A stretch of 64,000 bases of DNA from assembly GCA_017798125.1 (NCBI GenBank), contig CP059070.1, positions 1,116,001 through 1,180,000 of the forward strand, given 5' to 3'. Both the position numbers and the translations under genes were made by a program. Below the pieces are notes generated by a model. It was given only the letters and a program-made list of their open reading frames with translations. It did not search any database and was not told the DNA's origin. Shown here one piece after another: positions 1 through 64,000 of this stretch (position 1 is the first letter of the stretch; each line of letters begins with the position of its first letter). This DNA is from Cryomorphaceae bacterium (GTDB lineage: Bacteria > Bacteroidota > Bacteroidia > Flavobacteriales > ECT2AJA-044).

Positions 1-816
1 GATATTTTGCGCGACCATCCTCAAGTGTATGTGCCGATTGAAAAGGAACTTCACTATTTCAATCCTTTCCAGCACTATCATCGCGACGTTCCTAATCGCA
101 ATGCGGCGCAACCTCCTGCTTGGTATCACGCTTTTTTCAAGGAGGCTTCGCCAGAGCTCGTTTGGGCAGAATTCACTGTGAGTTACTTCGAATTCTCAGG
201 ATGCGCTCAGGCCATCTTTGATTACAATCCGGAAGCCAAAATAATCATCAGCTTGCGCGAACCTGTAGCTCGGGCCTTTTCTCATTTTCTATTCCTTCAA
301 AATCGAGGAGTCATAGGTCCGGAAGATTTTGAATTGCACGTTGCTCGTGATCCCTATGTCCTGGAAGTGAGCACATATGCCAATCGATTGGAAGAGTATC
401 TGAGTGTCTTTCCCCAAGACCAGGTTTTGGTCTTACTGCACGAAGACCTCAAGAAGGACGCCCAGGCCTTCTATCGCAGTATTGCGGACTTCTTGGACCT
501 CGATAAAGATGTGGAGGTCGATTTAGAGCGCGTCTCCAACGCTGCCACCAAGGTCAAGTCCCATAAAGTGAATCAGGCGTATATGCGGCTTCGTGATTTC
601 ATGCATCGCTATAAGCTCCACGGAATTTTGGATTTCTCTCAGAAGATTGGGTTAACGCGTTTTCTCGAGTGGATACGTGATGACCTCAATATGTCCCCCA
701 ACACCAAAGCGCCAAAAATGCCCCAGGAGCTGAAGGCCAAATATTCGAGCCGCTTTGCGGAAGACAAGAAAAGAGTGGAAGCGCTCTTAAATCGTACCTT
801 GAACGAATGGGACTAA
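1..816 (+). CDS. Sulfotransferase, 5'-truncated by window edge
   Basis: Predicted PAPS-dependent sulfotransferase that would place sulfate on a sugar of the surface polysaccharide. The reading frame is open from base 1, so the true start and the N-terminal PAPS-binding P-loop lie before the window; the TTG at position 7 is not a convincing start. What remains shows the family block KELHYFN shared with the next gene and the 3'-phosphate-binding strand ISLREPVARAFSHF (Arg and Ser being the expected cofactor contacts). The stop overlaps the start of the next gene by 10 nt, so the two are co-translated. The neighbouring gene is a homologous sulfotransferase, which suggests two related but distinct acceptor positions. 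The family is clear; the acceptor is unknown. Confidence 0.85.
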   Translation, partial: DILRDHPQVYVPIEKELHYFNPFQHYHRDVPNRNAAQPPAWYHAFFKEASPELVWAEFTVSYFEFSGCAQAIFDYNPEAKIIISLREPVARAFSHFLFLQNRGVIGPEDFELHVARDPYVLEVSTYANRLEEYLSVFPQDQVLVLLHEDLKKDAQAFYRSIADFLDLDKDVEVDLERVSNAATKVKSHKVNQAYMRLRDFMHRYKLHGILDFSQKIGLTRFLEWIRDDLNMSPNTKAPKMPQELKAKYSSRFAEDKKRVEALLNRTLNEWD

Positions 817-1670
817 GCGACCGCGGAATCCAGTTTATCGGATTAGGGGAGATGAAGTCGGGTACCTCATGGGTGGCCAACGCACTTGCCCAGCACCCCG
901 ATGTTGGATTGTCCTTCCCTAAGGAGCTCCATTACTTCAACGACCGTTTTGCGTACTACAATCCCCAAAAATCTAAGTACGCCCCTGACCTCAGAGGTTA
1001 TTGGTCACACTTCAAGCACGCCTCAAACCAAAAAGTCCTTGGTGAATTCTCGGTCCATTATTTGTTTGATCCGGTAGCTGCAGAGCGCATACATCGACAT
1101 TTTCCAGACGTAAAGCTCATCGTCTGTCATCGCGACCCCGTCGAACGGGCGTACAGTCAATGGACGTGGTCCCACTTTCACAAAAAACAAGAGTCCAGAT
1201 CTTTTGAAGAGGTGATGGCCACAGAGGGCGAGTTGATCGAACGTGGCCTCTATTTCCAGAATATTCAACCCTACCTGGAGTTGTTTTCGGAAGATCAGTT
1301 TCTCTACCTCTCCCTGAAGGATATACGGCAGAACCCAGAGGACACCCTATCGCGAATTGCCGACTTTCTTGAGCTCTCCCCTTTTCCGAGCGACATCGAT
1401 TTGTCGAGCCGCAATCGCGCTAAATCGACTAAATCGTCAGCGTTATACGGTCTTCAACGGTTTATCGGAGAGAACCTCCATCGATTTGGCCTATCGGGAC
1501 TAGGAGACTCGGTGCGCCGATCGGGATTGGGAAAGGCCTTGTCCAAGGTGAACAGCAAGGCAGAGGATCTTCCCCCCTTCAAGGCCGAATACCACGACCA
1601 ATACGATCAGCTCTTCAGCGAAGATCAGGAACGATGGACGCAATTCGTTTCGCGCGCTCCGTCCAAGTAA
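807..1670 (+). CDS. Sulfotransferase
   Basis: A full-length sulfotransferase of 287 residues, the usual size for this cytoplasmic bacterial family. The N-terminal PAPS P-loop is visible as GEMKSGTSW (about residues 14-22), followed by KELHYFN and the 3'-phosphate site CHRDPVERAYSQW. The ATG at 807 lies inside the end of the upstream sulfotransferase, a normal operon overlap, and puts the P-loop close to the N-terminus as expected. The 3' end runs 56 bp into the antiparallel glycosyltransferase at 1615-2751, so the C-termini of two convergent genes share DNA. Likely role is sulfation of the polysaccharide made by the adjoining locus; the acceptor sugar cannot be read from sequence. Confidence 0.9.
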   Translation: MGLSDRGIQFIGLGEMKSGTSWVANALAQHPDVGLSFPKELHYFNDRFAYYNPQKSKYAPDLRGYWSHFKHASNQKVLGEFSVHYLFDPVAAERIHRHFPDVKLIVCHRDPVERAYSQWTWSHFHKKQESRSFEEVMATEGELIERGLYFQNIQPYLELFSEDQFLYLSLKDIRQNPEDTLSRIADFLELSPFPSDIDLSSRNRAKSTKSSALYGLQRFIGENLHRFGLSGLGDSVRRSGLGKALSKVNSKAEDLPPFKAEYHDQYDQLFSEDQERWTQFVSRAPSK

Positions 1671-2751
1671 ACTTCTGCGCGTAGAGGCGATTGCCTTTGG
1701 AAAGCGCCTTACGGCGCGATGCATCTTTCCAGGCAAATTCCACTTGCTTCAAAAAATCCCCTTCATCCTCCGGCTGAAAAAACCATGCATGATCCTCTGA
1801 TAGAACCTCTCGAATGCTGGGTAGGTCAGACGCCAGTATCGGCAGTCCAGACCCCAAGTATTCGAACAACTTCAAAGGACTGGTGTACCGAGCACTGATG
1901 CGTTCGCGATTATTGGGCAATAAGGCGAGGTGTGCACGAGCGACATCGGCCCGTAGGGCCTCTTCATCCAAAAAACCAGCGAATCGCACGCGGTCATTCA
2001 ATCCAGCTTCTTTCATCTGTGCTTCGTACAGCGCGATTTCCTCGGGCTTTCCTCCGCACACGGTCAGCTTCCAACCCTCTTTATTTTTCCAGCCTTTCAA
2101 GGCATTCAAAACGGTGTCCAATCCTTTCCAGGACTGGAAGGAGCCCGTGTAGATCATCTGGAATTCATCCGATTTGGGATAAGGCGTCTCTGGCGGTAGG
2201 TTTACGCCATCGGGAACAATGTGATGTGGCTTTTTAATACGGAAATCGTGCTCGAGATCGGTCCAAATTCCCTCCGTGATCGGCGCAAAGACATCCACTA
2301 CTTGAAGAGCTTTTCCTTCAACCCAGCGAGGGACTTTGTCGCTGGCCCGATGATACACTTTATGGGGCTCGTAAATCACCTGAAACGACCATCGCTTTCC
2401 CAGGATTTTTTGAACCGCCAGAAAGACGAGGAAGCCAAAATCACGCGTGTAAACCACTTCGGTGTTCTGGGCTTGCAACCAAGACAAGGCTGCTTTGCTC
2501 CAGGCCCATCGACTTGTGAATTCCGACAGCAGACCATTGTGGCCAAGTTCAGGTCCAACGGAAACCTGCGGGGGCGGACTGCTGATGCCTAAGCGGGCAA
2601 GTACGTTTTGATGTTTTTGAGGGTCGAATGGTGCCGTTAGCCAGGTCAAATCGACCTGTTGAGCTAAAGCTTGGGTGGTCCAAAGGCACTGCTTCAGGTT
2701 CGCTGAGACCTCGTTGAGGTCGTTTTGATATACGAAGGCCCAACGCTTCAT
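1615..2751 (-). CDS. Glycosyltransferase family 4
   Basis: A 378-residue GT-B fold glycosyltransferase of the GT4/GT1 type. The C-terminal half carries the nucleotide-sugar-binding region typical of the family: IYTGSFQSWKGLDTVL (start of the Rossmann domain), VRFAGFLDEE, and the block SPLKLFEYLGSGLPILASD, in which the first Glu of the E-x7-E motif is recognisable. It would add one sugar to a lipid-linked repeat unit on the cytoplasmic side. Its ATG overlaps the stop of the upstream asparagine-synthase-like gene in a 4-nt ATGA junction, so the two form one - strand unit. Its 3' end overlaps the convergent sulfotransferase by 56 bp. Donor and acceptor are unknown. Confidence 0.88.
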   Translation of the reverse strand: MKRWAFVYQNDLNEVSANLKQCLWTTQALAQQVDLTWLTAPFDPQKHQNVLARLGISSPPPQVSVGPELGHNGLLSEFTSRWAWSKAALSWLQAQNTEVVYTRDFGFLVFLAVQKILGKRWSFQVIYEPHKVYHRASDKVPRWVEGKALQVVDVFAPITEGIWTDLEHDFRIKKPHHIVPDGVNLPPETPYPKSDEFQMIYTGSFQSWKGLDTVLNALKGWKNKEGWKLTVCGGKPEEIALYEAQMKEAGLNDRVRFAGFLDEEALRADVARAHLALLPNNRERISARYTSPLKLFEYLGSGLPILASDLPSIREVLSEDHAWFFQPEDEGDFLKQVEFAWKDASRRKALSKGNRLYAQKFTWTERAKRIASIVPDLR

Positions 2752-4487
2752 GACGAGTGCCTTGTAGTGGCGTTAAAGCTGTTCAAGAAGAAGATTTTCT
2801 TCTGCTCCTTGAGCCACTCGGCGGCATTCGGGTGAATGCGATGGTCGGTCACCGGGTGGAGAAGGTCGTTGACGTTCATTCCAAAACCGCGTTTGGGCTG
2901 GTTCAAAACTTCTTTTGGTAGCCGAGGAAGTAACCACTCCTTGTAAAGTCTTTTCAATTCACCTCCGTAGAGCACGTCAGGGTGGAGCTTGGCGGACCAT
3001 TCAAAGAGCCGGTGGTCCAAGAAAGGGCTTCGCAATTCAATGCTGTTGGCCATGGACATTCGGTCCGATTTCACCAAGATATCGCTCAAGAAATTCTGAG
3101 ACCAATCAAAGGCCTGGGCTTGCTTCACTGTGGGCCAATCCTGTGTGGGCCAATTCTTTCGAACCTCCTCCGCCGGATTGTAACCATTAATGCTCTTGCG
3201 GTATTCCTTTGAGAGCAAATTCGGCCATTCATCCTGGGTAAATCCCCCTCGCAACTTGATATAGAAGTCTTCAAAGGTCGGTTTGGCCAGAAACCTCAGC
3301 GCCTTATCTACATCATGGCCGGGCAAGAGTCGACGACTCAAGGCGTGCGCCCCTCGCATCAGCACCGTTCCACCTCCTTTGGAATAGAGGTCGAGCTGTT
3401 TGTATCGCTTGTATCCGTAGAACAATTCGTCGCCCCCATCTCCGCCCAGCATCACAATAAAGCCCTTCTTTCGGGCTTCGCGACAAATCCAATAGGTCGG
3501 GATGCTCGAATTATCGCCGAATGGGGTGTCAAAATGCTTCATGACGTGATCGAAATCACCTCGATAGTCGAATTCTTCGGGCGTGGCCACCACAAGATCT
3601 GCCTCTTTTTCGGCCATCACTTTCTCGACCAACGCGTGCTCGTCTTCATTCAAGGCCACGTGTAAGCCTGTCCAGGGGCTCTTGAAAAGTGTGGTCATGC
3701 CCATGCTGTCCAGTCCACCACTGAGAAATACCCCTAGCGGAACATCGGCCCGAAGGCGCAGCTTCACCGAGTCCTGAAGCAGTTCGTTTAACTCCTCGAG
3801 TGCTTCCCGCTCACTGGGTCGCTGTACATCCCAGCCGGGCGACCAGTATTTTCGGACGGGCCCAAGTCCTTGATCTCGATTCCATTCTCGATAGGTTCCC
3901 GGCTCCAAGGCAAAAATGTCCTCATACGCCGTTTTGGGTTCAGGGTTGAATCCGAAAGCGAGGTATTCCGCAAGGGCCTCAGCTCTTTCTTTTCCGATAC
4001 CTGGAATCTGGAGGAGCGCTTTGATTTCCGACGCAAAGGCCAGACCAAAAGAGCCCTGGGTGTAGTACAGTGGTTTTTGACCAATTCGATCCCGGCACAT
4101 CACCATTTGATGGGTCTTGGTGTCGTAGATAACCAAAGCCCACATCCCGATGAACTTTTTGAATGCGTCAGCCCCCCAAACCTTATATGCGGTCAGAAGG
4201 ACTTCCGTATCACTCTCCGTATCAAAGCGATGGCCTAGTCCACGAAGCTCCTCGCGAATTTCGAGGTAGTTATATAGTTCTCCGTTGAAGGTCAAGACCA
4301 AATGATCTTGAACCCTTGGCTGTGCACCTCCTTCGCTCAAGTCGATAATGCTCAGTCGCCGGTGGCCGAGGCCAATTTCTTCATCGACATAGTAGCCTTC
4401 AGCATCCGGCCCGCGATGCACCATGGTCCGGTTCATCCGCTCAATGAGCCCTCGGTCATTCGTCGTTATTCCACTGATGCCACACAT
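2748..4487 (-). CDS. Asparagine synthase (glutamine-hydrolysing) family amidotransferase
   Basis: An AsnB-type two-domain protein of 579 residues. I place the start at 4487 rather than five codons upstream because the N-terminal nucleophile amidohydrolase domain must begin Met-Cys: the protein starts MCGISG with catalytic Cys2. The glutamine-site blocks HRGPD, FNGELYN (Glu70 kept) and SDTEV follow, then the ATP pyrophosphatase loop SGGLDS at 256-261. Within a polysaccharide locus such proteins are usually proposed to amidate a uronic acid carboxylate, using glutamine ammonia, rather than to make free asparagine. It is translationally coupled to the following glycosyltransferase. A second homologue sits at 12472-14364. 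The specific acceptor is inferred from context only. Confidence 0.88.
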   Translation of the reverse strand: MCGISGITTNDRGLIERMNRTMVHRGPDAEGYYVDEEIGLGHRRLSIIDLSEGGAQPRVQDHLVLTFNGELYNYLEIREELRGLGHRFDTESDTEVLLTAYKVWGADAFKKFIGMWALVIYDTKTHQMVMCRDRIGQKPLYYTQGSFGLAFASEIKALLQIPGIGKERAEALAEYLAFGFNPEPKTAYEDIFALEPGTYREWNRDQGLGPVRKYWSPGWDVQRPSEREALEELNELLQDSVKLRLRADVPLGVFLSGGLDSMGMTTLFKSPWTGLHVALNEDEHALVEKVMAEKEADLVVATPEEFDYRGDFDHVMKHFDTPFGDNSSIPTYWICREARKKGFIVMLGGDGGDELFYGYKRYKQLDLYSKGGGTVLMRGAHALSRRLLPGHDVDKALRFLAKPTFEDFYIKLRGGFTQDEWPNLLSKEYRKSINGYNPAEEVRKNWPTQDWPTVKQAQAFDWSQNFLSDILVKSDRMSMANSIELRSPFLDHRLFEWSAKLHPDVLYGGELKRLYKEWLLPRLPKEVLNQPKRGFGMNVNDLLHPVTDHRIHPNAAEWLKEQKKIFFLNSFNATTRHSS

Positions 4488-4500
4488 GTCGTAAAGGTGC

Positions 4501-4537
4501 AAAAAAACAAAGAGCCCAATTCCGAAGAAGTGGGCTC
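4501..4537 (-). terminator. Rho-independent terminator after the GAE-type epimerase
   Basis: Read on the - strand, a 7-bp perfect GC-rich stem (GAGCCCA / TGGGCTC at 4531-4537 and 4512-4518) is extended across one mismatch by TTC/GAA around a TTCG tetraloop. It is followed at once by TTTGTTTTTTT (4501-4511). This is a textbook intrinsic terminator, 44 bp beyond the stop of the epimerase at 4581. It separates that gene from the asparagine synthase, whose start lies only 14 bp further on. The asparagine synthase must therefore depend on read-through or on a promoter buried in the terminator T-tract; a weak TTTTTTTGCACC box is present there. Confidence 0.88.
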
Positions 4538-4580
4538 ATGGGGTTGATATCAGTGTATGCTCTCTTTTCTTGAAGAAAGC

Positions 4581-5609
4581 TTACTCATATTTGTAATACG
4601 ATTTAAACCAATTGGCAAACCTTTGAACACCGTTTTCAATACTCGTACTCGGCTTGAAATCGTAGTCTCTGATCAGCTCAGAAACATCAGCATAAGTTTG
4701 CCGAACATCCCCAGGTTGCATGGGCATCATGATTTTCTCCGCCTTCTTGCCCAAAGCCTTTTCTAAAGTCGAAATGAAGTCCATCAGTTTGACCGGGGCG
4801 TTGTTTCCGATGTTGTAAATATTGAAAGGAATTCCGTCTGCTTGTTCGTGTGAAGGCACATGTTTGTCGAGCACTTTTATAACACCTTCAACAATGTCAT
4901 CAATGAAGGTGAAATCTCGCTCCATTTCCCCATTATTAAAGACCTTGATGGGTTCATCATTCAATATTGCCTTGGCAAACAACATCGGCGCCATATCTGG
5001 TCTCCCCCAAGGTCCGTAAACGGTGAAGAATCGTAATCCAGTCGTTGGCGTTTCGTACAAATGACTGTAGACGTGGGCCATGAGTTCATTGGATCTCTTG
5101 GTGGCCGCATAAAGCGAAATGGGATTACTCACCTTGTGCTTCGTGCTGAAGGGCACCTCCTTATTCATCGCGTACACGCTGGAGCTGCTGGCGTATACGA
5201 AATGCTCCACCGGATTATGCCGCACGGCCTCAAGTAGATTTAGAAAGCCCACCATATTACTTTCCATGTAGGCTTGGGGATTCTTCAAGCTGTAGCGCAC
5301 TCCCGCCTGCGCCGCAAGATGGCAGACGTGGGTAATACCTTCCTTGTCAAATAAATGCATCAGCTCTCCAGCGTCTCGAAGCTCCATTTTAATGAACTGC
5401 AGATTCGGGTACTTGGTAGAGGTGATAGGGTCGTACGAGTAGAAGGCATCGCTTTCGATGCCTAGGTCTTTCAGGCGGTCATATTTTAGACTAACCGGGT
5501 AGTAGTCATTGATATTGTCTATGGCGATCACGGTTTCACCGCGTTCGGCCAATTGTTTGGTGGTGTAGTAGCCGATGAATCCAGCAGCGCCTGTTACGAG
5601 TATTTTCAT
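4581..5609 (-). CDS. NAD-dependent epimerase, UDP-glucuronate 4-epimerase-like
   Basis: An extended SDR of 342 residues. The NAD-binding GAAGFIG motif lies at residues 7-13 and the catalytic Tyr167-x3-Lys171 in YAATK. The block AIDNINDYYPVSLKYDRL and the phrase GVRYSLKNPQAY are characteristic of the GAE / CapI group that interconverts UDP-glucuronate and UDP-galacturonate. It would supply an acidic nucleotide sugar for the polysaccharide. It is monocistronic, read away from the main biosynthetic operon, with a strong terminator downstream. The subgroup assignment rests on recalled family motifs, so another UDP-hexose or hexuronate epimerase remains possible. Confidence 0.85.
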   Translation of the reverse strand: MKILVTGAAGFIGYYTTKQLAERGETVIAIDNINDYYPVSLKYDRLKDLGIESDAFYSYDPITSTKYPNLQFIKMELRDAGELMHLFDKEGITHVCHLAAQAGVRYSLKNPQAYMESNMVGFLNLLEAVRHNPVEHFVYASSSSVYAMNKEVPFSTKHKVSNPISLYAATKRSNELMAHVYSHLYETPTTGLRFFTVYGPWGRPDMAPMLFAKAILNDEPIKVFNNGEMERDFTFIDDIVEGVIKVLDKHVPSHEQADGIPFNIYNIGNNAPVKLMDFISTLEKALGKKAEKIMMPMQPGDVRQTYADVSELIRDYDFKPSTSIENGVQRFANWFKSYYKYE

Positions 5610-5613
5610 GAGT

Positions 5614-5621
5614 CAAAACTA
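5614..5621 (-). promoter_or_regulatory. Possible -7 box for the GAE-type epimerase
   Basis: On the - strand TAGTTTTG matches the Bacteroidota -7 consensus TAnnTTTG and lies only four bases before the ATG at 5609. That spacing would make the transcript leaderless or nearly so. No clear -33 TTTG is present about 20 bp upstream, so the call is tentative. Confidence 0.3.
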
Positions 5622-5734
5622 ATCTATTCGCATTAATTTTAAATTCGGAAACGCGTACCGAATGAGCAAAAGGGACGTAGATGCCATTTTGCAAAATCTT
5701 AACACATTCCTTACTAAAGAATATGTCAAAGCTG

Positions 5735-5742
5735 TACATTTG
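5735..5742 (+). promoter_or_regulatory. Possible -7 box for the main polysaccharide operon
   Basis: TACATTTG matches the Bacteroidota -7 consensus TAnnTTTG and ends 51 bp before the ATG of the UDP-sugar dehydrogenase. It sits in the 184-bp divergent intergenic region (5610-5793), the only sizeable gap before the long gene series that follows. That region also holds a 6-bp inverted repeat, ATTCGG/CCGAAT, near 5652-5672. No good -33 element was seen. Confidence 0.4.
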
Positions 5743-5793
5743 GCGCTTCTGCGCTGTGTCTCATAGGTAATGAGATGATCTATTTATCATTTT

Positions 5794-7068
5794 ATGGATA
5801 TCAATAAAAAAATTGCCATCATAGGCTTAGGCTATGTGGGTATGCCTCTTGTGGCTGAATTCGGAAAGTCGAGAAAGGTTATTGCCTTTGATATTAATCC
5901 TGAACGAGTTGATGAACTTTTGGCCGGTTATGACCGGACCTTGGAAGTTTCGAGGGAAACTTTAACTGAAATTCGAGATAATGTAGAGTATACAACGAAT
6001 TCTGCGGAATTGGATCAAGCGCAGATATTCATTGTAACGGTACCCACGCCTATAGATAAAAATAATACCCCCGACCTTACCCCACTTCAAAAGTCCTCTG
6101 AGTCGGTGGGGCTTCATCTTAAAATTGGGGATATTGTGATATATGAATCCACGGTTTACCCGGGAGTTACTGAGGAGGTTTGTGTGCCTATTTTGGAGCG
6201 AGTTTCTGGCTTGAAGTTCAATAGAGACTTCTTTGCGGGGTATTCACCAGAACGTATTAACCCAGGTGATAAAAAGAATACTTTAACCAATATTATCAAA
6301 GTGACTTCAGGCTCTACACCTGAGATAGCTGATGAGGTTGACGAGCTATATTCCTCAATTGTGAAGGCGGGTACCTACAGGGCTTCAAGTATCAAGGTCG
6401 CAGAAGCTGCTAAGGTTATTGAAAATACTCAAAGGGACATAAATATCGCCATTATAAATGAACTCGCCCTCATTTTTGATCACATGGGTATTGATACGCG
6501 AGAAGTTTTAGCAGCCGCAAGCACTAAGTGGAATTTTCTACAGTTTCAGCCTGGTTTGGTAGGAGGGCACTGCATTGGGGTAGATCCTTATTATTTGATG
6601 TATCGTTCCGAGGAACTAGGATACAGACCCAATTTGATCTTGGCCAGTCGCCAAATCAATAACGGAATGGGAAAATTTATAGCGGAAAAAACAGTCAAGC
6701 TACTCATTGGTCGAGGACAACGCGTTCGTGGAGCTAAGGTGCTTATTCTCGGTGTTACATTTAAAGAAAACACGCCTGACGTAAGAAACACGAGGGTGGT
6801 CGATATCATGCAGGAGTTGAAGGAATACGGTTGCGAAGTTTCCGCTTACGACCCTTGGGTAGACCCCAATGAAAAGAATAAGAAAGAGCGGTATCTGCTC
6901 ATCGACGATCCATGGGCAGGCAATACCAAATACGATGCGATCATTGTTTCAGTTGCACACCGGGAGTTTGTTGAGTTGAGAAGAAGTGATTACGATAGAG
7001 TTCTATCTCAAAGCGGTATATTGATCGATGTTAAAGGAATTGTAATTTCCCCGGACTGGAGGCTATAA
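5794..7068 (+). CDS. Nucleotide sugar dehydrogenase (UDP-N-acetylhexosaminuronate forming)
   Basis: A 424-residue member of the UDP-glucose/GDP-mannose dehydrogenase family, closest by eye to the WbpA/TviB/WecC group that oxidises UDP-GlcNAc or UDP-GalNAc to the 6-carboxylate. The NAD site GLGYVG is at residues 11-16. The catalytic cysteine is Cys260 in GGHCIGVDPYYL, and the C-terminal domain starts around VLILGVTFKENTPDVRNTR, all standard for the family. It is the first gene of the long + strand series and is followed after 9 bp by wza. The product would be the acidic precursor for amidation, amination or epimerisation by neighbours. Gluco or galacto specificity cannot be told. Confidence 0.92.
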   Translation: MDINKKIAIIGLGYVGMPLVAEFGKSRKVIAFDINPERVDELLAGYDRTLEVSRETLTEIRDNVEYTTNSAELDQAQIFIVTVPTPIDKNNTPDLTPLQKSSESVGLHLKIGDIVIYESTVYPGVTEEVCVPILERVSGLKFNRDFFAGYSPERINPGDKKNTLTNIIKVTSGSTPEIADEVDELYSSIVKAGTYRASSIKVAEAAKVIENTQRDINIAIINELALIFDHMGIDTREVLAAASTKWNFLQFQPGLVGGHCIGVDPYYLMYRSEELGYRPNLILASRQINNGMGKFIAEKTVKLLIGRGQRVRGAKVLILGVTFKENTPDVRNTRVVDIMQELKEYGCEVSAYDPWVDPNEKNKKERYLLIDDPWAGNTKYDAIIVSVAHREFVELRRSDYDRVLSQSGILIDVKGIVISPDWRL

Positions 7069-7077
7069 GACAGCGAT

Positions 7078-7869
7078 ATGGAAAGGAACTGGTATAGAGT
7101 TTTTTGGTTGCTGATGATATCATCGCTACTCACGGGTTGCATTGGGAACAAAAAGCTCACCTACTTGCAGGAAGAAGGAGGTGAAACGAAGGACTATTAT
7201 GGTGCAAAACCAACAGATTATCTGATTCAAGAAAATGACATTATTTCGATTAGAATTAGGTCTTTGGATACCGAATCCAACGACCTGTTCAATACCTTGT
7301 CAGAAAGCCAGCGAATAAATGGAGTTAATGGAGGGGATTTGATGTTCTACTTGAATGGGTATACGGTAGATAATGCAGGTGATATCGAGATCCCGGTATT
7401 AGGAAAAATAAAAGTAGCTGGAAGTGATATCGAAACAGTGGAGGCCAGGGTCCGAGAAGGGCTGAAGTCTTATTTTAATGACGTTTTTGTTTCTGTCCAG
7501 CTATCTGGAATCAGGTTTTCAGTAGTAGGCGACATTTCAAGACCAGGAAAATATTTAATCTATCAAGACCAGGCGACTATTTTTGAAGCCTTGGCACTTG
7601 CGGGAGACGCACAGTTTACTGCAAACAGGAAGGAGGTACAAATTATTAGAAGCGGCCCAAATGGGGTTTCGATCAACGAAATAGACCTTACCGATCAAAA
7701 TGTAATAGAGAGTCCATACTTCTTTATTCATCCCAATGATATTATCAATGTGAAGCCATTGAAGGTGAAGAGCTATGGAATCGGTACTACGGGTTTCAAC
7801 TCCATTGCATTATCACTGTCGGCAATTGCCAATGTACTATTGATTATATCCTACTTTAATAATATTTAA
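7078..7869 (+). CDS. wza: Polysaccharide export lipoprotein, Wza-type
   Basis: Outer-membrane polysaccharide export protein of 263 residues. The N-terminus is a lipoprotein signal ending in the lipobox LTGC (Cys21). A polysaccharide-export (poly_export) domain follows from about residue 45 (DYLIQENDIISIRI), then a SLBB-like segment (FSVVGDISRPGKYLIY). The C-terminus ends in a hydrophobic stretch (IALSLSAIANVLLIISY), the position where the barrel-forming helix lies in Wza. It is shorter than E. coli Wza, as is usual in Bacteroidota. Its stop overlaps the ATG of wzc by one base. Together they would form the trans-envelope channel for the polymer. Confidence 0.9.
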   Translation: MERNWYRVFWLLMISSLLTGCIGNKKLTYLQEEGGETKDYYGAKPTDYLIQENDIISIRIRSLDTESNDLFNTLSESQRINGVNGGDLMFYLNGYTVDNAGDIEIPVLGKIKVAGSDIETVEARVREGLKSYFNDVFVSVQLSGIRFSVVGDISRPGKYLIYQDQATIFEALALAGDAQFTANRKEVQIIRSGPNGVSINEIDLTDQNVIESPYFFIHPNDIINVKPLKVKSYGIGTTGFNSIALSLSAIANVLLIISYFNNI

Positions 7870-10325
7870 TGCAATCTAATTCAAACGATACAGGGGGGGC
7901 AACGACTGATTTTAGAACAATTTTAGGTCAGCTGTGGCATTTCAAACTGCCCATATTGTTTTCAATTCTCTTGTGTTTGATTGGGGCGTTTTTGATTAAT
8001 CGATACTCTGATCGAATCTTTCGAACTCAAGCGATCGTGTTGATTGGTGAGGATAAATCCAATGATATGGACATGACCATGTCTAACGTGATGACGGCGA
8101 TTGGCTACTATAATCCTAGGTTGTCCTATGAAAATGAGGTGATCAAACTCAAGTCTTTTCGATTGGCTAAACGCACCATCAGCGTATTGGATTTTGGAGT
8201 GGAAATACATGCTATTGGGCGTCTAAGAACCTCGGAGGTGTACCATGAAGAAATGCCGTTTAACGTTGAAGTGGATACCGGTCATGTCCAGTTGGTAGGT
8301 GCCGAGTTCTCCCTTGAAATTGTTGGAGGATCCAAAGCAGTTATAGAACAAGTAATTTCTGGCCAACCGTATTCGTACGCCAGTGACGATTTCATGGACT
8401 TATCTCCGGTGCCATTCCTGAGACAGGAAGTTGAGTTTGGTCAGTGGATAGAATCTAAAAATTATAGATTCAGACTGGTAAAGTCACCGTACTTTGCTAA
8501 GCAGCAGATTGAGGGAGAAAAGTATAATGTTGTTTTTAGGAACCCTGAGATCCTTGCTCTGGCTTATCAAAAACGGCTAATTGTTGAGCCCACGGCGGAA
8601 GGGGCATCCGGAATAAACCTAATACTGGAAGGGCCGACTTCCTACAAGAACGAGGTTTATTTAGATGCACTTATCGAAGAGTATTTCAAAATGGGAGTCG
8701 AGAAAAAAAACGAGCGGACTCTCAGGACGTTGGAGTTTATTGATGATCAGCTGGGTAGAATCTCCGATACTCTTGCAGTAACCGAGGGTGCGTTAGAAGA
8801 TTATCAATCCGACATGCAGATTATTGACCTCGATAGTGAGGGTCAGGCTTTCCTTGAGCAATACAATAAATTAGAAACGGACAAGAACTTTCAAGAGCTG
8901 AGCTTGGAGTATTTCAGGTATTTACAAAAGTCGCTGCGCGAGGAAGAAGAAACCGAAGTTATAGCCCCTAGTGCGGTTGGAATACAAGACGCGCTTTTAG
9001 TTGAGCTCATAGATCAATTGAATCAACTATTGTATGAAAGAAGCGCCCTTACCCTATATGCTACATCGGAGAATCCAAAGGTTAAGGAGCTGGATAGGAG
9101 AATTTCGACGGTTCGAATCAGTTTGGATGAAAATGTTTCAAATCTGATAAAGAGTACAGAACTCCGAGTTAAAGACTTAAAATCTCGGATGAAGGAGTTA
9201 GAAAAGGCCATTCAAAAATACCCGAGTACAAAGAGGGCGTTAATGAATATAGAGAGGCGGTTCATGGTCAGTGAAAAGCTCTATAACTTCTTACTTCAAA
9301 AGAGAGCTGAGGCCGGAATTGCTCAGGCGGCCAATACAAGCGAAAATGAGGTTCTAGACTTTGCGAGAACTGAAGATGAATATATTAAGCCAAAAGAATA
9401 CAGAAACTATTTCTTCGCATTAATTTTTGGATTCCTACTTCCTTTAGCTTTTGTATATCTGCGGAATTACTTTGATGTAAAAATCCATACAGTAGAACAG
9501 ATTAGAGAGATGGTATCCTTTGGCTTCGCTGGAGTGTTAGGAAGCTATGAGAAAAGTGGAAACTTGGCCATCTATGAAAGTCCAAAAAGCGGGGCATCTG
9601 AAAGTATACGGAAACTCAGGTCGAACGTTCATTTTCTTCTACCAAAAAGGCCAGACGGAAAGGTGATTATGGTGACCTCAAGCATAGGTGGAGAAGGGAA
9701 GACGTTTTGTTCGATGAACTTGGCCGGCTCCTATGCACAGTCGGGCAAAGAAACACTGTTAATGGGCGTGGACCTGAGGAAGCCGAGGATCTACGACGAT
9801 TTTGAGTTAGCTAATACTGTTGGCCTGACGACCGCATTAGCCGGGGACGAGAACTGGAAATCTTGCATCCAAAAAAGCAAATTCGAATGTCTCGATATTC
9901 TTACTGCGGGCCCTATTCCTCCGAACCCCTCTGAGTTACTAATGACAACTGATTTCGAAACTGTTATCAGAGAAGCCAGAGAAAAGTACGACATCATTGT
10001 TTTGGATTGCCCGCCCTTAGGTCTTGTTACGGACGCTATTGAAGTGAGCAAGTTGGCTGATGTAAACCTATATATATGTCGACAAAATTACTCGGAGCTT
10101 GGGCTTTTGAATTACCCTAATCAATTAGTTCAACAAGGGGTTATTCAGAACCTTCACGCAGTGCTTAATGATTTTAGTCAAAAGAAGAGTTATGGCTACG
10201 GCTACGGCTACGGCTATGGCTACGGTTATGGCTACGGCTATGGTTACGGCTATGGTTATGGTTATGGGTACTACGACGATGAAAAAGGTCAAGCAAAAGG
10301 AATCTTCAATCGAACTAGAAAATAG
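7869..10325 (+). CDS. wzc: Polysaccharide co-polymerase / BY-kinase, Wzc-type
   Basis: An 818-residue inner-membrane chain-length regulator fused to a bacterial tyrosine kinase. An N-terminal Wzz domain has a membrane segment near residues 29-44 and a large periplasmic coiled-coil region (around residues 270-500). A second membrane segment follows near 520-535. The cytoplasmic kinase has Walker A SIGGEGKT at 605-612, a Walker A' stretch (LLMGVDLRKPRI) and Walker B ending at Asp713 (IIVLDCPP). The C-terminal tyrosine cluster, the autophosphorylation target, is extreme here: 13 Tyr-Gly dipeptides plus Tyr-Tyr before a short acidic/basic end. No Wzb-type phosphatase gene was found in the window. 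The gene sits directly behind wza. Confidence 0.93.
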   Translation: MQSNSNDTGGATTDFRTILGQLWHFKLPILFSILLCLIGAFLINRYSDRIFRTQAIVLIGEDKSNDMDMTMSNVMTAIGYYNPRLSYENEVIKLKSFRLAKRTISVLDFGVEIHAIGRLRTSEVYHEEMPFNVEVDTGHVQLVGAEFSLEIVGGSKAVIEQVISGQPYSYASDDFMDLSPVPFLRQEVEFGQWIESKNYRFRLVKSPYFAKQQIEGEKYNVVFRNPEILALAYQKRLIVEPTAEGASGINLILEGPTSYKNEVYLDALIEEYFKMGVEKKNERTLRTLEFIDDQLGRISDTLAVTEGALEDYQSDMQIIDLDSEGQAFLEQYNKLETDKNFQELSLEYFRYLQKSLREEEETEVIAPSAVGIQDALLVELIDQLNQLLYERSALTLYATSENPKVKELDRRISTVRISLDENVSNLIKSTELRVKDLKSRMKELEKAIQKYPSTKRALMNIERRFMVSEKLYNFLLQKRAEAGIAQAANTSENEVLDFARTEDEYIKPKEYRNYFFALIFGFLLPLAFVYLRNYFDVKIHTVEQIREMVSFGFAGVLGSYEKSGNLAIYESPKSGASESIRKLRSNVHFLLPKRPDGKVIMVTSSIGGEGKTFCSMNLAGSYAQSGKETLLMGVDLRKPRIYDDFELANTVGLTTALAGDENWKSCIQKSKFECLDILTAGPIPPNPSELLMTTDFETVIREAREKYDIIVLDCPPLGLVTDAIEVSKLADVNLYICRQNYSELGLLNYPNQLVQQGVIQNLHAVLNDFSQKKSYGYGYGYGYGYGYGYGYGYGYGYGYGYYDDEKGQAKGIFNRTRK
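10191..10274 (+). repeat. Hexanucleotide TAYGGN tract encoding (Tyr-Gly)13-Tyr-Tyr
   Basis: Thirteen consecutive in-frame copies of TAT/TAC-GGC/GGT/GGG followed by two TAC codons, forming the tyrosine cluster of the Wzc-type kinase. The synonymous third positions vary, so the tract is not a perfect microsatellite, but it is uniform enough to allow slippage in whole Tyr-Gly units without breaking the frame. Confidence 0.95.
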
Positions 10326-10327
10326 AA

Positions 10328-11320
10328 ATGGCTGATAAAATGAAATTGCAGGATGCGCGCGTACTCGTTATAGGTGGCGCTGGGTTTATTGGTGGGTTTG
10401 TAGTCAAAGAACTGCTGAAGTATCCCGTAAAGGAGGTTATCATTTATGATAATTTCGCTCGGGGTAAAATGGAGAATATTGCGTCCTCACTTGCGGACGA
10501 TCGTTGTCGAATCTATGAGTTTGGTGGAGACCTTCGCGAGACTGATATACTGGATACAGCCATGGATGGTGTTGACTATGTATTTCACTTAGCCGCTATG
10601 TGGCTTCTTCACTGTAAAGACTACCCACGTACGGCTTTTGACGTGAATATAGCCGGTACATTCAATGTTCTTGAGGCATGTGTCAAACACAAAGTGAAGA
10701 AATTAATCTACAGTTCTTCTGCTTCGGTATATGGTGATGCTGTTGAGGTGCCTATGACCGAAGACCACCCATTCAATAACACCAACTTTTACGGCTCAAC
10801 TAAAATCGCGGGCGAGGCGATGTGTACGGCTTTCAATGATAGGTACGGCTTGGATATAATTGGCCTGCGCTACATGAATGTGTACGGACCGGGCCAAGAT
10901 CAGCACGCTGTTTACAGTGGGGTCGTTCCCATTATGCTTAACAAAATAGAAGCGAATGAGGCTCCAACGATCAATGGAGATGGGAGTCAGGCCTACGACT
11001 TCATCTACGTGGAGGATGTGGCAAGAGCTAATGTGGCTGCCCTGGAAAGTGATACATCTATGGGGTTCTATAATGTTGGAACCGAAGTACAGACTTCGAT
11101 AAGAGAGCTGTGTGAAACAATTTTAGAGCTGAAAAATTCGAATTTAGAAGTGAGCTATAAACCGTATGCAGCCGATGATGCTCGTCAATTCGTTCAAAAC
11201 CGAATAGGCTCGAAACAGAAGGCAAAGGCGGAAATCGGGTTTGAGTTTAAATACGATCTGAGGCAAGGACTTCAGAAACTTATTGATTGGAGGATCGATG
11301 CCGGAATCGACAATAAATAA
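10328..11320 (+). CDS. NAD-dependent nucleotide-sugar epimerase/dehydratase
   Basis: An extended SDR of 330 residues with NAD motif GGAGFIGG (16-23) and catalytic Tyr155-x3-Lys159 in NFYGSTKIAGE. The overall pattern (IYDNFARGKMENI, YMNVYGPGQ, YDFIYVEDVARA) is that of the UDP-glucose 4-epimerase / UDP-GlcNAc(A) 4-epimerase branch. It follows wzc by two bases and precedes a DegT-type aminotransferase by four. An epimerase or 4-keto-sugar role feeding that aminotransferase is therefore likely. The exact reaction is not determinable from motifs. Confidence 0.82.
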   Translation: MADKMKLQDARVLVIGGAGFIGGFVVKELLKYPVKEVIIYDNFARGKMENIASSLADDRCRIYEFGGDLRETDILDTAMDGVDYVFHLAAMWLLHCKDYPRTAFDVNIAGTFNVLEACVKHKVKKLIYSSSASVYGDAVEVPMTEDHPFNNTNFYGSTKIAGEAMCTAFNDRYGLDIIGLRYMNVYGPGQDQHAVYSGVVPIMLNKIEANEAPTINGDGSQAYDFIYVEDVARANVAALESDTSMGFYNVGTEVQTSIRELCETILELKNSNLEVSYKPYAADDARQFVQNRIGSKQKAKAEIGFEFKYDLRQGLQKLIDWRIDAGIDNK

Positions 11321-11324
11321 TTGA

Positions 11325-12470
11325 ATGATAGATCAAAAGAGAAATATTCCTATTTCGTTGCCTGTTACAGGTGAAGAGGAGTGGATGGCCACCAGAGAGC
11401 CCTTGATGTCAGGGTGGATTACATCAGGTCCAAAAGTTAGGGAGTTCGAAGGGTTGTTCGCTGAACGACACAACGTGGAGCACGCCATCGCGGTCACCAG
11501 TGCTACGACTGCGCTACACTTGGGTATGGCAGCTTTAGGTATTGGCCCTGGGGATGAAGTCATTGTTCCAGCATTTACATGGGTGTCCTCTGCTAATGTT
11601 GTCTTGTACCAAGGCGCCACTCCGGTATTTGTTGATATTGACCTCAATACCTTCAATATTGATCCAAGTAAGATAAAGTCGAAAATAACGGATAAGACAA
11701 AAGCAATAATCGCCGTCCACCTTTTCGGCCTGTGCGCTGATATGGACGCCATTTCAAAGGCTGCGCCGGGTATTCCGATTGTAGAAGATGCTGCGTGCGC
11801 CGCGGGGGCCGAGTACAAAGGAACTCCAGCTGGTGCTTTGGGCAGTATTGGTTGTTTTTCTTTCCATCCCAGAAAATCTGTTACCACAGGAGAAGGAGGT
11901 ATGGTAACGACAAACGATAAAGCCTTAGCAGAGCAAATTTCTTGTTTGCGAAACCACGGTGCAAGTGTCTCTGAAGAACAGCGTCATCACGGCCCTAAGC
12001 CCTATATTCTTCCCGACTTCGATATGATGGGCTACAACTACCGCATGACAGACCTCCAAGGTGCAGTTGGTATTGTTCAAATAAAGAAACTGGATCGGTT
12101 CATCGGCGAACGACAGCAATGGGCCGAGTACTATCAAAGGGAGTTATCTGGAATCGATTGGTTGACACTTCCGCAAGTTAATGAAGGGTACAAACACGGC
12201 TGGCAGAGCTATGTTACATATGTCGATGAGTCTAAATCACCGTATACGCGGAATGAGATCATGGAAAAACTGCAGGATGCTGGAATTTCGACAAGGCCAG
12301 GAACCCATGCAGTTCATATGTTGAACTACTATGCCGAAAGGTTCAATATTTCGCCTAAAGATTTCCCCATGGCCCAAAGGGCAAATGACCATTCGATGGC
12401 CATTCCGTTGCACAACAGAATGGAAGAAGAAGATTTCAGGTATGTAGTACATCACTTGAAGAGTTTGTAG
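11325..12470 (+). CDS. DegT/DnrJ/EryC1 sugar aminotransferase
   Basis: PLP-dependent aminotransferase of 381 residues, the usual family size. The PLP lysine is Lys184 in HPRKSVTTGEGG and the pyridine-nitrogen aspartate is Asp155 in VEDAACAAG. Members convert 3- or 4-keto nucleotide sugars to amino sugars. The upstream epimerase/dehydratase could supply a keto sugar, and the formyltransferase two genes downstream could formylate the new amine. The gene starts four bases after the epimerase stop and ends one base before the second AsnB-type gene, fitting one co-expressed module. Confidence 0.9.
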   Translation: MIDQKRNIPISLPVTGEEEWMATREPLMSGWITSGPKVREFEGLFAERHNVEHAIAVTSATTALHLGMAALGIGPGDEVIVPAFTWVSSANVVLYQGATPVFVDIDLNTFNIDPSKIKSKITDKTKAIIAVHLFGLCADMDAISKAAPGIPIVEDAACAAGAEYKGTPAGALGSIGCFSFHPRKSVTTGEGGMVTTNDKALAEQISCLRNHGASVSEEQRHHGPKPYILPDFDMMGYNYRMTDLQGAVGIVQIKKLDRFIGERQQWAEYYQRELSGIDWLTLPQVNEGYKHGWQSYVTYVDESKSPYTRNEIMEKLQDAGISTRPGTHAVHMLNYYAERFNISPKDFPMAQRANDHSMAIPLHNRMEEEDFRYVVHHLKSL

Positions 12471-12471
12471 A

Positions 12472-14364
12472 ATGTGCGGTATCGTCGGTATATTTCAACT
12501 TAATGGTGAACCTGTTTTCCGACAAGAGGTCCAGCAGATGGTGCGTCAAGTTGCACACCGTGGCCCTGACGGAGAGGGGATCTATATCAAGGGCTCAATT
12601 GGCCTAGGGCATAGGCGGTTAGCGATACTCGACGTTTCAGAAAAAGGTGCGCAACCCATGTCATCCAAATGTGGGAAATGGTCCGTAGTGTTTAATGGAT
12701 GTATATATAACTATTTAGAACTCAAGAAGGACCTTCACTCCAAGGGGCACGTATTTATTTCCCAGTCCGATACGGAAGTTTTAGTCGAAGGACTTTCACA
12801 TTACGGAGCCGATTTTTTTGAAAAGATCAATGGAATGTTTGCTGTCGGCGCTTGGAATGAAGAAGAGCGCTGCATTTATCTATCAAGGGATCGTTTCGGA
12901 ATTAAGCCTCTGTACTATTGGTTCAATGGAGAAACTTTACTCTTCGGATCAGAAATAAAAGCATTCTTTCCATATAAGAAGTTCAAAAAGGAGATAAATC
13001 TGGAGGCTCTAAATGAGTACTTTACGTTTCAAAACCTCTTTACGTTTAACAGTTTTTTTAAGGATGTACACTCACTTCCTCCGGCAAATACGGTGCGTGT
13101 AGATTCTACCACAAGAGAAATTAAACATCACTCTTGGTGGGACTATGACTTCACCGATCCGGATGAAAAAATGACATTCGAAGAGGCCAAAGAAGAAACC
13201 GAACGACTCTTTAAGCAAGCAGTAGCGCGGCAAATGATTGCCGATGTGCCTGTTGGTAGTTACTTGTCGGGCGGAATGGATTCGGGCTCTATTACTTCGA
13301 TCGCTTCTCAACACGTACCAAGACTCTCAACTTTTACATGTGGATTCGACATGAGCGGGGTTACCGGTGTTGAAGCGAATTTTGACGAACGGCGCGATGC
13401 CGAACTAATGGCCAACTTTTTCCGCACCGAGCATTACGAACAAGTCATTAATGCTGGCGACTTGAGCTGGTCACTTCCAAAAGTTGTTCATCACTTGGAA
13501 GACCTTCGAGTGGGTATGTCGTACCCCAACTACTACATTTCGAGGTTGGCCTCCAAGTTCGTAAAGGTGTGCCTGCAAGGTACGGGCGGAGATGAGTTGT
13601 ACGGGGGCTATCCATGGAGGTATTATAGAGTATTCGATTCTTTGAATCAGGAACACTTCATTGATCAATACTATAGTTTTTGGCAACGATTGGTGCCCGA
13701 TGATCAAAAAAACAAGATGTTTCAAACCAGTGTGTTGAACCAAGTTGACTTATCTCAACCTCGTAGGATATTCGAAAGAGTATTCAAGTTCAATGACCAC
13801 ATGAAATTTGATCGACCCGAGGAGCACATTCAGAATTCACTTTATTTTGAGATTAAGACTTTTTTGCCTGGGCTATTCTCGGTTGGGGATAAGTTATCCA
13901 TGTCGAATGGATTGGAGGAGCGCTTTCCTTTTATGGATAATGACCTTGTTGACTTTGCACAAAAGATACCCGTTAGGCATAAGTTAGGTAATCTTGAGAG
14001 AGAGATTGGTCGCATTGATGAGAATACGGCCATGAAGAAAAGAGCATATCGTGAATTCTCGGACGGTAAAAACGTATTGCGCAAAGCTATGATGGATTTT
14101 ATACCTGAGGAGATTATCAACAGAAAGAAACAAGGCTTTTCTGCCCCGGATGAAAGTTGGTACAGAGGCGAAAACGCTGACTACGTTAAGGAGCTCTTGC
14201 TCAGTGGGAGATCATCGTCTGCCGAATTCATCAATCCTGATTATGTAAAGGGTATTGTTGACGAGCACATGAATGAACGAATCAACCATAGGTTGTTGAT
14301 TTGGTCGTTTATGAGTTTTGAGTGGTGGTGTCGTATTTTTTTAGACGGGCAAAATCCAGAGTAA
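12472..14364 (+). CDS. Asparagine synthase family amidotransferase with altered glutamine site
   Basis: A 630-residue AsnB-type protein with catalytic Cys2 (MCGIVG), HRGPDGEG, SQSDTEV and the PP-loop SGGMDS at 265-270. It therefore keeps the glutaminase nucleophile and the ATP-activating site. The conserved glutamine-binding block reads FNGCIYN instead of FNGEIYN: Cys77 replaces the Glu that normally helps hold the substrate glutamine. The codon is an unambiguous TGT. The enzyme may use glutamine poorly, use free ammonia, or have a compensating change. In this locus it probably amidates a uronic acid. It differs clearly from the copy at 2748-4487, so the two are not a recent duplicate. Confidence 0.87.
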   Translation: MCGIVGIFQLNGEPVFRQEVQQMVRQVAHRGPDGEGIYIKGSIGLGHRRLAILDVSEKGAQPMSSKCGKWSVVFNGCIYNYLELKKDLHSKGHVFISQSDTEVLVEGLSHYGADFFEKINGMFAVGAWNEEERCIYLSRDRFGIKPLYYWFNGETLLFGSEIKAFFPYKKFKKEINLEALNEYFTFQNLFTFNSFFKDVHSLPPANTVRVDSTTREIKHHSWWDYDFTDPDEKMTFEEAKEETERLFKQAVARQMIADVPVGSYLSGGMDSGSITSIASQHVPRLSTFTCGFDMSGVTGVEANFDERRDAELMANFFRTEHYEQVINAGDLSWSLPKVVHHLEDLRVGMSYPNYYISRLASKFVKVCLQGTGGDELYGGYPWRYYRVFDSLNQEHFIDQYYSFWQRLVPDDQKNKMFQTSVLNQVDLSQPRRIFERVFKFNDHMKFDRPEEHIQNSLYFEIKTFLPGLFSVGDKLSMSNGLEERFPFMDNDLVDFAQKIPVRHKLGNLEREIGRIDENTAMKKRAYREFSDGKNVLRKAMMDFIPEEIINRKKQGFSAPDESWYRGENADYVKELLLSGRSSSAEFINPDYVKGIVDEHMNERINHRLLIWSFMSFEWWCRIFLDGQNPE

Positions 14365-14365
14365 G

Positions 14366-15142
14366 ATGAGAATAGTATTCTTGGGTTGTACGCAATTTAG
14401 TGAAGCGATACTTCAGCATTTGATTGAAATTGGAGCTGAAATAGTTGGAATATGCTCCATACCCAAAAGCTTTAAGATTAGCTACAGTTCAGAAGAGGTA
14501 GTCAACTATAACTATGCAGATCTAAGGCCGTACTCAGAACAATTAGGTGTTCCATATTTTCTTGTGAATTCTCAAAGTGGGTGTAGGATGTCGGATTATG
14601 CGGATTCACTCAAGAAATTGAACCCCGACGTCATGCTCGTCATGGGCTGGTATTACATGGTGAATAAATCCTTGAGGTCAGTAGCAAGGCTTGGAGCATG
14701 GGGGATTCACGCCTCACTGCTTCCAAAATATGCAGGTGGAGCGCCATTGGTATGGGCTATGATTGAAGGGCAACACGAGACAGGAGTTACTCTTTTTCGT
14801 TTTAAAGACGGAGTGGACAATGGGGATATTATAGCTCAGAAACGAATAGTAATAGAAGAGCACGATTACATCAAGGATGTGTACGAAAAGGCCACTCAGG
14901 CTTCAAAAGAAACACTCACGCAAGTATTGAATGCTGAATCAGTGAATTTCGTACCGCAGGATGAAGACAAGATCGAAATTTACCCCCAAAGAAGTCCAAA
15001 GGATGGAGAGATTGATTGGGATCAGAGTGCCAAGGAGATTTATGACTTTATAAGGGCTCAATCTGAACCCTACCCAGGGGCATGGACTACGATAAAGGGC
15101 AAGAAAATAACTATTTGGAAGGCTACAATAGAAGAAATATGA
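14366..15142 (+). CDS. Formyltransferase-fold protein (Fmt-like), probable sugar N-formyltransferase
   Basis: A 258-residue protein of the methionyl-tRNA / sugar formyltransferase N-terminal family. The active-site region reads WGIHASLLPKYAGGAP, with His115, then ETGVTLF and DGVDNGDI with Asp151. The canonical catalytic triad is Asn-x-His...Asp; here the Asn position is Gly113. Context (aminotransferase and AsnB upstream, amidine trio downstream) suggests transfer of formyl from N10-formyl-tetrahydrofolate to an amino sugar. It lacks the C-terminal tRNA-binding domain of true Fmt, which argues against initiator-tRNA formylation. The next gene starts in an ATGA overlap. Confidence 0.78.
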   Translation: MRIVFLGCTQFSEAILQHLIEIGAEIVGICSIPKSFKISYSSEEVVNYNYADLRPYSEQLGVPYFLVNSQSGCRMSDYADSLKKLNPDVMLVMGWYYMVNKSLRSVARLGAWGIHASLLPKYAGGAPLVWAMIEGQHETGVTLFRFKDGVDNGDIIAQKRIVIEEHDYIKDVYEKATQASKETLTQVLNAESVNFVPQDEDKIEIYPQRSPKDGEIDWDQSAKEIYDFIRAQSEPYPGAWTTIKGKKITIWKATIEEI

Positions 15143-16314
15143 TTGAAAGGCAAGGCGACATCAATAAATCGAACCTTCAGATTTGCTCTCGTTGTATATA
15201 CGATGAGCGAGTTAATGGAATTGAGTTTGACGAAGATGGGGTATGCAATTATTGTAAGCAGGTAGATGATTTAAAGGAGCAGTTCGGGACAGGGCAAGAA
15301 AAAGGTAAAAAAGCCCTAGAAGATATAATCAGCGAGATCAAGAAAGACGGAAAAGGTAAAAAATACGACTGTATGGTCGGTGTGAGTGGGGGAACGGATA
15401 GTAGCTATATGCTCTACTGGGCCGTTCAAAAAGGGTTGAGGCCTTTGGCAGTACATTACGACAATACATGGAATTCGGCAATCGCAACTGAGAACATAAG
15501 GAAGGTGACAAGCGCTCTCAATATTGACCTTTTTACCTTAGTTGTAGACAATAAAGAGTCGGACGATATATTCAAATCTTTCTTTAAAGCAAGTGTTGCT
15601 GAAATAGAGGCTTCGACGGATTTAGCATTGGCTGAGACGTTGTATCGAGCCGCTTCCAAATACAAAGTCAAGTACGTTTTAGAGGGACATTCCTTTGTAA
15701 CGGAGGGGATTACGCCTGTAGGTAGAAATTACTTTGACGGAAAGTACATTAAGTCCATCCATAAGAAATACGGTAGCCTACCAATGAAGACCTATCCCTT
15801 AATGACCTTTTGGAGGTTTCTTTACTGGACTGTTTTCAAACGGATAAAAAAAATCAGGCCTTATTGGTATATGGATTATTCAAAGAGCGAGGCCAAAGAG
15901 TTTCTCTCGAAAGAATTTAACTGGGAGTACTACGGCGGACACCATTTAGAGAACAGGATGACGGCATTTTTTCATAGCTACTATTTGCCGAATAAATTCA
16001 ACACGGACATGAGGAATAATACCTTGTCTGCGGAGGTTCGAATGGGCTTGAAAACACGAAGCGAGGCCTGGGAGGAGTATAACAGCGAGCCTCACATGGA
16101 AGAAGAGCTGCTTGAGTACTTTAGAAAACGACTAAAGTTATCGGAAACTGAATTCGATGAAATTATGTCGCGTCCACCGAGAAGCTGGAATGAATTCCCA
16201 ACGTATAAAAAGCGCTTTGAGCGGTTAAGGCCATTATTTAAGGTTTTGGCTCATAGCAATTTAGTTCCAATGAGCTTTTATTTAAAATATTGTTTCCCAG
16301 CAAAAGTTGATTAG
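15139..16314 (+). CDS. N-acetyl sugar amidotransferase, WbpG/PseA-type
   Basis: An ATP-dependent PP-loop amidotransferase of 391 residues. I use the ATG at 15139, in an ATGA overlap with the formyltransferase, because it places the zinc-ribbon pairs Cys16-x2-Cys19 and Cys36-x2-Cys39 at the N-terminus as in the family; a longer upstream frame only reads through the formyltransferase end. The PP-loop SGGTDSS is at 83-89. WbpG in Pseudomonas and PseA in Campylobacter are linked to conversion of an acetamido group to an acetamidino group, and WbpG works with HisH- and HisF-like partners. The same two partners follow here immediately, so an amidine substituent is strongly suggested. Confidence 0.85.
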   Translation: MIERQGDINKSNLQICSRCIYDERVNGIEFDEDGVCNYCKQVDDLKEQFGTGQEKGKKALEDIISEIKKDGKGKKYDCMVGVSGGTDSSYMLYWAVQKGLRPLAVHYDNTWNSAIATENIRKVTSALNIDLFTLVVDNKESDDIFKSFFKASVAEIEASTDLALAETLYRAASKYKVKYVLEGHSFVTEGITPVGRNYFDGKYIKSIHKKYGSLPMKTYPLMTFWRFLYWTVFKRIKKIRPYWYMDYSKSEAKEFLSKEFNWEYYGGHHLENRMTAFFHSYYLPNKFNTDMRNNTLSAEVRMGLKTRSEAWEEYNSEPHMEEELLEYFRKRLKLSETEFDEIMSRPPRSWNEFPTYKKRFERLRPLFKVLAHSNLVPMSFYLKYCFPAKVD

Positions 16315-16950
16315 ATGATCACTATCGTTGATTATGGAATGGGAAATTTGGGCTCTCTTCGAAATATGTTCAAGAGATTGAAGACTCCGGTAACCATTGA
16401 ATCAGACCCAGATGTGGTGCTTCGAGCATCAAAGATTTTGTTGCCGGGCGTTGGGGCCTTTGATTCAGCCATGAAAAGAATCAATGAATCCGGCCTTCGA
16501 GAAGCGCTCTTGGAAAGCGTTGTAACTCAAAATACTCCGATTTTAGGGATATGCTTAGGTATGCAATTGCTTGTCGAAGGATCCGAAGAAGGGAACCTCG
16601 AGGGTTTGGGGTTCATCAAGGGCTATGTGCGCCGGTTTAAGTTCCAAGATAACTCACTGAAAATTCCCCATATGGGCTGGAATGAAGTTTCGGATTACGG
16701 AGGAACGCAACTTTTTAAGGGATTGAACGAACTCACTCTTGAAGAGGAAAATCCGCGCTTTTATTTTGTACACAGCTATCACGTTGAATTATCCAATGAC
16801 GAGGATGTTGCCTTTAAGACGGAATATGGTCATGAGTTCAATTCAGCTTTAAAGCGAGGACATGTTTTGGGAGCGCAATTCCACCCAGAAAAGAGCCATA
16901 AGTTCGGTATGCAGTTCTTGAGAAATTTTATAGAATACGAAGGTGCTTAG
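16315..16950 (+). CDS. HisH-like glutamine amidotransferase (amidine module)
   Basis: A class I glutamine amidotransferase of 211 residues with nucleophile Cys80 in GICLGMQLL and the His190/Glu192 pair in QFHPEKSH. It resembles the HisH glutaminase of imidazole-glycerol-phosphate synthase. It begins directly after the WbpG-type gene and overlaps the HisF-like gene by 8 bp, with no other histidine genes nearby. Its role is therefore taken to be release of ammonia from glutamine for the WbpG-type enzyme, as for Pseudomonas HisH2. Confidence 0.88.
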   Translation: MITIVDYGMGNLGSLRNMFKRLKTPVTIESDPDVVLRASKILLPGVGAFDSAMKRINESGLREALLESVVTQNTPILGICLGMQLLVEGSEEGNLEGLGFIKGYVRRFKFQDNSLKIPHMGWNEVSDYGGTQLFKGLNELTLEEENPRFYFVHSYHVELSNDEDVAFKTEYGHEFNSALKRGHVLGAQFHPEKSHKFGMQFLRNFIEYEGA

Positions 16951-17701
16951 GACTCGAGTTATTCCGACTTTGTTGCTTTCGGGTGAAAGCCTAGTCAAAA
17001 CAAAGAAGTTTAAAAAACCCGGATATATCGGTGACGCCGTCAATACGGTCAGGATATTCAATGAGCTCGAAGTTGATGAAATCGCAATTTTGGGTATAAA
17101 TCAGAGTAGAAAAAAGATAGAACCCAATTTCAATCTTCTCGAAGAACTGGCGAGCGAATGCTTTATTCCCCTCTCGTATGGTGGCGGAATAACAAATATT
17201 GAACAGGCGAGAACCCTGTTTCAAATAGGGTTCGAGAAAATAATTATTAATAGTGCCGGGTATTATAACCCCGAGCTTATTACTGCGTTGAGTGAGCACT
17301 ATGGAAGTCAGAGTGTTATTGGATCTGTAGACTATAAAATGAGCTTTCGCGGAATTCCAAAGGTTTATTCTCACGGTGGATCGAAAAGACAGAAAGGCAG
17401 TCTGCAGGAGCACATTTCCAGATTAGTTGAACACGGAGTTGGGGAGATACTTTTGAATTCTATTGATAGAGATGGCAGTTGGTTGGGTTTTGACCTCGAC
17501 ACGATCAAAGCCATTTCAAGTGAACTCGAGGTGCCTCTGGTTGCTTGTGGCGGTGCTGGAACCACGTCAGATTTAAAAGAAGGAATGGATGCTGGCGCCT
17601 CAGCCCTTGGAGTAGGGAGTATGGTTGTGTACCAAAGTAAAGGCATGGGAGTTCTCGTGAGCTTTCCGGACCGACAAAAATTGTATAATCTGTTGAGATG
17701 A
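16943..17701 (+). CDS. HisF-like TIM-barrel ammonia-channel partner
   Basis: A 252-residue (beta/alpha)8 protein of the HisF family. The first strand reads RVIPTLLLSGESLVKT, where true HisF has the catalytic Asp11 in IPCLDV; that residue is hydrophobic here. The second HisF aspartate position appears kept in GSVDYK. This pattern fits the polysaccharide-linked HisF paralogues that dock HisH and conduct ammonia rather than cyclise histidine intermediates. It overlaps HisH by 8 bp and the next sulfotransferase by 4 bp. Confidence 0.86.
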   Translation: MLRTRVIPTLLLSGESLVKTKKFKKPGYIGDAVNTVRIFNELEVDEIAILGINQSRKKIEPNFNLLEELASECFIPLSYGGGITNIEQARTLFQIGFEKIIINSAGYYNPELITALSEHYGSQSVIGSVDYKMSFRGIPKVYSHGGSKRQKGSLQEHISRLVEHGVGEILLNSIDRDGSWLGFDLDTIKAISSELEVPLVACGGAGTTSDLKEGMDAGASALGVGSMVVYQSKGMGVLVSFPDRQKLYNLLR

Positions 17702-18804
17702 AAGAAGAGACGATTGTCCATATTGGATTGCATAAAACTGGAACGAAGTATCTACAACATCACCTATTTCCTAAGCTAGATGTCGAAGGCTTCAACTACA
17801 ACCCTGAGCCTTTCACTCAATATGCGATGGACTACATCAAAGCGGAGGCTTCGGACCGCCCTTTGGTATTGAAGGCCATAATACGCGAACGTGAGGAACT
17901 AAAGAAGGATAATCGTAAGAAGCTCATATCCAAAGAAATAATGTGCGGAGATCTTTTCTCAGCATATCGTAACTGGAAGGAGAACGTGAAAGGATTGAAA
18001 GACGTCTTTGGCGAATGCAAGATTATTGTAAGCCTCAGGTTTCAGCCCAATTGGCTCATTTCTTGTTACAGAGAATCTGTTCACGAGCACCATTATCAAC
18101 CAATAGAAAAATTTTTAGCCTACGACTCTGAATCCGATGAGTTCTTGCGAGATGTTTCACCACGCAATAATCTCGGATTTGCTCAATTAGATGCGCTTCG
18201 ACTGGATTATGAGAAGATGTTATCCGAGCTATACCAGACATTTGATAGAGAGAACGTATTCGTATATTTTTTCGAAGATTTCAAGCGCGACCGAACTGCT
18301 GTCATAGAACGAATTTTAGATTTCATTGGAAGCGGTGCCGTGGAGCCGAAACCTATTTCCGGAATCCCGAATAGAGGGTATTCGGCGGCGTCCATAGAAA
18401 GGTCTATTGAACGATATAAAGAACTCAGACATTCCGATAAGGCCGGGATGATCCACAGACCAATTTTCTTTCATGGAAAAAACAGCATTCCGGCTGGAAA
18501 CATTGAACTTTCAGTATTGGACAAGGATAAGTATTGGGGACCACAGTTTTTGAGAGATAACGAAGAAGTAAGGTCACCGAATTACCCAAATTTATCTGAT
18601 AAGGAAAGGACGGATCTGGAAAATTCATGGAGATACCAGGTTAAAAATGTTTTCGATAAAGAAAAATACACGGATTGGGATTTACTGGGTGACCTAAGAG
18701 AACCCTTGGAGGATTATTACACTGACTTGAATGCCAAGCTTAAAAACGTCATCGATGGCTCGGTGCCTGAGATTTATTTTCACGGGACGAGAACCTCGAA
18801 ATAA
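17698..18804 (+). CDS. Sulfotransferase-like protein, divergent
   Basis: A 368-residue P-loop protein. The PAPS-binding motif GLHKTGTKY is at residues 10-18. The region expected to hold the 3'-phosphate site reads IIVSLRFQPNWLISCYRESV, keeping Arg and Ser but with altered spacing compared with the two sulfotransferases at the start of the window. It is also about 80 residues longer, with an extra C-terminal part. It sits in the core operon, overlapping the HisF-like gene by 4 bp. Sulfation of a polysaccharide sugar is the likely role; a non-sulfating P-loop function is less likely but possible. Confidence 0.75.
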   Translation: MKEETIVHIGLHKTGTKYLQHHLFPKLDVEGFNYNPEPFTQYAMDYIKAEASDRPLVLKAIIREREELKKDNRKKLISKEIMCGDLFSAYRNWKENVKGLKDVFGECKIIVSLRFQPNWLISCYRESVHEHHYQPIEKFLAYDSESDEFLRDVSPRNNLGFAQLDALRLDYEKMLSELYQTFDRENVFVYFFEDFKRDRTAVIERILDFIGSGAVEPKPISGIPNRGYSAASIERSIERYKELRHSDKAGMIHRPIFFHGKNSIPAGNIELSVLDKDKYWGPQFLRDNEEVRSPNYPNLSDKERTDLENSWRYQVKNVFDKEKYTDWDLLGDLREPLEDYYTDLNAKLKNVIDGSVPEIYFHGTRTSK

Positions 18805-18815
18805 CGAAGCTTTAT

Positions 18816-20357
18816 ATGGAGGTCATACTTCTCCTTTTCTTTAACTTGATCTTGCGAATACCGTTTCTCGCGACCAATGACTCCGATGAGTGGGCTACAT
18901 TTCATCGCATCAGAATGCAAAAGGGATACAGGTTGAAACCTAACTTTTTTCCCTCCGATAGTTTGCAGAACGGGTTTATGGGAGCCCCTCGACTCCAGTA
19001 CTTCATTGTAAGTTGGTTACCGGAAAAGTGGTGGGCCATTTTTGGAAATGCACTCAATATCATCTACGATATTCTTAGTGTAATTCTCATCTATGTCATA
19101 TTTGGAGATATTCATGCTGAGCAATGGCATTTTTCACCTTCCTTTTGGATTGCTTTAGTTTTTGGATCCTCTCCTATTCTATTCAGCATTACAGCGCGCT
19201 TAACAGGGGTCAAGGCCAGAACCCTTGGTCTACTGCTGATTCTTATGTACCTGTCTTGTCTAAAGCCAATTGTACTTGAATCAAATTATGCTTTTATAAT
19301 TCCCGCTGTAGTTCTTGGAGTCCTTTCTATTTCGGCTTCGGCTTTTGCGATGCAAAATTTAGTTTTTTTAAGTATTTCGGTTTCAGTACTGCTCGGCGCA
19401 CCAAATGCGTTGCTTGTTCTACTTTTTGTATTTATCGCGGCTTGGTTCGATCCATTTTTGGGGACAAAAAAAGTATTGATACATAAGATCAATCACTATT
19501 GGTGGTATGCAAAAAGTTATTCGGGAACAACGGCTTCGGATAAAAATAGGATTTCGGATTTCTTCAAGTTGCCCCATTATTTAGTGACAAAACCTTTGAG
19601 GTTTTTAGAAATCGTCCTTAAGAAGAACAGCTATACGGTTCTGCTTATATCAACACCTTGGATTTGGTTTTTGCTTTGGGCCTATTTGAACGGATTTGAT
19701 CTCCATCAGACAAAAACCGACATGCTATGGAGTTTCGCAATCGTGGCGTCGACTTTAATTATTTTCTTCCTCACCACCTTGCGGCCGTTTCTGCTGTTTG
19801 GTGAAGCTGAAAGATACTTTGAATACGGGGCAGCATACCTCTCGTCAATCGGAGTAACGCTGATTATTTCATGGGGTATGAGTGAAGTAATATTGGCTAT
19901 TCTGGTATTGGTTCAGGCTTCGATAGTATTGGTGTTTTTAATTTACAGGCTTAAGGGGGTCATTAAGAAAGGTCTTGATCCCTTGGTAAAAAATGATCAT
20001 CTCGACGATTGTATCGCATTTTTAAGAAATGGCCATAAGGCGATCAACGTATTGACAATACCACTGAAGTACGGGTATTACTTGGGGTTTCACACGTACG
20101 ACTCCGGTATAAAACTATACCATATGTTCATCTCCAATGAGATAGATGGATTCAAATACATGCGGAATGATTTGGCAAAGTATGATTATCCCAAGGAAGA
20201 CATCCATGAACTAGTTGATCAATACGACTTGGATTATATGGTCGTCTCCAAGCGATATCATAGAAAAGACATTCAAGACTACGATTTTACCGGGCTGGGT
20301 TATGCTGTTGCTCACGAGAATCCTGAATTTGTGGTATACTCACTGAAAAAGGAATAG
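18816..20357 (+). CDS. Polytopic membrane protein, GT-C glycosyltransferase-like
   Basis: A 513-residue protein I do not recognise as a named family. It has about ten hydrophobic segments over residues 1-400 and a soluble C-terminal domain (about 400-513). The first external loop carries an acidic cluster, NDSDEW (residues 21-26), near the end of the first membrane helix. This is the layout of GT-C glycosyltransferases, which use a lipid-phosphate sugar donor and an acidic first-loop catalytic residue. Position just before Wzx, GT4 and Wzy fits a role in modifying the lipid-linked repeat. Residues 199-236 contain a short cytoplasm-like basic loop. GT-C is an architecture-based guess. Confidence 0.5.
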   Translation: MEVILLLFFNLILRIPFLATNDSDEWATFHRIRMQKGYRLKPNFFPSDSLQNGFMGAPRLQYFIVSWLPEKWWAIFGNALNIIYDILSVILIYVIFGDIHAEQWHFSPSFWIALVFGSSPILFSITARLTGVKARTLGLLLILMYLSCLKPIVLESNYAFIIPAVVLGVLSISASAFAMQNLVFLSISVSVLLGAPNALLVLLFVFIAAWFDPFLGTKKVLIHKINHYWWYAKSYSGTTASDKNRISDFFKLPHYLVTKPLRFLEIVLKKNSYTVLLISTPWIWFLLWAYLNGFDLHQTKTDMLWSFAIVASTLIIFFLTTLRPFLLFGEAERYFEYGAAYLSSIGVTLIISWGMSEVILAILVLVQASIVLVFLIYRLKGVIKKGLDPLVKNDHLDDCIAFLRNGHKAINVLTIPLKYGYYLGFHTYDSGIKLYHMFISNEIDGFKYMRNDLAKYDYPKEDIHELVDQYDLDYMVVSKRYHRKDIQDYDFTGLGYAVAHENPEFVVYSLKKE

Positions 20358-20358
20358 T

Positions 20359-21807
20359 GTGGCAAAATTCCTCAAAGAAGGACTCATTTATGGCGTGGGG
20401 GGGGCACTAAGCAAATTCACGGGTATTTTCCTTACTCCAATTTATACCCGAATGTTGGATAAATCCGAATTCGGTATCCTGGATTTTGGAACCATAACGA
20501 CCAGTATTTTAATTCTGATCTGTGAGGCTCAACTGGTCAGTGCTTTTATGCGGTTTTATTTAGACCATAAGAAGAGCGAGACACTCGGTAATCTCGTTTA
20601 TACGGTCGGCGGTGCCGTGTTATTGCAATCATCACTTTTATTGCTTGGGCTGACCGGTTTATTGGTGTGGAAGGGTATCCCATTTGATCAAGTTAATTGG
20701 GCTCATTTAAGACCTATTCTTCTCAGTGTGCCTTTCGCAATTTTAACCCAATTGTATTTGGCTCACCTTCGAATGGAGCGAAAGCCGAGAGCCTACATTT
20801 ACGTTTCTATTGGGCTTACTTGGATGTCGGCCTTTCTGGGAATTCTGTTCTTATTTTTATTGAAGAAGGAGGCTTTGGTCATTTTTTGGGCGTTGTTTAC
20901 CGTCAGATTTATCGTTGGGGTGTACAGCTGGACTCAACTTTCTCGTTGGAAGGGAAGCTTTTCGTTGGGCCTCTTCAAAGAAATTCGAAAATATGCCTAT
21001 CCCATATTGCCTGCCGTACTGAGTAATTGGTCCAACAGATACATCAGCCGGTACTTTATTCTTTCAATACTGTCTGTATCTGCTTTGGCCTATTTTGGCT
21101 TAGCTGCTAAAGTAGCGGCCATATTTTTAGTATTCGTCACGGCGTTCCGCATGGCTTGGAACCCCCTTGCATTTCGGTGGTTCGAAATGGAGAATACAGA
21201 GAAGAATTTCGTTGCGGCCTTCGATGTGTATTACTTCATTGGCGGTTCGGTATGGCTGGGCTTGAGTGCGCTCACTATTCCTCTTGTGTATTTTTTTGGA
21301 GGTCCGGAATATTTGGTGTCCATTGCGCTGGTGCCCCTGGTCATTGGCGGGTATTTTTGGGATGGTGGAATGAATATACTGGCCATAGGAAATAATTGGA
21401 GCAAAAAAACGGCATACAACCTCATAGGAAGTTCCGTCTCGACAATAATGACGGTAGTCCTGTTGTGGTACTTTTTGGAAACCTACGGCGTCCTTACTGC
21501 CGCGGTCGCCTACTTTATAAGCAGCCTGCTCCAGTCGCTTTTGATCTTCATTACGGCCCAATACAACAGGAAGCTTCCTTTTAAATATGCTAAAGTGGCC
21601 TCTGGCTACGTACTGTCCATATTCCATATGTTCGTTTTTTATTGGGTCCTCAATGCGCATTGGTCCAATCAGGCAAAAACCTTTAGCTTGTTGATGTATG
21701 TTCTGGTGATCTCTTTCGTGTTGTATTTTACCTACTTGAACAGCCAAACCAGAAAGGAGATACGCGATGCCATTTTGAATCGAAGACTAATTTCAAAAGC
21801 CAAATGA
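20359..21807 (+). CDS. Lipid-linked oligosaccharide flippase, Wzx-type
   Basis: A 482-residue polytopic protein of the polysaccharide-biosynthesis/MATE-like flippase family. It opens with the family signature FLKEGLIYGVGGALSKFTGIFL, then LTPIYTRMLDKSEFGILD, and shows 12 or more hydrophobic segments. The start is GTG, one base after the upstream stop. It would flip undecaprenyl-pyrophosphate repeat units to the periplasm for the Wzy-type polymerase three genes later. Its stop overlaps the following glycosyltransferase start by 4 bp. Confidence 0.88.
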   Translation: MAKFLKEGLIYGVGGALSKFTGIFLTPIYTRMLDKSEFGILDFGTITTSILILICEAQLVSAFMRFYLDHKKSETLGNLVYTVGGAVLLQSSLLLLGLTGLLVWKGIPFDQVNWAHLRPILLSVPFAILTQLYLAHLRMERKPRAYIYVSIGLTWMSAFLGILFLFLLKKEALVIFWALFTVRFIVGVYSWTQLSRWKGSFSLGLFKEIRKYAYPILPAVLSNWSNRYISRYFILSILSVSALAYFGLAAKVAAIFLVFVTAFRMAWNPLAFRWFEMENTEKNFVAAFDVYYFIGGSVWLGLSALTIPLVYFFGGPEYLVSIALVPLVIGGYFWDGGMNILAIGNNWSKKTAYNLIGSSVSTIMTVVLLWYFLETYGVLTAAVAYFISSLLQSLLIFITAQYNRKLPFKYAKVASGYVLSIFHMFVFYWVLNAHWSNQAKTFSLLMYVLVISFVLYFTYLNSQTRKEIRDAILNRRLISKAK

Positions 21808-22874
21808 CAAGCTCTCAGCAATCCATAGCACTGCTGGTTACCCGCTTTCCGTACGGAGGTGCTGAAGTTCAGGCTGCGCACTTAGCTCGCCGGCTCATCG
21901 AATTGGGGGTGTCGGCAAAGATCGTGGCCATCGCCAACCCGAAAGGCGAAACAGAGATCGATGGTTTGCCGGTTCGTGGATTGGGCTTGGTTCCTTGTGC
22001 CTTCGGCACGAAAAGGTTGCTTCGTTTTGCAGGATATAATCGAAGGTTGTTATTGGAGCTCAAGAAGGGCGGATTCGATACCGTTATTTCGTTTCCGCAG
22101 AATTATTTTTTGGGTTGGCTTGCACCTAAGGGCCTGAATACGGTGTTGTCCATTCGCATTTTCTATCCGAACGTTCTCTCACCTCTACGAAGGTGGTTGC
22201 TCCAACATTATGACCTTGTGCTTACGAATAACCTACCTCAGTACTCCTTGTTGAACGCGCTGAACATTGAGGCGGAATACGTGAATAATTCGGTAGATAT
22301 TCATCGTGCCGTTGAGGCACCAAGACTGGAAAAAACATTTTTATTAGTAGCGAATATCAAGCGGCGAAAGAATATTGACGTTGCTGTTGAGGCTTTTAAT
22401 AGGCTTGAAGATCGGGGTTACAAGATTCAGATTGTCGGCGAAGTAGAGGATGATGGGTATATGAAAGAGCTCCGTTCAGCGGCTCATGACAACATTGAGT
22501 TTTTGGGTCGATTGAGCAAAGAAGATGTTCATGAGCTCATTCAACGGTGTGACGCACTTATTCATCCAACGGAACGCGAAGGAGCTGCGAATGTGATCCT
22601 TGAGGCCATGGCACTTCATACGCCTGTGATTGCTTCGCGAATACCTGAAAATGTGGCTCTTTTAGAGAACTCGAATCACTTATTTACGCTGAAGGATTCT
22701 GAAGATCTTGAGCGAGCCGTTGTGCGATTTGTTGAACTGCGCGAAGCTGCGCCGGATCAACTTTACGCGGAACAGTCTTTTTTAGCTGAAAAGGTGCGTT
22801 TGTTTTATCACGAGGAAAGCTTAGATCGGCTGGTAAAGATGCTGGTTCCAAAATCGGTGGCAAATGATCAATAA
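21804..22874 (+). CDS. Glycosyltransferase family 4
   Basis: A 356-residue GT-B glycosyltransferase. The N-terminal domain begins RFPYGGAEVQAAHLARRL, the Gly-rich acceptor-side motif typical of GT4. The C-terminal domain carries VANIKRRKNIDVAVEAF, IEFLGRLSKEDV and the E-x7-E donor motif in TEREGAANVILEAMALHTPVIAS. It is cytoplasmic and adds one sugar to the lipid-linked repeat. It is embedded between Wzx and Wzy with overlaps on both sides (4 bp and 11 bp). Linkage and donor are unknown. Confidence 0.9.
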   Translation: MTSSQQSIALLVTRFPYGGAEVQAAHLARRLIELGVSAKIVAIANPKGETEIDGLPVRGLGLVPCAFGTKRLLRFAGYNRRLLLELKKGGFDTVISFPQNYFLGWLAPKGLNTVLSIRIFYPNVLSPLRRWLLQHYDLVLTNNLPQYSLLNALNIEAEYVNNSVDIHRAVEAPRLEKTFLLVANIKRRKNIDVAVEAFNRLEDRGYKIQIVGEVEDDGYMKELRSAAHDNIEFLGRLSKEDVHELIQRCDALIHPTEREGAANVILEAMALHTPVIASRIPENVALLENSNHLFTLKDSEDLERAVVRFVELREAAPDQLYAEQSFLAEKVRLFYHEESLDRLVKMLVPKSVANDQ

Positions 22875-24042
22875 TTTACTGAAGCTTTACCTCCTCACTT
22901 TTGGGATCAACGTATATGGAGTTGATGTACTTGGTTTTTCCCTTACTATTCCGACCATAGTGGTATTGACGTTGGTGCTTTATTCTATTCCAAATCGGAA
23001 AATGAAGACCAATATCGCCGTGCCCTTGTTCGTTTTCATCGGTTTCTGTTTTGTTTCAACTATTCTGTATCACGATATCGGCTTCATTTATTCTTTGGGG
23101 ATGCTCACGGCTATGGCGTTGCCCTTGGTCTTTGAATACGAAGAGCGCGATTTAGTTGGGTTTGAAAAATACTTGAGATATGGGTTTATTCTGACACTTC
23201 CGATCGTGGCTTATGATCTCGGTGTAACCTTTTTAGGGTTGGAACCCCTGGAGGCCTATGTGCCCTTTTTCCGAAAAGCCACGAATTCGCCCTTGTCGAG
23301 TTATTTCGGCTACTACCGAGTTAAATCGACCTTTACCGAGCCGTCGTACTACGGCATCTACCTTTGCACGCTCTTGTATATAGGGCTTAAAAGTAAAGCC
23401 CCTTCTCGGTATTTATGGGTAATCTTTGGTGTGATCCTGGCCACTGTTTCCCTTACGGCTGTGGTAATTTCGGGGTTCATTTTCGCCCATTGGGCATATT
23501 CAAACGGTAGAATTGGTTTTCGATATGTTTTGCTCTTTGTGGCCATACTGTTGTTTTTGCCAGCCGGATTCGACCTTATCATTAATCGGATAACAGAGAC
23601 TTTTTCAAGCATCAGCAGCTCTTCTTTTGAAGGTAGCGAAGGAGTACGGGCCAACAGTATCTTTGTTATGTTCAATTACCTTAATGAGGGTGGGGTGAAG
23701 CAGTTTTTCTTAGGTGAGGGATATTCACATTACGACAAATGGCTCATTGAGCGATTCAAGGGAAACCCGCTCATTGGATATTCAAGGGGGCAGATCTTCA
23801 ATGCCTTTGCAGTTGTAGGCTTGTCGGTTGGAGTTTTGGGCCTATTGCTATACCTGAACCTGCTTTTCAGGTTGTCGTTGGATTCGAAATTTAACCGTTT
23901 CGAAATAGGATTGCATGCTGCGATTCAGTTTAGCTTGGCTTTTATCGTGAGTTATTTATTCTGGGGGGTACTTATTTTAATTGGATTATCGAATGCGCAT
24001 TCGAGGTTCAAGCAACTGAAAAATCATCCGCATGATCGATAA
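22864..24042 (+). CDS. O-antigen/capsule polymerase, Wzy-like
   Basis: A 392-residue inner-membrane protein with about ten hydrophobic segments and a larger periplasmic loop in the middle (around residues 120-170). That loop contains SPLSSYFGYYRVKSTFTEPSYYG, the STFxEPSYYG type of motif seen in polysaccharide polymerases and ligases of the Wzy/WaaL group. Sequence conservation in Wzy proteins is low, so the call rests on topology, that loop and position behind Wzx and GT4. It would link repeat units in the periplasm. It overlaps the next gene by 11 bp. Confidence 0.82.
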   Translation: MINNLLKLYLLTFGINVYGVDVLGFSLTIPTIVVLTLVLYSIPNRKMKTNIAVPLFVFIGFCFVSTILYHDIGFIYSLGMLTAMALPLVFEYEERDLVGFEKYLRYGFILTLPIVAYDLGVTFLGLEPLEAYVPFFRKATNSPLSSYFGYYRVKSTFTEPSYYGIYLCTLLYIGLKSKAPSRYLWVIFGVILATVSLTAVVISGFIFAHWAYSNGRIGFRYVLLFVAILLFLPAGFDLIINRITETFSSISSSSFEGSEGVRANSIFVMFNYLNEGGVKQFFLGEGYSHYDKWLIERFKGNPLIGYSRGQIFNAFAVVGLSVGVLGLLLYLNLLFRLSLDSKFNRFEIGLHAAIQFSLAFIVSYLFWGVLILIGLSNAHSRFKQLKNHPHDR

Positions 24043-25120
24043 AGTCCTGAGAACGATAAGGCACGAGGGAATGGATGCCGTTTTGGATAAAGCAAGAAAG
24101 CGGCTATTGTACAAAGCAAAACGCGCCCTTCAACCAAAGGATGACCGCTTTGAAAACTGGGCAAACCTCAAAGGTGCATTTAAGGGCAAACGTGTCTTTT
24201 TATTAGGCAATGGGCCTAGCCTGAATAAAACTCCTCTGCATTACTTGGAGGGCGAATACGTCATGTGTTTTAACCATTTCTACAATATGGAAGAACGGAT
24301 TCCATGGACTCCTACATTTTATATGTCCACGGATAATCTGGTACTTCAAGATCTTTTAGGGCAGCTCAATGATCTAATTGAACGTTACGACTATAGTTTC
24401 TTCCCTGACATTCATTTTCGGGGAGCGGAATTTTACTCGAAAGTCGACAATAGAGGAGATGCTTATTGGCTCAAGCAGGTGCATGGGCTAGGGTTTTCTC
24501 GAGAAATGCCCGAAGTTTATTTGGGGGGATCGGTGATCTATGAAGGCTTTCAGGTACTGGAGTACTTGGGTTTTGACGAAATCTACTTTATCGGAGTGGA
24601 TATGAGTTTTGTGGTTCACAAATCCTCAAAAAAACTGAATAGGAATCAAACGGATATAGAATCGAATAAAGACGATGATCCAAACCATTTCGACCCTCGT
24701 TACTTTGGAAAGAAAAAAAGGTATCATCAGCCCGAACAATATGTCATTGATAATATTAGGAACCACCTCGCTTATTTATCCGGTATCAATGGAGTTGGAG
24801 AAAAAATAGTCAATGCTGGGATAGACAGTACCGTGAATGATTTTAAGAGAGTGAATTTTACCGACTTATTCTCCAGAACGCTAGAAGAAGAAAAGACCCT
24901 TGAGGGTAAATTAATCTCGAAATATTGTCAACATCAATCCCTTGAAGATTTCATTAGAGTAGAAGACGAATTGGGAATTGATGTAACGGAAACTCAAGGG
25001 TTAGGTAATTTTTATACAACGTCGGAGCGCGGCCCCGACATGGTAAAATTGTCTATTTTTACGCATATTCCCTTGGGCCCATTCCGGGAGCACTATGTCT
25101 TCATCAAAAGAAAACCCTAG
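24032..25120 (+). CDS. DUF115 / GT42-sialyltransferase-like protein
   Basis: A 362-residue protein. After a basic N-terminal helix the conserved block KGKRVFLLGNGPSLNKT (GNGPSLN at 59-65) is followed by GEYVMCFNHFY, then IPWTPTFYMSTDN and later DEIYFIGVDMSF. The GNGPSL...N-x-FY pattern is shared by MptE/DUF115 proteins, by the Maf flagellin nonulosonate transferases and by CstII-type GT42 sialyltransferases. Its place, directly before a CMP-sugar cassette, makes a CMP-ulosonate glycosyltransferase role attractive. I see the fold signature; the transferase activity is inferred. It overlaps Wzy by 11 bp and is followed 13 bp later by the dehydrogenase. Confidence 0.7.
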   Translation: MIDKVLRTIRHEGMDAVLDKARKRLLYKAKRALQPKDDRFENWANLKGAFKGKRVFLLGNGPSLNKTPLHYLEGEYVMCFNHFYNMEERIPWTPTFYMSTDNLVLQDLLGQLNDLIERYDYSFFPDIHFRGAEFYSKVDNRGDAYWLKQVHGLGFSREMPEVYLGGSVIYEGFQVLEYLGFDEIYFIGVDMSFVVHKSSKKLNRNQTDIESNKDDDPNHFDPRYFGKKKRYHQPEQYVIDNIRNHLAYLSGINGVGEKIVNAGIDSTVNDFKRVNFTDLFSRTLEEEKTLEGKLISKYCQHQSLEDFIRVEDELGIDVTETQGLGNFYTTSERGPDMVKLSIFTHIPLGPFREHYVFIKRKP

Positions 25121-25133
25121 AAACCATTAAAAA

Positions 25134-26063
25134 ATGACAAAAGTATTGTTGTCGCCCTCCTCTATAGGCCAGTGCGGAAGCCAGCCTATGGATTTGCTAC
25201 TTAAAAACGGCTACGAAATAATTCCAAACCCTTTCGGGCGTAAGCTAACACCCGAGGAGACCATTGAGCTAGCCAAAGATGCTGCGGGTGTCGTGGCAGG
25301 TGTCGAGACCTATGATAAATCGGTCCTGGATTCATTGCCCAATTTGAAATGCATTAGCCGTGTTGGAGTTGGAATGGATAGCATTGACCTGGATTATGCC
25401 CAGGAGCGGGGTGTTATAATAAAAAACACTCCTTTTGGCCCAACGAAGGCCGTTGCCGAGCTTTCCATTGCACTGGCCATGAACCTACTTAGAAACATAG
25501 GGTACTCCGATAGGTCTATCCGAGAAGGGGTGTGGAAAAAGTCGATCGGAAATCTGATTGAAGACAAAGAGGTTGGAATTCTTGGGTTGGGTCGAATTGG
25601 CAAAGCCACAGCTATGAAATATCAGGCTCTGGGTTGTCGGGTGAGCGCCTATGACCTCTATCCTGATGAAAAGTGGATGTCGGAGAACGGAGTCTTGTCA
25701 AAAAGCTTTGAGGAGGTTCTCAAGAATTCCGATTTAATCTCTATTCATGTTCCCGGCGGTAGTTTCGATGGGGCTGTTATTGGAAGGGCTGAATTAAATT
25801 TGGTCAAACACAATGCCGTTTTAATAAATCTTTCCCGGGGAGGCGTTGTGGATGAAGCTGCCTTGTTTGACTTTCTCAAAAAAAATGAAACGGCCAAGGC
25901 CGCTTTGGATGTATTTAGTGAGGAGCCGTATTCAGGGCCATTTACAAAATTGGAAAATGTGGTATTGACACCCCATTTAGGGTCTTATGCAAAGGAAGGT
26001 AAACTAGCCATGGAGGTTGACGCGGTGAAGAACCTGATGGATGCACTTGAAGAAACGAAATGA
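25134..26063 (+). CDS. D-2-hydroxyacid dehydrogenase (SerA-like)
   Basis: A 309-residue NAD-dependent dehydrogenase of the phosphoglycerate/hydroxypyruvate group. The NAD motif GILGLGRIGK lies around residues 143-152. The catalytic trio is visible as Arg in NLSRGGVVDE, Glu in SEEPYSG and His in TPHLGSY. It lacks the ACT regulatory domain of serine-pathway SerA. Position as the first enzyme of the CMP-sugar cassette suggests oxidation or reduction of an alpha-hydroxy or alpha-keto sugar acid rather than serine synthesis. It is coupled to the next oxidoreductase through a 4-bp overlap. Confidence 0.85.
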   Translation: MTKVLLSPSSIGQCGSQPMDLLLKNGYEIIPNPFGRKLTPEETIELAKDAAGVVAGVETYDKSVLDSLPNLKCISRVGVGMDSIDLDYAQERGVIIKNTPFGPTKAVAELSIALAMNLLRNIGYSDRSIREGVWKKSIGNLIEDKEVGILGLGRIGKATAMKYQALGCRVSAYDLYPDEKWMSENGVLSKSFEEVLKNSDLISIHVPGGSFDGAVIGRAELNLVKHNAVLINLSRGGVVDEAALFDFLKKNETAKAALDVFSEEPYSGPFTKLENVVLTPHLGSYAKEGKLAMEVDAVKNLMDALEETK

Positions 26064-27079
26064 TTGAAGGAAAAATGAAAATTCGAGTCGGTATCATAGG
26101 ATATGGAAAAATGGGGCAATTGCGTCATCAGGCATCTGAAGCCACTGGATTATCTGAGGTAATAGCCATTTCTGAGCCAAACTTGGTTGATGGGGTGGGT
26201 GAAGGACTTCCCAATCTGAGTCATGATGAAATTGTTTCGAGGGAAGATATAGATGCGATAGTGATCTGCACGCCCAATTTTTTGAATAAAGAACTTACCA
26301 TTGCTGCTCTGAGAGCGGGGAAGCATGTCTTTTGTGAAAAGCCGCCCGCATTCACAGGTAAGGATATGGAAGAAATCATTGCAGTAGAGCAAGAAAGTGG
26401 AAAGTGTTTGATGTATGGGTTCAATCACCGGCACCACGACAGTGTCATGAAGATCAAGGAGATCATTGCTTCCGGAGAATATGGATCAGTACTTTGGATG
26501 CGCGGGCGATATGGAAAGAGCGTTACGGATGATTACTACAAGCAATGGAGGTCAAAGAAAGAGTTAGCGGGAGGAGGCATCCTCATGGATCAAGGAATCC
26601 ATATGATGGACTTGTTCCTGTATTTGGGTGGAAAATTTGATACGGTGAAAGCGGAAATCTCCAATTTGTATTGGAAAATGGACGTGGAGGACAATGCTTT
26701 CGTTATTTTAAAGAATAATGATACCGGATGTGTTGCTTCGCTGCACAGCACTATGACACAATGGCGACATCTGTTTTCGTTGGAGATTTTCTTGGAGAAG
26801 GGGTATATGGTTCTGAATGGATTAATTACCGGATCAATGTCCTACTCCATTGAGGGTGCTGAACAGCTCTCCATAGCGAAGAGTAGAAGCGCCGCGCCTG
26901 CAGCTACATTCGAAGATGAAGAGCGACTCCGTTATCATACTGACAACAGCTGGAATTATGAGATGGAGCATTTTTACGAAGCCATTGAGCAAGGATTCGA
27001 GATAAGCAAGGGCAGTAGTAAAGATGCTCTTGATTTGATGCGTGTTATGGATAAATGCTACGAACAGAAATCATTTTAA
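26060..27079 (+). CDS. Gfo/Idh/MocA family oxidoreductase
   Basis: A 339-residue NAD(P)-dependent sugar dehydrogenase. The Rossmann motif GIIGYGKMG is at residues 11-19 and the family motif EKP at 93-95 (CEKPPAF), followed by GGGILMDQGIHMMDL, the usual catalytic-helix block. The start at 26060 forms an ATGA overlap; Met6 (26075) is an equally possible start. Such enzymes oxidise or reduce ring hydroxyls of sugars, nucleotide sugars or cyclitols such as inositols. The last possibility is notable because a sugar phosphate cyclase is encoded two genes later. Confidence 0.87.
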   Translation: MIEGKMKIRVGIIGYGKMGQLRHQASEATGLSEVIAISEPNLVDGVGEGLPNLSHDEIVSREDIDAIVICTPNFLNKELTIAALRAGKHVFCEKPPAFTGKDMEEIIAVEQESGKCLMYGFNHRHHDSVMKIKEIIASGEYGSVLWMRGRYGKSVTDDYYKQWRSKKELAGGGILMDQGIHMMDLFLYLGGKFDTVKAEISNLYWKMDVEDNAFVILKNNDTGCVASLHSTMTQWRHLFSLEIFLEKGYMVLNGLITGSMSYSIEGAEQLSIAKSRSAAPAATFEDEERLRYHTDNSWNYEMEHFYEAIEQGFEISKGSSKDALDLMRVMDKCYEQKSF

Positions 27080-27089
27080 AGGACTAATC

Positions 27090-27698
27090 ATGGACAGAAA
27101 AGTATTGATTAAAAATCATTTTGAAGATTATAAAGGCCGCTTGTTGAAGTTGATCGATGAAGTTGATCCAAATGTGCTCGACCAGATCGCAACTTCCTTT
27201 ATTACAGCCTTCAAGAACGATAAGACCATATGGTTTTGCGGAAATGGGGGAAGTGCCGCTACGGCTTCTCACATGCAGGTAGATTTCGGTTATTTTGTGC
27301 GGTACTTTTCGAAAAGAAGACCAAGAGTTCGGGCACTTACCGACTGCACTCCAATCATGACTGCCATTGGAAACGACAATAGTTATGATGCTCTTTTTAC
27401 AGAGCAAATGCAAGACAACTTCGATGCGGGTGACGTTATCATTTGTATATCGGCAAGTGGAAATTCCATGAACGTTGTGAATGCTGCAAAATATGCATCC
27501 GAATTGGGAGGCACATCCATCGCTTTTGTAGGGTTTGAAGGAGGTAAGCTCAATGAAGTAGCCGACATCTCACTCTTTACGCCAAACCCGAAAGGAGAGT
27601 ACGGACCCATCGAAGATTTACATACGATGATCATGCACATCTTGGTATCGTACCTTGAAAAGGACGAGGAGTACTTGTCCGTTGCGAATCCGTCGTGA
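27090..27698 (+). CDS. SIS-domain isomerase, GmhA-like
   Basis: A 202-residue SIS-domain protein resembling sedoheptulose-7-phosphate isomerase GmhA. I use the ATG at 27090; a longer frame would run back into the previous gene. The phosphate-binding motif GNGGSAATASHM is at 51-62 and SASGNSMNVV follows in the second loop. At the GmhA catalytic glutamate position (HFAEEL in E. coli) this protein has Asp65 (HMQVDF), and a late-helix His is present in DLHTMIMHIL. No other ADP-heptose genes are in the window, so a C7 or related keto/aldose phosphate for the neighbouring cyclase is the favoured substrate. Confidence 0.82.
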   Translation: MDRKVLIKNHFEDYKGRLLKLIDEVDPNVLDQIATSFITAFKNDKTIWFCGNGGSAATASHMQVDFGYFVRYFSKRRPRVRALTDCTPIMTAIGNDNSYDALFTEQMQDNFDAGDVIICISASGNSMNVVNAAKYASELGGTSIAFVGFEGGKLNEVADISLFTPNPKGEYGPIEDLHTMIMHILVSYLEKDEEYLSVANPS

Positions 27699-28456
27699 GC
27701 ATGGAGATCAACTTTAAGGGAAAGCGAGCATTAATCACCGGAGGTTCCCGAGGAATTGGGTTTGAAATCGTTAAATGCCTGTCGGAGAATGGGGCTGAAG
27801 TTGTATTTACGGGCACCAAGGAAGAGTCTTGCCAGAGCGCACTAAGGGAGTTAGAGAGGAATGGTAATTCTGAAAATATCGAAGCCGTTGCAGTTGATTA
27901 TCTTGATAAGGATAATTTTGACTCATTTCTTGCCCACGATGAAATGCAAAAGGGCTTTGATATTGTCGTGAACAATGCGGGCACGAACATCATCAAACCT
28001 TTTGAAACTTTTGAGGAAGTCGACTACGATAAATTGATGGATCTGAATTTCCGAGCACCATGGAGTATAACGCAGGCCGTTGTTCGTGGAATGCGTCAAA
28101 AAAATTATGGAAGAATAGTAAATATTTCTTCCATATGGGGAGTGATATCGAAGCCTCATAGGGCTCTATATACCTCCAGTAAGCACGCTATACTTGGATT
28201 CACAAAAACTCTGGCTGTCGAGTTTGGCAAACACAACGTTTTGACCAACGCGGTTTCTCCAGGGTTCACTTTAACTGAACTAACGAAGAATAGCCTGAGC
28301 ACATCAGAAATGGTCGAGCTGGGTAAAAAAGTTCCTGTAAATAGAATGGCCGAGCCCATTGAAATGGCTAGAACCGTTGCTTTCTTAGCCAGTGACCTTA
28401 ATACATATATAAACGGACAAAATATCGTTGTAGATGGCGGATTCACAATTGTCTAA
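27695..28456 (+). CDS. Short-chain dehydrogenase/reductase
   Basis: A classical SDR of 253 residues: cofactor motif TGGSRGIG (15-22), NNAG at 93-96, Ser in NISSIWG, and the catalytic Tyr159-x3-Lys163 in LYTSSKHA. The start is either GTG at 27695, in a GTGA overlap with the isomerase, or ATG at 27701. Family members reduce ketones on many substrates. Coupling to the isomerase (4-bp overlap) and to the cyclase (23-bp overlap) places it in the middle of the CMP-sugar cassette, so a keto-sugar or keto-cyclitol reduction is likely. Confidence 0.87.
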   Translation: MSMEINFKGKRALITGGSRGIGFEIVKCLSENGAEVVFTGTKEESCQSALRELERNGNSENIEAVAVDYLDKDNFDSFLAHDEMQKGFDIVVNNAGTNIIKPFETFEEVDYDKLMDLNFRAPWSITQAVVRGMRQKNYGRIVNISSIWGVISKPHRALYTSSKHAILGFTKTLAVEFGKHNVLTNAVSPGFTLTELTKNSLSTSEMVELGKKVPVNRMAEPIEMARTVAFLASDLNTYINGQNIVVDGGFTIV

Positions 28457-29528
28457 TTTCCGAGTAAAGAGCTCTATTCAGGATTATGAAGTGCATTTCA
28501 CGAGTGATTCGAAAAAGGCTTTGCTTGAAACATGGAAATCCGGAGACATGATCATTATAGATCGGGTTATTTATCATGAGTATCCCGAGCTATTGGCAAA
28601 CGGGCCGTGGAAAGAGGAAGAGGTTATTGTTGTGGACGCAACGGAGTCGACAAAGAGTTACCAAGGTGTAGAACCCGTGATAGAGTATTTGATCAAAAAT
28701 GGATTTAGACGTAACCATAGGTTGATCGGAATAGGGGGCGGAATCATACAGGATGTTACAGCGTTCATAGCATCTATACTTTACCGCGGTGTCTCCTGGT
28801 TCTTTTTCCCCACGACGCTTTTAGCACAAGGGGATAGTTGTATTGGTTCAAAGACCTCGATAAACTTTAAGAATTTCAAAAATCAGATTGGGGGCTTTTA
28901 CCCCCCTGTTCGGATATTTATTGACAAGCGGTTTTTGTCCAGCCTATCTATGGCAGAATTGAAATCAGGATTAGGCGAAATGTGTCATTATTTCGTTGTT
29001 CAAAGCCAGGAGGACTTTGACCGCTACAAAACGGATTATCCAAAGGCGATCGAGGATCTCGACGTAATTAATGGATTGGTACAACGGAGCTTGGAGATCA
29101 AAAAGGCGTATATAGAAATCGACGAATTCGACAAGAATGAGCGACAGGTTTTTAATTACGGTCACTCATTTGGGCATGCGATCGAAAGCTATTATCAATA
29201 TGCTATTCCGCATGGTATAGCTGTTTCTTTTGGAATGGATATGTCAAATTTCGTATCCATGAAAAAGGGTTATTTAGAGCGGCCGGCCTTTGACCATATG
29301 CACGAGTTATTTGAGCAAATATGGAGTGATTTCAGCATTTCGGATTTAGACGTAGATGCACTGATGGACGCCCTGAAGAAAGACAAAAAGAACGTTGACC
29401 ACTTATTGGGTTTAATCTTGAATAAAGGATGTGGACGAGTGTTTAAGGATTTGACTGAGCCTAATGAACTTTTTGTTGATTGGATGCATGAGTACTTAAG
29501 AACATACCACCAGAGCAATGATAGTTGA
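28434..29528 (+). CDS. 3-dehydroquinate-synthase-like sugar phosphate cyclase
   Basis: A 364-residue member of the AroB / sugar phosphate cyclase superfamily, which converts a keto-sugar phosphate to a carbocycle using NAD and a divalent metal. NAD region GIGGGIIQD (99-107), YRGVSW, PTTLLAQGDSCIGSKTS with Lys140, and the metal ligands Glu182 (GLGEM), His244 (NYGHSFGHA) and His260 (IPHG) are all present. The AroB block AExIKYG reads GEMCHYF, with His185 where AroB has lysine. No other shikimate gene is near. The upstream GmhA-like isomerase hints at a C7 sugar phosphate substrate, as for the epi-valiolone synthases. The product class is inferred. Confidence 0.82.
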   Translation: MADSQLSNFRVKSSIQDYEVHFTSDSKKALLETWKSGDMIIIDRVIYHEYPELLANGPWKEEEVIVVDATESTKSYQGVEPVIEYLIKNGFRRNHRLIGIGGGIIQDVTAFIASILYRGVSWFFFPTTLLAQGDSCIGSKTSINFKNFKNQIGGFYPPVRIFIDKRFLSSLSMAELKSGLGEMCHYFVVQSQEDFDRYKTDYPKAIEDLDVINGLVQRSLEIKKAYIEIDEFDKNERQVFNYGHSFGHAIESYYQYAIPHGIAVSFGMDMSNFVSMKKGYLERPAFDHMHELFEQIWSDFSISDLDVDALMDALKKDKKNVDHLLGLILNKGCGRVFKDLTEPNELFVDWMHEYLRTYHQSNDS

Positions 29529-29994
29529 TACACTAGAGAACATCGAGATTTACAAGGGACTATCTCCTGATATTTACGCTGGATTAAAGTGGTTAAAAGA
29601 GGCTGCGAAAGAGCCTTCGATCCAGCTTGGCGTTTATGAGATCAACGAGCGAGTAAAAGCCATAGTGTCGGAGTACGAAACGATTGAACATTTTGAAAGA
29701 GGTTTTGAATCGCACCGTCATGTCATTGACATTCAATACCCAGTGATCGGGCTCGAACGTGTTTTGTGGTCTCCAATCATCGGGATGGAAGTAAACATTC
29801 CTTATGATCAAGCAAAAGATCGGACCTTCTTTAAGAACCCACACCCACAAAGCACGCATGTAGATATCGGTAATGGTGTATTTGCGATTATGTTCGAGGA
29901 GGACGGGCATGGGCCTCAGCATTACGTTAGGGCTCCCATGCTCATTAAAAAGATCACGGTTAAGGTAAGCACGAAGTCTGCTGAACCAGAATGA
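29518..29994 (+). CDS. YhcH/YjgK/YiaL (DUF386) family, NanQ-like anomerase
   Basis: A 158-residue protein of the YhcH family, about the standard length. It has the fold's recognisable segments HRHVIDIQYPVIGLE (His66, His68, Asp71) and GVFAIMFEEDGHGPQHY near the C-terminus. E. coli YhcH (NanQ) speeds anomer interconversion of N-acetylneuraminate. Here it is next to a CMP-sugar synthetase, which needs one anomer of its acid sugar, so it would hand the correct anomer to that enzyme. It overlaps the cyclase gene by 11 bp and the synthetase gene by 4 bp. Confidence 0.85.
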   Translation: MIVDTLENIEIYKGLSPDIYAGLKWLKEAAKEPSIQLGVYEINERVKAIVSEYETIEHFERGFESHRHVIDIQYPVIGLERVLWSPIIGMEVNIPYDQAKDRTFFKNPHPQSTHVDIGNGVFAIMFEEDGHGPQHYVRAPMLIKKITVKVSTKSAEPE

Positions 29995-30677
29995 AAAATG
30001 GAGGAATGATTACCCAGAAAGTTACTGCACTTGTTCCCATGAAGGCGCATTCAGAAAGAGTGCCTAATAAGAATACCCGTCCTTTAGCTGGGAAACCAGC
30101 ATGTCACTGGGTTTTGGAAACATTAGAGTCCTGTACGGAAATTGACGAAGTCATTGTCAATACAGATTCCACTGAAATAGCGGAATTAGTTCAAGATTTT
30201 GGGAAGGTAAAAGTATTGATGCGGCCTGAATATCTTTGTGGTGATGAGGTGAGTATCCAGCCTCTTATTGAATATGACCTGAAGCATGCCACAAACGAGG
30301 TAATTCTACAAACCCATAGCACCAACCCCTGCATATCAAGTAAGACTATTACTAGGGCTATTCAACGTTTTCTGAAGCAGGATGATTTTGATTCGGTGAT
30401 GACGGTGACGCCAATTAAGCAGCGATTTTATTTTGTTGATGGTAAACCTGTAAATCACGATCCAAATCATCTCATCCAGACTCAAAAACTAGAGCCACTT
30501 TATCATGAAAATTCCTGCTTTTACATTTTTACCAAAGAAATGAATGCTTTGAGGCAAAACCGTCTAGGATCAAATCCATTGTTTTTCGAAATGGATCCTC
30601 TTGAAGCTGCTGATATTGATGAATGGGAAGACTTTTATTGGGCGGAGTATTTATTAAATCGCAAAAAAGAAAAGTAA
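29991..30677 (+). CDS. CMP-sugar synthetase (acylneuraminate cytidylyltransferase family)
   Basis: A 228-residue cytidylyltransferase. The nucleotide-binding signature is MKAHSERVPNKN (17-28), matching the R-x-P-x-KN loop of NeuA/KdsB-type enzymes, and VNTDSTEIAE follows. It lacks any C-terminal phosphatase or esterase domain. The family activates 3-deoxy-2-ulosonic acids with CTP to give CMP-sugars. The start at 29991 is in an ATGA overlap; Met6 at 30006 is an alternative. This is the key evidence that the cassette makes a CMP-activated acidic sugar, although some paralogues act on other substrates. Confidence 0.85.
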   Translation: MKNGGMITQKVTALVPMKAHSERVPNKNTRPLAGKPACHWVLETLESCTEIDEVIVNTDSTEIAELVQDFGKVKVLMRPEYLCGDEVSIQPLIEYDLKHATNEVILQTHSTNPCISSKTITRAIQRFLKQDDFDSVMTVTPIKQRFYFVDGKPVNHDPNHLIQTQKLEPLYHENSCFYIFTKEMNALRQNRLGSNPLFFEMDPLEAADIDEWEDFYWAEYLLNRKKEK

Positions 30678-30678
30678 C

Positions 30679-31332
30679 ATGCTGACTTATTTGTCCCACG
30701 TTTTGGATGAAAACACTCCGTCATACGGAGACCGAGATCGGCTGAAAATTGCACCAAAGAGTACCATAGTGGATGGCGTTGGGGCAAATACCAGTACTAT
30801 AACGTTCACCAACAATCATATGGGGACGCATATGGATACTCCATTTCATTTCTGCGATAATGGAAAAAAAACACCAGAGTATTCAGCTAGCGAATTGTAC
30901 TTTGATAAAGTTGCGCTTATTGACATTCCTTGTGAAGGGGCAAAATTGATTCAGATCAGCGACCTTGACTTGAGAAATGTATCGAATGAGACAGATCTTT
31001 TGCTCATTCGTACTGGATACGAAAAATGGCGTTCAAATGATAAATATCACAACGATAATCCGGGACTGGCGCCCGAGATCGCTTCTTATCTGAGGGAAGA
31101 ATTCCCCAATATACGTGCCGTTGGTTTTGACTTTATATCGCTTACGAGTTGGAAGCACAGGGAAGAAGGAAGATTGAGTCATCGAGCTTTTTTATGTGGA
31201 GAAAATCCAATTGTAGTTCTTGAAGATGTAGCATTAGAAGGCTTGACTTCAGAGCCAGAATGGGCCATGGTTGCCCCACTAAGAACAATAGATGGTAATG
31301 GCGGACCAGTTACAATTATAGCATCTGTTTAG
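30679..31332 (+). CDS. Cyclase-family metal-dependent hydrolase (KynB-like)
   Basis: A 217-residue protein of the cyclase family that includes arylformamidase KynB and various lactone/amide hydrolases. The metal motif H-x-G-T-H-x-D-x-P-x-H-F is exact: His47, His51, Asp53, His57. No kynurenine-pathway gene is nearby. In this setting it might open or close a sugar lactone, or remove an N-formyl or other acyl group from an intermediate. It follows the CMP-sugar synthetase by one base and precedes the aldolase by 18. The family is clear; the substrate is not. Confidence 0.83.
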   Translation: MLTYLSHVLDENTPSYGDRDRLKIAPKSTIVDGVGANTSTITFTNNHMGTHMDTPFHFCDNGKKTPEYSASELYFDKVALIDIPCEGAKLIQISDLDLRNVSNETDLLLIRTGYEKWRSNDKYHNDNPGLAPEIASYLREEFPNIRAVGFDFISLTSWKHREEGRLSHRAFLCGENPIVVLEDVALEGLTSEPEWAMVAPLRTIDGNGGPVTIIASV

Positions 31333-31350
31333 AGAACAATACATAGAAGA

Positions 31351-32124
31351 ATGCAAAACACGAGCTTGAAATCTAAAATTCGAAATGGTGAGCTGACTCT
31401 AGGGTCATGGATTACTATAGGTCACCCGAGCATTATTGAAGTTTTAGCAGAGTCCGGTTTTGATTGGCTTGCAGTGGATGTCGAGCATAATTTGATTGAT
31501 CCGAGTAGCCTTCAAATTCTGATTTCAACTATACAGTCAAGGGGAATGGCTGCGCTAGTTCGTGTTCAGCAAAACGAAGAAGTATATATTAAGCACGCAA
31601 TGGACGCCGGTGCTGATGGGGTAATAGTCCCTATGATTAAAACAAAACACGACGCCTTATCAGCCGTGAATCATGTACACTACCCCCCATTAGGGAAACG
31701 AGGTGTGGGCTTGTCAAGAGCACAGAGATATGGACAGGGATTTGAGGATTACAAAAAATGGTTGGTAGAATATTCAGTCGTTATAGCCCAAATAGAACAT
31801 TACGAGGCTATTGATAATTTAGAAGAAATCTTTGAGGTTCCTCAGCTTGACGCGGCTATGATTGGTCCATATGATCTGTCTGGGTCTTTAGGAATGCCGG
31901 GTTCATTTGAGGATTTTGGTTTTAAAGCTAAGCTTCAGAGGTTTAAGGAAGTTTGCTCGAAGATGGGAATTAGGACAGGATATCACGTAGTTCCTCCAAA
32001 AGGGGATTTAATGCTGGAGGCCATTGATGCAGGTCATACTTTTCTAGCCGTTAGTACGGATTTTATGCTGCTAGGCGATAAGTCTCGTGCTTTAATAGAG
32101 GAGATAAATTCTCTGAGTAAGTAA
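31351..32124 (+). CDS. HpcH/HpaI-family pyruvate aldolase
   Basis: A class II aldolase of 257 residues related to 4-hydroxy-2-oxoheptanedioate and 2-dehydro-3-deoxyglucarate aldolases. Catalytic His46 lies in DVEHNLID, Arg71 in LVRVQQN, metal ligands Glu149 (AQIE) and Asp175 (IGPYDLSGSLG), and the family stretch YPPLGKRGVG is present. These enzymes reversibly join pyruvate to an aldehyde, producing a 2-keto-3-deoxy (ulosonic-type) acid. In a cassette with a CMP-sugar synthetase and an anomerase but no NeuB- or KdsA-type enzyme, it is the best candidate for making the ulosonic acid skeleton. Direction of catalysis is inferred. Confidence 0.87.
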   Translation: MQNTSLKSKIRNGELTLGSWITIGHPSIIEVLAESGFDWLAVDVEHNLIDPSSLQILISTIQSRGMAALVRVQQNEEVYIKHAMDAGADGVIVPMIKTKHDALSAVNHVHYPPLGKRGVGLSRAQRYGQGFEDYKKWLVEYSVVIAQIEHYEAIDNLEEIFEVPQLDAAMIGPYDLSGSLGMPGSFEDFGFKAKLQRFKEVCSKMGIRTGYHVVPPKGDLMLEAIDAGHTFLAVSTDFMLLGDKSRALIEEINSLSK

Positions 32125-32128
32125 TTTC

Positions 32129-33289
32129 ATGAAGAATTTTAGCGGGGCGTACAAGAGTTGTATAGTACATGAAGTAACTCCGAGCAACATAGGACGCTAT
32201 GTGTTGCCTCTTCTTAAGAAACTTAAATCACGGCTTTCGGATCTCGAGTGTTACGTTCAAATCGAACCTTTTGTAAACGAAGAAGAAGTTATTTCCATTT
32301 GTTCCAACGAGAATGTTAAAGTACTTCGATCAAATGAAGTTCACGGGTTCATTTCGAATCAAAATGTTCAAGAAGTATTATTCCTTACTTACAGTTATCG
32401 AATTCCTGATCTCTATTGGACAAGTATATATAGGCTTCATGGTGTGATGACCGCCCAGATACAACATGGCATGTATATGAAATACTTGTCAAGAGATGTC
32501 GCAGGGTTTACTTCAAATTTAGAACGAAAACTAGTCTATTTAAAAAGATTCGTTCAGCTTATATTGGCGAACAGTAATCGTTTGAGATTAATGGGCTTTC
32601 TCTTGAATAAGGACTTTCTTAATTCGGAGAATATTAGGAAATGGTTGCTTAAAGGAGATTTATCGAATATTCAGTCTGATCATTTATTTGTTTGGGGCGA
32701 ATATTGGGCCGATTGGTTTACAATGTATCACTACTATCCTGAGAATAGGGAGTTCTCGGTTATTGGCAACCCAGACTATTTCAGCCACCGGAACTTATTG
32801 CAAGAAGATCCTGAAGATGCTATAACCTATATTTGCCAAACCTTGGTTGAAGATGGGCGTATGACGAAGAAAGAGCATGATTCATTGATGGGACGCGTGA
32901 GTTCTTTTTTGCCTGACAGCCGAAAGGTGTATTTCAAGCTGCATCCAAGAAGTGATAGGTCTTTGTACGACGGTGTTTTGAAGAATTCGAACGTTACTCT
33001 TCGAACAGACTTTCCTTATACTTCGCATTACCTTGGCCATTATTCTTCTATGCTGATTCTTGGTGTTTCCGAAAAATCTGGGCTTGGGTTAATTGAAATT
33101 GATCAACATGAAGTTCCGGAGTTTTTTGAGCAATTAGCGGAAGCAAATTCGGGGGATCCGGAGAAATTAAAGGTCTTTTTAAAAGAGCCCTATAAAGGGA
33201 CTAAAAAACCTAGAAAAATCGACTACTTTTTTCTACGAGGAACAAAAGATCCCGACTTTGTCATAGTGGATAAAATAATGAAGAAGTAA
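32129..33289 (+). CDS. Polysialyltransferase-like GT-B glycosyltransferase
   Basis: A 386-residue protein of low overall familiarity. Three features recall the bacterial sialyl/polysialyltransferases and Kdo transferases: Glu241-Asp242-Gly243 after a strand (TYICQTLVEDG), the HP motif FKLHPRSD (His272-Pro273), and a Ser-Ser pair, HYSSMLIL (Ser306-Ser307). An HG motif (QHGMYMKY) and VWGEYWADW lie earlier, as in GT-B capsule enzymes. Spacing of the EDG and HP motifs is shorter than in the polysialyltransferases I recall, so I call it only polysialyltransferase-like. It follows the CMP-sugar genes by four bases and is a prime candidate for using their product. Confidence 0.55.
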   Translation: MKNFSGAYKSCIVHEVTPSNIGRYVLPLLKKLKSRLSDLECYVQIEPFVNEEEVISICSNENVKVLRSNEVHGFISNQNVQEVLFLTYSYRIPDLYWTSIYRLHGVMTAQIQHGMYMKYLSRDVAGFTSNLERKLVYLKRFVQLILANSNRLRLMGFLLNKDFLNSENIRKWLLKGDLSNIQSDHLFVWGEYWADWFTMYHYYPENREFSVIGNPDYFSHRNLLQEDPEDAITYICQTLVEDGRMTKKEHDSLMGRVSSFLPDSRKVYFKLHPRSDRSLYDGVLKNSNVTLRTDFPYTSHYLGHYSSMLILGVSEKSGLGLIEIDQHEVPEFFEQLAEANSGDPEKLKVFLKEPYKGTKKPRKIDYFFLRGTKDPDFVIVDKIMKK

Positions 33290-33290
33290 G

Positions 33291-34247
33291 GTGAAAATCA
33301 GCGTAATCGGGGGGAGTGGGTTTATCGGAACCTATTTAATCAAAAGACTAAGAGGGCTAGGGCAAGATGTAGTCAATATTGACAAGTCAATGTCTACAAC
33401 TTTTCCGGAAATAACCACGCTTGCTAACGTCCAGGATACTGAACTGATTGAAACAGCATTAGTAGGCACTGATATCGTCATAAACTTAGCGGCTGAACAT
33501 AAAGACAATGTGATGCCGATAAGTTTGTACTATGACGTAAATGTGGGTGGGGCAGAGAATATTTGTAAAGCTGCTAGGAATCTTGGAATTCAAAAGATAA
33601 TATTCACTAGCTCAGTAGCCATTTATGGATTGAACAAGGATAATCCAGATGAGTTGTTCCCAGAAGATCCGTTTAATGATTACGGGAAAAGCAAATGGGA
33701 AGCCGAAAAGGTATTTGAGAATTGGGCTCATGAAAGCAACAATCGAGAATTAGTCATTGTAAGGCCGACTGTTGTTTTTGGACCTAACAACCGCGGAAAT
33801 GTGTACAATCTTCTTCGCCAAATTGCAACAGGTCGATTCCTGAGAATTGGAAAAGGGATCAATCAAAAGTCAATGGCCTATGTTGAGAACTTGGTAGAAT
33901 TTATTGCTTATAACTGTGAGTCTTTGCATCACGGCGTAAACATTTACAACTACGTAGATAAGCCTGATCTTAGCATGAATGAACTCGTTATAGCCGTCGA
34001 GGCAGCGATGAATATCAAAGTGCCTAAAATTAGAATCCCGTATGTGATTGGAGTTGTCCTCGGTTATAGTGTTGACCTATTGAGTAGGATAACAAGAAAA
34101 GAGTTCCCCATAAGTGCTGTACGAATCCGAAAATTTTGCGCCACTACTGTTTTTAATGCGGAGAAAGCTCATGGTTCAGGATTTGTAGCGCCTTTCTCCT
34201 TAGAAGAAGGGTTGAGAAAGACAATGAAATCTGAGGATTGGAATTGA
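33291..34247 (+). CDS. NAD-dependent epimerase/dehydratase, possible 4-keto-sugar reductase
   Basis: An extended SDR of 318 residues starting with GTG: SVIGGSGFIG at the N-terminus and catalytic Tyr131-x3-Lys135 in NDYGKSKWEAE. The C-terminal half is diverged from the two epimerases earlier in the locus. In many O-antigen loci an SDR of this kind directly precedes a WecA/WbpL-like transferase and makes the UDP-QuiNAc/FucNAc-type sugar that the transferase primes. The same neighbour order is found here, which supports but does not prove that role. It is the last gene of the long operon; a promoter box follows. Confidence 0.75.
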   Translation: MKISVIGGSGFIGTYLIKRLRGLGQDVVNIDKSMSTTFPEITTLANVQDTELIETALVGTDIVINLAAEHKDNVMPISLYYDVNVGGAENICKAARNLGIQKIIFTSSVAIYGLNKDNPDELFPEDPFNDYGKSKWEAEKVFENWAHESNNRELVIVRPTVVFGPNNRGNVYNLLRQIATGRFLRIGKGINQKSMAYVENLVEFIAYNCESLHHGVNIYNYVDKPDLSMNELVIAVEAAMNIKVPKIRIPYVIGVVLGYSVDLLSRITRKEFPISAVRIRKFCATTVFNAEKAHGSGFVAPFSLEEGLRKTMKSEDWN

Positions 34248-34276
34248 CCTTTTTCCTCATAGAATAATTAATCTTA

Positions 34277-34284
34277 TATCTTTG
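34277..34284 (+). promoter_or_regulatory. -7 box upstream of the WecA-like gene
   Basis: TATCTTTG is an exact match to the Bacteroidota consensus TAnnTTTG and ends 31 bp before the ATG at 34316. It lies in the 68-bp gap that is the first real break after the long gene series, so a new transcript probably starts here. No clear -33 TTTG was found. Confidence 0.6.
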
Positions 34285-34315
34285 TAAGCGCGCTGTCTCC
34301 TTAATATTCTATTGT

Positions 34316-35452
34316 ATGTGGTGGACGAGCCTTTTATCTTCTCACGCTGTTGCTATCATTAGCGGTCTACTAGCCCTTAGCTTGACGGCAATGTCGATTC
34401 CAGTAATTATTCGGGTTGCAAGGATAAAACACCTTATGGATGTGCCCGGTGAAAGAAGTTCCCATTCTAATAAAGTACCGACCTTAGGCGGTGTCGGAAT
34501 TTTCTTCGGACTCTCAATCGCTCTTTGCATTTTCGCAAGTTTTCAGGGGTCTAATGAATTATTTGTAATGCTAGGGGCGCTTATTATACTCTTCTTTACA
34601 GGCATAAAAGATGATATATTAGTCCTTGCGCCGATTACTAAGTTTACCACGCAGATTATTTGCGCGGTAGTATTGACAGTACTGTGTGATGTTAGGATTG
34701 AAAAATTTCAGGGCCTCTTAGGCATTCATGAGCTACCATATTTGGTGAGTGTAGCTTTCACTGTTTTTGTGTCTGTTCTCATCATCAACGCTTTTAACTT
34801 GATTGATGGAATAGATGGACTGGCCGGGGGTATAGCCTTAATAGGTACTGTTTTTTTTGGCACGTATTTTTATCTGGATGGAGATACGGACTATGTTCTT
34901 CTTTCAAGTGCGCTTATCGGCAGCCTCCTGAGCTTCCTTTGGTTCAACTTTTCGAGGCGACAAAAGATTTTTATGGGAGATACTGGATCGATGATAGTCG
35001 GATACCTCTTGGCGTTTCTTGCCGTTAAGTTTATTCAGTTGAATCAATCATCAGAAAGTCAAATCATTGTTAGGAATGCTCCTGTGATTGCAATCTCTGT
35101 TCTGTTTTTTCCTTTAATGGATACTTTACGTGTTTTCATAGTGCGAATACTCAATAAGAAAAGCCCATTTGAAGCGGATAAGAACCATATTCATCACAGA
35201 CTATTGTCACTTGGTTTATCTCATACCCAGTCATCCATTATGGTGTATATGTTTAGCTTAATTGTCATTGGCTTTTCGCTTTATTTCAATCATAACGGGA
35301 TACATACTCATTTGATAATGCTGTTATCCTTTGGCATTCTCCTATCCTTGATTCCGTTTATGATTGAACGGAAAGATGGTTCGATTAAAATTTCCCAGCT
35401 GTTGCAAACGGATGTAAAGAAAGAAAAGGAAGATGACCAAGTAAGTCATTAA
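34316..35452 (+). CDS. Polyprenyl-phosphate sugar-1-phosphate transferase, WecA/TagO-type
   Basis: A 378-residue polytopic enzyme of the MraY/WecA family with about ten hydrophobic segments. Diagnostic cytoplasmic motifs are present: VPTLGGVGIF, the Asp-Asp pair in GIKDDILVLAP, NAFNLIDGIDGLAGG, FMGDTGS and the HIHHRLL motif of non-MraY members. It would start each repeat unit by moving a HexNAc-1-phosphate (or derivative) from UDP onto undecaprenyl phosphate. It has its own promoter box. The C-terminal tail is short and basic. It is the only initiating transferase seen in the window. Confidence 0.92.
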   Translation: MWWTSLLSSHAVAIISGLLALSLTAMSIPVIIRVARIKHLMDVPGERSSHSNKVPTLGGVGIFFGLSIALCIFASFQGSNELFVMLGALIILFFTGIKDDILVLAPITKFTTQIICAVVLTVLCDVRIEKFQGLLGIHELPYLVSVAFTVFVSVLIINAFNLIDGIDGLAGGIALIGTVFFGTYFYLDGDTDYVLLSSALIGSLLSFLWFNFSRRQKIFMGDTGSMIVGYLLAFLAVKFIQLNQSSESQIIVRNAPVIAISVLFFPLMDTLRVFIVRILNKKSPFEADKNHIHHRLLSLGLSHTQSSIMVYMFSLIVIGFSLYFNHNGIHTHLIMLLSFGILLSLIPFMIERKDGSIKISQLLQTDVKKEKEDDQVSH

Positions 35453-35530
35453 AGCTAAATTAGTCCTGTGGTATTACATGCGATTAATTTTGGCATCTAT
35501 TTCCCTCGGGCATTTACATGCCAGTTTCAA

Positions 35531-37096
35531 ATGAGCTTATATAGGAGAAGTCTCTACCCAGTTGCGGTATTCTTTATATCCATCTTGCCGTATTCGTTGG
35601 TAGCTCAATACCCTACCGTGCCCTTGAATGCCGATTTGGTGTATAGTGCGCAGGCCGAAGGAGGGGTGGAGCACAGCTCCTTTCTGCCGTTGATTGACGA
35701 GGGGAAGTGCCGCATCGAGCCGCAGGCTCAGAGTCAAAGAAACTGGCTCTATCGCAAGCTATTTGAAGAGCACTTAGTCGATCAGAACACCGAGGATTAT
35801 CATATTACGATTGACCCGGTGGTTGATTTTCGTTCTGGATTTTCGAATAATTCTCGTTTTCCGTTTACGGATACCTACGGGTTTAGCGCAGAAGGGCGGA
35901 TCGGGAAGAATGTTTGGTTTCAAACCGGCCTGTACTTTGGATTTGAGCGATTCCCGGATTACGTTGACGCGCGGGTACGATTATTAAATGCGGTTCCCGG
36001 TCGCGTGGTACCCCAAAATGACCCGAATGGTGCTCTTTCCTGGTATTGGGGGCGCGGTACGATAATGTGGCGACTGAACAAGTTTTTTACTCTTCGAGGG
36101 GGAACAGATAAGCACTTTATTGGAGACGGCTACCGCTCATTGATTTGGAGCGATAACGCGATGAACTCGCCGTTCTTTGAAATTCGCACCAATGTGGGCC
36201 AGTTCCAGTATGTGAATCTTTGGACCGTTCAACGCGATATAAACTGGACTCCGCCCAGTCAGAATAGCTATTTCAGAAAGTATGTGAGCGCTCACTATCT
36301 GAGTTGGAATTTTGCGCCGAAGTGGGAGTGGAGCCTTTTTGAGACCATTGTTTGGGCAGGCGATAGCAGTGGAGTAGGGAGAATGGAACCCGAAATGCTG
36401 AATCCCATTATTTTCCTGAGGGCGGCGGAGTACGCAGTCAATTCGGGAGGAGGAAATGCTATGTTAGGGACCAACCTCAGGTATTCCTTGAATGACCATT
36501 TCACCTTTTATGGGCAATTCTCCTTAGATGAACTCAAGTTTAGTGAGATCCTTTCGGGCGACGGCTGGTGGGCCAACAAGTTTGCTTGGCAATTGGGTGT
36601 GAAGGGATATAATTTGGGCATTGAGGGCCTCCATGCGCAGCTGGAGTACAACCAGATCCGCCCCTACATGTACAGCCATCGGAGTACCTTCACGAGTTTC
36701 ACCCACTACAACTACAGCAATGCGCATCCGGCAGGTGGAAACCTGAGGGAAGGTGTGGCCATTTTCCGTTACAACAAAGACCGATGGCGCTTCAAGGCTC
36801 AGTTCAATTACCTGGTTCAAGGGCGCGATACCCTTGGTTCGAATTGGGGCGCCAATCCGCTCATCAGCTATGACGAGCGCGAGCAGGAATACGGCAATGA
36901 AATTGGCCAAGGTGTTCGGACCGAGGTCTTCTTTACGGATCTTCAGGCCGCGTGGGTGGTGAATCCGGCGACGAACTTGCAGATTGAAACGGGCGTCATG
37001 ATTCGTAATGCCAATTCAGAAGTGACGGACGAGTCCTTTACGTACTGGTATTTTGGCCTTCGGACCTTGTTTGCAAATTACTACTACGACTACTGA
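35531..37096 (+). CDS. remB: Outer-membrane protein, RemB/Wzi-like
   Basis: A predicted outer-membrane beta-barrel of 521 residues. I use the ATG at 35531, which gives a signal peptide (basic MSLYRRS, hydrophobic YPVAVFFISILPYSLVA, cut near Gln). The GTG at 35468 would put 21 odd residues before it. The sequence is rich in aromatic and alternating residues and contains WGRGTIMWRLNKFFTLRGG and HFIGDGYRSLIWSDNAMNSPFF, which I associate with RemB, a Flavobacterium gliding-linked protein, and with the Wzi capsule-assembly group. The C-terminus ends in aromatic Tyr residues typical of a barrel. Placement after WecA suggests a link between capsule and cell surface. Confidence 0.65.
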   Translation: MSLYRRSLYPVAVFFISILPYSLVAQYPTVPLNADLVYSAQAEGGVEHSSFLPLIDEGKCRIEPQAQSQRNWLYRKLFEEHLVDQNTEDYHITIDPVVDFRSGFSNNSRFPFTDTYGFSAEGRIGKNVWFQTGLYFGFERFPDYVDARVRLLNAVPGRVVPQNDPNGALSWYWGRGTIMWRLNKFFTLRGGTDKHFIGDGYRSLIWSDNAMNSPFFEIRTNVGQFQYVNLWTVQRDINWTPPSQNSYFRKYVSAHYLSWNFAPKWEWSLFETIVWAGDSSGVGRMEPEMLNPIIFLRAAEYAVNSGGGNAMLGTNLRYSLNDHFTFYGQFSLDELKFSEILSGDGWWANKFAWQLGVKGYNLGIEGLHAQLEYNQIRPYMYSHRSTFTSFTHYNYSNAHPAGGNLREGVAIFRYNKDRWRFKAQFNYLVQGRDTLGSNWGANPLISYDEREQEYGNEIGQGVRTEVFFTDLQAAWVVNPATNLQIETGVMIRNANSEVTDESFTYWYFGLRTLFANYYYDY

Positions 37097-37118
37097 CCCC
37101 TTTTAAGTCCGCAAGTGT

Positions 37119-37126
37119 TATCTTTG
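37119..37126 (+). promoter_or_regulatory. -7 box of the ctaB / cytochrome oxidase operon
   Basis: TATCTTTG followed by CAC is an exact TAnnTTTG match and ends nine bases before the ATG at 37136. A transcript starting 5-9 bases downstream would be leaderless or nearly so. The box overlaps the alternative GTG start at 37115, which argues for the downstream ATG as the real start. Confidence 0.6.
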
Positions 37127-37135
37127 CACGCACTT

Positions 37136-38029
37136 ATGAAGGAGGCCCAAGAAATCACTGCTACACAGACATCGAGCTTCAAGGATTACGTCGCTTTGGC
37201 GAAGCCGCGCTTGGCCACAAGCGTTGTGTTTAGTGCCGGAGCAGGTTACCTGATCGGGATGCCGGCCTTCGATGGCTTCATGTTCACCCTACTTCTTTTG
37301 GGTGGCTTCTTGGTTGTGGGTTCTTCGAACGCTTTTAACCAGGTGATTGAGCGCAATCAGGATGCATTGATGGATCGGACCAAAGACCGCCCTGTCCCTG
37401 CGGGACGATTATCGGTTCTCCAGGCCTTGATCGCCGCGACCGTTATGGGACTTGTAGGTCTCGGTTTGCTGTACTGGATCAATCCGCTGTCGGCCATGTT
37501 CGGGGCATTGAGCCTCTTCATTTATACGGCCGTATACACCCCACTTAAGGGCGTGACGCCACTCGCAGTGTTCATCGGGGCCATTCCAGGAGCCATTCCA
37601 TTCATGTTGGGCTGGGTGGCCGCCAACAACGACTTTGATATTGAGCCGGGCATGCTCTTCGCGATGCAGTTTTTCTGGCAATTCCCTCACTTCTGGGCCA
37701 TTGCCTGGATTCTGGACGATGACTACAAGAAAGCGGGCTACGTGCTCCTTCCTAGCGGTAAGCGGGACAACAGCAGCGCCATTCAGGCCGTGTTCTACAC
37801 CGTTTGGACCGTCATTGCTAGTCTGATTCCGGCGACCGGACTGACCGGGAGCCTCATTTTAAGCACACCAGGTGCTGTAGCGGTGGCTTTGGCAGGCGGA
37901 CTTTTCCTCTGGCAAAGCTGGAACCTTTTTAGAGGCCAATCGGTTGTGGAGGCAAAGAAATTGATGTTCGCGAGCATCATCTATATGCCCGTGGTTCAGA
38001 TCATTTATGTGCTTGACGCGATATGGTAG
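37136..38029 (+). CDS. ctaB: Heme O synthase (protoheme IX farnesyltransferase)
   Basis: A 297-residue UbiA-family membrane prenyltransferase that turns heme B into heme O for terminal oxidases. The first Asp-rich motif spans N68-P86 (includes IERNQDALMDRTKDRP) and the second region carries DDDYKKAGYVLLP. About eight to nine membrane segments are present. The ATG at 37136 is chosen because a promoter box overlaps the upstream GTG option. The next gene, an oxidase subunit III, starts within the last codons (7-bp overlap), so this is the head of the oxidase accessory operon. Confidence 0.93.
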   Translation: MKEAQEITATQTSSFKDYVALAKPRLATSVVFSAGAGYLIGMPAFDGFMFTLLLLGGFLVVGSSNAFNQVIERNQDALMDRTKDRPVPAGRLSVLQALIAATVMGLVGLGLLYWINPLSAMFGALSLFIYTAVYTPLKGVTPLAVFIGAIPGAIPFMLGWVAANNDFDIEPGMLFAMQFFWQFPHFWAIAWILDDDYKKAGYVLLPSGKRDNSSAIQAVFYTVWTVIASLIPATGLTGSLILSTPGAVAVALAGGLFLWQSWNLFRGQSVVEAKKLMFASIIYMPVVQIIYVLDAIW

Positions 38030-38595
38030 ATTCAGTACTTAAGGAGCAGAGAAAGAAGGCGGCGAAGCCGATGTTGTGGATCGGCATGGTCAGTATGGCC
38101 ATGGTATTTGCGGGGTTGACCTCGGGATACATCGTTCGTCGGGCCGAAGGCAATTGGATCCTCTTTGACCTTCCGCAGGATATGTACATCAGTACGGTGG
38201 CCATTGTCCTGAGTAGTGTGACCATGATTTTTGCGACGCGCGCTGCCAAGGCTCAGGACCGGAACAAAATGCTGAGCGGTTTGCTCGGAACCTTTATCCT
38301 GGGCAGCATCTTCGTATACATGCAGTTCGAGGCGTTTGAGACCCTAATCAACGGTGGGATTTACTTCACCGGGGAGTCGTCCAATGCGGCGGGGAGCTTC
38401 TTGTACGTCATTGTTATTGCGCACTTGGTGCACGTGGCTTTTGGCTTCATCAGCCTTCTGTACATGATGGTCAATGGCCTTAGAGGAAAATACGACAACG
38501 GAAATATACTTGGATTGGAGATCGGCGGGCAGTTCTGGCACTTCTTGGACGGGGTGTGGATCTACCTTTTTGTCTTCCTTCTACTGGTGCGATAA
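38023..38595 (+). CDS. Heme-copper oxidase subunit III (short form)
   Basis: A 190-residue membrane protein with five hydrophobic segments, of the cytochrome c/quinol oxidase subunit III family. Its end, GQFWHFLDGVWIYLFVFLLLVR, is the signature last helix of CyoC/CoxC proteins (W-H-F-x-D-x-V-W). Bacteroidota commonly carry two adjacent subunit-III genes, and this is the shorter one. It overlaps the ctaB stop by 7 bp. It stabilises the catalytic subunits, which are encoded outside the window. Confidence 0.9.
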   Translation: MVDSVLKEQRKKAAKPMLWIGMVSMAMVFAGLTSGYIVRRAEGNWILFDLPQDMYISTVAIVLSSVTMIFATRAAKAQDRNKMLSGLLGTFILGSIFVYMQFEAFETLINGGIYFTGESSNAAGSFLYVIVIAHLVHVAFGFISLLYMMVNGLRGKYDNGNILGLEIGGQFWHFLDGVWIYLFVFLLLVR

Positions 38596-38620
38596 ACACT
38601 GGCTTTTTGCAAAAACTTCG

Positions 38621-38628
38621 TATTATTG
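38621..38628 (+). promoter_or_regulatory. Possible -7 box before the long subunit III gene
   Basis: TATTATTG, followed by CACC, is one base off TAnnTTTG and ends 25 bp before the ATG at 38654, in a 58-bp gap within the oxidase operon. It may provide an internal promoter. Confidence 0.3.
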
Positions 38629-38653
38629 CACCACCTAACTAAAGACCCTTTTA

Positions 38654-39562
38654 ATGGCAACGGTTGCAGCAGAAGAAAACGTGTGGGGCGGAGGTAATCG
38701 CCCGTTTGGTGCGAGCTACGGAAAACTTATGATGTGGTTTTTCTTGGTGTCGGATGCGCTGACTTTCTCCGGATTTTTGACCGCTTACGGTCTGATGCGC
38801 TTCAAGTTCATCGAAACTTGGCCCATCGCAGAAAACGTTTTTACCCACTTCCCATTTGTTGAAGGAGACCAGCCACTTCTTTATGTGGCCTTGATGACCT
38901 TCATTCTGATTATGTCTTCTGTGACCATGGTATTGGCCGTGCACGAAGGGGAGCACATGAACCAGAAGAAAGTGGCCATGTGGATGTTTGCTACCATCAT
39001 CGGTGGATTCATCTTCTTGGGCTCACAGGCTTGGGAGTGGTATCACTTCATCATCGGAGATAAGGGGGCCATCGAATTGACTACAGGTGAAATCATGCAT
39101 GTGGTGGATGCCGAAGGGGAACACATTAGTTTAGGTACGGTCGTTCACGGTCCCGATCATCACGGTGCCCACGGACATCACGAGCACTTTGAAATTGCTC
39201 AAGTGCAAGAAGGATTTGCAGCTGGAGAGTACAGCCTGAAAGAACCCGGAAAAGAAGGGATCACCATGAGTAAGGAAGAGGCCTTGGAGCACTTCCCAGA
39301 AGCGATGGTGGTACAGGGAGCCAACATGACCCGAAACGAGTACGGTCAGCCGCTCTTCGCGAACTTCTTCTTCTTTATCACCGGATTCCACGGATTTCAC
39401 GTGTTCTCTGGTGTGGTACTGAACATTGTTATTTTCATCAACATTTTGGCAGGTACCTATCAGGCGCGCGGCCACTATGAGATGGTTGAAAAAGTTGGAT
39501 TGTACTGGCACTTTGTAGACTTGGTGTGGGTATTCGTCTTCACCTTCTTCTACCTGGTCTAA
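38654..39562 (+). CDS. Cytochrome c oxidase subunit III (long form)
   Basis: A 302-residue subunit III with the family ending LYWHFVDLVWVFVFTFFYLV and the helix block FFITGFHGFHVFSG. Between hydrophobic segments it carries a long hydrophilic insert of about 90 residues. The insert begins with a histidine-rich stretch, HGPDHHGAHGHHEH (165-178; seven His in 14 residues), and continues with an acidic part. The insert could bind metal or simply be a loop peculiar to the phylum. The gene is preceded by a weak promoter-like box and followed 43 bp later by subunit IV. Confidence 0.92.
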   Translation: MATVAAEENVWGGGNRPFGASYGKLMMWFFLVSDALTFSGFLTAYGLMRFKFIETWPIAENVFTHFPFVEGDQPLLYVALMTFILIMSSVTMVLAVHEGEHMNQKKVAMWMFATIIGGFIFLGSQAWEWYHFIIGDKGAIELTTGEIMHVVDAEGEHISLGTVVHGPDHHGAHGHHEHFEIAQVQEGFAAGEYSLKEPGKEGITMSKEEALEHFPEAMVVQGANMTRNEYGQPLFANFFFFITGFHGFHVFSGVVLNIVIFINILAGTYQARGHYEMVEKVGLYWHFVDLVWVFVFTFFYLV

Positions 39563-39605
39563 TAGGAAAAGTTTCATCGGGCCGTAGGCCCAAAGCGATA
39601 AGATT

Positions 39606-39920
39606 ATGTCTGGAATTTCTGTTAAGCGTATTTGGTTCGTTTTTTGGTTGCTTTTGGTCGTCACGACTGTTGAGGTAGCCTTGGGTATCATCAAGCCGGA
39701 TGTGATGATGGTGAACGTCATGGGCACCAGCCTATTGAACTTGACCTTTATCATCTTGACCCTCGTGAAGGCGTACTACATTGTGATGTACTTCATGCAC
39801 TTCAAATACGAGCGTTCTGGAATGAGATGGGCCATTGCATTGCCCGCTTTGATCCTTATTCCTTATTTGGTGTTTATTCTTTTAGTTGAAGGTGGATACA
39901 TCTACCAAGTGATCAGCTAA
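39606..39920 (+). CDS. Cytochrome c oxidase subunit IV family protein
   Basis: A 104-residue protein with three hydrophobic helices, the size and layout of the small CyoD/caa3 subunit IV family. The segment VKAYYIVMYFMHFKYE is typical. It lies between subunit III and the SCO copper chaperone in the standard Bacteroidota order. A short GGGCC-GTA-GGCCC inverted repeat in the 43-bp gap upstream may modulate expression. Confidence 0.85.
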   Translation: MSGISVKRIWFVFWLLLVVTTVEVALGIIKPDVMMVNVMGTSLLNLTFIILTLVKAYYIVMYFMHFKYERSGMRWAIALPALILIPYLVFILLVEGGYIYQVIS

Positions 39921-39932
39921 AAGAAACGTTAC

Positions 39933-40685
39933 ATGAAATCCAAAGCGCTCAGGCAGGCCGTCATACTACTGGCGATCCTCGTATTTCCCTCAGCCTTTTA
40001 CATTGCCCTGACAACGGGACGGCACAACTTTGTGCACTTGAGCTACATCGGCCCGCGTTTGGGTGTAGACACCATTGAAGTCGACGGCCGACCGGTCGTG
40101 GACACCATCTACCACAGCATTCCCGACTTCTCCTTGATTGATCAGGACGGGGAGGAATTTGAGTCTTCCGCCTACGGCGGGATGGTATACGTCGCGGACT
40201 TTTTCTTCACCTCGTGCCCGACCATCTGCCCGGCCATGCAGCAAAGCATGCTTCGCCTACAGAGCCGCTTTGAGGAGTACGACGACTTCGCCCTGCTCAG
40301 CTTCAGCGTAGACCCCGAACACGACACTTCAGAAGTGCTGAAGGCCTACGGTGATGATATCGGGGTCAACTGGGATAAATGGACCTTTTTGACCGGCCCG
40401 CGCGACAGCATCTACGATGTGGCCACTCGAGGATATTTTGTCAACGCCATGGTCGACGACTTGGCCCCTGGAGGGTTTTTGCATTCGGAATACTTGGTCT
40501 TGATCGATAAGGACGGACACATTCGTTCGGGCATCGACAAGCGCGGAAATCCAAGAGCGGTGTACGATGGCACCTCAGATGCAGAGGTGAATGAACTTAT
40601 TGACGACATTAAGGTGTTATTAGCAGAGTACCGTCTTGCCACCAAACGGGCCGAAAAGAAACGAATGGAACATGGCAACAACTAA
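39933..40685 (+). CDS. SCO1/SenC copper chaperone for cytochrome oxidase
   Basis: A 250-residue thioredoxin-like protein with one N-terminal membrane anchor (AVILLAILVFPSAFYIAL). The copper site is intact: Cys95-x3-Cys99 in TSCPTICPAMQ and His184 in GFLHSEYLVLID. It delivers copper to the CuA centre of oxidase subunit II in the periplasm. Subunit II is not in the window. The gene ends inside the start of the DUF420 gene (14-bp overlap). Confidence 0.93.
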   Translation: MKSKALRQAVILLAILVFPSAFYIALTTGRHNFVHLSYIGPRLGVDTIEVDGRPVVDTIYHSIPDFSLIDQDGEEFESSAYGGMVYVADFFFTSCPTICPAMQQSMLRLQSRFEEYDDFALLSFSVDPEHDTSEVLKAYGDDIGVNWDKWTFLTGPRDSIYDVATRGYFVNAMVDDLAPGGFLHSEYLVLIDKDGHIRSGIDKRGNPRAVYDGTSDAEVNELIDDIKVLLAEYRLATKRAEKKRMEHGNN

Positions 40686-41205
40686 TCTGAACGACAAGGT
40701 CTGGGTGCCGATCATCATCGCGCTCTCCATCATTATTCCTGTAGCCGTCGCGGTCTTGATCTACTTCCCCATGGATCTGGTCAACATCGACGCCAACTTC
40801 CCGCTTTTTCACGCCACCATCAACGGTACCGTTTCAGTGCTCCTTGCCTTGGGTTTGTGGTTGATAAAATCGGGTAAGCGCGAGGCCCATCAGAAAGTCA
40901 TGTGGACGGCCTTCGTCCTGAGTTCCTTCTTCTTGGTCAGCTATGTCCTTTCTAAGGTCAATACGCCTCCAACTCCTTATGGGGGAGAGGGGATAATGCG
41001 CAGTGTGTACTACTTCATCCTGATCTCTCATATTTTCTTGGCCATCTTCATCGTGCCGTTGGCACTCTTCAGCATCTACCGAGGCACCAAGGGCGAGTTC
41101 GACAAGCATCGCCGCATCGCCAAGATCACCTGGCCCATCTGGTTCTATGTATCCGTAACCGGTGTGCTCGTCTACCTTTTCATGGCGCCGTATTACAGCT
41201 TCTGA
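40672..41205 (+). CDS. DUF420 membrane protein
   Basis: A 177-residue protein with about five hydrophobic helices and the DUF420 pattern: LFHATINGTVSVLLALGLW, HQKVMWTAFVLSSFFLVSYV, and the late GEFDKHRRIAKITWPIWFYVSVTGV. I start at ATG 40672, which overlaps the end of the SCO gene; the frame upstream only reads through SCO. The family is regularly found beside oxidase genes in Bacteroidota and Bacilli and is thought to help oxidase assembly, perhaps with heme or copper, but its function is not established. It is the last gene of the operon. Confidence 0.88.
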   Translation: MATTNLNDKVWVPIIIALSIIIPVAVAVLIYFPMDLVNIDANFPLFHATINGTVSVLLALGLWLIKSGKREAHQKVMWTAFVLSSFFLVSYVLSKVNTPPTPYGGEGIMRSVYYFILISHIFLAIFIVPLALFSIYRGTKGEFDKHRRIAKITWPIWFYVSVTGVLVYLFMAPYYSF

Positions 41206-41226
41206 ATTTTTACAAAATCCCACATC

Positions 41227-41247
41227 ATATTCTCATTATGAGAATAT
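41227..41247. promoter_or_regulatory. 21-bp palindrome, operator or hairpin
   Basis: Two perfect 10-base arms, ATATTCTCAT and ATGAGAATAT, are separated by one base. The AT-rich arms and minimal spacer look more like a protein-binding operator than a terminator, and no T-tract follows. It lies 22 bp after the stop of the DUF420 gene. Confidence 0.5.
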
Positions 41248-41259
41248 TGACGAAGGTTG

Positions 41260-41275
41260 TGTGACTTAAGTCACT
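41260..41275. promoter_or_regulatory. CRP/FNR-family binding site candidate
   Basis: TGTGA-CTTAAG-TCACT matches the CRP/FNR consensus TGTGA-N6-TCACA at nine of ten defined bases, and its core GTGACTTAAGTCAC is a perfect 14-bp palindrome. It lies 17 bp before the near-consensus -7 box at 41292-41299, which would put its centre at roughly -37 from a start near 41305, close to the usual class II activator position. No regulator gene of this family is in the window. Confidence 0.5.
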
Positions 41276-41480
41276 GATACACAGGATTTAGTAAAATTGG
41301 CAAAATTTATGACACTCTGTTGCTTGTTCGTCCCACCTGACGGAACGTGTTGGATTTGACAGAGCTGGTCAAAGCAACGGGCATGAAACAACAACTGACG
41401 TCGTAAAACGTCGATGACGTTGGTTACGTATTTGCCGTTTCAGACGGTGGGGAGAGCCCTAAACTCTAACCCGTGCCCGT

Positions 41481-44400
41481 ATGAAAGCACTTATACGCTC
41501 CTTCCAAAAGTCACTCGTCTTATTATTTATTTCTCTATTGGTTCATCCTTTGGTTTATGCCGAGGGGTCGAAAGAGGCTAATGCCAATGGTGGGCCTACC
41601 ATCCAATTAGAGGTTGGTCGTAGTTTAGCTGGACAAAATCTTGGGCCGTATTTTGGTTCCGATGCTACACAACGTATTTACGTTACGTTGGACAATGCAG
41701 ATGAGGCTCTATACTTCGGGTTTGACGAAGATGGATCAGATAATCTGTGGGTTCGAATTATGGATAGTGGGGGAAATAAAGTTTGGCCGGCTGGCACAAG
41801 CCAATCTATCCCAGGATCTGGAACAGGATATATCGATGGGCAATCTGAGGCAGACAATGGCCCAAATTATCCGACTGGGTCTGCAGCTCAATCTTCTGGC
41901 TATGACGCTTTTGTTTTCTCACCAGCTCAGGCCGGAGAATATTACATTGAATTCAACAACAATAGCGGAACATCATGGAGCGGTGGTTTCGGGTCTACTG
42001 GAGAGCTCGTTAACCTTTGGGATTTCACCGTTATTAATACCGTCACACATACCATCCAAGAAGGTCGACTCTGGAATCGAAGCTGGACTTTGCGAAATGA
42101 TGATGGCTGGGGTACTCCATTCTCGAATGAAACCTTTATTTACACTGCGGACGGTACCGTAACTAAATTTTGGGGGGATGATTTTAACCCTTTCGCTTGG
42201 AATACTTTTGCCAATTCTACAGGTACTGGAAATACTGGAGATATAGAGGAAGATCGTAAATCAAGAACGGGATATGCTGGAACGCCAGAGCACAAACTCT
42301 TTTGGAATGAACCGGATATCAATGTATTTCCGAATGGAACCATGCCTACCGTATCAACCGATACTCCCGTCATCGAAGGATGCTTGGGCGACTATTGCGT
42401 TCGAGCTCGATTTAATAATGCCGGAGGCCTAGGAAGAATCTTGCTTGACCTTGACGGGCCGGACGGGGTATATACCCCTGGTACGGCTGATGTCTTACTA
42501 GAAGAGGATGTTCCAGCGGCTGGGTGGCATTGTTTCGTTTGGGACGGTAAAGATGGGCTTGGCGCTACAGTTAGTACAAGTGTTTCTATGAACTTGAGTG
42601 TCGATATCATTGCGGGGGTGACGCACTTTCCGACGTTTGACACGGAATGTAATTTGGACGGTTACAAGGTAGAGCGTGTTCGTCCACAATCAAATGTACC
42701 CGATTTGTTTTGGGACGACTCAGAAGTTCCGGATCCAAGCAATGAGAATCCAGATGAAGAAGAACTACAAGGGTGTACGCCCGTAATTGCTGGGTCCGGT
42801 TGCCATACTTGGACCGGTTGTACCAACGGTACATATGGAGATGCTCAAACGATCAACACCTGGTGGTACTCCTACATTGAGTCCAGTACTTTTAACTCGA
42901 TTCCTATTTCATCGAGCATTGGCCAAACCACAGTTACTGCCTCTGACCCTCCCTCTTGTAACGGAGAATCCGATGGTGTCATTACCGTTTCCGTGAGTGG
43001 TGGCTCATCACCGTACACCATCGTCTGGAATTCGGGTTCAACGACAACAAACAGCAATACATATTTGGTTACTGGCCTAGCAGCCGGAACGTACAATTTC
43101 ACCGTTACGGACAACGATGGTTGTACCAATAATCCTGGACTTACTCTTACAGAACCAGATGTACTTAATGCTGGTGACGATCAAGTCAATGTGGACATCA
43201 ATGGACAAAGTACTGGGTCAGCAACCATTTCAGCCTCGGGGGGAACTACTCCATACACTTTTGTTTGGTCGAACGGTGAGTCCGCGAGTGGAGTGAGTGA
43301 ACTTCAAATAACGGGGCTAGCCGCGGGAACCTATACGGGGACGGTGACGGATGCAAACGGCTGTAAGGATATAACGTCAGTGACCATCACCGAACGAGAT
43401 TTATTGGAGGCTGGAGTAGATGCTCAGTCCCCTGCTAGCTCTTGTACCAACGCGGATGGTAGTGCTACAATTTCTGCTTCAGGCGGAGATGGTTCATATA
43501 CCTACACTTGGCCAGGTGGCTCTACGGACAATCCAAACAATAGTCTGGCCGGTGGTGATTATCAAGTGACCGTGACTGATGGCGTGGGAGCCAAAGCTCT
43601 GGTCGACGTTACCATTGGAGAGCCTGCCAGTCCTACGGCCATTTCGGGAGTAAATACTGATTTCAACGGTTCGGATGTCAGCTGCGCGGGAGCGTCAGAT
43701 GCCAACATCGGAGTTACCGCTTCAGGTGGAGCAGGAGGATATAGCTACGAATGGAATACGGGTTCGACCGACCAAGACGTGGATGGTCTTGGAGCAGGAG
43801 AATACCAAGTCACTGTAACGGACGCTGGAGGGTGTACCGTCATTGTCGGTGTAACGGTCACCGATCCATCATCCTTAAGTCTAGACAATTCAAGGGTCAG
43901 CGATAACAACGGCTCCGCGGTTTCCTGTAATGGTGGTTCAGACGCAACCATCTCAATTACTGCTTCTGGTGGAACAGGTTCTCTGACCTATGGATGGACC
44001 GGACCTTCTTCGTTCTCTTCAAGTAGCGAGGATCTGACGGGCTTAGAGGCCGGGGTATACGCATTGACTATTACGGATGCCAATGGATGTACGGTAAAGC
44101 AAGGATATACCTTAACCGAGCCAACAGCTCTAACCTTCGCTGCTACGGACGTAAGCGATTACAATGGCTCAGATATCAGCTGTAATGGTGCTGATGACGC
44201 CACTTTAGGGGTTACGGCATCTGGAGGTACGGGAGTCCTGACCTATGCTTGGACGGGCCCTAGCGGCTATTCAAGTACCAATCAAGACATAAGTAGTTTG
44301 GAGCCCGGAACGTATAAAGTAACCGTTACGGACGCAAATAGCTGTACAACGGAACAAAATTTCACCCTTACAGAGCCAGCGTCGGTGACCATTAGTTCGA

Positions 44401-47400
44401 GTGATCAAAGCAGTAATAATGGCTTTGGAATCACTTGTAATGGCGCAGACGATGGAGCGATTGGCGTCACGGCGTCAGGGGGAACAGGGGCCTTAGCATA
44501 TTCTTGGACAGGACCAAGTGGTTACACAAGTTCGAATCAAGATATCAGCAACTTAGAACCCGGAACCTATAGAGTTACGGTAACAGACGATAACAGCTGC
44601 TCCACAAAACAAAACTTTACGGTTACAGAGCCTACTGCATTGACCATGACGTCCACGGATGCAAGCGATTTCAATGGATCAGGGGTTAGCTGTAATGGGG
44701 CTTCTGATGGGACGCTTGGAGCTACGGCTTCAGGTGGTGCTGGTACTCTGGCGTATAGCTGGAGTGGCCCAGGATTTACAAGCTCTAACCAAGATGTTTC
44801 CAACTTGGGAGCCGGCGTTTATGCGGTTACGGTAACAGATGATAATGGATGTGAGTTAAAACAGAGCTTCACGGTCACGGAGCCAACGGCCCTCTCAGGA
44901 GGTGCATCGGCTACAACGGACTATTCCGGCTTCAATGTGTCCACAAATGGAGGAAACGATGGTGCCGCCACCGTGACTGCGTCAGGAGGAACCCCGGCCT
45001 ACTCTTACGAATGGTCAAATGGTTCTAACCTTCAGTCACCAAGTGGATTGTCTGCGGGATCCTATGATGTCACCATTACGGATGCCAACGGGTGTACCTT
45101 GGAACGAACCGTGACCTTGACAGAGCCCAATAATTTTGATGCGGGTACGTCCGTTACAAGCAATTACAACGGCGCGGAAATTTCGTGTGCATCGGCAAAC
45201 GATGGTACTGCGACGGTCACCGCTTCAGGAGGAGCGACTCCGTATACCTACTTATGGGAGAATGGAACGTCAACTGCGAATGTGTCCGGTTTGAGCTCTG
45301 GAAGTCATCAAGTCACGGTTACCGACAACAACGGCTACCAGAATATTCAAAGTGTTAGTCTTACCGCTCCTTCGGCGGTTACTGCTTCGGCAGATGTAAC
45401 TTCTAACTTCAACGGTGCAGATGTCAGCTGTGCGGGAGCTTCAGATGGTCAAGCAGGTGTGACAGCATCGGGGGGAACAGGAGCGTACACTTATCTTTGG
45501 AGTAATTCGGAATCTACCCAAACCATATCTGGATTGAGTGCTGGAACCTACGACGTAAGCGTGTACGACGTGAATAGTTGTTTAGGTACGGCGAGCGTTA
45601 CCATTTCGGATCCCGTTCAAATTTCGGCCTCGGCCTCGGTGACCTCAAGCTACAATGGAAGTCAAGTTAGTTGCAATGGTGCATCCGATGGTCAAGCCAG
45701 TGTTACAGGTTCTGGCGGAACAGGAGGGTACACATACCTATGGAGCAATTCGGCTACGACACAGATGATTTCTGGTCTTGCTGCGGGATCCTATGACGTA
45801 TCGGTCTACGACGACAATGGTTGTCAGGCTACAGCCGGAGTGACGATTACCGCGCCAACGGCGATTACTAGCGGCGCAAGTGTTTCTTCAGACTACAATG
45901 GATTTGATATCACTTGTGTGGGTGCTAGCGATGGTAGTGCATTGGTCACTGCATCTGGCGGAACAGGAGCGTACACCTATCTATGGAGCAACGGCCAAAC
46001 AAATTCGACTTTGCAGAGTGTTGCTGCCGGGATATATGGAGTAACTGTATATGACGTGAACGGATGTACGTCCACGGCTCAAGTGACTTTGAGCGATCCA
46101 ACCGCATTGACTGCATCTGTTGGCGTTACCAGTGGATATAATGGTCAAGATATTTCGTGCAATGGCGAATCAGATGCTTCGGCTGGATTCACCGTTTCCG
46201 GTGGAACTGGAAACTTTACCTATCTCTGGAGCAATGGTCAGACCACGGAAAATTTAATGTCCGTGGGTGCCGGAACTTATTCGGTAACCGCTACCGACGA
46301 GAATGGATGTACGGTTCAAGGGGCTTTGACCATAACGGAACCGGAAGTACTCACTGCGGGAGCGTCTGTGAGCAGCAACTACAACGGACGTGATCTTTCT
46401 TGTAATGGGGCTGCCGATGGATCGGCCTTGGTAACGGTATCTGGTGGAACCACCGGTTACAGCTATTCATGGAGCGACGGACAGACTACTGCTACGGCCA
46501 GCGGCTTGAGCTCTGGTGCCTATGGAGTGACCATTACCGATGTCAATGGTTGTATGACTTATGCCACGGTTACCCTCACAGATCCACCTTCTTTGACATC
46601 TTCCGGTATCACCACTGATATTTTGTGTTTTGGAGAATCAACAGGGGCCATTGACTTGACGCCAAGTGGAGGAACTGTTGCATTGGATTACTCCTATCAG
46701 TGGTCCACAGGTGCGGCCACTCAGGATGTGTCCAACCTGTCCGCCGGAACTTATTCAGTTACCGTTACGGATGACAATGGCTGTACGCATGTTAATTCAT
46801 TTGTTCTGACCCAGCCCGCGGCGGCATTGGACGTCTCAGGTACGTATACAGATGCCACTAGTGGTCTGAATAACGGAACAATTTCTGCGACTATTAACGG
46901 AGGTGTAGCTCCTTATTTCCAGGACTGGAGTGATGCTGGTTCAGGTTTGAACCGCATGAACCTAGCGCCGGGAACCTATACGCTAAGTGTCACCGATGCG
47001 AATGGTTGTTTTGACGAGCAGACTTGGGTCATTGATGGTAATGATCCACCAGTAGCTGTTGGACTCACCGTTTCGACGCCAGAGGATACACCAATTTCTA
47101 TTCCAGTGACCGTTAATGACTACGACATCGATAGCAATATTGACCCAACGACTGTCACCATTACCGGTCAACCTTCGAATGGTTCGGTTTCCGTTGATCC
47201 AGTGACTGGAGCAGTAACGTACACTCCGGATCCTAACTTTAACGGAACAGATACTTTCATTTATCAAGTTTGTGATGATGGAACACCTTTACCCGCATTA
47301 TGCGATACGGCCATTGTTGAAGTGATTGTCGGTGGAATCAATGATGATCCAGTGGCCGTCAACGATACGGTTCTCAATCTCCCAACGGGAGACACCACTT

Positions 47401-50400
47401 TAGTTGATGTTCTCGCTAATGACTTCGATCCTGATGGAGATCCAATTTCCACATTTACCATTTTGGTGCCTCCTACAAGTGGTACGGCCACGCAAATCGG
47501 GAATGACATTCAGTACATCAGCACGCCGGGTACTAGCGGATTGGATTCGCTTCAATACGCAATTACCGATGGTCTAGGAGGCTTTGACACCGCTTGGGTA
47601 TACATTGACGTAATCATTACCAATTTACCTCCGGTAGCTATAGATGATATGGAAACCACGAGCGTTAATACGCCGGTAGTCGTAGATGTATTAAACAACG
47701 ACAGTGATCCGAATGGTAACTTAGACAGTACTTCGGTTGTGCTTGTATCAGGGCCAAGCAATGGAACGGTTGTGATCGACCCCGTAACTGGAGAAATCAC
47801 ATACACACCAAACCTTGACTTTGAAGGCAATGACACCTTGACCTACGCGGTTTGCGATACAGGGATTCCGATCTATTGTGATACTGCAGAAGTGGTCATT
47901 ACGGTGGAGCCCAGAACCTTGACCATTAACTCCACAAGCTACTGCGAAAGCGACGTGGCCTATTTGGCCTGGGAGGTTGTCGCCGATAATTTCCCTAGCC
48001 CGGGATTGGTAACCATCACCTTCTTGGACAACAATGGAAACCCAGCGGTTGTGTATACGGATATGCCTATGACGGATACCATACTCTATCCGGGAATGGT
48101 TGTGGATGCCAATGGCAATCCTATTGATTGGCCCGGATGGATTTTCCAGAATGGCCAGTGGATGATGGCAGATGACGGTTTCCAAGACCTTCGCCCCACA
48201 GCAAGCGTGGTCTTCGCAGTGAACCCATCAGATACCATTGTGGTGTCGTACCCTCCGGCGACTCCAGCGTGTGCGGCGACTCCGCCTATCCCGCCGCAGG
48301 CGGTAAATGACACCTTGTTTACGCCTATCAATACACCGGTAAGCAACTTTATCCTTCTGAACGATACGGCCTATGGAGCCAATATTGATCCCGGTAGTGC
48401 CGCTTTGACCATTGCACCTCAGAATGGAAACTTCTTCTATGATTTTACGACTGGATTCTTCCAATACACTCCGAATAATGGATTCTCTGGAATAGACAGT
48501 CTCCAGTATTCCATTTGTGACGACCATGCTGTTCCTCTTTGCGATACCGCGTGGATCTACATCACCATCGGTGCCGGAAACGATATGCCTATGGCTGTAG
48601 ATGATTACGACACCACGAGTGCCAATACACCGGTTACTGTGGATGTGCTGGTCAACGATACGGATCCAGAAAACAACATAGACCCGACGTCGGTGACCAT
48701 TACTGATCAACCCTCGAACGGAACAGCAAGTGTTGATCCGGTGACAGGGGAGATTACCTATATTCCGGATTTGGATTGGACGGGAACGGATACATTGACC
48801 TACCAGGTTTGTGATACTGGTATGCCCATCCTCTGTGATGAGGCCGAGGTGTACATTACCGTGGAACCTCGGACCATTACCGTGAATACGGGCTCTGCTT
48901 GTATTAGCGATGTGGCGTATTTGTATTGGGACGTCTCAGCGGACAATTTTGCTAGTCCGGGATTGGTGACGGTCACCTTTGTCGATGCACAAGGCGGTAC
49001 CATTGCTTCTTATGTTGATCAGCCTATGCAGGATACTTTGTTGTGGCCGGGTATGGTGGTTGACGCGAACGGCAATCCAACGGACTGGCCAGGCTGGGTG
49101 TATACCAACGGAACATGGGTACAAACGAGTGATGGATTCGAGGATACTCGTCCTGTTGCGACGATTCTCTTCACGGTGAATCCAACGGATACCCTGTTTG
49201 TGAGTTACCCACCAGCTACCCCAGCGTGTGCTGCGGCTCCTCCTACGGGTCCTACGGCCACTTTGGATAATGCGATGACTACAGTCGGCATGCCTGTTGA
49301 CATTAGTGTACTTGCTAACGACATACCCGGAAGTGCACCGCTGGATTCTGCGACTTACGTGGAGCTTACAGCGCCAATGAACGGTACTGCTTCTTATGAT
49401 CCAGCTACCGGAGAATTGACCTACACACCAAATCCTGGTTTTACCGGGCTTGATAGTCTTGAGTACCAGATTTGCGATCAGAACACACCTAGCCTTTGCA
49501 GTACAGCTTGGGTAATGATTGACGTAACGGATGCGCCTAACATGCCTCCGGTTGCCGTCAATGATTCGGCTTCGACTCCTCAGGGATCACCTGTCACAAT
49601 TGATGCTCCGTCCAACGATTCCGATCCTGATGGAGCAGTGGATGAAACGACCGTGGTGATTACGAATAGTCCAGATAATGGTTCAGCAACAGTTGATCCG
49701 ATTACGGGTGAAATTACCTACACGCCAGGAGTCGGTTTTGCGGGAACGGATAGCTTGCAATACAGCATTTGTGACAACGGCAATCCGACGTTGTGTGATA
49801 CAGCGTGGGTGTATATTGATGTTGAAGGCCCGACAGGTCCAGTAGCCAATATGGATACGGCTACAACAAGCTGGAGTACACCAGTGGATATCGACCTTCC
49901 TGCGAATGACTTCGGAACATCTAATCCGTTGGATTTGACTTCAGTGACTGTTCTAGACGGACCGAACAATGGAGTCTATAGCCTTGATCCAAATACAGGT
50001 GTTTTGACCTATGTGGCCGATAGTGGCTTTGTAGGTGTCGATACCATCACCTACCTCATTTGCGATCAAGGAAATCCAGCATTATGCGATACGGCAATAG
50101 CCGTGGTCACGGTTGAAGAACGAGAGTTTGTTATTCTCTATGCAGACAGTTTCTGTGCGGATAACGTTCCATATGTAACGTACTCGGTCCAAGTGGTCAA
50201 CTTCCCTCCACCTCCAACCATTACCCTGTACTGGATGGATAGTTTGGATGTAATCGTTCAGGTGGATAGCGGTTTACCATACACGGGTATTGTACCATGG
50301 GCAGGCGTTGTATTGGACAATAACGGAAACTGTGTTGACTGGCCAGGTTGGGAATTAATCAATGGCCAGTGGTTGCCGGCAAACGATGGTTTTGGAGCGA

Positions 50401-53400
50401 CTGCACCAGCGGCTAATTTGATTGTTTCGGTTAATCCTACAGATACGATCAACATTCCTTATCCGCCAGCGAGTGCAACTTGTCAGGCCATTCCGTTTAG
50501 CAATCCAATTGCTGTGAATGATACGGTTGGAGTGAATGAGGATACACCAGTTACTATTGACGTAATTGCTACTGATATTCCTGATGGAGCTTTCTTTGAC
50601 AGCACATCTGTAGCCATCATCCAAGGCCCTTGGGAAGGTACAGCAACGGTGGATCCTGTGACCGGTGAGGTCATCTACACACCTGGGCCTAACTTCTTTG
50701 GACCAGACTCGTTGCAATATGTGATCTGCGACCAGAATGCTGTGCCGCTGTGCGATACGGCTTGGGTATATGTTTTCTTTGTATTCCCCGTAAACGACCC
50801 GCCGGTGGCTGTTGATGATTACACGGGAACACCGCCCAATACGCCTGTTGACATTGATGTTTTGAGCAATGATTACGACGTCGACAATGACCTCGACACC
50901 AATTCAATGGTCATTAATACGCCGCCTGCCAATGGTATGGTGACGATTGATTACACGACCGGCTTACATACGTACACGCCGGATCCAGGGTTTAGTGGTC
51001 TGGATACTTATGTGTACACGGTTTGTGAGGATACGGTGCCAGCCTTGTGTGATACCGCTACCGTCTACGTATTGGTAGACGTGAATGGTGTTTCCATTAT
51101 GCTACCACCAGATGCGGTGAATGACACGGCTTCAACACCTGAGGACACCCCTGTGGTCATCGATATTCCGAATAACGATACGGACCCTAATGGACACTTG
51201 GATTCGACCAGTGTTGCCATTCTCATGCCCCCAACTGGTGGAACTGTTGTCGTGGATACGCTCAACGGAAGCATCACCTACATTCCAGATCCGAACTTCG
51301 ATGGCCCGGATAGCTTGCAATATGTGATTTGTACCGATCCACCAGCTCCGACACCGAGCCAGTGCGATACGGCTTGGGTGTACATTGACGTCATACCAGA
51401 AAATGATCCCCCAGTAGCGGTCAACGACACAACGTTTACCAATCCTGGGCAGATTGTGGGCGTACCCGTGGTCAATAACGACTACGATGTCGATGGAAAT
51501 ATTGACAACTCTACGCTAATGGTCATTACCGATCCAACAGCGGGTAGTTACTTCGTGGATCCTGGCTCTGGCGTTATTGCCTACACACCAAACGGAACCT
51601 TTACCGGTGTAGACAGCCTTCAGTATGTAGTTTGTGATGATGGATCTCCATTGCCAAGTGCGTGTGATACCGCTTGGGTATATGTCACGGTACAAGGAAG
51701 TCCGAATATTCCAGATGTGAATTTGCCGCCGGTTGCCATAAACGATACGGCCACGACCAATATCGATACACCGGTGACCATTCACCTTACCGGAAACGAT
51801 AGTGACCCGGATGGTATCATCGTGCCAGCCACGATTTCTGTCCTACAACAGCCATCGAATGGTTCAGTGGCGGTTTCTTCAAGTACCGGGGAGGCCATTT
51901 ACACGCCGGCACCAGGATTTGTTGGAACCGATAGCTTGCTCTATCAAGTCTGTGATAATGACGGCCTATGTGATACGGCCTGGGTCTACGTAACGGTAGA
52001 AGATGTTCCGGCCAACCAGCCACCAGTAGCCGTCGTGAATTACGCGGCCACTGGACTGAATACTTCTGTTCCAATCAATGTCTTGGTGAACGATTACGAT
52101 CCTGAAGGTTATCCTTTGGATTCAACCTCTGTGACCATTGTGGATTTCCCGAATAACGGTAGTGTGACGGTTGATCCGAATACAGGTTGGTTGAACTATA
52201 CGCCTGATCCAAACTTCAGTGGATGGGATTCCATCATCTACCAAGTATGTGATTTCGGAATTCCATCACCTGTAGAGTGTGATACGGCATATGCCATAGT
52301 ATACATCTACCCGAACATCATTCCAATTGATCCGCCTGTTGCGGTCAATGATACTATGAGTACGACACCTGGGGATTCGGTCAGCATTGTTGTTGTCAAT
52401 AACGACAGCGATCCGAACAACGAGGTGATCACGGTGATTCAAGAATTGACACCACCGAGCAATGGAAGTTCTTATTGGAACGGAAATGAATTGGTGTATA
52501 CTCCGGACAGTTCCTTTAGCGGAACCGATAGCTTACAATACGTCATTGTGAATGAGAGTGGAGGCACCGATACTGCTTGGGTATACATTACGGTGGATCC
52601 AAGTCTTAGTGCGGTGGTGGATAGCTATTGTGATATGGACGTACCGTATTTCCAATGGGATGCAACCTTGCTTGGATTGCCGAATACGACGACCTCGGTG
52701 TACATTTACGATGCCTTTGGGGTAGCCGTGGATACACTTCAGAATCAACCCTTAATGGGTAGCTCATTGTGGCCGGGATACGAGGCATTGCCAAACGGTA
52801 TCGTTAATTATCCAGCCGCGAACCTAAGGCCAATTCAAGTGCAGTTCGAAGTCAACCCGACTTCTCCAATGTATACGGTGGCTTATCCATCGGCAACACC
52901 AGCGTGTTACCCAGATAACCAGCCTCCGGTAGCAGTCAATGATACGGTGAGTACGACGGATACAGCTTCTGTAGTCATCTCCATTCTACCGAATGATGAT
53001 GACCCTGAAGGTTACTTGGATAGCACCAGCGTCACTATTGTCACTCCTCCTGATTCAGGAACGGTTGTGGTTAACCCAGACGGAACCATTACCTACACAC
53101 CGACGGCTTGTTTTGTAGGGGTAGATTCTCTGGTATATGAAGTATGTGACAGCTGGTCGCCAACTCAATGTGCTCAGGCAACGGTTTACGTCAATGTAAC
53201 CGAGTTGACTCCGCCTACAGCAGTATGTCAGGACGTAACGCTGTACTTGAACGATCAAGGCTGGGCATATTTGGCTCCTGGAATGATTGACGGTGGTAGT
53301 TTTGATGCCTGTGGTCCAGTGACGACTATAGCCCAGCCGGATAGTTTCTTCTGCGCCGATATAGGCGTACAGCAAGCGACCTTGACGGTAACTGATGAGG

Positions 53401-55400
53401 CCGGAAATACGGCGCAGTGTATGGCTAATGTAACGGTCCTTGATACCATCGCACCAACCCTCACGGGAAGTGATCAGTTCAGCTTTGATTCATACACGGG
53501 AGCTTGCGCAGGCGTGGCCAACTTCAGCATGCCAATGGTCGACGACAATTGCGATGCTCAATTGGTGGGTACTCCGAGCATTATGCCGGGAGACACCTTG
53601 TCTGTTGGCGTTCATACAGTGGATTACACCTATGAAGATGCATCGGGTAATACCGTATCGATGACGGTGACTATTACGGTTGTTGATGTTGAACCGCCAG
53701 TAGTGAGCTGTCCTGCGAATGATACGATCTACGCGACCAACAGTTCCGGGGCTTCATACACTCCACCAGGAGCAAATGCTACGGATAACTGTGGAATTCA
53801 GTCCGTCGATTTGACCACGGCGCCAGCACCTGGACCATTGCAGCCCGGTGTCTATACCTACGGTTATACCGCTACGGACGTGAATGGTCTGCAAGACAGC
53901 TGTACGTATACCGTGACCGTGATCGATGCGAATCCTCCACAGTTAAGCTGTCCAAATGATATGGTTCTTCCTAATGATCCAGGACAATGCGGTGCAGTAA
54001 TCGCCATGATTCCGATGCCAACCTTTGTTGGTGGCCAAGGAAGCGACTCGCTCTATCGTGCCGATGGCACTGGCCTTATGGATGGGGATCTATTCCCAGT
54101 GGGTACAACCACCATCACCTGGGTTGCGGAAGATAGCTTTGGAAATACGGATACCTGTTCATTCGACGTGACCGTCAATGACTTAGAAGCACCCGTACCT
54201 AATTTGCCTGCTGACTTTACGGTGAGTAATGACCCAGGTCAATGTGGGGCAACAGTGGTTTACGGTCCGGTTCAAGGTATTGACAATTGTACCGCGGCCG
54301 CAGATCTGATCTTTACTCTGATCAGTGGTCCAGCGTCGGGAGACTTCGTAGGAATCGGAACTCATTCGGTTGTTTATGAGGTTTGCGATTTGGCTGGAAA
54401 CTGTGTCACAGAGAACTTCGTGATCACGGTTGAAGACAACGAGGCTCCGGTCTTGACGGTACCTTCTGACATCACGGTTCAAGCAGATTCTATGGACTGC
54501 TCGGCTATCGTGAATTTCCCATACCCAACAGCTACGGACAACTGTCCGGGCGTGACCATCATTCAGACTTGTGGTCAGAACAGCGGTAGTACCTATCCGG
54601 TAGGGACTACAACGCAGTGCTATGAGGCTGTGGATGCCAGTGGAAATGTGGTTACGGGAACCTTTGATATTACCGTAGAAAGTTCCTTTACCATTGACTT
54701 AGGGCCGGATACGGTCGGATGTGGCTTTGTTCAGCTGTGGTCACCGACGGGCAATAAGTGGAACTATGTGTGGCAGGATGGCTCAGGCCTTCCTTACTAC
54801 AACATTACCCAGTCCGGATGGTACTCAGTGCAGGTGACCAATGGTCAGGGATGTGTGGCTACAGACTCCGTCTTTGTCGATATCCTTCAGCCGCAAGACA
54901 GCGTTGACTTGGGTCAAATTCCATCTTCGGTATGTTTGACCGATAATCCAGCACCATTCCCATTGAACCCGAATGGAACCTTGACCATTACCGGTCCTGG
55001 GGTGACGAACAACATACTGGACCCTGCTGCTGCAGGCTTGGGTACGCATACCTACTACTACACCTTTATTGACGCCGCGACGGGCTGCGAGACCAGCGGT
55101 AGCTGGCGTATGGATGTAGTGGATTGCACCATTGGCTTGGATGAAGGCGGATTTAAAGAAGTCCGCTTGTATCCGAACCCAACCAGCGATCATGTGACCT
55201 TGGATTGGACCATCAATGGGGCAGATCAAGTCACGATTCGCGTGATCAACGCACTCGGTCAGCTGATTTATGAAGCTGAAGCTGAACCATTTGCCCAAGA
55301 TCACGTCATAGAAGTTGGACAATGGTCCGCCGGTAACTACACCGTAGTATTGGAGCACGCGAATGCGGTCGAGCAACGCCGATTGGTGATTACTAGATAA
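41481..55400 (+). CDS. Giant T9SS-secreted surface protein with SprB repeats
   Basis: A 4639-residue secreted protein. A signal peptide ends near Ala27 (HPLVYA). A non-repetitive N-terminal region of unknown fold covers about 28-480 and is Trp/Gly/Asp-rich. Seventeen SprB-type repeats follow (about 481-1853), then 16 cadherin-like/VCBS-type units (about 1854-3909) broken up by four copies of a 108-128-residue module, six HYR-like units (about 3910-4400), and an Ig-like stretch. The type A T9SS sorting domain (4551-4639) begins LDEGGFKEVRLYPNPTSD. Comparable SprB proteins are mobile gliding adhesins in Flavobacterium. Many D-x-D-x-D loops (such as DPNGNLD) suggest calcium binding. It is monocistronic, ended by a strong terminator. 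Confidence 0.93.
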   Translation: MKALIRSFQKSLVLLFISLLVHPLVYAEGSKEANANGGPTIQLEVGRSLAGQNLGPYFGSDATQRIYVTLDNADEALYFGFDEDGSDNLWVRIMDSGGNKVWPAGTSQSIPGSGTGYIDGQSEADNGPNYPTGSAAQSSGYDAFVFSPAQAGEYYIEFNNNSGTSWSGGFGSTGELVNLWDFTVINTVTHTIQEGRLWNRSWTLRNDDGWGTPFSNETFIYTADGTVTKFWGDDFNPFAWNTFANSTGTGNTGDIEEDRKSRTGYAGTPEHKLFWNEPDINVFPNGTMPTVSTDTPVIEGCLGDYCVRARFNNAGGLGRILLDLDGPDGVYTPGTADVLLEEDVPAAGWHCFVWDGKDGLGATVSTSVSMNLSVDIIAGVTHFPTFDTECNLDGYKVERVRPQSNVPDLFWDDSEVPDPSNENPDEEELQGCTPVIAGSGCHTWTGCTNGTYGDAQTINTWWYSYIESSTFNSIPISSSIGQTTVTASDPPSCNGESDGVITVSVSGGSSPYTIVWNSGSTTTNSNTYLVTGLAAGTYNFTVTDNDGCTNNPGLTLTEPDVLNAGDDQVNVDINGQSTGSATISASGGTTPYTFVWSNGESASGVSELQITGLAAGTYTGTVTDANGCKDITSVTITERDLLEAGVDAQSPASSCTNADGSATISASGGDGSYTYTWPGGSTDNPNNSLAGGDYQVTVTDGVGAKALVDVTIGEPASPTAISGVNTDFNGSDVSCAGASDANIGVTASGGAGGYSYEWNTGSTDQDVDGLGAGEYQVTVTDAGGCTVIVGVTVTDPSSLSLDNSRVSDNNGSAVSCNGGSDATISITASGGTGSLTYGWTGPSSFSSSSEDLTGLEAGVYALTITDANGCTVKQGYTLTEPTALTFAATDVSDYNGSDISCNGADDATLGVTASGGTGVLTYAWTGPSGYSSTNQDISSLEPGTYKVTVTDANSCTTEQNFTLTEPASVTISSSDQSSNNGFGITCNGADDGAIGVTASGGTGALAYSWTGPSGYTSSNQDISNLEPGTYRVTVTDDNSCSTKQNFTVTEPTALTMTSTDASDFNGSGVSCNGASDGTLGATASGGAGTLAYSWSGPGFTSSNQDVSNLGAGVYAVTVTDDNGCELKQSFTVTEPTALSGGASATTDYSGFNVSTNGGNDGAATVTASGGTPAYSYEWSNGSNLQSPSGLSAGSYDVTITDANGCTLERTVTLTEPNNFDAGTSVTSNYNGAEISCASANDGTATVTASGGATPYTYLWENGTSTANVSGLSSGSHQVTVTDNNGYQNIQSVSLTAPSAVTASADVTSNFNGADVSCAGASDGQAGVTASGGTGAYTYLWSNSESTQTISGLSAGTYDVSVYDVNSCLGTASVTISDPVQISASASVTSSYNGSQVSCNGASDGQASVTGSGGTGGYTYLWSNSATTQMISGLAAGSYDVSVYDDNGCQATAGVTITAPTAITSGASVSSDYNGFDITCVGASDGSALVTASGGTGAYTYLWSNGQTNSTLQSVAAGIYGVTVYDVNGCTSTAQVTLSDPTALTASVGVTSGYNGQDISCNGESDASAGFTVSGGTGNFTYLWSNGQTTENLMSVGAGTYSVTATDENGCTVQGALTITEPEVLTAGASVSSNYNGRDLSCNGAADGSALVTVSGGTTGYSYSWSDGQTTATASGLSSGAYGVTITDVNGCMTYATVTLTDPPSLTSSGITTDILCFGESTGAIDLTPSGGTVALDYSYQWSTGAATQDVSNLSAGTYSVTVTDDNGCTHVNSFVLTQPAAALDVSGTYTDATSGLNNGTISATINGGVAPYFQDWSDAGSGLNRMNLAPGTYTLSVTDANGCFDEQTWVIDGNDPPVAVGLTVSTPEDTPISIPVTVNDYDIDSNIDPTTVTITGQPSNGSVSVDPVTGAVTYTPDPNFNGTDTFIYQVCDDGTPLPALCDTAIVEVIVGGINDDPVAVNDTVLNLPTGDTTLVDVLANDFDPDGDPISTFTILVPPTSGTATQIGNDIQYISTPGTSGLDSLQYAITDGLGGFDTAWVYIDVIITNLPPVAIDDMETTSVNTPVVVDVLNNDSDPNGNLDSTSVVLVSGPSNGTVVIDPVTGEITYTPNLDFEGNDTLTYAVCDTGIPIYCDTAEVVITVEPRTLTINSTSYCESDVAYLAWEVVADNFPSPGLVTITFLDNNGNPAVVYTDMPMTDTILYPGMVVDANGNPIDWPGWIFQNGQWMMADDGFQDLRPTASVVFAVNPSDTIVVSYPPATPACAATPPIPPQAVNDTLFTPINTPVSNFILLNDTAYGANIDPGSAALTIAPQNGNFFYDFTTGFFQYTPNNGFSGIDSLQYSICDDHAVPLCDTAWIYITIGAGNDMPMAVDDYDTTSANTPVTVDVLVNDTDPENNIDPTSVTITDQPSNGTASVDPVTGEITYIPDLDWTGTDTLTYQVCDTGMPILCDEAEVYITVEPRTITVNTGSACISDVAYLYWDVSADNFASPGLVTVTFVDAQGGTIASYVDQPMQDTLLWPGMVVDANGNPTDWPGWVYTNGTWVQTSDGFEDTRPVATILFTVNPTDTLFVSYPPATPACAAAPPTGPTATLDNAMTTVGMPVDISVLANDIPGSAPLDSATYVELTAPMNGTASYDPATGELTYTPNPGFTGLDSLEYQICDQNTPSLCSTAWVMIDVTDAPNMPPVAVNDSASTPQGSPVTIDAPSNDSDPDGAVDETTVVITNSPDNGSATVDPITGEITYTPGVGFAGTDSLQYSICDNGNPTLCDTAWVYIDVEGPTGPVANMDTATTSWSTPVDIDLPANDFGTSNPLDLTSVTVLDGPNNGVYSLDPNTGVLTYVADSGFVGVDTITYLICDQGNPALCDTAIAVVTVEEREFVILYADSFCADNVPYVTYSVQVVNFPPPPTITLYWMDSLDVIVQVDSGLPYTGIVPWAGVVLDNNGNCVDWPGWELINGQWLPANDGFGATAPAANLIVSVNPTDTINIPYPPASATCQAIPFSNPIAVNDTVGVNEDTPVTIDVIATDIPDGAFFDSTSVAIIQGPWEGTATVDPVTGEVIYTPGPNFFGPDSLQYVICDQNAVPLCDTAWVYVFFVFPVNDPPVAVDDYTGTPPNTPVDIDVLSNDYDVDNDLDTNSMVINTPPANGMVTIDYTTGLHTYTPDPGFSGLDTYVYTVCEDTVPALCDTATVYVLVDVNGVSIMLPPDAVNDTASTPEDTPVVIDIPNNDTDPNGHLDSTSVAILMPPTGGTVVVDTLNGSITYIPDPNFDGPDSLQYVICTDPPAPTPSQCDTAWVYIDVIPENDPPVAVNDTTFTNPGQIVGVPVVNNDYDVDGNIDNSTLMVITDPTAGSYFVDPGSGVIAYTPNGTFTGVDSLQYVVCDDGSPLPSACDTAWVYVTVQGSPNIPDVNLPPVAINDTATTNIDTPVTIHLTGNDSDPDGIIVPATISVLQQPSNGSVAVSSSTGEAIYTPAPGFVGTDSLLYQVCDNDGLCDTAWVYVTVEDVPANQPPVAVVNYAATGLNTSVPINVLVNDYDPEGYPLDSTSVTIVDFPNNGSVTVDPNTGWLNYTPDPNFSGWDSIIYQVCDFGIPSPVECDTAYAIVYIYPNIIPIDPPVAVNDTMSTTPGDSVSIVVVNNDSDPNNEVITVIQELTPPSNGSSYWNGNELVYTPDSSFSGTDSLQYVIVNESGGTDTAWVYITVDPSLSAVVDSYCDMDVPYFQWDATLLGLPNTTTSVYIYDAFGVAVDTLQNQPLMGSSLWPGYEALPNGIVNYPAANLRPIQVQFEVNPTSPMYTVAYPSATPACYPDNQPPVAVNDTVSTTDTASVVISILPNDDDPEGYLDSTSVTIVTPPDSGTVVVNPDGTITYTPTACFVGVDSLVYEVCDSWSPTQCAQATVYVNVTELTPPTAVCQDVTLYLNDQGWAYLAPGMIDGGSFDACGPVTTIAQPDSFFCADIGVQQATLTVTDEAGNTAQCMANVTVLDTIAPTLTGSDQFSFDSYTGACAGVANFSMPMVDDNCDAQLVGTPSIMPGDTLSVGVHTVDYTYEDASGNTVSMTVTITVVDVEPPVVSCPANDTIYATNSSGASYTPPGANATDNCGIQSVDLTTAPAPGPLQPGVYTYGYTATDVNGLQDSCTYTVTVIDANPPQLSCPNDMVLPNDPGQCGAVIAMIPMPTFVGGQGSDSLYRADGTGLMDGDLFPVGTTTITWVAEDSFGNTDTCSFDVTVNDLEAPVPNLPADFTVSNDPGQCGATVVYGPVQGIDNCTAAADLIFTLISGPASGDFVGIGTHSVVYEVCDLAGNCVTENFVITVEDNEAPVLTVPSDITVQADSMDCSAIVNFPYPTATDNCPGVTIIQTCGQNSGSTYPVGTTTQCYEAVDASGNVVTGTFDITVESSFTIDLGPDTVGCGFVQLWSPTGNKWNYVWQDGSGLPYYNITQSGWYSVQVTNGQGCVATDSVFVDILQPQDSVDLGQIPSSVCLTDNPAPFPLNPNGTLTITGPGVTNNILDPAAAGLGTHTYYYTFIDAATGCETSGSWRMDVVDCTIGLDEGGFKEVRLYPNPTSDHVTLDWTINGADQVTIRVINALGQLIYEAEAEPFAQDHVIEVGQWSAGNYTVVLEHANAVEQRRLVITR
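42921..47039 (+). repeat. Seventeen SprB-type repeats
   Basis: About 80-residue units with the core S-C-N-G-x-S-D-G...T-A-S-G-G-T-G-x-Y-x-Y-x-W-S-N-G...L-x-A-G-x-Y-x-V-T-V-T-D-x-N-G-C, matching the SprB repeat of gliding adhesins. Units 4-15 are most alike and share the linker Y/F-N-G. Units 5-8 have W-T/S-G-P in place of W-S-N-G, implying a local block expansion. The last two units are diverged and mark the domain edge. Confidence 0.9.
47040..53207 (+). repeat. Sixteen cadherin-like / VCBS-type units
   Basis: Units of about 95-100 residues start P-P-V-A-V-N-D-T and contain T-P-V-x-I-D-V-L-x-N-D-x-D-P-x-G...S-N-G-T-V...D-P-x-T-G-x-I-T-Y-T-P-D-P-x-F-x-G-x-D-S-L-Q-Y-x-I-C-D. This is the tandem Big_9/cadherin-like pattern of long calcium-stiffened adhesin stalks. 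Four insert modules interrupt the series after units 3, 5, 8 and 15. Confidence 0.88.
47907..52920 (+). repeat. Four copies of a recurring insert module (A-D)
   Basis: Module A lies at 47907-48287, B at 48864-49244, C at 50115-50498 and D at 52596-52919. Each opens with an E-x-R or equivalent strand, then Cys-x(2-3)-V/M-x-Y-x-x-W/Y. A to C share W/Y-P/A-G-x-V-V/L-D-x-N-G-N...D-W-P-G-W...N-G-x-W and V-N-P-T/S-D-T-x-x-x-x-Y-P-P-A; A, B and D end T-P-A-C. D is shorter and lacks the D-W-P-G-W part. The paired Cys residues could form a disulfide. I do not recognise this domain. Confidence 0.8.
53208..54683 (+). repeat. Six HYR-like domains
   Basis: Units of about 80 residues have the hyalin-repeat pattern: P-P-x-x-S/T-C-P at the start, A-T-D-N-C in the middle, and G-x-x-x-V-x-Y-x-x-x-D-x-x-G-N-x-x-x-C-x-x-x-V-T-V at the end. 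HYR domains are Ig-fold adhesion modules common near the C-terminus of T9SS cargo. Confidence 0.85.
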
Positions 55401-55436
55401 TTCGCGCTATGTGAACGAAACCCGCAATGGTTTTGG

Positions 55437-55467
55437 AGCCCTCGCTTTTTGGCGGGGGCTTTTTTTT
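55437..55467 (+). terminator. Rho-independent terminator after the giant protein
   Basis: The stem AGCCCTCGC / GCGGGGGCT (55437-55445 and 55452-55460, with one T-G wobble) closes a six-base loop and is followed by seven T. It lies 36 bp past the stop of the giant protein and 12 bp before the ATG of the first kinase. It rules out the upstream GTG at 55411 as the kinase start. Confidence 0.9.
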
Positions 55468-55479
55468 ATCTTGAGCGTG

Positions 55480-57342
55480 ATGAAACTTCGACTGCTCATT
55501 TGCATGCTGGCCTCGGCAGCGCTCACTTATGCGCAACGGGCAGATTCTTTTGATCAGCGAGTCCGTCAAACCCACTTGAATCCGACAGGGGAGACGGGAA
55601 TGGAACCCTTGAGTGACCCCAACGACAGCTACTTCCGTTCGCTGGCCTATTTCCTCCAGGGAGATTTTTCTCGTTCCAATCAATGGCTGGATTCTGTGGC
55701 CCTCCACGGGCCGATGTCCGACGAGCACATCAGTAGATATTACCTGCTTCGCGGTCGGGTGAATCGTTTAGTTGGCGACAACCTAGGTGCCGTAACCATG
55801 TTTGACTCCGCGCTCATCGTCAGCCAGCGAAATCAGAGCGACGCAGACATCTTCCGTGTATATGTAGACTTATTGGAGCACTGCCGAGCCTTAATCATGT
55901 TTGAAGAAGGGGAGGTCTACAAAGACCAACTGAACAAACTGGCCAATAACTCTCGAATCCCACCGGATTTGCTGGCTCGATACATGCACCGCAAGGCAGC
56001 CTACTTGATTGAGGCTATTGACTCAACCGATATCATTCCGGGGCTACTGCAAAAGTGCATGGCCTATTGCCAAGTGCACGACCTTCCTTGGCATGAGGCT
56101 ACCGCTGCTCAAGACTATGGGTATACCCTGCATTACCGAAAAGCGCCCGGCTCACTGACCTATTATGAGCGGGCAGAAGCGATTTGGTCTGAGCTTGGCT
56201 ACCGAAGAGATCTTTCCCAAGTTCGCTTCAATATCGCACGGGCCTATTCGGATGAGGGTCGGTATCAAGAAGCCCTAGATAAGTTGGAAGTCGTATTGCG
56301 CGATGCAGTGAGTTATGGATGGAAGGTACCAGAAGCAGATGTTTGGCGAATTCGGTCCGAAGTATATCAGAAACAAGGAAACCCGAATGAGGCACTTGAG
56401 GCCTATCGGGTGTATCACGATCGCTACACCCACATTTTGGCCGATCGAATCGACGATCAGGTAGCCGAGATGATGGCGAAGATTGGAGCTCAGACTACTC
56501 GGAACGACCTTCTTCGCACCGAAAACGCTATGCTCACTACACAGGAAAAACTAGAAGCGGAATCCAACCGTCGTCAGCTTTTCTTACTGCTGACCGTAAG
56601 CTTAGCCATCATTTTAGGAAGCCTCTACGTATTCTATCAGCGATCCCGTCAAGCCAATACCATGCTGCGGAGCCAGCAAGAGGTCATCGAGTCCACGAAC
56701 AGGAAACTAGAAATGACCCTGGATCAGAAAAATCACCTGTATCGAGAACTACACCACCGCGTCAAGAACAACTTGACCACGCTTTCGGGCTTGCTGTATA
56801 TGCAGAGCCGAAATTTGGATAGCGAGGAGGCCAAGAAAGCGCTTTCCGAGGCTCGGGGCAGAATCCAATCCATGTCCTTGATCCACCAAGGACTGTATCA
56901 GCGGGACGATGAGGTGCAAGTCAAGTTATCGACCTACCTAGAAGAGCTCCTCCCGAATTTGTTGAGTTCTTTTTCAAGCGAATCTCAAGGCGTGGATTGG
57001 TCCATAGACTGCGATGATATTGAGCTCGAAATTGAAAAGGCGATGTCCCTCGCTATGATTGTCAATGAGCTTGTGACCAATTCATTTAAATATGCCTTTA
57101 AAGATGTGATAAATGGAGAGCTTCGAGTCACGGGAAAGAAGCTTCATCCGGGATGGATGGTAAGTGTCCAAGACAATGGTCCGGGTATGCCCGCGGGCTA
57201 CGATTGGAACAGCTCCAAATCCTTAGGCCTGCGCTTGGTTAAAATTCTCGTTGAAGAAATGGGCGCTCAATTTAGTTACACCTATTTAGACCAACGTGCC
57301 CGATTCAGTATTGTATTTGAAGGAGAGGAAGATGAGGCTTAG
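55480..57342 (+). CDS. Periplasmic-TPR sensor histidine kinase (HisKA_2 type), copy 1
   Basis: A 620-residue membrane histidine kinase. It has a signal peptide (MKLRLLICMLASAALTYA), a periplasmic region of TPR-like helical repeats (about 25-360), one membrane helix (LFLLLTVSLAIILGSLYVFY) and a HisKA_2-type dimerisation domain with ELHHRVKNNLTTLSGLLYMQSR (His425/His426). It ends in a HATPase with VNELVTNSFKYAF and DNGPGMPAGY. The ATG at 55480 follows the terminator at 55437-55467; no clear promoter was identified in the 12 bp between. It is followed by a close paralogue overlapping 11 bp. The stimulus is unknown. Confidence 0.9.
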   Translation: MKLRLLICMLASAALTYAQRADSFDQRVRQTHLNPTGETGMEPLSDPNDSYFRSLAYFLQGDFSRSNQWLDSVALHGPMSDEHISRYYLLRGRVNRLVGDNLGAVTMFDSALIVSQRNQSDADIFRVYVDLLEHCRALIMFEEGEVYKDQLNKLANNSRIPPDLLARYMHRKAAYLIEAIDSTDIIPGLLQKCMAYCQVHDLPWHEATAAQDYGYTLHYRKAPGSLTYYERAEAIWSELGYRRDLSQVRFNIARAYSDEGRYQEALDKLEVVLRDAVSYGWKVPEADVWRIRSEVYQKQGNPNEALEAYRVYHDRYTHILADRIDDQVAEMMAKIGAQTTRNDLLRTENAMLTTQEKLEAESNRRQLFLLLTVSLAIILGSLYVFYQRSRQANTMLRSQQEVIESTNRKLEMTLDQKNHLYRELHHRVKNNLTTLSGLLYMQSRNLDSEEAKKALSEARGRIQSMSLIHQGLYQRDDEVQVKLSTYLEELLPNLLSSFSSESQGVDWSIDCDDIELEIEKAMSLAMIVNELVTNSFKYAFKDVINGELRVTGKKLHPGWMVSVQDNGPGMPAGYDWNSSKSLGLRLVKILVEEMGAQFSYTYLDQRARFSIVFEGEEDEA

Positions 57343-59197
57343 ACTTTTGGCATTTGCATTGTTGATCTTTACTGCTGGGTTTGCTCAGGATGACGCCTTT
57401 GAGCAGCGCTTCGTACAAACTCATTTTACACCCGAAATCGAAACGTTGAATGAAGTCATTTCTAGTCCTGAAGACTACTACTTCAAATCACTGGCGAACT
57501 TTTTAATCGGGGATTTTCGGCTTTCGGAATACTGGCTAGATTCTTTGGCCCTTCACGGGCCGATGAAAGGCGCACGACAAGGGCGTTACTACCTCCTTCG
57601 TGGTCGTGTCCACCGCCTTCGCGGGGATAACCTTAATGCCGTCCATATGTTTGACTCGGCGTTGGTTACCTACGAGGCCTTAAAGGACAAAGAGGGGGTC
57701 TTCAGGGTATACGTAGACATGCTGGAACACTGCCGCTCAAGTGGCGTGTACGAAGAGGCCTTTGTCTATTTAGATCGACTCAATGCCATGTCTTCGGATC
57801 CTTCGATTTCACCGAGTTTAAGGGCTCGGTTCCTCCATCGAAAATCCGCGCTTTTCATCGAGGCCGCCTATGATTCCATAGATGCAGCTACCGGTCATTT
57901 AGTTGAGTGTATTCAGTTGTGCAGAGAAAACAACGTTCCCTGGCATGAGGCCACCGCATTGGTTGACTTGGGCTATATCAATCACAATTGGGACGGAGAG
58001 AACCCCATGCCCTATTACCAAAGGGCTAAGAAAATTCGAACCGATTTGGGACATTGGCGTGATTTAGCACAGGTCCGTTTCCAAATCGCTCGTCTTTATT
58101 CAGGTACTGGGCGCTTTGACCTTGCCTTGGCTGAAATCGAAGCGATGGAAATGGACGCCATTCGCTATCAATGGCCCATTCCTCAAGCGGATGTTTTTAA
58201 GCTAAAAGCTCAGGTGTACTATGATCAAGGTCAATACAAGGAATCTACAGAAACCTACTGGGCTTATCACGAATTGTACTGTGACCTTCTTGAGCAGCAA
58301 ATTGATGAGCAAATTGCGGAGACCATGGCAAAAGTCGGTGCTGAATCTGCCCGAAACGACCTATTGCGGGCAGAAAACGCTATGCTGGTAGCGGAAGAGC
58401 GACTTGAGATGGAGTCCAACCGAAAACGGCTGCTCATACTTTTGTCCATGAGCCTGATCATCATTCTGAGTAGCCTATTCCTGTTTTATCGACGATCGCG
58501 TCTGGCCAATATCATGCTGCGCGATCAACAAGCGGTCATTGAATCTACTAACCGCAAGCTCGAGATGACCTTGGAACAGAAGAATCACCTCTACCGAGAA
58601 TTGCACCACCGCGTCAAAAATAACCTGACCACTCTATCAGGCTTGCTATATCTACAAAGTAGGAACCTCGAATCGGACGAAGCGAAAAAAGCGCTCGGAG
58701 AGGCGAGGGGCCGAATTCAGTCCATGTCCCTCATTCACCAAGGACTCTATGAGCGCGATGAGGAGGTACAAGTGAAGCTATCTGGGTATTTGGAAGAGCT
58801 TTTGCCCAACCTGCTGAGCTCCTTTGCCCAAAAGGCAGAAGGGGTGAGTTGGTCCATAGACTGTGCGGAGATTGAACTGGATATCGAGAAAGCCATGTCA
58901 TTAGCTATGGTAGTGAATGAATTGGTCACCAATTCTTTTAAGTATGCTTTTAACGATACGGATACAGGCGAACTAAGAATTATCGGGAAGCTAATTGGAA
59001 AGGACGGTTGGATTTTGTCCGTGCAAGACAATGGCCCCGGTATGCCCGAGGGATATGACTGGAAGAATTCGAGGTCCTTGGGGTTAAGACTGGTCAATAT
59101 CCTGGTTGAGGAAATGGGTGCGAGCTTTAGCTACGGTTATTTTAGCGGATTTTCCGATTTTAGTATCGTGTTTCAAGAGGTGGATGATGAAGCATAG
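57332..59197 (+). CDS. Periplasmic-TPR sensor histidine kinase (HisKA_2 type), copy 2
   Basis: A 621-residue paralogue of the preceding kinase with the same layout: signal peptide ending TAGFAQ, TPR-like sensor, one membrane helix, ELHHRVKNNLTTLSGLLYLQ with the phosphoacceptor pair again at 425/426, and a HATPase with DNGPGMPEGY. Kinase cores are nearly identical between the copies, while the sensor parts differ much more, the pattern of duplication followed by sensor divergence. The ATG at 57332 lies in the last codons of copy 1; the frame upstream only reads through it. The response regulator gene starts before its stop, so all three are co-translated. Confidence 0.9.
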   Translation: MRLRLLAFALLIFTAGFAQDDAFEQRFVQTHFTPEIETLNEVISSPEDYYFKSLANFLIGDFRLSEYWLDSLALHGPMKGARQGRYYLLRGRVHRLRGDNLNAVHMFDSALVTYEALKDKEGVFRVYVDMLEHCRSSGVYEEAFVYLDRLNAMSSDPSISPSLRARFLHRKSALFIEAAYDSIDAATGHLVECIQLCRENNVPWHEATALVDLGYINHNWDGENPMPYYQRAKKIRTDLGHWRDLAQVRFQIARLYSGTGRFDLALAEIEAMEMDAIRYQWPIPQADVFKLKAQVYYDQGQYKESTETYWAYHELYCDLLEQQIDEQIAETMAKVGAESARNDLLRAENAMLVAEERLEMESNRKRLLILLSMSLIIILSSLFLFYRRSRLANIMLRDQQAVIESTNRKLEMTLEQKNHLYRELHHRVKNNLTTLSGLLYLQSRNLESDEAKKALGEARGRIQSMSLIHQGLYERDEEVQVKLSGYLEELLPNLLSSFAQKAEGVSWSIDCAEIELDIEKAMSLAMVVNELVTNSFKYAFNDTDTGELRIIGKLIGKDGWILSVQDNGPGMPEGYDWKNSRSLGLRLVNILVEEMGASFSYGYFSGFSDFSIVFQEVDDEA

Positions 59198-59873
59198 AGT
59201 ATTCATTGTAGATGACGAACGTATTGTTGCCGAAACGGTAGCTGCCATGGTCGAAGATATGGGCCATGAAGTGGTGGGTATGGCGCATACTTTAGCATCG
59301 GCCCGTGAGGGCCTAAACCAATGCGAATGTGACCTCGCCATTCTCGATATAAACCTCAAACTCGGATCCGAGGGCATCAAACTCGGCGAACAATTGAGCG
59401 AGAGTGGGGTCCCGTTTTTCTTTGTGACCAGCTATTCAGATATGAGTACCGTGGAAGCGGCTAAAAAGGTGCGCCCTGGAGCATATGTGGTTAAACCATT
59501 CACAGAACAAGACCTATACGTGGCCATTGAGATGACCATGATGCGTGCTTCGAGTGGAATTGAGCGCGGAGTATCGGTCCGAAAAGGAAATGCACACGCC
59601 CGCATCCCCCTGCAGGATATTCGCTACATGAAAGCGGAAAACATATACGTGGAGCTGTACACACGCGATAAGGTATGGTTGAAGCGAAGTTCCCTTAAGG
59701 AACTTCTTCAACGCATCGAAGATGAGCATTTCATCCAGACTCACCGGTCCTATGCTATTAATACTAAAGCAGTTACGGGATATTCTTCTAATGAGGTTCG
59801 CATAGGTGATGAAGTCATCCCTCTTTCTCGGAGCCACCGAGATGAGGTGATTGATGCCCTTTCCGGCATCTAA
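59187..59873 (+). CDS. LytTR-type response regulator
   Basis: A 228-residue regulator. The receiver domain (about 1-120) has the acidic pair FIVDDE, phosphoacceptor Asp54 in AILDINLK, Thr/Ser in FVTSYSD and Lys103 in VVKPF. The C-terminal LytTR DNA-binding domain (about 128-225) shows IRYMKAENIYVELYT, LKELLQRIEDEHFIQTHRSYAIN and VIPLSRSHRDEV. The start is ATG 59187, with ATG 59184 an equal alternative; both overlap kinase 2. It presumably receives phosphate from one or both kinases. LytTR proteins often control surface or adhesion genes, and large adhesins flank this operon on both sides. Confidence 0.92.
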   Translation: MKHRVFIVDDERIVAETVAAMVEDMGHEVVGMAHTLASAREGLNQCECDLAILDINLKLGSEGIKLGEQLSESGVPFFFVTSYSDMSTVEAAKKVRPGAYVVKPFTEQDLYVAIEMTMMRASSGIERGVSVRKGNAHARIPLQDIRYMKAENIYVELYTRDKVWLKRSSLKELLQRIEDEHFIQTHRSYAINTKAVTGYSSNEVRIGDEVIPLSRSHRDEVIDALSGI

Positions 59874-60249
59874 TTCCATTCACAACAAAATTTGTGCGGT
59901 TTACAACATTCCTTTTTTAGGAAGGCCATTGGCATATAATTTCGGTAGCGGTTGAAGGCTATGGTCGTGAAACAACGAGCATCCACCCGCTTGCCATTCC
60001 CTTCTTCCATTTGAGCTGAATTTCGAGGAGCCGCCACGCTTCTTGGAGTTCTTGTGTTCACTAAACCTAACAACTCTGATGAAAGAATTCTACGGGTTTC
60101 CTATTGCCCCGGTCAAGGACCACAAACGGCCTCAGCGTCGTTTGTGGACAGAGTTGCGCTATTCCGGATTTCTTTTTTAACCCAAATGGGGACTCCTAAT
60201 CCCCGCTACAACCTAAATCTCTCACACACACCCTCTAACCTCCCATCTT
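59874..60249 (+). other. Intergenic region before the second large secreted protein
   Basis: This 376-bp stretch has no convincing gene. It contains a perfect 9-bp inverted repeat CCACAAACG / CGTTTGTGG (60120-60128 and 60139-60147, ten-base loop, extendable by two pairs) and a smaller GGGGA/TCCCC hairpin (60188-60204). A weak TTCCT-TTTTT-AGGAA hairpin lies about 40 bp after the regulator stop. The hairpins sit 45-130 bp before the next ATG and could be leader-RNA structure or regulator sites. No clear TAnnTTTG box was found. Confidence 0.55.
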
Positions 60250-63200
60250 ATGAAACTAAATTACTCTTCTACCCGTTTGTTGGTGGTCTTTTTTGGGCTC
60301 TTTACTTTTTTGAGCACGACTACCCTTTCTGCGAACAACTCTGTAGCGTATGGAGCCAAAGAATTTGGTCCATCACCAAATTTAGATGAAGGCCCCTCCG
60401 GTGCTTTTAATCCTTTGCTTCCTCCGATGAATATCTTTCTGGAGGATTTCAGTGGACTTGCCGGTGGTGTTTATTTCGCGGGACAATCTATCAACTCCTT
60501 TACTGTAACTGCCGGTTCGGTTGACGTTGGAGGCTTTATTTTTGGAAGTAATTCAATTGATCTTGCTGGTAATTCCGATGCTACCATAGAGAGAACCCAG
60601 TTCTTATCTGCAGGACAATATACTTTTAGCTTCAGGCATCTTTTAAATAACAACCCTCCTGGTTCGGAAGCGGTTGTTGCTGAAGTCTTAGATGGTGGTC
60701 AGGTCATCGGAACTGCGACCTTTACTTCGACTTCTTTTGCACAAGTTTCTTCAGTCGATTTTGGAGTTTTTAGCGCCGGGCCAGTTACGTTTAGACTTTC
60801 TCAGTTTTCTAATGGGTCTGATGCCTCAGGGAGTTTTGTTGATAATATTAGAGTAACCTCGGTTCCTGGTCCGGTTGCTGTTTGTTCTTCCGGTCTTATT
60901 TTCGGTGTAGGAGCTAATTGTCAGTACACGGTGGACGCTGTTCAAGTGGCAAATGGGTCATATGATCCAAATACTGGATCAAATATCGGTCTAACTTATT
61001 CTTCGAGTCCTCCGGTCGTTGGCTTGGGAACGCACTTAGTCACAATTACGGTGACCAATCAGTCCGGAGAATCGTCTTCCTGCTCTACTACCATCACGGT
61101 GCAAGACTTGGACAACCCAACCATGGTGACGCAACCGGCAACGGTTGATCTCGATGTGAATGGAGATGGGAGTATTGTGCTTTCGGATATCCTTGTCAGT
61201 ACCGCGGATAATTGCGGTGTTGCGTCAGCTTCCGCAAATAAGCTGGATTTCGATTGCAATGATGTAGGCGTCAATACCGTGGTGGTTACGGTCACCGATG
61301 TAAATGGAAACGTAGCGCAGCAAAATGTGACGGTGACCGTCAACGATGTTGACACTATCAATGCTGGAGCAGATTCATTCAATCTGACGAACTGTGGTCC
61401 TTTCACGTTCTCTGCGGCGGACCTATTGTCCAACGATACTGATCCGTACAACCAAAACTTAAAAATTGACTTTGTTGGAAACCCGAGTTCTGGAACCATT
61501 GTCGATAACAACAATGGGACTTGGACTTATACTCCAGGAAGCAATACCAATCATTCAGCGACAGCCTCCTACATTGTAAAAAGGGATGACGGTACAGTAG
61601 TCTTTGCGGATAACGGTCACTTCTATGAATTCATTAGCTGGCCTGGAGTTACTTGGTCGCAAGCCCTTGCCGATGCTGGTACAAGATCATACAACGGCCA
61701 ACAAGGATATTTGGTAACCATTACTAGTGCAGCTGAAAATGCTTTTGCCGTTTCCAAATTAGCTGGACAAGCTTGGATTGGTGCCAATGACTCTCAAGTT
61801 GAGGGAGAGTGGAGATGGGTTACAGGTCCAGAGGCTGGAACCTTCTTTTATAATCAGAATACCGGTCAAGCGGTCAATGGAGCTTACACGAACTGGGAGC
61901 CGAATGAGCCCAATGACTTCAGTACGGGTGAAGATGTAGCGCACTTCCGGAATTCGGGCCTTTGGAACGATTTCCCCAACAATGCCGGTGCCCAGATCTT
62001 GGGATACATTATTGAATATGGTGGATTGCCAGGGGATTGTAATCTGAACTCAACAACGAATGGTGAAATTACCTTCAATTTGAATGATAACGTACCGCCA
62101 ACGGCAAGTGCTCAGAACGTTACTGTACAAATAGACCCTTCCGGCATTGCGACGGTCTTGGCCTCTCAGGTCGACAATGGGTCTGCTGATGATTGTGGCG
62201 TAGCGTCACTTGGCTTTGAACTACCTGGAGGGATTTCAAGTATCTCGCATGACCCAAGCCCCATTACCAATAACAATGATGTTGGCCATGGACAGTCTTT
62301 TACAGCAACTACGACGGGTTTCTTGACCTCCGTTAGAATTAAGGTAAATGCCGCTTACACCAATAGGAATGTACACTTCTACGCGGGCGGTAACGGAAGC
62401 GGAACACTTGGATCTATAGGTACTCCACTCTACACAGAATCAGGAGTAAACCTCGTAAATAGTGCAGGAGGAACGATTTGGAGCGAAATAACTTTGAGTA
62501 CCCCATTGGCTGTCACGGCGGGTCAACAGTACACCTTCATCATTGAGGGCTACACCGACATTCATTACTCTTGGACAAACACCTATTCAGGAGGGCAGTT
62601 TATTTGGGATTATGACATAAGCTCAGGGTGCTGCTCATGGGGGGATATATCATTTGAACTTGGTTTTGGAGGCCCCGTTCCTCAACTAGAGTACAGTTGT
62701 TCTGATCTAGGTGCAAACCCAGTGACCTTACTCGTAACGGATGTCAATAGTAACCAATCAACCGCGCAGGCTGTCGTTACCGTAGGTGATGCCAACCTTA
62801 ATTGTAACCAACCACCTGTAGCTAATTGTGTGGACTTACTCTTGCCGGCAGATGCCAATTGTCAAGCGAATCCTACAGGAGCTGATTTTGCAGGAAACAG
62901 CACGGATCCAGATGGTGACCCTCTGACGTACTCACTCAGTCCAGCACCCCCTTACGGATTGGGAGTTACAAGCGTAGTTGTTACCGTTTCGGACAATAAT
63001 GGCGGAGTTTCGACCTGTTCATCCACTGTGACGGTACAAGATATTGCGGGTCCTACCTTAGTATGTCAAGACGCCACAATCCAATTGGATGCAAATGGAC
63101 AAGCTACACTTCAGCAGACCGATGTTGTTTCCGTAGTTCAGGACAACTGTTCAACACCAACGGTAACCATCAGTCAAACGAGTTTTGATTGTTCTGGGAC

Positions 63201-64000
63201 TGTCTCAAATCCTGCGAATGCCGGAGTATTGACCGGAACACTTTCTGCGGATAATGGCTTTTTTGCCTACATCAGCACAGATGACAATGTGGCTGGGACG
63301 CTCATTTCCCAAGGGAATAGCTGGCCAACCGCTTTTACCTTGAACCCAGCCAACCTTACTCCAGGTCAGCAGTACTACCTACACGTTCAAGCGTACGACC
63401 AAGGTGGACCTGAGTTCTTTGGCGGAACCTTCCAGGTGTCTGGAGCTTTTGAATTTGCCAATGGAAGCCAAACGATTGGAACAAACACCACTGATTGGCA
63501 AGTGGGATTGAACGGGTGGAATAATTATGGTACACCGTTATTCATATCAGTCAACGGATCAAGTCCAATTTGGGGAACTTCGACTCTTCCATTAGGGCCA
63601 TGCGACCTGATTTGGGGAGGAACCTTTAATACTTCGGGATCTGAAACACGGTACTTTACGACACCGATTAACCCAGTTTCCTCAACGGGTGTAACTATTA
63701 CAGCTACTGATGCTGCAGGGAATTCAACAATTTGCCAGGCTAATGTGACGGTCGAGGACAACATCGCGCCGCAGGCGATTGCACAAAACATCACCGTTAA
63801 TCTAGACGGAAATCAATCAGCTACTGTATCAGCTGCTGATGTCGATGGCGGAAGCACGGATAACTGCGCGGTGGTTAGTATGAACATCACAAGTGGACAA
63901 ACATCGTTCAGCTGTGCGGATTTAGGACAGAGCTTCCCCGTTACCTTAGAGGTAGCTGACGCTGCGGGCAATACCGCAACGGCAGTGGCAACCGTAACGG
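60250..64000 (+). CDS. Second large secreted adhesin, 3'-truncated by window edge, with C-type-lectin-like domain
   Basis: An open frame of 1250 codons from ATG 60250 that runs off the window end. A signal peptide is clear (MKLNYSSTRLLVVFFGLF..., cut near TTTLSA). Residues 45-215 form a beta-rich domain; HYR-like units with C-S-T-T-I-T-V-Q-D, D-N-C-G-V and A-D-A-A-G-N-x-x-x-C patterns follow. About residues 457-594 are a C-type-lectin-like domain with GYLVTITSAAEN, WIGANDS, an EPN triplet (NWEPNEPND) and WND near the end, the residues that bind calcium and sugar in lectins. The C-terminus, where a T9SS sorting domain would be expected, is not in the window. Probable surface adhesin able to bind glycans. 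Confidence 0.88.
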   Translation, partial: MKLNYSSTRLLVVFFGLFTFLSTTTLSANNSVAYGAKEFGPSPNLDEGPSGAFNPLLPPMNIFLEDFSGLAGGVYFAGQSINSFTVTAGSVDVGGFIFGSNSIDLAGNSDATIERTQFLSAGQYTFSFRHLLNNNPPGSEAVVAEVLDGGQVIGTATFTSTSFAQVSSVDFGVFSAGPVTFRLSQFSNGSDASGSFVDNIRVTSVPGPVAVCSSGLIFGVGANCQYTVDAVQVANGSYDPNTGSNIGLTYSSSPPVVGLGTHLVTITVTNQSGESSSCSTTITVQDLDNPTMVTQPATVDLDVNGDGSIVLSDILVSTADNCGVASASANKLDFDCNDVGVNTVVVTVTDVNGNVAQQNVTVTVNDVDTINAGADSFNLTNCGPFTFSAADLLSNDTDPYNQNLKIDFVGNPSSGTIVDNNNGTWTYTPGSNTNHSATASYIVKRDDGTVVFADNGHFYEFISWPGVTWSQALADAGTRSYNGQQGYLVTITSAAENAFAVSKLAGQAWIGANDSQVEGEWRWVTGPEAGTFFYNQNTGQAVNGAYTNWEPNEPNDFSTGEDVAHFRNSGLWNDFPNNAGAQILGYIIEYGGLPGDCNLNSTTNGEITFNLNDNVPPTASAQNVTVQIDPSGIATVLASQVDNGSADDCGVASLGFELPGGISSISHDPSPITNNNDVGHGQSFTATTTGFLTSVRIKVNAAYTNRNVHFYAGGNGSGTLGSIGTPLYTESGVNLVNSAGGTIWSEITLSTPLAVTAGQQYTFIIEGYTDIHYSWTNTYSGGQFIWDYDISSGCCSWGDISFELGFGGPVPQLEYSCSDLGANPVTLLVTDVNSNQSTAQAVVTVGDANLNCNQPPVANCVDLLLPADANCQANPTGADFAGNSTDPDGDPLTYSLSPAPPYGLGVTSVVVTVSDNNGGVSTCSSTVTVQDIAGPTLVCQDATIQLDANGQATLQQTDVVSVVQDNCSTPTVTISQTSFDCSGTVSNPANAGVLTGTLSADNGFFAYISTDDNVAGTLISQGNSWPTAFTLNPANLTPGQQYYLHVQAYDQGGPEFFGGTFQVSGAFEFANGSQTIGTNTTDWQVGLNGWNNYGTPLFISVNGSSPIWGTSTLPLGPCDLIWGGTFNTSGSETRYFTTPINPVSSTGVTITATDAAGNSTICQANVTVEDNIAPQAIAQNITVNLDGNQSATVSAADVDGGSTDNCAVVSMNITSGQTSFSCADLGQSFPVTLEVADAAGNTATAVATVT

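Follow-up and report, generated by a model that had tools for sequence, protein, structure and literature searches.

A widespread gene cassette with an AroB-type cyclase, predicted to supply CMP-activated acidic sugars without NeuB

To our knowledge, CMP activation of sugars is almost confined to ulosonic acids derived from NeuB or KdsA. The sedoheptulose-7-phosphate cyclases EEVS and DDGS, for their part, belong to the validamycin/acarbose and sunscreen pathways. Bradyrhizose is an inositol-fused O-antigen sugar (PMC4743980) whose genes are largely unassigned. Here we describe a nine-gene operon found in a 64,000-nucleotide stretch of a Cryomorphaceae bacterium genome (contig CP059070.1, positions 1,116,001 to 1,180,000; hereafter the window). 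A search of the open-access literature found no paper on this cassette or on the family of its cyclase, TIGR04425.

The operon occupies positions 25134–32124 of the window. All nine open reading frames are present on the + strand, with an inter-gene spacing of -23 to +18 bp, and the family of each was confirmed with Pfam and NCBIfam profiles, which bears out the tight coupling and the family names given in the first-pass annotation. The further statement that all key residues are intact holds with two qualifications: the nine proteins have their catalytic residues, which hardly vary among homologues, but the isomerase has exchanged a Glu for Asp and the cyclase a Lys for His. The first gene (25134–26063; PF02826/PF00389) codes for a PGDH-like D-2-hydroxyacid dehydrogenase (HADH), whose catalytic Arg, Glu and His are kept in 63–64 of 64 homologues. 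It is followed by a Gfo/Idh/MocA oxidoreductase (26060–27079; PF01408/PF22725) with a catalytic Lys/Asp/His set kept across homologues, for which the closest curated models, levoglucosan dehydrogenase and inositol 2-dehydrogenase, both score far under their cut-offs. The GmhA-like phosphosugar isomerase (27090–27698; PF13580, SIS_2) most likely starts at the ATG at 27090 rather than at the GTG at 27042. At 103 bits it falls short of the gmhA equivalog cut-off of 209; its phosphate-binding serines are found in 63/63 homologues and His180 is retained, with Asp replacing the GmhA catalytic Glu65 in 61 of the 63. An SDR reductase (27695–28456; PF13561) and the AroB-superfamily cyclase/phospholyase (28434–29528; TIGR04425) complete what is, as shown below, the conserved core. 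Downstream lie a YhcH/NanQ-family (DUF386) protein, a predicted ulosonate anomerase (29518–29994; PF04074) that scores 63 bits against NF040884, under the equivalog cut-off of 160, and a predicted CMP-ulosonate synthetase of the NeuA/PseF/KdsB superfamily (29991–30677; PF02348, CTP_transf_3, 98 bits). In the latter the Mg-binding DxD and the SxRxxxK motif are conserved and the closest PDB chains are NeuA/CMAS, while its scores lie below the cut-offs of both the PseF model (87 bits; cut-off 206) and the kdsB model (36.6 bits; cut-off 155.2). The last two genes encode a KynB/cyclase-family metal hydrolase, a possible lactonase (30679–31332; PF04199), with the motif HxxxHxDxxxH in 22/22 homologues, and an HpcH/HpaI pyruvate aldolase (31351–32124; PF03328), with YfaU/HpaI as its closest PDB entries and its catalytic His/Arg/Glu/Asp in 32/32 homologues.

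The cyclase scores 431.9 bits against TIGR04425 (cut-off 400) and 256.1 bits against the AroB equivalog (cut-off 305), which places it inside the former family and outside the latter, and the host genome has its own AroB outside the operon. With its relatives the cyclase forms a clade separate from AroB, EEVS, DDGS and DOIS (SH-aLRT 99). Residues were numbered after E. coli AroB, using a sequence that agrees with the AroB genes retrieved. Among 82 homologous cyclases, K250, R264, H275 and K356 are retained in all and N268 in 81. The EEVS/DDGS structures 4p53 and 5tpr deviate at K250, N268, H275 and K356, and their pocket signature is absent from the 82 cyclases. The signature of 2-deoxy-scyllo-inosose synthase is likewise absent: 2d2x, for which all 368 residues of the query matched the PDB chain, has R264 to G, N268 to E and K356 to N. 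AroB Lys197 is His in 55/82 cyclases, that of the window included. The substrate pocket of AroB is thus retained in the cyclase and altered in the sedoheptulose-7-phosphate cyclases examined, so that the cyclase probably acts on a carboxylated ulosonate phosphate. Sedoheptulose 7-phosphate is nevertheless a possible substrate, since 2-epi-valiolone synthases are reported to group near the 3-dehydroquinate synthases and yet to use this compound (PMC5133447).

To see how far the gene set is conserved, we compared the loci surrounding these 82 cyclases (TIGR04425, a family named 'putative'), which are spread over 21 named phyla and include a single archaeal occurrence of the cassette. The conserved core consists of the isomerase, Gfo/Idh oxidoreductase, 2-hydroxyacid dehydrogenase, SDR and cyclase; the SDR occupies the position immediately before the cyclase (-1) in 74 of the 82 loci. 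In 39 of the 56 fully flanked loci (at least 6 kb on each side of the cyclase) all four core partners are found, and a CMP-sugar synthetase (CTP_transf_3), drawn from several families, is found in 53/56. The synthetase genes are linked to the cyclase as tightly as the redox genes are, and the conserved neighbourhood as a whole excludes a chance association. NeuB is absent from 17 of 50 cassette-bearing genomes, ten of which carry the window-type synthetase. PseI/NeuB genes lie near several of the homologous loci. Two clusters were set aside during this survey: c18, considered as an alternative synthetase of the pathway, is PseF-like, adjoins a PseI gene in L039 and resembles the NeuA of neighbouring pathways, and cluster 22, considered as a TPP enzyme, is the surface-carbohydrate protein TIGR04326.

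In the host genome, as in the window, a search with PF03102 revealed no NeuB; the single match is an AroF-type DAHP synthase adjoining trpA. Of what a NeuB-type CMP-nonulosonate pathway comprises, the genome therefore encodes the NeuA-superfamily synthetase and lacks the PEP-dependent NeuB/LegI/PseI synthase. It also possesses a KdsA-type protein of KdsA size at 2485188 and, with a second CTP_transf_3 domain, a KdsB-type gene at 547994. These lie far from the operon, whose own set has neither a KdsA nor a synthetase scoring at KdsB level, and Kdo was rejected as the operon's substrate. The idea that the cassette makes a CMP-activated acidic sugar without NeuB is supported by these comparisons and draws further support from the predicted fold of an adjacent gene product.

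This gene (24032–25120, + strand; PF01973) codes for a Maf/DUF115-type protein, a predicted CMP-ulosonate transferase. Its AlphaFold 2 model (pLDDT 91.9) gave Maf (5mu5) as best and the CstII sialyltransferase as second Foldseek match, and in VIA Maf reached a Z-score of 12.9 and CstII one of 12.6, with values falling below 4 beyond a group of sialyltransferase, HPPK and SteA structures. Homologues are found at 19 of the 82 cyclase loci. The predicted Maf/sialyltransferase-like fold provides a candidate CMP-sugar transferase beside the operon and supports a CMP-ulosonic acid as its product. On the other side, a GT-B glycosyltransferase with polysialyltransferase-like motifs (32129–33289, + strand; PF07388, 24.3 bits, cut-off 23.3) carries E-D-G and H-P motifs that are invariant in 7/7 homologues. 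Foldseek gave the polysialyltransferase 5wcn as its best match, but the VIA-align list was filled by many other GT-B proteins, so that the modelled fold is generic by this measure. The operon sits within a Wzx/Wzc-type surface-polysaccharide locus, in which its product would be used.

The pyruvate aldolase, to which the first-pass annotation had assigned the building of the ulosonic acid, proved optional. It is present in 28 of 40 fully flanked loci without a synthetase of the c9 family and in 0 of 16 with one, and accompanies the window-type synthetase in 17 of the 21 full loci (p 0.0007); once relatedness is removed, the exclusion between c9 and aldolase comes down to about five independent contrasts (p 0.06). 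Since all 16 fully flanked c9 loci lack the aldolase yet retain the remaining core genes, the aldolase is not the general builder. Two stand-ins for these loci were rejected: a second HpcH-like aldolase is restricted to L011/L012, and five c9 genomes (L031, L034, L043, L044, L062) are without NeuB. Anomerase-like proteins are present in c9-type loci.

As a general claim, that the cassette is a broadly conserved, NeuB-independent module for CMP-activated acidic sugars is likely. The fuller account, a NeuB-independent route to a CMP-activated 2-ulosonic-type sugar for the Wzx/Wzc-type locus, is one that we only slightly favour. The GmhA-like isomerase would produce an aldose phosphate from a ketose phosphate, for which sedoheptulose 7-phosphate is a candidate; the Gfo/Idh enzyme would oxidise the aldose phosphate at C1 to a phospho-lactone, to be opened by the KynB-like hydrolase or, elsewhere, by 6-phosphogluconolactonase; and HADH would oxidise the phospho-aldonate at C2, giving a 2-ulosonate phosphate that resembles DAHP with an extra hydroxyl. 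The AroB-type enzyme would then expel phosphate, probably with ring closure, and the SDR would reduce the ketone left behind. In loci of the window type, the aldolase would next add pyruvate, the NanQ-like protein would equilibrate the anomers and the synthetase would form the CMP-sugar, for transfer by the neighbouring Maf-like and/or polysialyltransferase-like enzyme. The roles of HADH and the Gfo/Idh enzyme are inferred; the stated order of the six core steps falls a little short of an even chance, and that the aldolase works after them is evenly balanced. Support for a lactone intermediate comes from three loci (L048, L085, L090) in which a 6-phosphogluconolactonase is embedded and coupled to core genes. 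All four of the cluster-37 lactonases scored lie above the 6-phosphogluconolactonase cut-off, and the 6-phosphogluconolactonase and KynB-like genes never share a locus (0/5). It speaks against the scheme that the two together cover fewer than 30 of the 82 loci. A housekeeping gene beside zwf was rejected as an explanation, the adjoining ORF in L085 having no Pfam match. These embedded enzymes fit a scheme in which isomerase, Gfo/Idh, lactonase and HADH form an ulosonate phosphate, upon which cyclase and SDR then act. The scheme is weakest in the aldolase-free c9-type loci: a normal AroB reaction would consume the 2-keto group that CMP activation requires, which makes it difficult to account for the activated compound there. 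One doubtful form of the product is an ulosonic acid bearing, or fused to, a quinate-like carbocycle, in which AroB-type cyclisation of a hept-2-ulosonate 7-phosphate, supplied by isomerase, Gfo/Idh, lactonase and HADH, would be followed, in loci of the window type, by addition of pyruvate by the aldolase to create the anomeric centre. If true, this would imply a class of carbocyclic surface sugars in some 20 phyla.

In a non-carbocyclic reading, a 2-ulosonate phosphate would be the substrate of an AroB-type enzyme that works chiefly as a phospholyase, and the ring-opened methyl ketone would be trapped by the SDR. The product would be a hept-2-ulosonic acid, deoxygenated at its terminus, in which the anomeric carbon is preserved and can receive CMP directly. 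Although fairly unlikely, such a non-carbocyclic product would account for the aldolase-free c9-type loci and their anomerase-like proteins, and it agrees with the usual place of the SDR before the cyclase, with the word 'phospholyase' in the NCBIfam name and with the frequent Lys197 to His exchange; it leaves the window-type aldolase unexplained, and the final aldol closure in AroB proceeds readily. The version that follows the first-pass annotation starts from sedoheptulose 7-phosphate, from which isomerase and cyclase would produce an aldehyde, either carbocyclic or C7, and this the aldolase would turn into a 3-deoxy-ulosonic acid for activation. The isomerase, cyclase family and aldolase that this needs are all present, and the aldolase keeps company with the window-type synthetase, but the cyclase lacks the signature of 4p53 and 5tpr, there is no obvious enzyme to form the aldehyde, HADH has no part to play and the core survives without aldolase. 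Given the AroB-like pocket, direct supply of a C7 aldehyde is less likely than the building of a carboxylated cyclase substrate by isomerase, Gfo/Idh and HADH, and we regard this version as unlikely.

HpaI-type aldolases use pyruvate, and in another reading the aldolase would act before the cyclase, joining pyruvate to a C4 aldehyde phosphate to make its DAHP-like substrate, with the carbocycle a modification apart from the CMP-sugar. The AroB-type pocket would suit this arrangement; the full core kept in aldolase-free loci and a synthetase linked to the cyclase as closely as the redox genes make it improbable. An ordinary Kdo or nonulosonic acid pathway with odd accessory genes is most improbable: the superfamily of the synthetase and the PseI/NeuB genes near several homologous loci would agree with it, but the genome has no NeuB, its KdsA/KdsB-type genes are separate and the synthetase scores far under the PseF and KdsB cut-offs. 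With regard to the neighbourhood search proposed at the outset, for cyclase, synthetase and aldolase together without NeuB, the conserved set in NeuB-less genomes was recovered and the constant presence of the aldolase was not.

Returning to the favoured NeuB-independent route, a module with its own AroB-type cyclase would constitute a separate way of building CMP-activated sugars and would explain why many proteins encoded in polysaccharide loci are annotated as 'AroB-like'. An entire class of surface sugars may so far have escaped description, and the cassette itself points to the isolates in which to look for them. Cultured carriers include Mucilaginibacter phenanthrenivorans BJC16-A38, Dyadobacter luticola T17 and Draconibacterium mangrovi GM2-18 with the window type, and Aquimarina aquimarini Aq135 and Alteromonas lipotrueae MD_652 with c9.

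Set beside described systems, the operon shares with the sialic, legionaminic and pseudaminic acid pathways a NanQ-like anomerase, a NeuA-superfamily synthetase, an adjacent sialyltransferase-like predicted fold and an enzyme for a C3 donor. Those pathways use a PEP-dependent NeuB, whereas the operon has none and has instead an optional pyruvate aldolase of the HpcH/HpaI class, together with a core of redox enzymes and an AroB-type cyclase. The cyclase resembles 3-dehydroquinate synthase in fold family and in metal and substrate-pocket residues, and differs from it in its separate clade, its score under the equivalog cut-off, the change of Lys197 to His and its setting in a polysaccharide operon; with EEVS/DDGS it has the superfamily in common, with a pocket that differs at K250, N268, H275 and K356. 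Bradyrhizose, likened here by description alone, offers a precedent for a carbocycle-fused surface sugar, CMP activation not being described in the excerpted text of PMC4743980. By score, the window cyclase is a member of TIGR04425, the AroB-related putative sugar phosphate phospholyase (cyclizing), an entry defined as a hypothetical equivalog for which no reaction is known and to which our analysis adds the predicted pathway around it.

The nine genes at 25134-32124 follow one another in tandem on the + strand, with intergenic spacing of -23 to +18 bp, and one more ORF closely adjoins them at each end (24032-25120 and 32129-33289). Pfam and NCBIfam searches bore out each of the nine enzyme families named in the first-pass annotation, and the cyclase scores above the curated cut-off of the NCBIfam model TIGR04425 ('AroB-related putative sugar phosphate phospholyase (cyclizing)'), to which no reaction is assigned. 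The key residues, previously described as intact, are indeed present and near-invariant across homologues, except for two conserved substitutions: the GmhA catalytic Glu is Asp in 61/63 isomerase homologues, and AroB Lys197 is His in 55/82 members of the cyclase family.

The cassette sits in a polysaccharide locus encoding Wza/Wzc-like export, a flippase, glycosyltransferases and an initiating transferase. Within the same locus, a WbuX-type N-acetyl sugar amidotransferase and the HisH and HisF homologues that come after it (15082-17701) form the gene set used for acetamidino sugars, and the epimerase, PseC-like DegT aminotransferase, asparagine synthase-like and formyltransferase genes at 10328-15142 suggest a second unusual amino sugar of the same polymer. 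Further downstream, an ORF of 4639 aa (41481-55400) is a probable type IX-secreted surface adhesin: it has bacterial Ig, SprB, cadherin-like and HYR repeats, and a Por secretion tail at its C terminus. The SprB repeats and Por tail also make Bacteroidota the probable phylum of the host. Two neighbouring HisKA_2 histidine kinases with TPR come after the adhesin gene (55411-59197).

The absence of NeuB, first noted for the window, extends to the whole 2.84 Mb host genome, since its sole PF03102 match, ruled out as a NeuB candidate, is an AroF-type DAHP synthase adjoining trpA. The genome also encodes a separate AroB. The presumed KdsB, from a second CTP_transf_3 gene, and the presumed KdsA, a DAHP-synthase-family protein of 275 residues, are encoded far from the cassette.

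A single scan across 84,980 species genomes gave over 500 cyclase relatives, of which the best 80 were retained. Our neighbourhood set comprised 82 cyclase loci, including the window, from 21 named phyla. Around these cyclases we found the SDR in 75 loci, the Gfo/Idh oxidoreductase in 70, the 2-hydroxyacid dehydrogenase in 64 and the isomerase in 61. Among the 56 fully flanked loci (at least 6 kb either side of the cyclase), 39 have all four of these core partners and 53 a CTP_transf_3 gene, which comes in several kinds; all nine genes occur in identical order in five loci, window included. The proposed check of relatives found the core kept as a unit, and whole-genome searches found NeuB absent from 17 of 50 cassette genomes, ten of which have the window-type synthetase. 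Within the window's own class, only 4/395 genomes (the window's included) have a cyclase match with an E-value no higher than 1e-90, and two of these matches exceed the TIGR04425 cut-off; the cyclase is therefore rare and patchy there.

We compared thirteen AroB active-site positions, in the numbering of the Aspergillus enzyme, across the 82 cyclases: eleven are kept in all, N268 in 81 and K197 in 27. The family forms one clade apart from AroB, EEVS, DDGS and DOIS (SH-aLRT 99). Judged from these residues, retention of the AroB-type site makes a carboxylated ulosonate phosphate resembling DAHP the likelier substrate. This is not proven, because 2-epi-valiolone synthases, a group beyond those compared, cluster close to DHQ synthases although their substrate is sedoheptulose 7-phosphate (PMC5133447). 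While the first-pass proposal of a CMP-activated acidic sugar made without NeuB stands, its scheme of a carbocyclic aldehyde supplied by isomerase and cyclase is less likely than a cyclase substrate that is already a ulosonate phosphate. In the latter route, the isomerase, Gfo/Idh protein (as a sugar or cyclitol dehydrogenase) and 2-hydroxyacid dehydrogenase would convert a ketose phosphate to a 2-ulosonate phosphate, and the missing activity would be a lactonase. That idea was set down after a neighbouring protein cluster matched Pfam Glucosamine_iso, a family covering deaminases and lactonases, and ahead of its NCBIfam typing, in which 4/4 members tested exceeded the 6-phosphogluconolactonase cut-off. 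The gene is operonic with the core in two loci (L048 and L090), adjoins the operon in a third (L085), and co-occurs with the KynB-like gene in none of five loci. These lactonases are supporting, not decisive, because the loci are few and two of the five genes lie ~8 kb from the cyclase.

The pyruvate aldolase had been proposed to build the ulosonic acid, a general role that its distribution contradicts. It accompanies the window-type synthetase in 17/21 full loci and a KdsB-like type (c10) in 11/18, but a third type (c9) in 0/16, against 28/40 in loci without c9 (Fisher p 1.5e-6, relatedness ignored). On the cyclase tree, synthetase type switches at least 18 times and aldolase presence at least 20 times; well-supported branches give about five opposite contrasts between aldolase and c9 and none concordant (p 0.06, as low as a sample of this size can go). 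One such case is a Mucilaginibacter locus (L025) with c9 and no aldolase, in the same starred clade as two loci (L020 and L023) with window-type synthetase and aldolase. This exclusion and switching imply that the core product is probably shared, with synthetase and aldolase as an exchangeable ending. The three long c9 copies scanned (377-390 aa; L031 6072-7205, L064 11053-12198, L094 13294-14466) carry a Cupin_2 domain fused at the C terminus, which may stand in for the anomerase, since two of these three loci lack the NanQ-like gene. Elsewhere, an HpcH/HpaI aldolase lies behind a fused N-terminal region of ~300 residues with no Pfam match (L082 5842-7476), and a distinct cassette, seen in two loci only (L011 10-2556 and L012 1474-4025), combines another HpcH-like aldolase with an SDR and with a cyclase of TIGR04425 type that has Lys197, and a glycosyltransferase adjoins it.

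A true glycosyl donor requires an anomeric carbon, which AroB-type ring closure would use up. In the window type, the aldolase could restore it; in c9-type loci without aldolase, a ring-closing route leaves its source unexplained, and the main alternative for these is that the cyclase acts as a phospholyase, without ring closure. Both flanking ORFs resemble transferases. The model of 24032-25120 has a fold like Maf (Z 12.9) and CstII (Z 12.6), far above unrelated rows. In 32129-33289, the E-D-G and H-P motifs, which occur in bacterial sialyltransferases, are invariant among homologues, and the top Foldseek match is a polysialyltransferase; this match does not settle the donor, as other GT-B proteins fill the second structural list. 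A TIGR04326 surface-carbohydrate protein (~630 aa) near the cyclases of eight loci (L067, L081, L083-L087 and L098) is possibly another transferase for the cassette's sugar.

A search of the open-access literature, outside which most subscription journals fall, found no paper describing the cassette. It is a real, widespread and uncharacterised module for a NeuB-independent, CMP-activated acidic sugar, with predicted enzyme roles, and the finding is stronger than was evident from the window sequence alone. The characterised relatives of its CTP_transf_3 synthetases considered here use ulosonic acids, with phosphonates an exception among related nucleotidyltransferases.

Follow-up and report, generated by a model that had tools for sequence, protein, structure and literature searches.

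The polysaccharide locus analysed here encodes a sugar phosphate cyclase (SPC) of the NCBIfam family TIGR04425 that, judged by sequence, is distinct from the housekeeping dehydroquinate synthase (DHQS) of the same genome and that may close a carbon ring on a DAHP-like acid destined to become a CMP-activated sugar of a surface glycan. We infer the activity, the substrate, the product and the order of steps, as well as the presence of the carbocycle itself in the finished polymer, and our confidence in the ring-closing role is evenly balanced. The gene (positions 28434 to 29528, forward strand; all positions are those of the window, the whole 64,000-nucleotide stretch of DNA under analysis) encodes 364 amino acids with the Pfam domains DHQ_synthase and DHQS_C. 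Across residues 11-356 the protein scores 431.9 bits against TIGR04425 ("AroB-related putative sugar phosphate phospholyase (cyclizing)"; cut-off 400), which makes it a member by the curated cut-off of a hypothetical equivalog with no assigned reaction; against the aroB model TIGR01357 it scores 256.1 bits, under the cut-off of 305. The genome, a single 2.84-Mb contig, contains a second DHQ_synthase gene (C1:57299) that exceeds the aroB cut-off of 305 with 327.2 bits and has all DAHP-contact residues.

In a maximum-likelihood tree of 59 sequences, whose references were AroB/DHQS, 2-epi-5-epi-valiolone synthases (EEVS) and desmethyl-4-deoxygadusol synthases (DDGS), the TIGR04425 type splits from all AroB/DHQS, EEVS and DDGS with a UFBoot support of 100, on a branch that also takes in the more distant cyclases of loci L010, L011, L076 and L077. 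Within it, the subclade of the window cyclase (type A) has a support of 93 and a second subclade (type B), 33-38% identical to the window cyclase, has a support of 100. The first-pass annotation had proposed a non-shikimate cyclase dedicated to the polysaccharide locus, with no shikimate gene adjoining; this is borne out by the position outside AroB, by the separate aroB and by the conserved sugar-acid cassette described below, and no adjoining shikimate gene was seen among the window open reading frames searched with Pfam and NCBIfam. The cyclases of L010 and L011 (Acidobacteria, Aurantimicrobium) are deep TIGR04425-like proteins that fall under the family cut-off and have the type-B gene set, so that some of the clade escapes the NCBIfam model. 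A cyclase on a Streptomyces plasmid (L064:4872-5987), annotated only as 3-dehydroquinate synthase family, branches beside EEVS/DDGS and has neither the Arg nor the DKK lysines retained in DHQS.

The window cyclase appears catalytically equipped: Lys140 (in SKTSINF) and the metal ligands Glu182 (in GEMCHYF), His244 (in NYGHSFGH) and His260 (in IPHGIA) are intact, as first reported and now confirmed by position. The Lys-to-His change at residue 185, also in GEMCHYF, is real as well, and since His occupies this position in 13/13 type-A proteins it is not an isolated mutation; Lys is found in 13/13 other TIGR04425-type relatives, 24/24 AroB/DHQS and 6/6 EEVS/DDGS (type A versus other relatives, Fisher test 1.9e-7, relatedness ignored). 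An association of His185 with the SIS, Gfo and SerA genes was considered and dropped, because L075 and L076 carry those genes with Lys. Changes common to the whole TIGR04425 clade (G-to-Q106, S-to-C136, G-to-S139, G-to-S142 and also Tyr242) lie close in sequence to conserved pocket residues.

Comparison with the DAHP pocket of Staphylococcus aureus DHQS (Asp130, Lys136, Asn146, Glu178, Lys181, Lys221, Arg235, Asn239, His242, His246 and Lys314; PMC6262012) indicates that 10 of the 11 contact residues are retained in the window cyclase, the equivalent of Lys181, His185, being the sole change, and that all 11 are retained in type-B cyclases. EEVS and DDGS lack the equivalents of K221, N239, H246 and K314 and mostly that of R235; the window cyclase keeps K223, R237, N241, H248 and the DKK lysines, which are mostly lost in sedoheptulose 7-phosphate cyclases. 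EEVS and DDGS act on a substrate without a carboxylate. Retention of the very residues that they have lost therefore suggests, as a reading of residue patterns, that the TIGR04425 substrate carries a carboxylate, and a carboxylated heptulosonate 7-phosphate would be likelier than sedoheptulose 7-phosphate. The analogy with EEVS and gadusol-type enzymes drawn in the first-pass annotation, which implied use of sedoheptulose 7-phosphate, accordingly gives way to a DAHP-like carboxylated substrate; DAHP itself, to which the full DHQS pocket of the type-B relatives might point, is a less likely substrate.

The cyclase gene lies in a forward-strand cassette with intergenic gaps of -23 to 18 bases. 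Upstream are genes for a DUF115/MptE-like protein that is a candidate Maf-type glycosyltransferase (24032 to 25120; PF01973), a SerA-like D-2-hydroxyacid dehydrogenase (25134 to 26063; Pfam 2-Hacid_dh; R235/E264/H281 invariant), a Gfo/Idh/MocA oxidoreductase (26060 to 27079; Pfam; K94-P95 and H181 invariant; conserved in the cassette), a GmhA-like SIS-domain sugar phosphate isomerase (27090 to 27698; Pfam SIS_2; conserved in the cassette) and an SDR dehydrogenase (27695 to 28456; Pfam; S146/Y159/K163 invariant) that overlaps the cyclase gene by 23 bases. Downstream are genes for a sugar anomerase-like YhcH/YjgK/YiaL protein (29518 to 29994; PF04074; TIGR00022 above cut-off), a NeuA/PseF-like CMP-sugar cytidylyltransferase (29991 to 30677; PF02348; PseF is the best NCBIfam match, under cut-off), a PF04199 "cyclase" metal hydrolase that is possibly a lactonase (30679 to 31332; Pfam; H47-x-G-T-H51-x-D53...H57 invariant), an HpcH/HpaI pyruvate aldolase (31351 to 32124; Pfam; H46/R71/E149/D175 invariant) and a polysialyltransferase-like glycosyltransferase with a weak match (32129 to 33289; PF07388, 24.3 bits, cut-off 23.3). 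The invariant residues of the SerA, SDR, Gfo, PF04199 and HpaI partners, the same across loci, are those that we take to be catalytic from knowledge of their families. The earlier description of a C7 sugar phosphate isomerase two genes upstream is right as to position; its activity is presumptive, GmhA being the best but a weak NCBIfam match (103 bits, cut-off 209). As for AHBA genes, such as might accompany an amino-DHQS, neither an aminotransferase nor a sugar kinase was seen with Pfam and NCBIfam in the window cassette itself.

Elsewhere in the window, a formyltransferase, a PP-loop amidotransferase-like protein and HisH/HisF-like proteins are encoded in a row (14366 to 17701), as in acetamidino sugar loci, which suggests that the same polysaccharide contains another unusual sugar. 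Two or three sulfotransferase-like genes (7 to 1670 and 17698 to 18804, the gene at 17698 being just under the Pfam cut-off) indicate that the polysaccharide may be sulfated. A Wzc-like tyrosine kinase (7869 to 10325) ends in a run of Gly-Tyr repeats (GYGYGY...), which takes the tyrosine-rich tail usual in such kinases to an extreme, and a secreted repeat protein of 4639 amino acids (41481 to 55400) has a C-terminal segment resembling a type IX secretion sorting domain.

The core of the cassette (SIS isomerase, Gfo/Idh, SerA-like and SDR dehydrogenases, and the SPC), usually accompanied by YhcH, CMP-sugar synthetase, PF04199 hydrolase and HpaI aldolase, recurs in Bacteroidota, Cloacimonadota, Omnitrophota and a Magnetomicrobium metagenome-assembled genome, with most members at 40-70% identity. 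All five core genes occur together in every type-A-like locus that is long enough (contig ends truncate L008, L009 and L074), some with a weak SIS or SerA match. Of the 23 family loci with a readable upstream side, all but L077 have the SDR gene directly upstream of the cyclase gene and overlapping it (22/23), and the SDR of the window is probably the reductase of the cyclase product. YhcH is the downstream neighbour of the cyclase in most type-A loci, the DUF115/MptE-like gene recurs in L003, L005, L006, L043, L048 and L076, and in L076 a transaldolase-family gene adjoins the SIS gene. In the Omnitrophota locus L072 a gene of the CDP-alcohol phosphatidyltransferase family (L072:731-1504) follows the cyclase and a methyltransferase, possibly a lipid acceptor step for a cyclitol.

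Most type-B loci have no SIS, Gfo and SerA genes; in type B, SDR and cyclase are joined by CDP-3,6-dideoxyhexose genes (RfbF/G/H type), an acetolactate-synthase-like thiamine-diphosphate enzyme and an enzyme forming a 2-keto acid. The last belongs to the HpcH/HpaI family or, in the case of L050 and L077, to the NeuB family. In the tree, L074 and L075 fall with type B, yet they have CMP-sugar and NeuB genes, and L075 also has SIS, Gfo and SerA. With SerA-like, HpaI/HpcH or NeuB genes present in both contexts, a 2-keto-acid-forming gene thus accompanies the cyclase in type A and type B alike.

The TIGR04425 gene is rare and patchy in the phylum. Scores against the model are bimodal among the 395 phylum-sample genomes, with 11 genomes at 398-452 bits and the rest at or below 293, and 10/395 have a copy over the cut-off; in other groups the cut-off is exceeded in 3/193 genomes of the L009 group (Omnitrophota), 1/124 of a Cloacimonadota group and 1/198 of the L004 group. 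Plasmid records, from which the EEVS/DDGS references were drawn, yielded no close relative of the window cyclase, all being below 60% identity and the best at about 36% among the matches listed.

We propose that the cyclase would act by DHQS-like chemistry: a transient oxidation that depends on NAD, release of the 7-phosphate, re-reduction and an intramolecular aldol reaction that closes a six-carbon ring. The substrate would be a carboxylated heptulosonate 7-phosphate that resembles DAHP without being the same compound and that the cassette makes itself, either by isomerization and oxidation of a C7 sugar phosphate by the SIS, Gfo, hydrolase and SerA-like enzymes or by HpaI joining an aldehyde phosphate to pyruvate. 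The cyclase would turn this compound into a carbocyclic acid resembling DHQ, the ketone of which would be reduced by the overlapping SDR; the CMP-sugar synthetase would activate the acidic sugar, and the DUF115 or polysialyltransferase-like enzymes would transfer it into the surface polysaccharide. In its broader form, which we advance tentatively although we think it plausible, the proposal is of a widespread and horizontally spread SPC pathway in which a carba-ulosonic acid, or an ulosonic acid bearing a carbocycle, is activated with CMP and polymerised into the surface polysaccharides of bacteria.

CMP activation and transfer are the weakest part of this proposal. The sugars on which YhcH and NeuA/KdsB enzymes normally act have an anomeric centre, and a quinate-like carbocycle has none; therefore either YhcH may serve the substrate of the cyclase, or what is CMP-activated may be a separate ulosonic acid produced by the aldolase. 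Also at odds with the proposal are His185, the one contact residue not shared with DHQS; the full DHQS pocket of the type-B relatives; and the lack of HpaI in the cyclase genomes G099, G540 and G710, which makes the place given to the aldolase in the pathway tentative.

HpaI relatives, counted at E <= 1e-45, occur in 13 of the 395 phylum genomes, comprising 4/5 genomes with a type-A cyclase and 9/390 others (Fisher test 3.5e-6, uncorrected for relatedness). In five aldolase loci that lack a cyclase (L099-L103), a NeuA- or KdsB-type CMP-sugar synthetase is encoded together with a SerA-like protein. A HAD phosphatase is encoded in 5/5 of them versus 1/14 cyclase loci (L076), a contrast (Fisher test 5e-4, or 6e-3 once near-identical pairs are merged) drawn from a small sample of loci that were picked by the same searches. 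A 6-phosphogluconolactonase gene is present in L099 and L100, and a transaldolase gene in L103. The simplest reading is that phosphatase and cyclase are alternative removers of phosphate, with the cyclase also closing a ring, and that the pathway involves lactone or aldonate intermediates and C7 sugar phosphates.

An alternative order of steps, which we regard as unlikely, is that the cyclase and SDR act first to yield a cyclitol carbonyl compound, to which HpaI adds pyruvate; the resulting carbocycle-bearing 2-keto-3-deoxy acid would be CMP-activated in type A or, in type B, used by the thiamine-diphosphate enzyme on a CDP-4-keto sugar. This single order accommodates both contexts, type A ending in a CMP-sugar synthetase with YhcH and type B in an acetolactate-synthase-like enzyme beside CDP-3,6-dideoxyhexose genes, and it agrees with the occurrence of HpaI modules on their own. 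However, the DHQS-type carboxylate pocket is kept, which means that the substrate of the cyclase probably has an acid group already, and the SPC product offers no obvious aldehyde.

That the cyclase is a second DHQS isozyme, converting DAHP to ordinary 3-dehydroquinate for a quinate- or shikimate-like decoration, seems to us quite improbable. The window cyclase does have the fold, the metal ligands and 10/11 of the DAHP contacts in common with AroB, and the type-B proteins have 11/11. An AlphaFold2 model for which nine sequences were aligned has good confidence values (pLDDT 88.4, pTM 0.87), and the solved structures nearest to it are those of DHQS, with DOIS and the EEVS ValA lower (9.7e-22 for DOIS 2gru versus 2.8e-24 for the best DHQS). 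Against this stand the separate clade, the clade-wide Q106, C136, S139 and S142, the K-to-H185 change of type A, the housekeeping aroB elsewhere in the genome, a gene context free of shikimate genes and the co-conservation of supply enzymes with the cyclase.

More improbable still is an EEVS/EVS-like cyclase of sedoheptulose 7-phosphate supplying a C7 cyclitol. The upstream GmhA-like SIS gene and the transaldolase-family genes of L076 and L103 do hint at C7 sugar phosphates, and EEVS and DDGS belong to the same superfamily with the same type of mechanism; but the window cyclase lies outside their clade, is 21-24% identical to them, and has Lys, Asn and His at positions 223, 241 and 248, where the EEVS and DDGS compared have Met, Asp or Ala, and Pro. 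That the cyclase is a paralogue in divergence or decay, serving no specific role, as the altered contact residue might suggest, is scarcely credible when the metal ligands and nearly all contact residues are invariant across phyla at 55-63% identity, the coupling to the SDR is tight and the cassette is conserved.

To our knowledge, known SPCs work in the shikimate pathway or in the biosynthesis of small-molecule natural products. The preferred reading, a cyclase acting on a DAHP-like acid for a surface glycan, resembles the logic of the Kdo (KdsA-KdsC-KdsB) and NeuB/NeuA pathways, in which a C3-aldolase reaction and loss of phosphate lead to a CMP-sugar synthetase; the cassette has HpaI in place of KdsA or NeuB and the cyclase in place of the phosphatase, and KdsB-like genes are present in L044, L072, L101, L102 and L103. 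EboD, another SPC clade without a known substrate, belongs to a conserved operon and is usually annotated as dehydroquinate synthase (PMC5133447). The window cyclase is likewise an uncharacterised SPC in a conserved gene set, and is set apart from EboD by gene context: its neighbours are polysaccharide and sugar-acid genes, and the Ebo operon genes (UbiA-like, hydrolase, xylose-isomerase-like and phosphatase) are absent from the window locus.

Carbocyclic or ring-fused sugars of bacterial lipopolysaccharide are exemplified by caryose and bradyrhizose (PMC9671505, PMC4743980), and for the latter, whose genes were previously unknown, a candidate 11-gene cluster has been reported. The remark in the first-pass annotation that a carbocyclic unit in a capsule would be unusual is fair, with the reservation that these two sugars already set a precedent for such units in surface polysaccharides; no SPC is known to take part in making them. 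In the open-access library searched, we found no paper that uses the TIGR04425 name or describes cyclases in capsule or O-antigen loci or the gene combination of the cassette. What appears to be new from the sequences compared is a defined cyclase subclade with a conserved cassette, the family name being already known in NCBIfam.

For annotation, these results would provide a correction, as a search with the DHQ_synthase domain alone names TIGR04425 genes aroB. The family, treated as one equivalog, here comprises two kinds of cyclase, type B with Lys and type A with His, whose gene contexts differ; the contrast amounts to a natural experiment in substrate selection by the pocket. If the clade is indeed tied to polysaccharide loci, it would reveal genes by which bacteria equip their surface glycans with carbocyclic sugars, of which only a few are known there.
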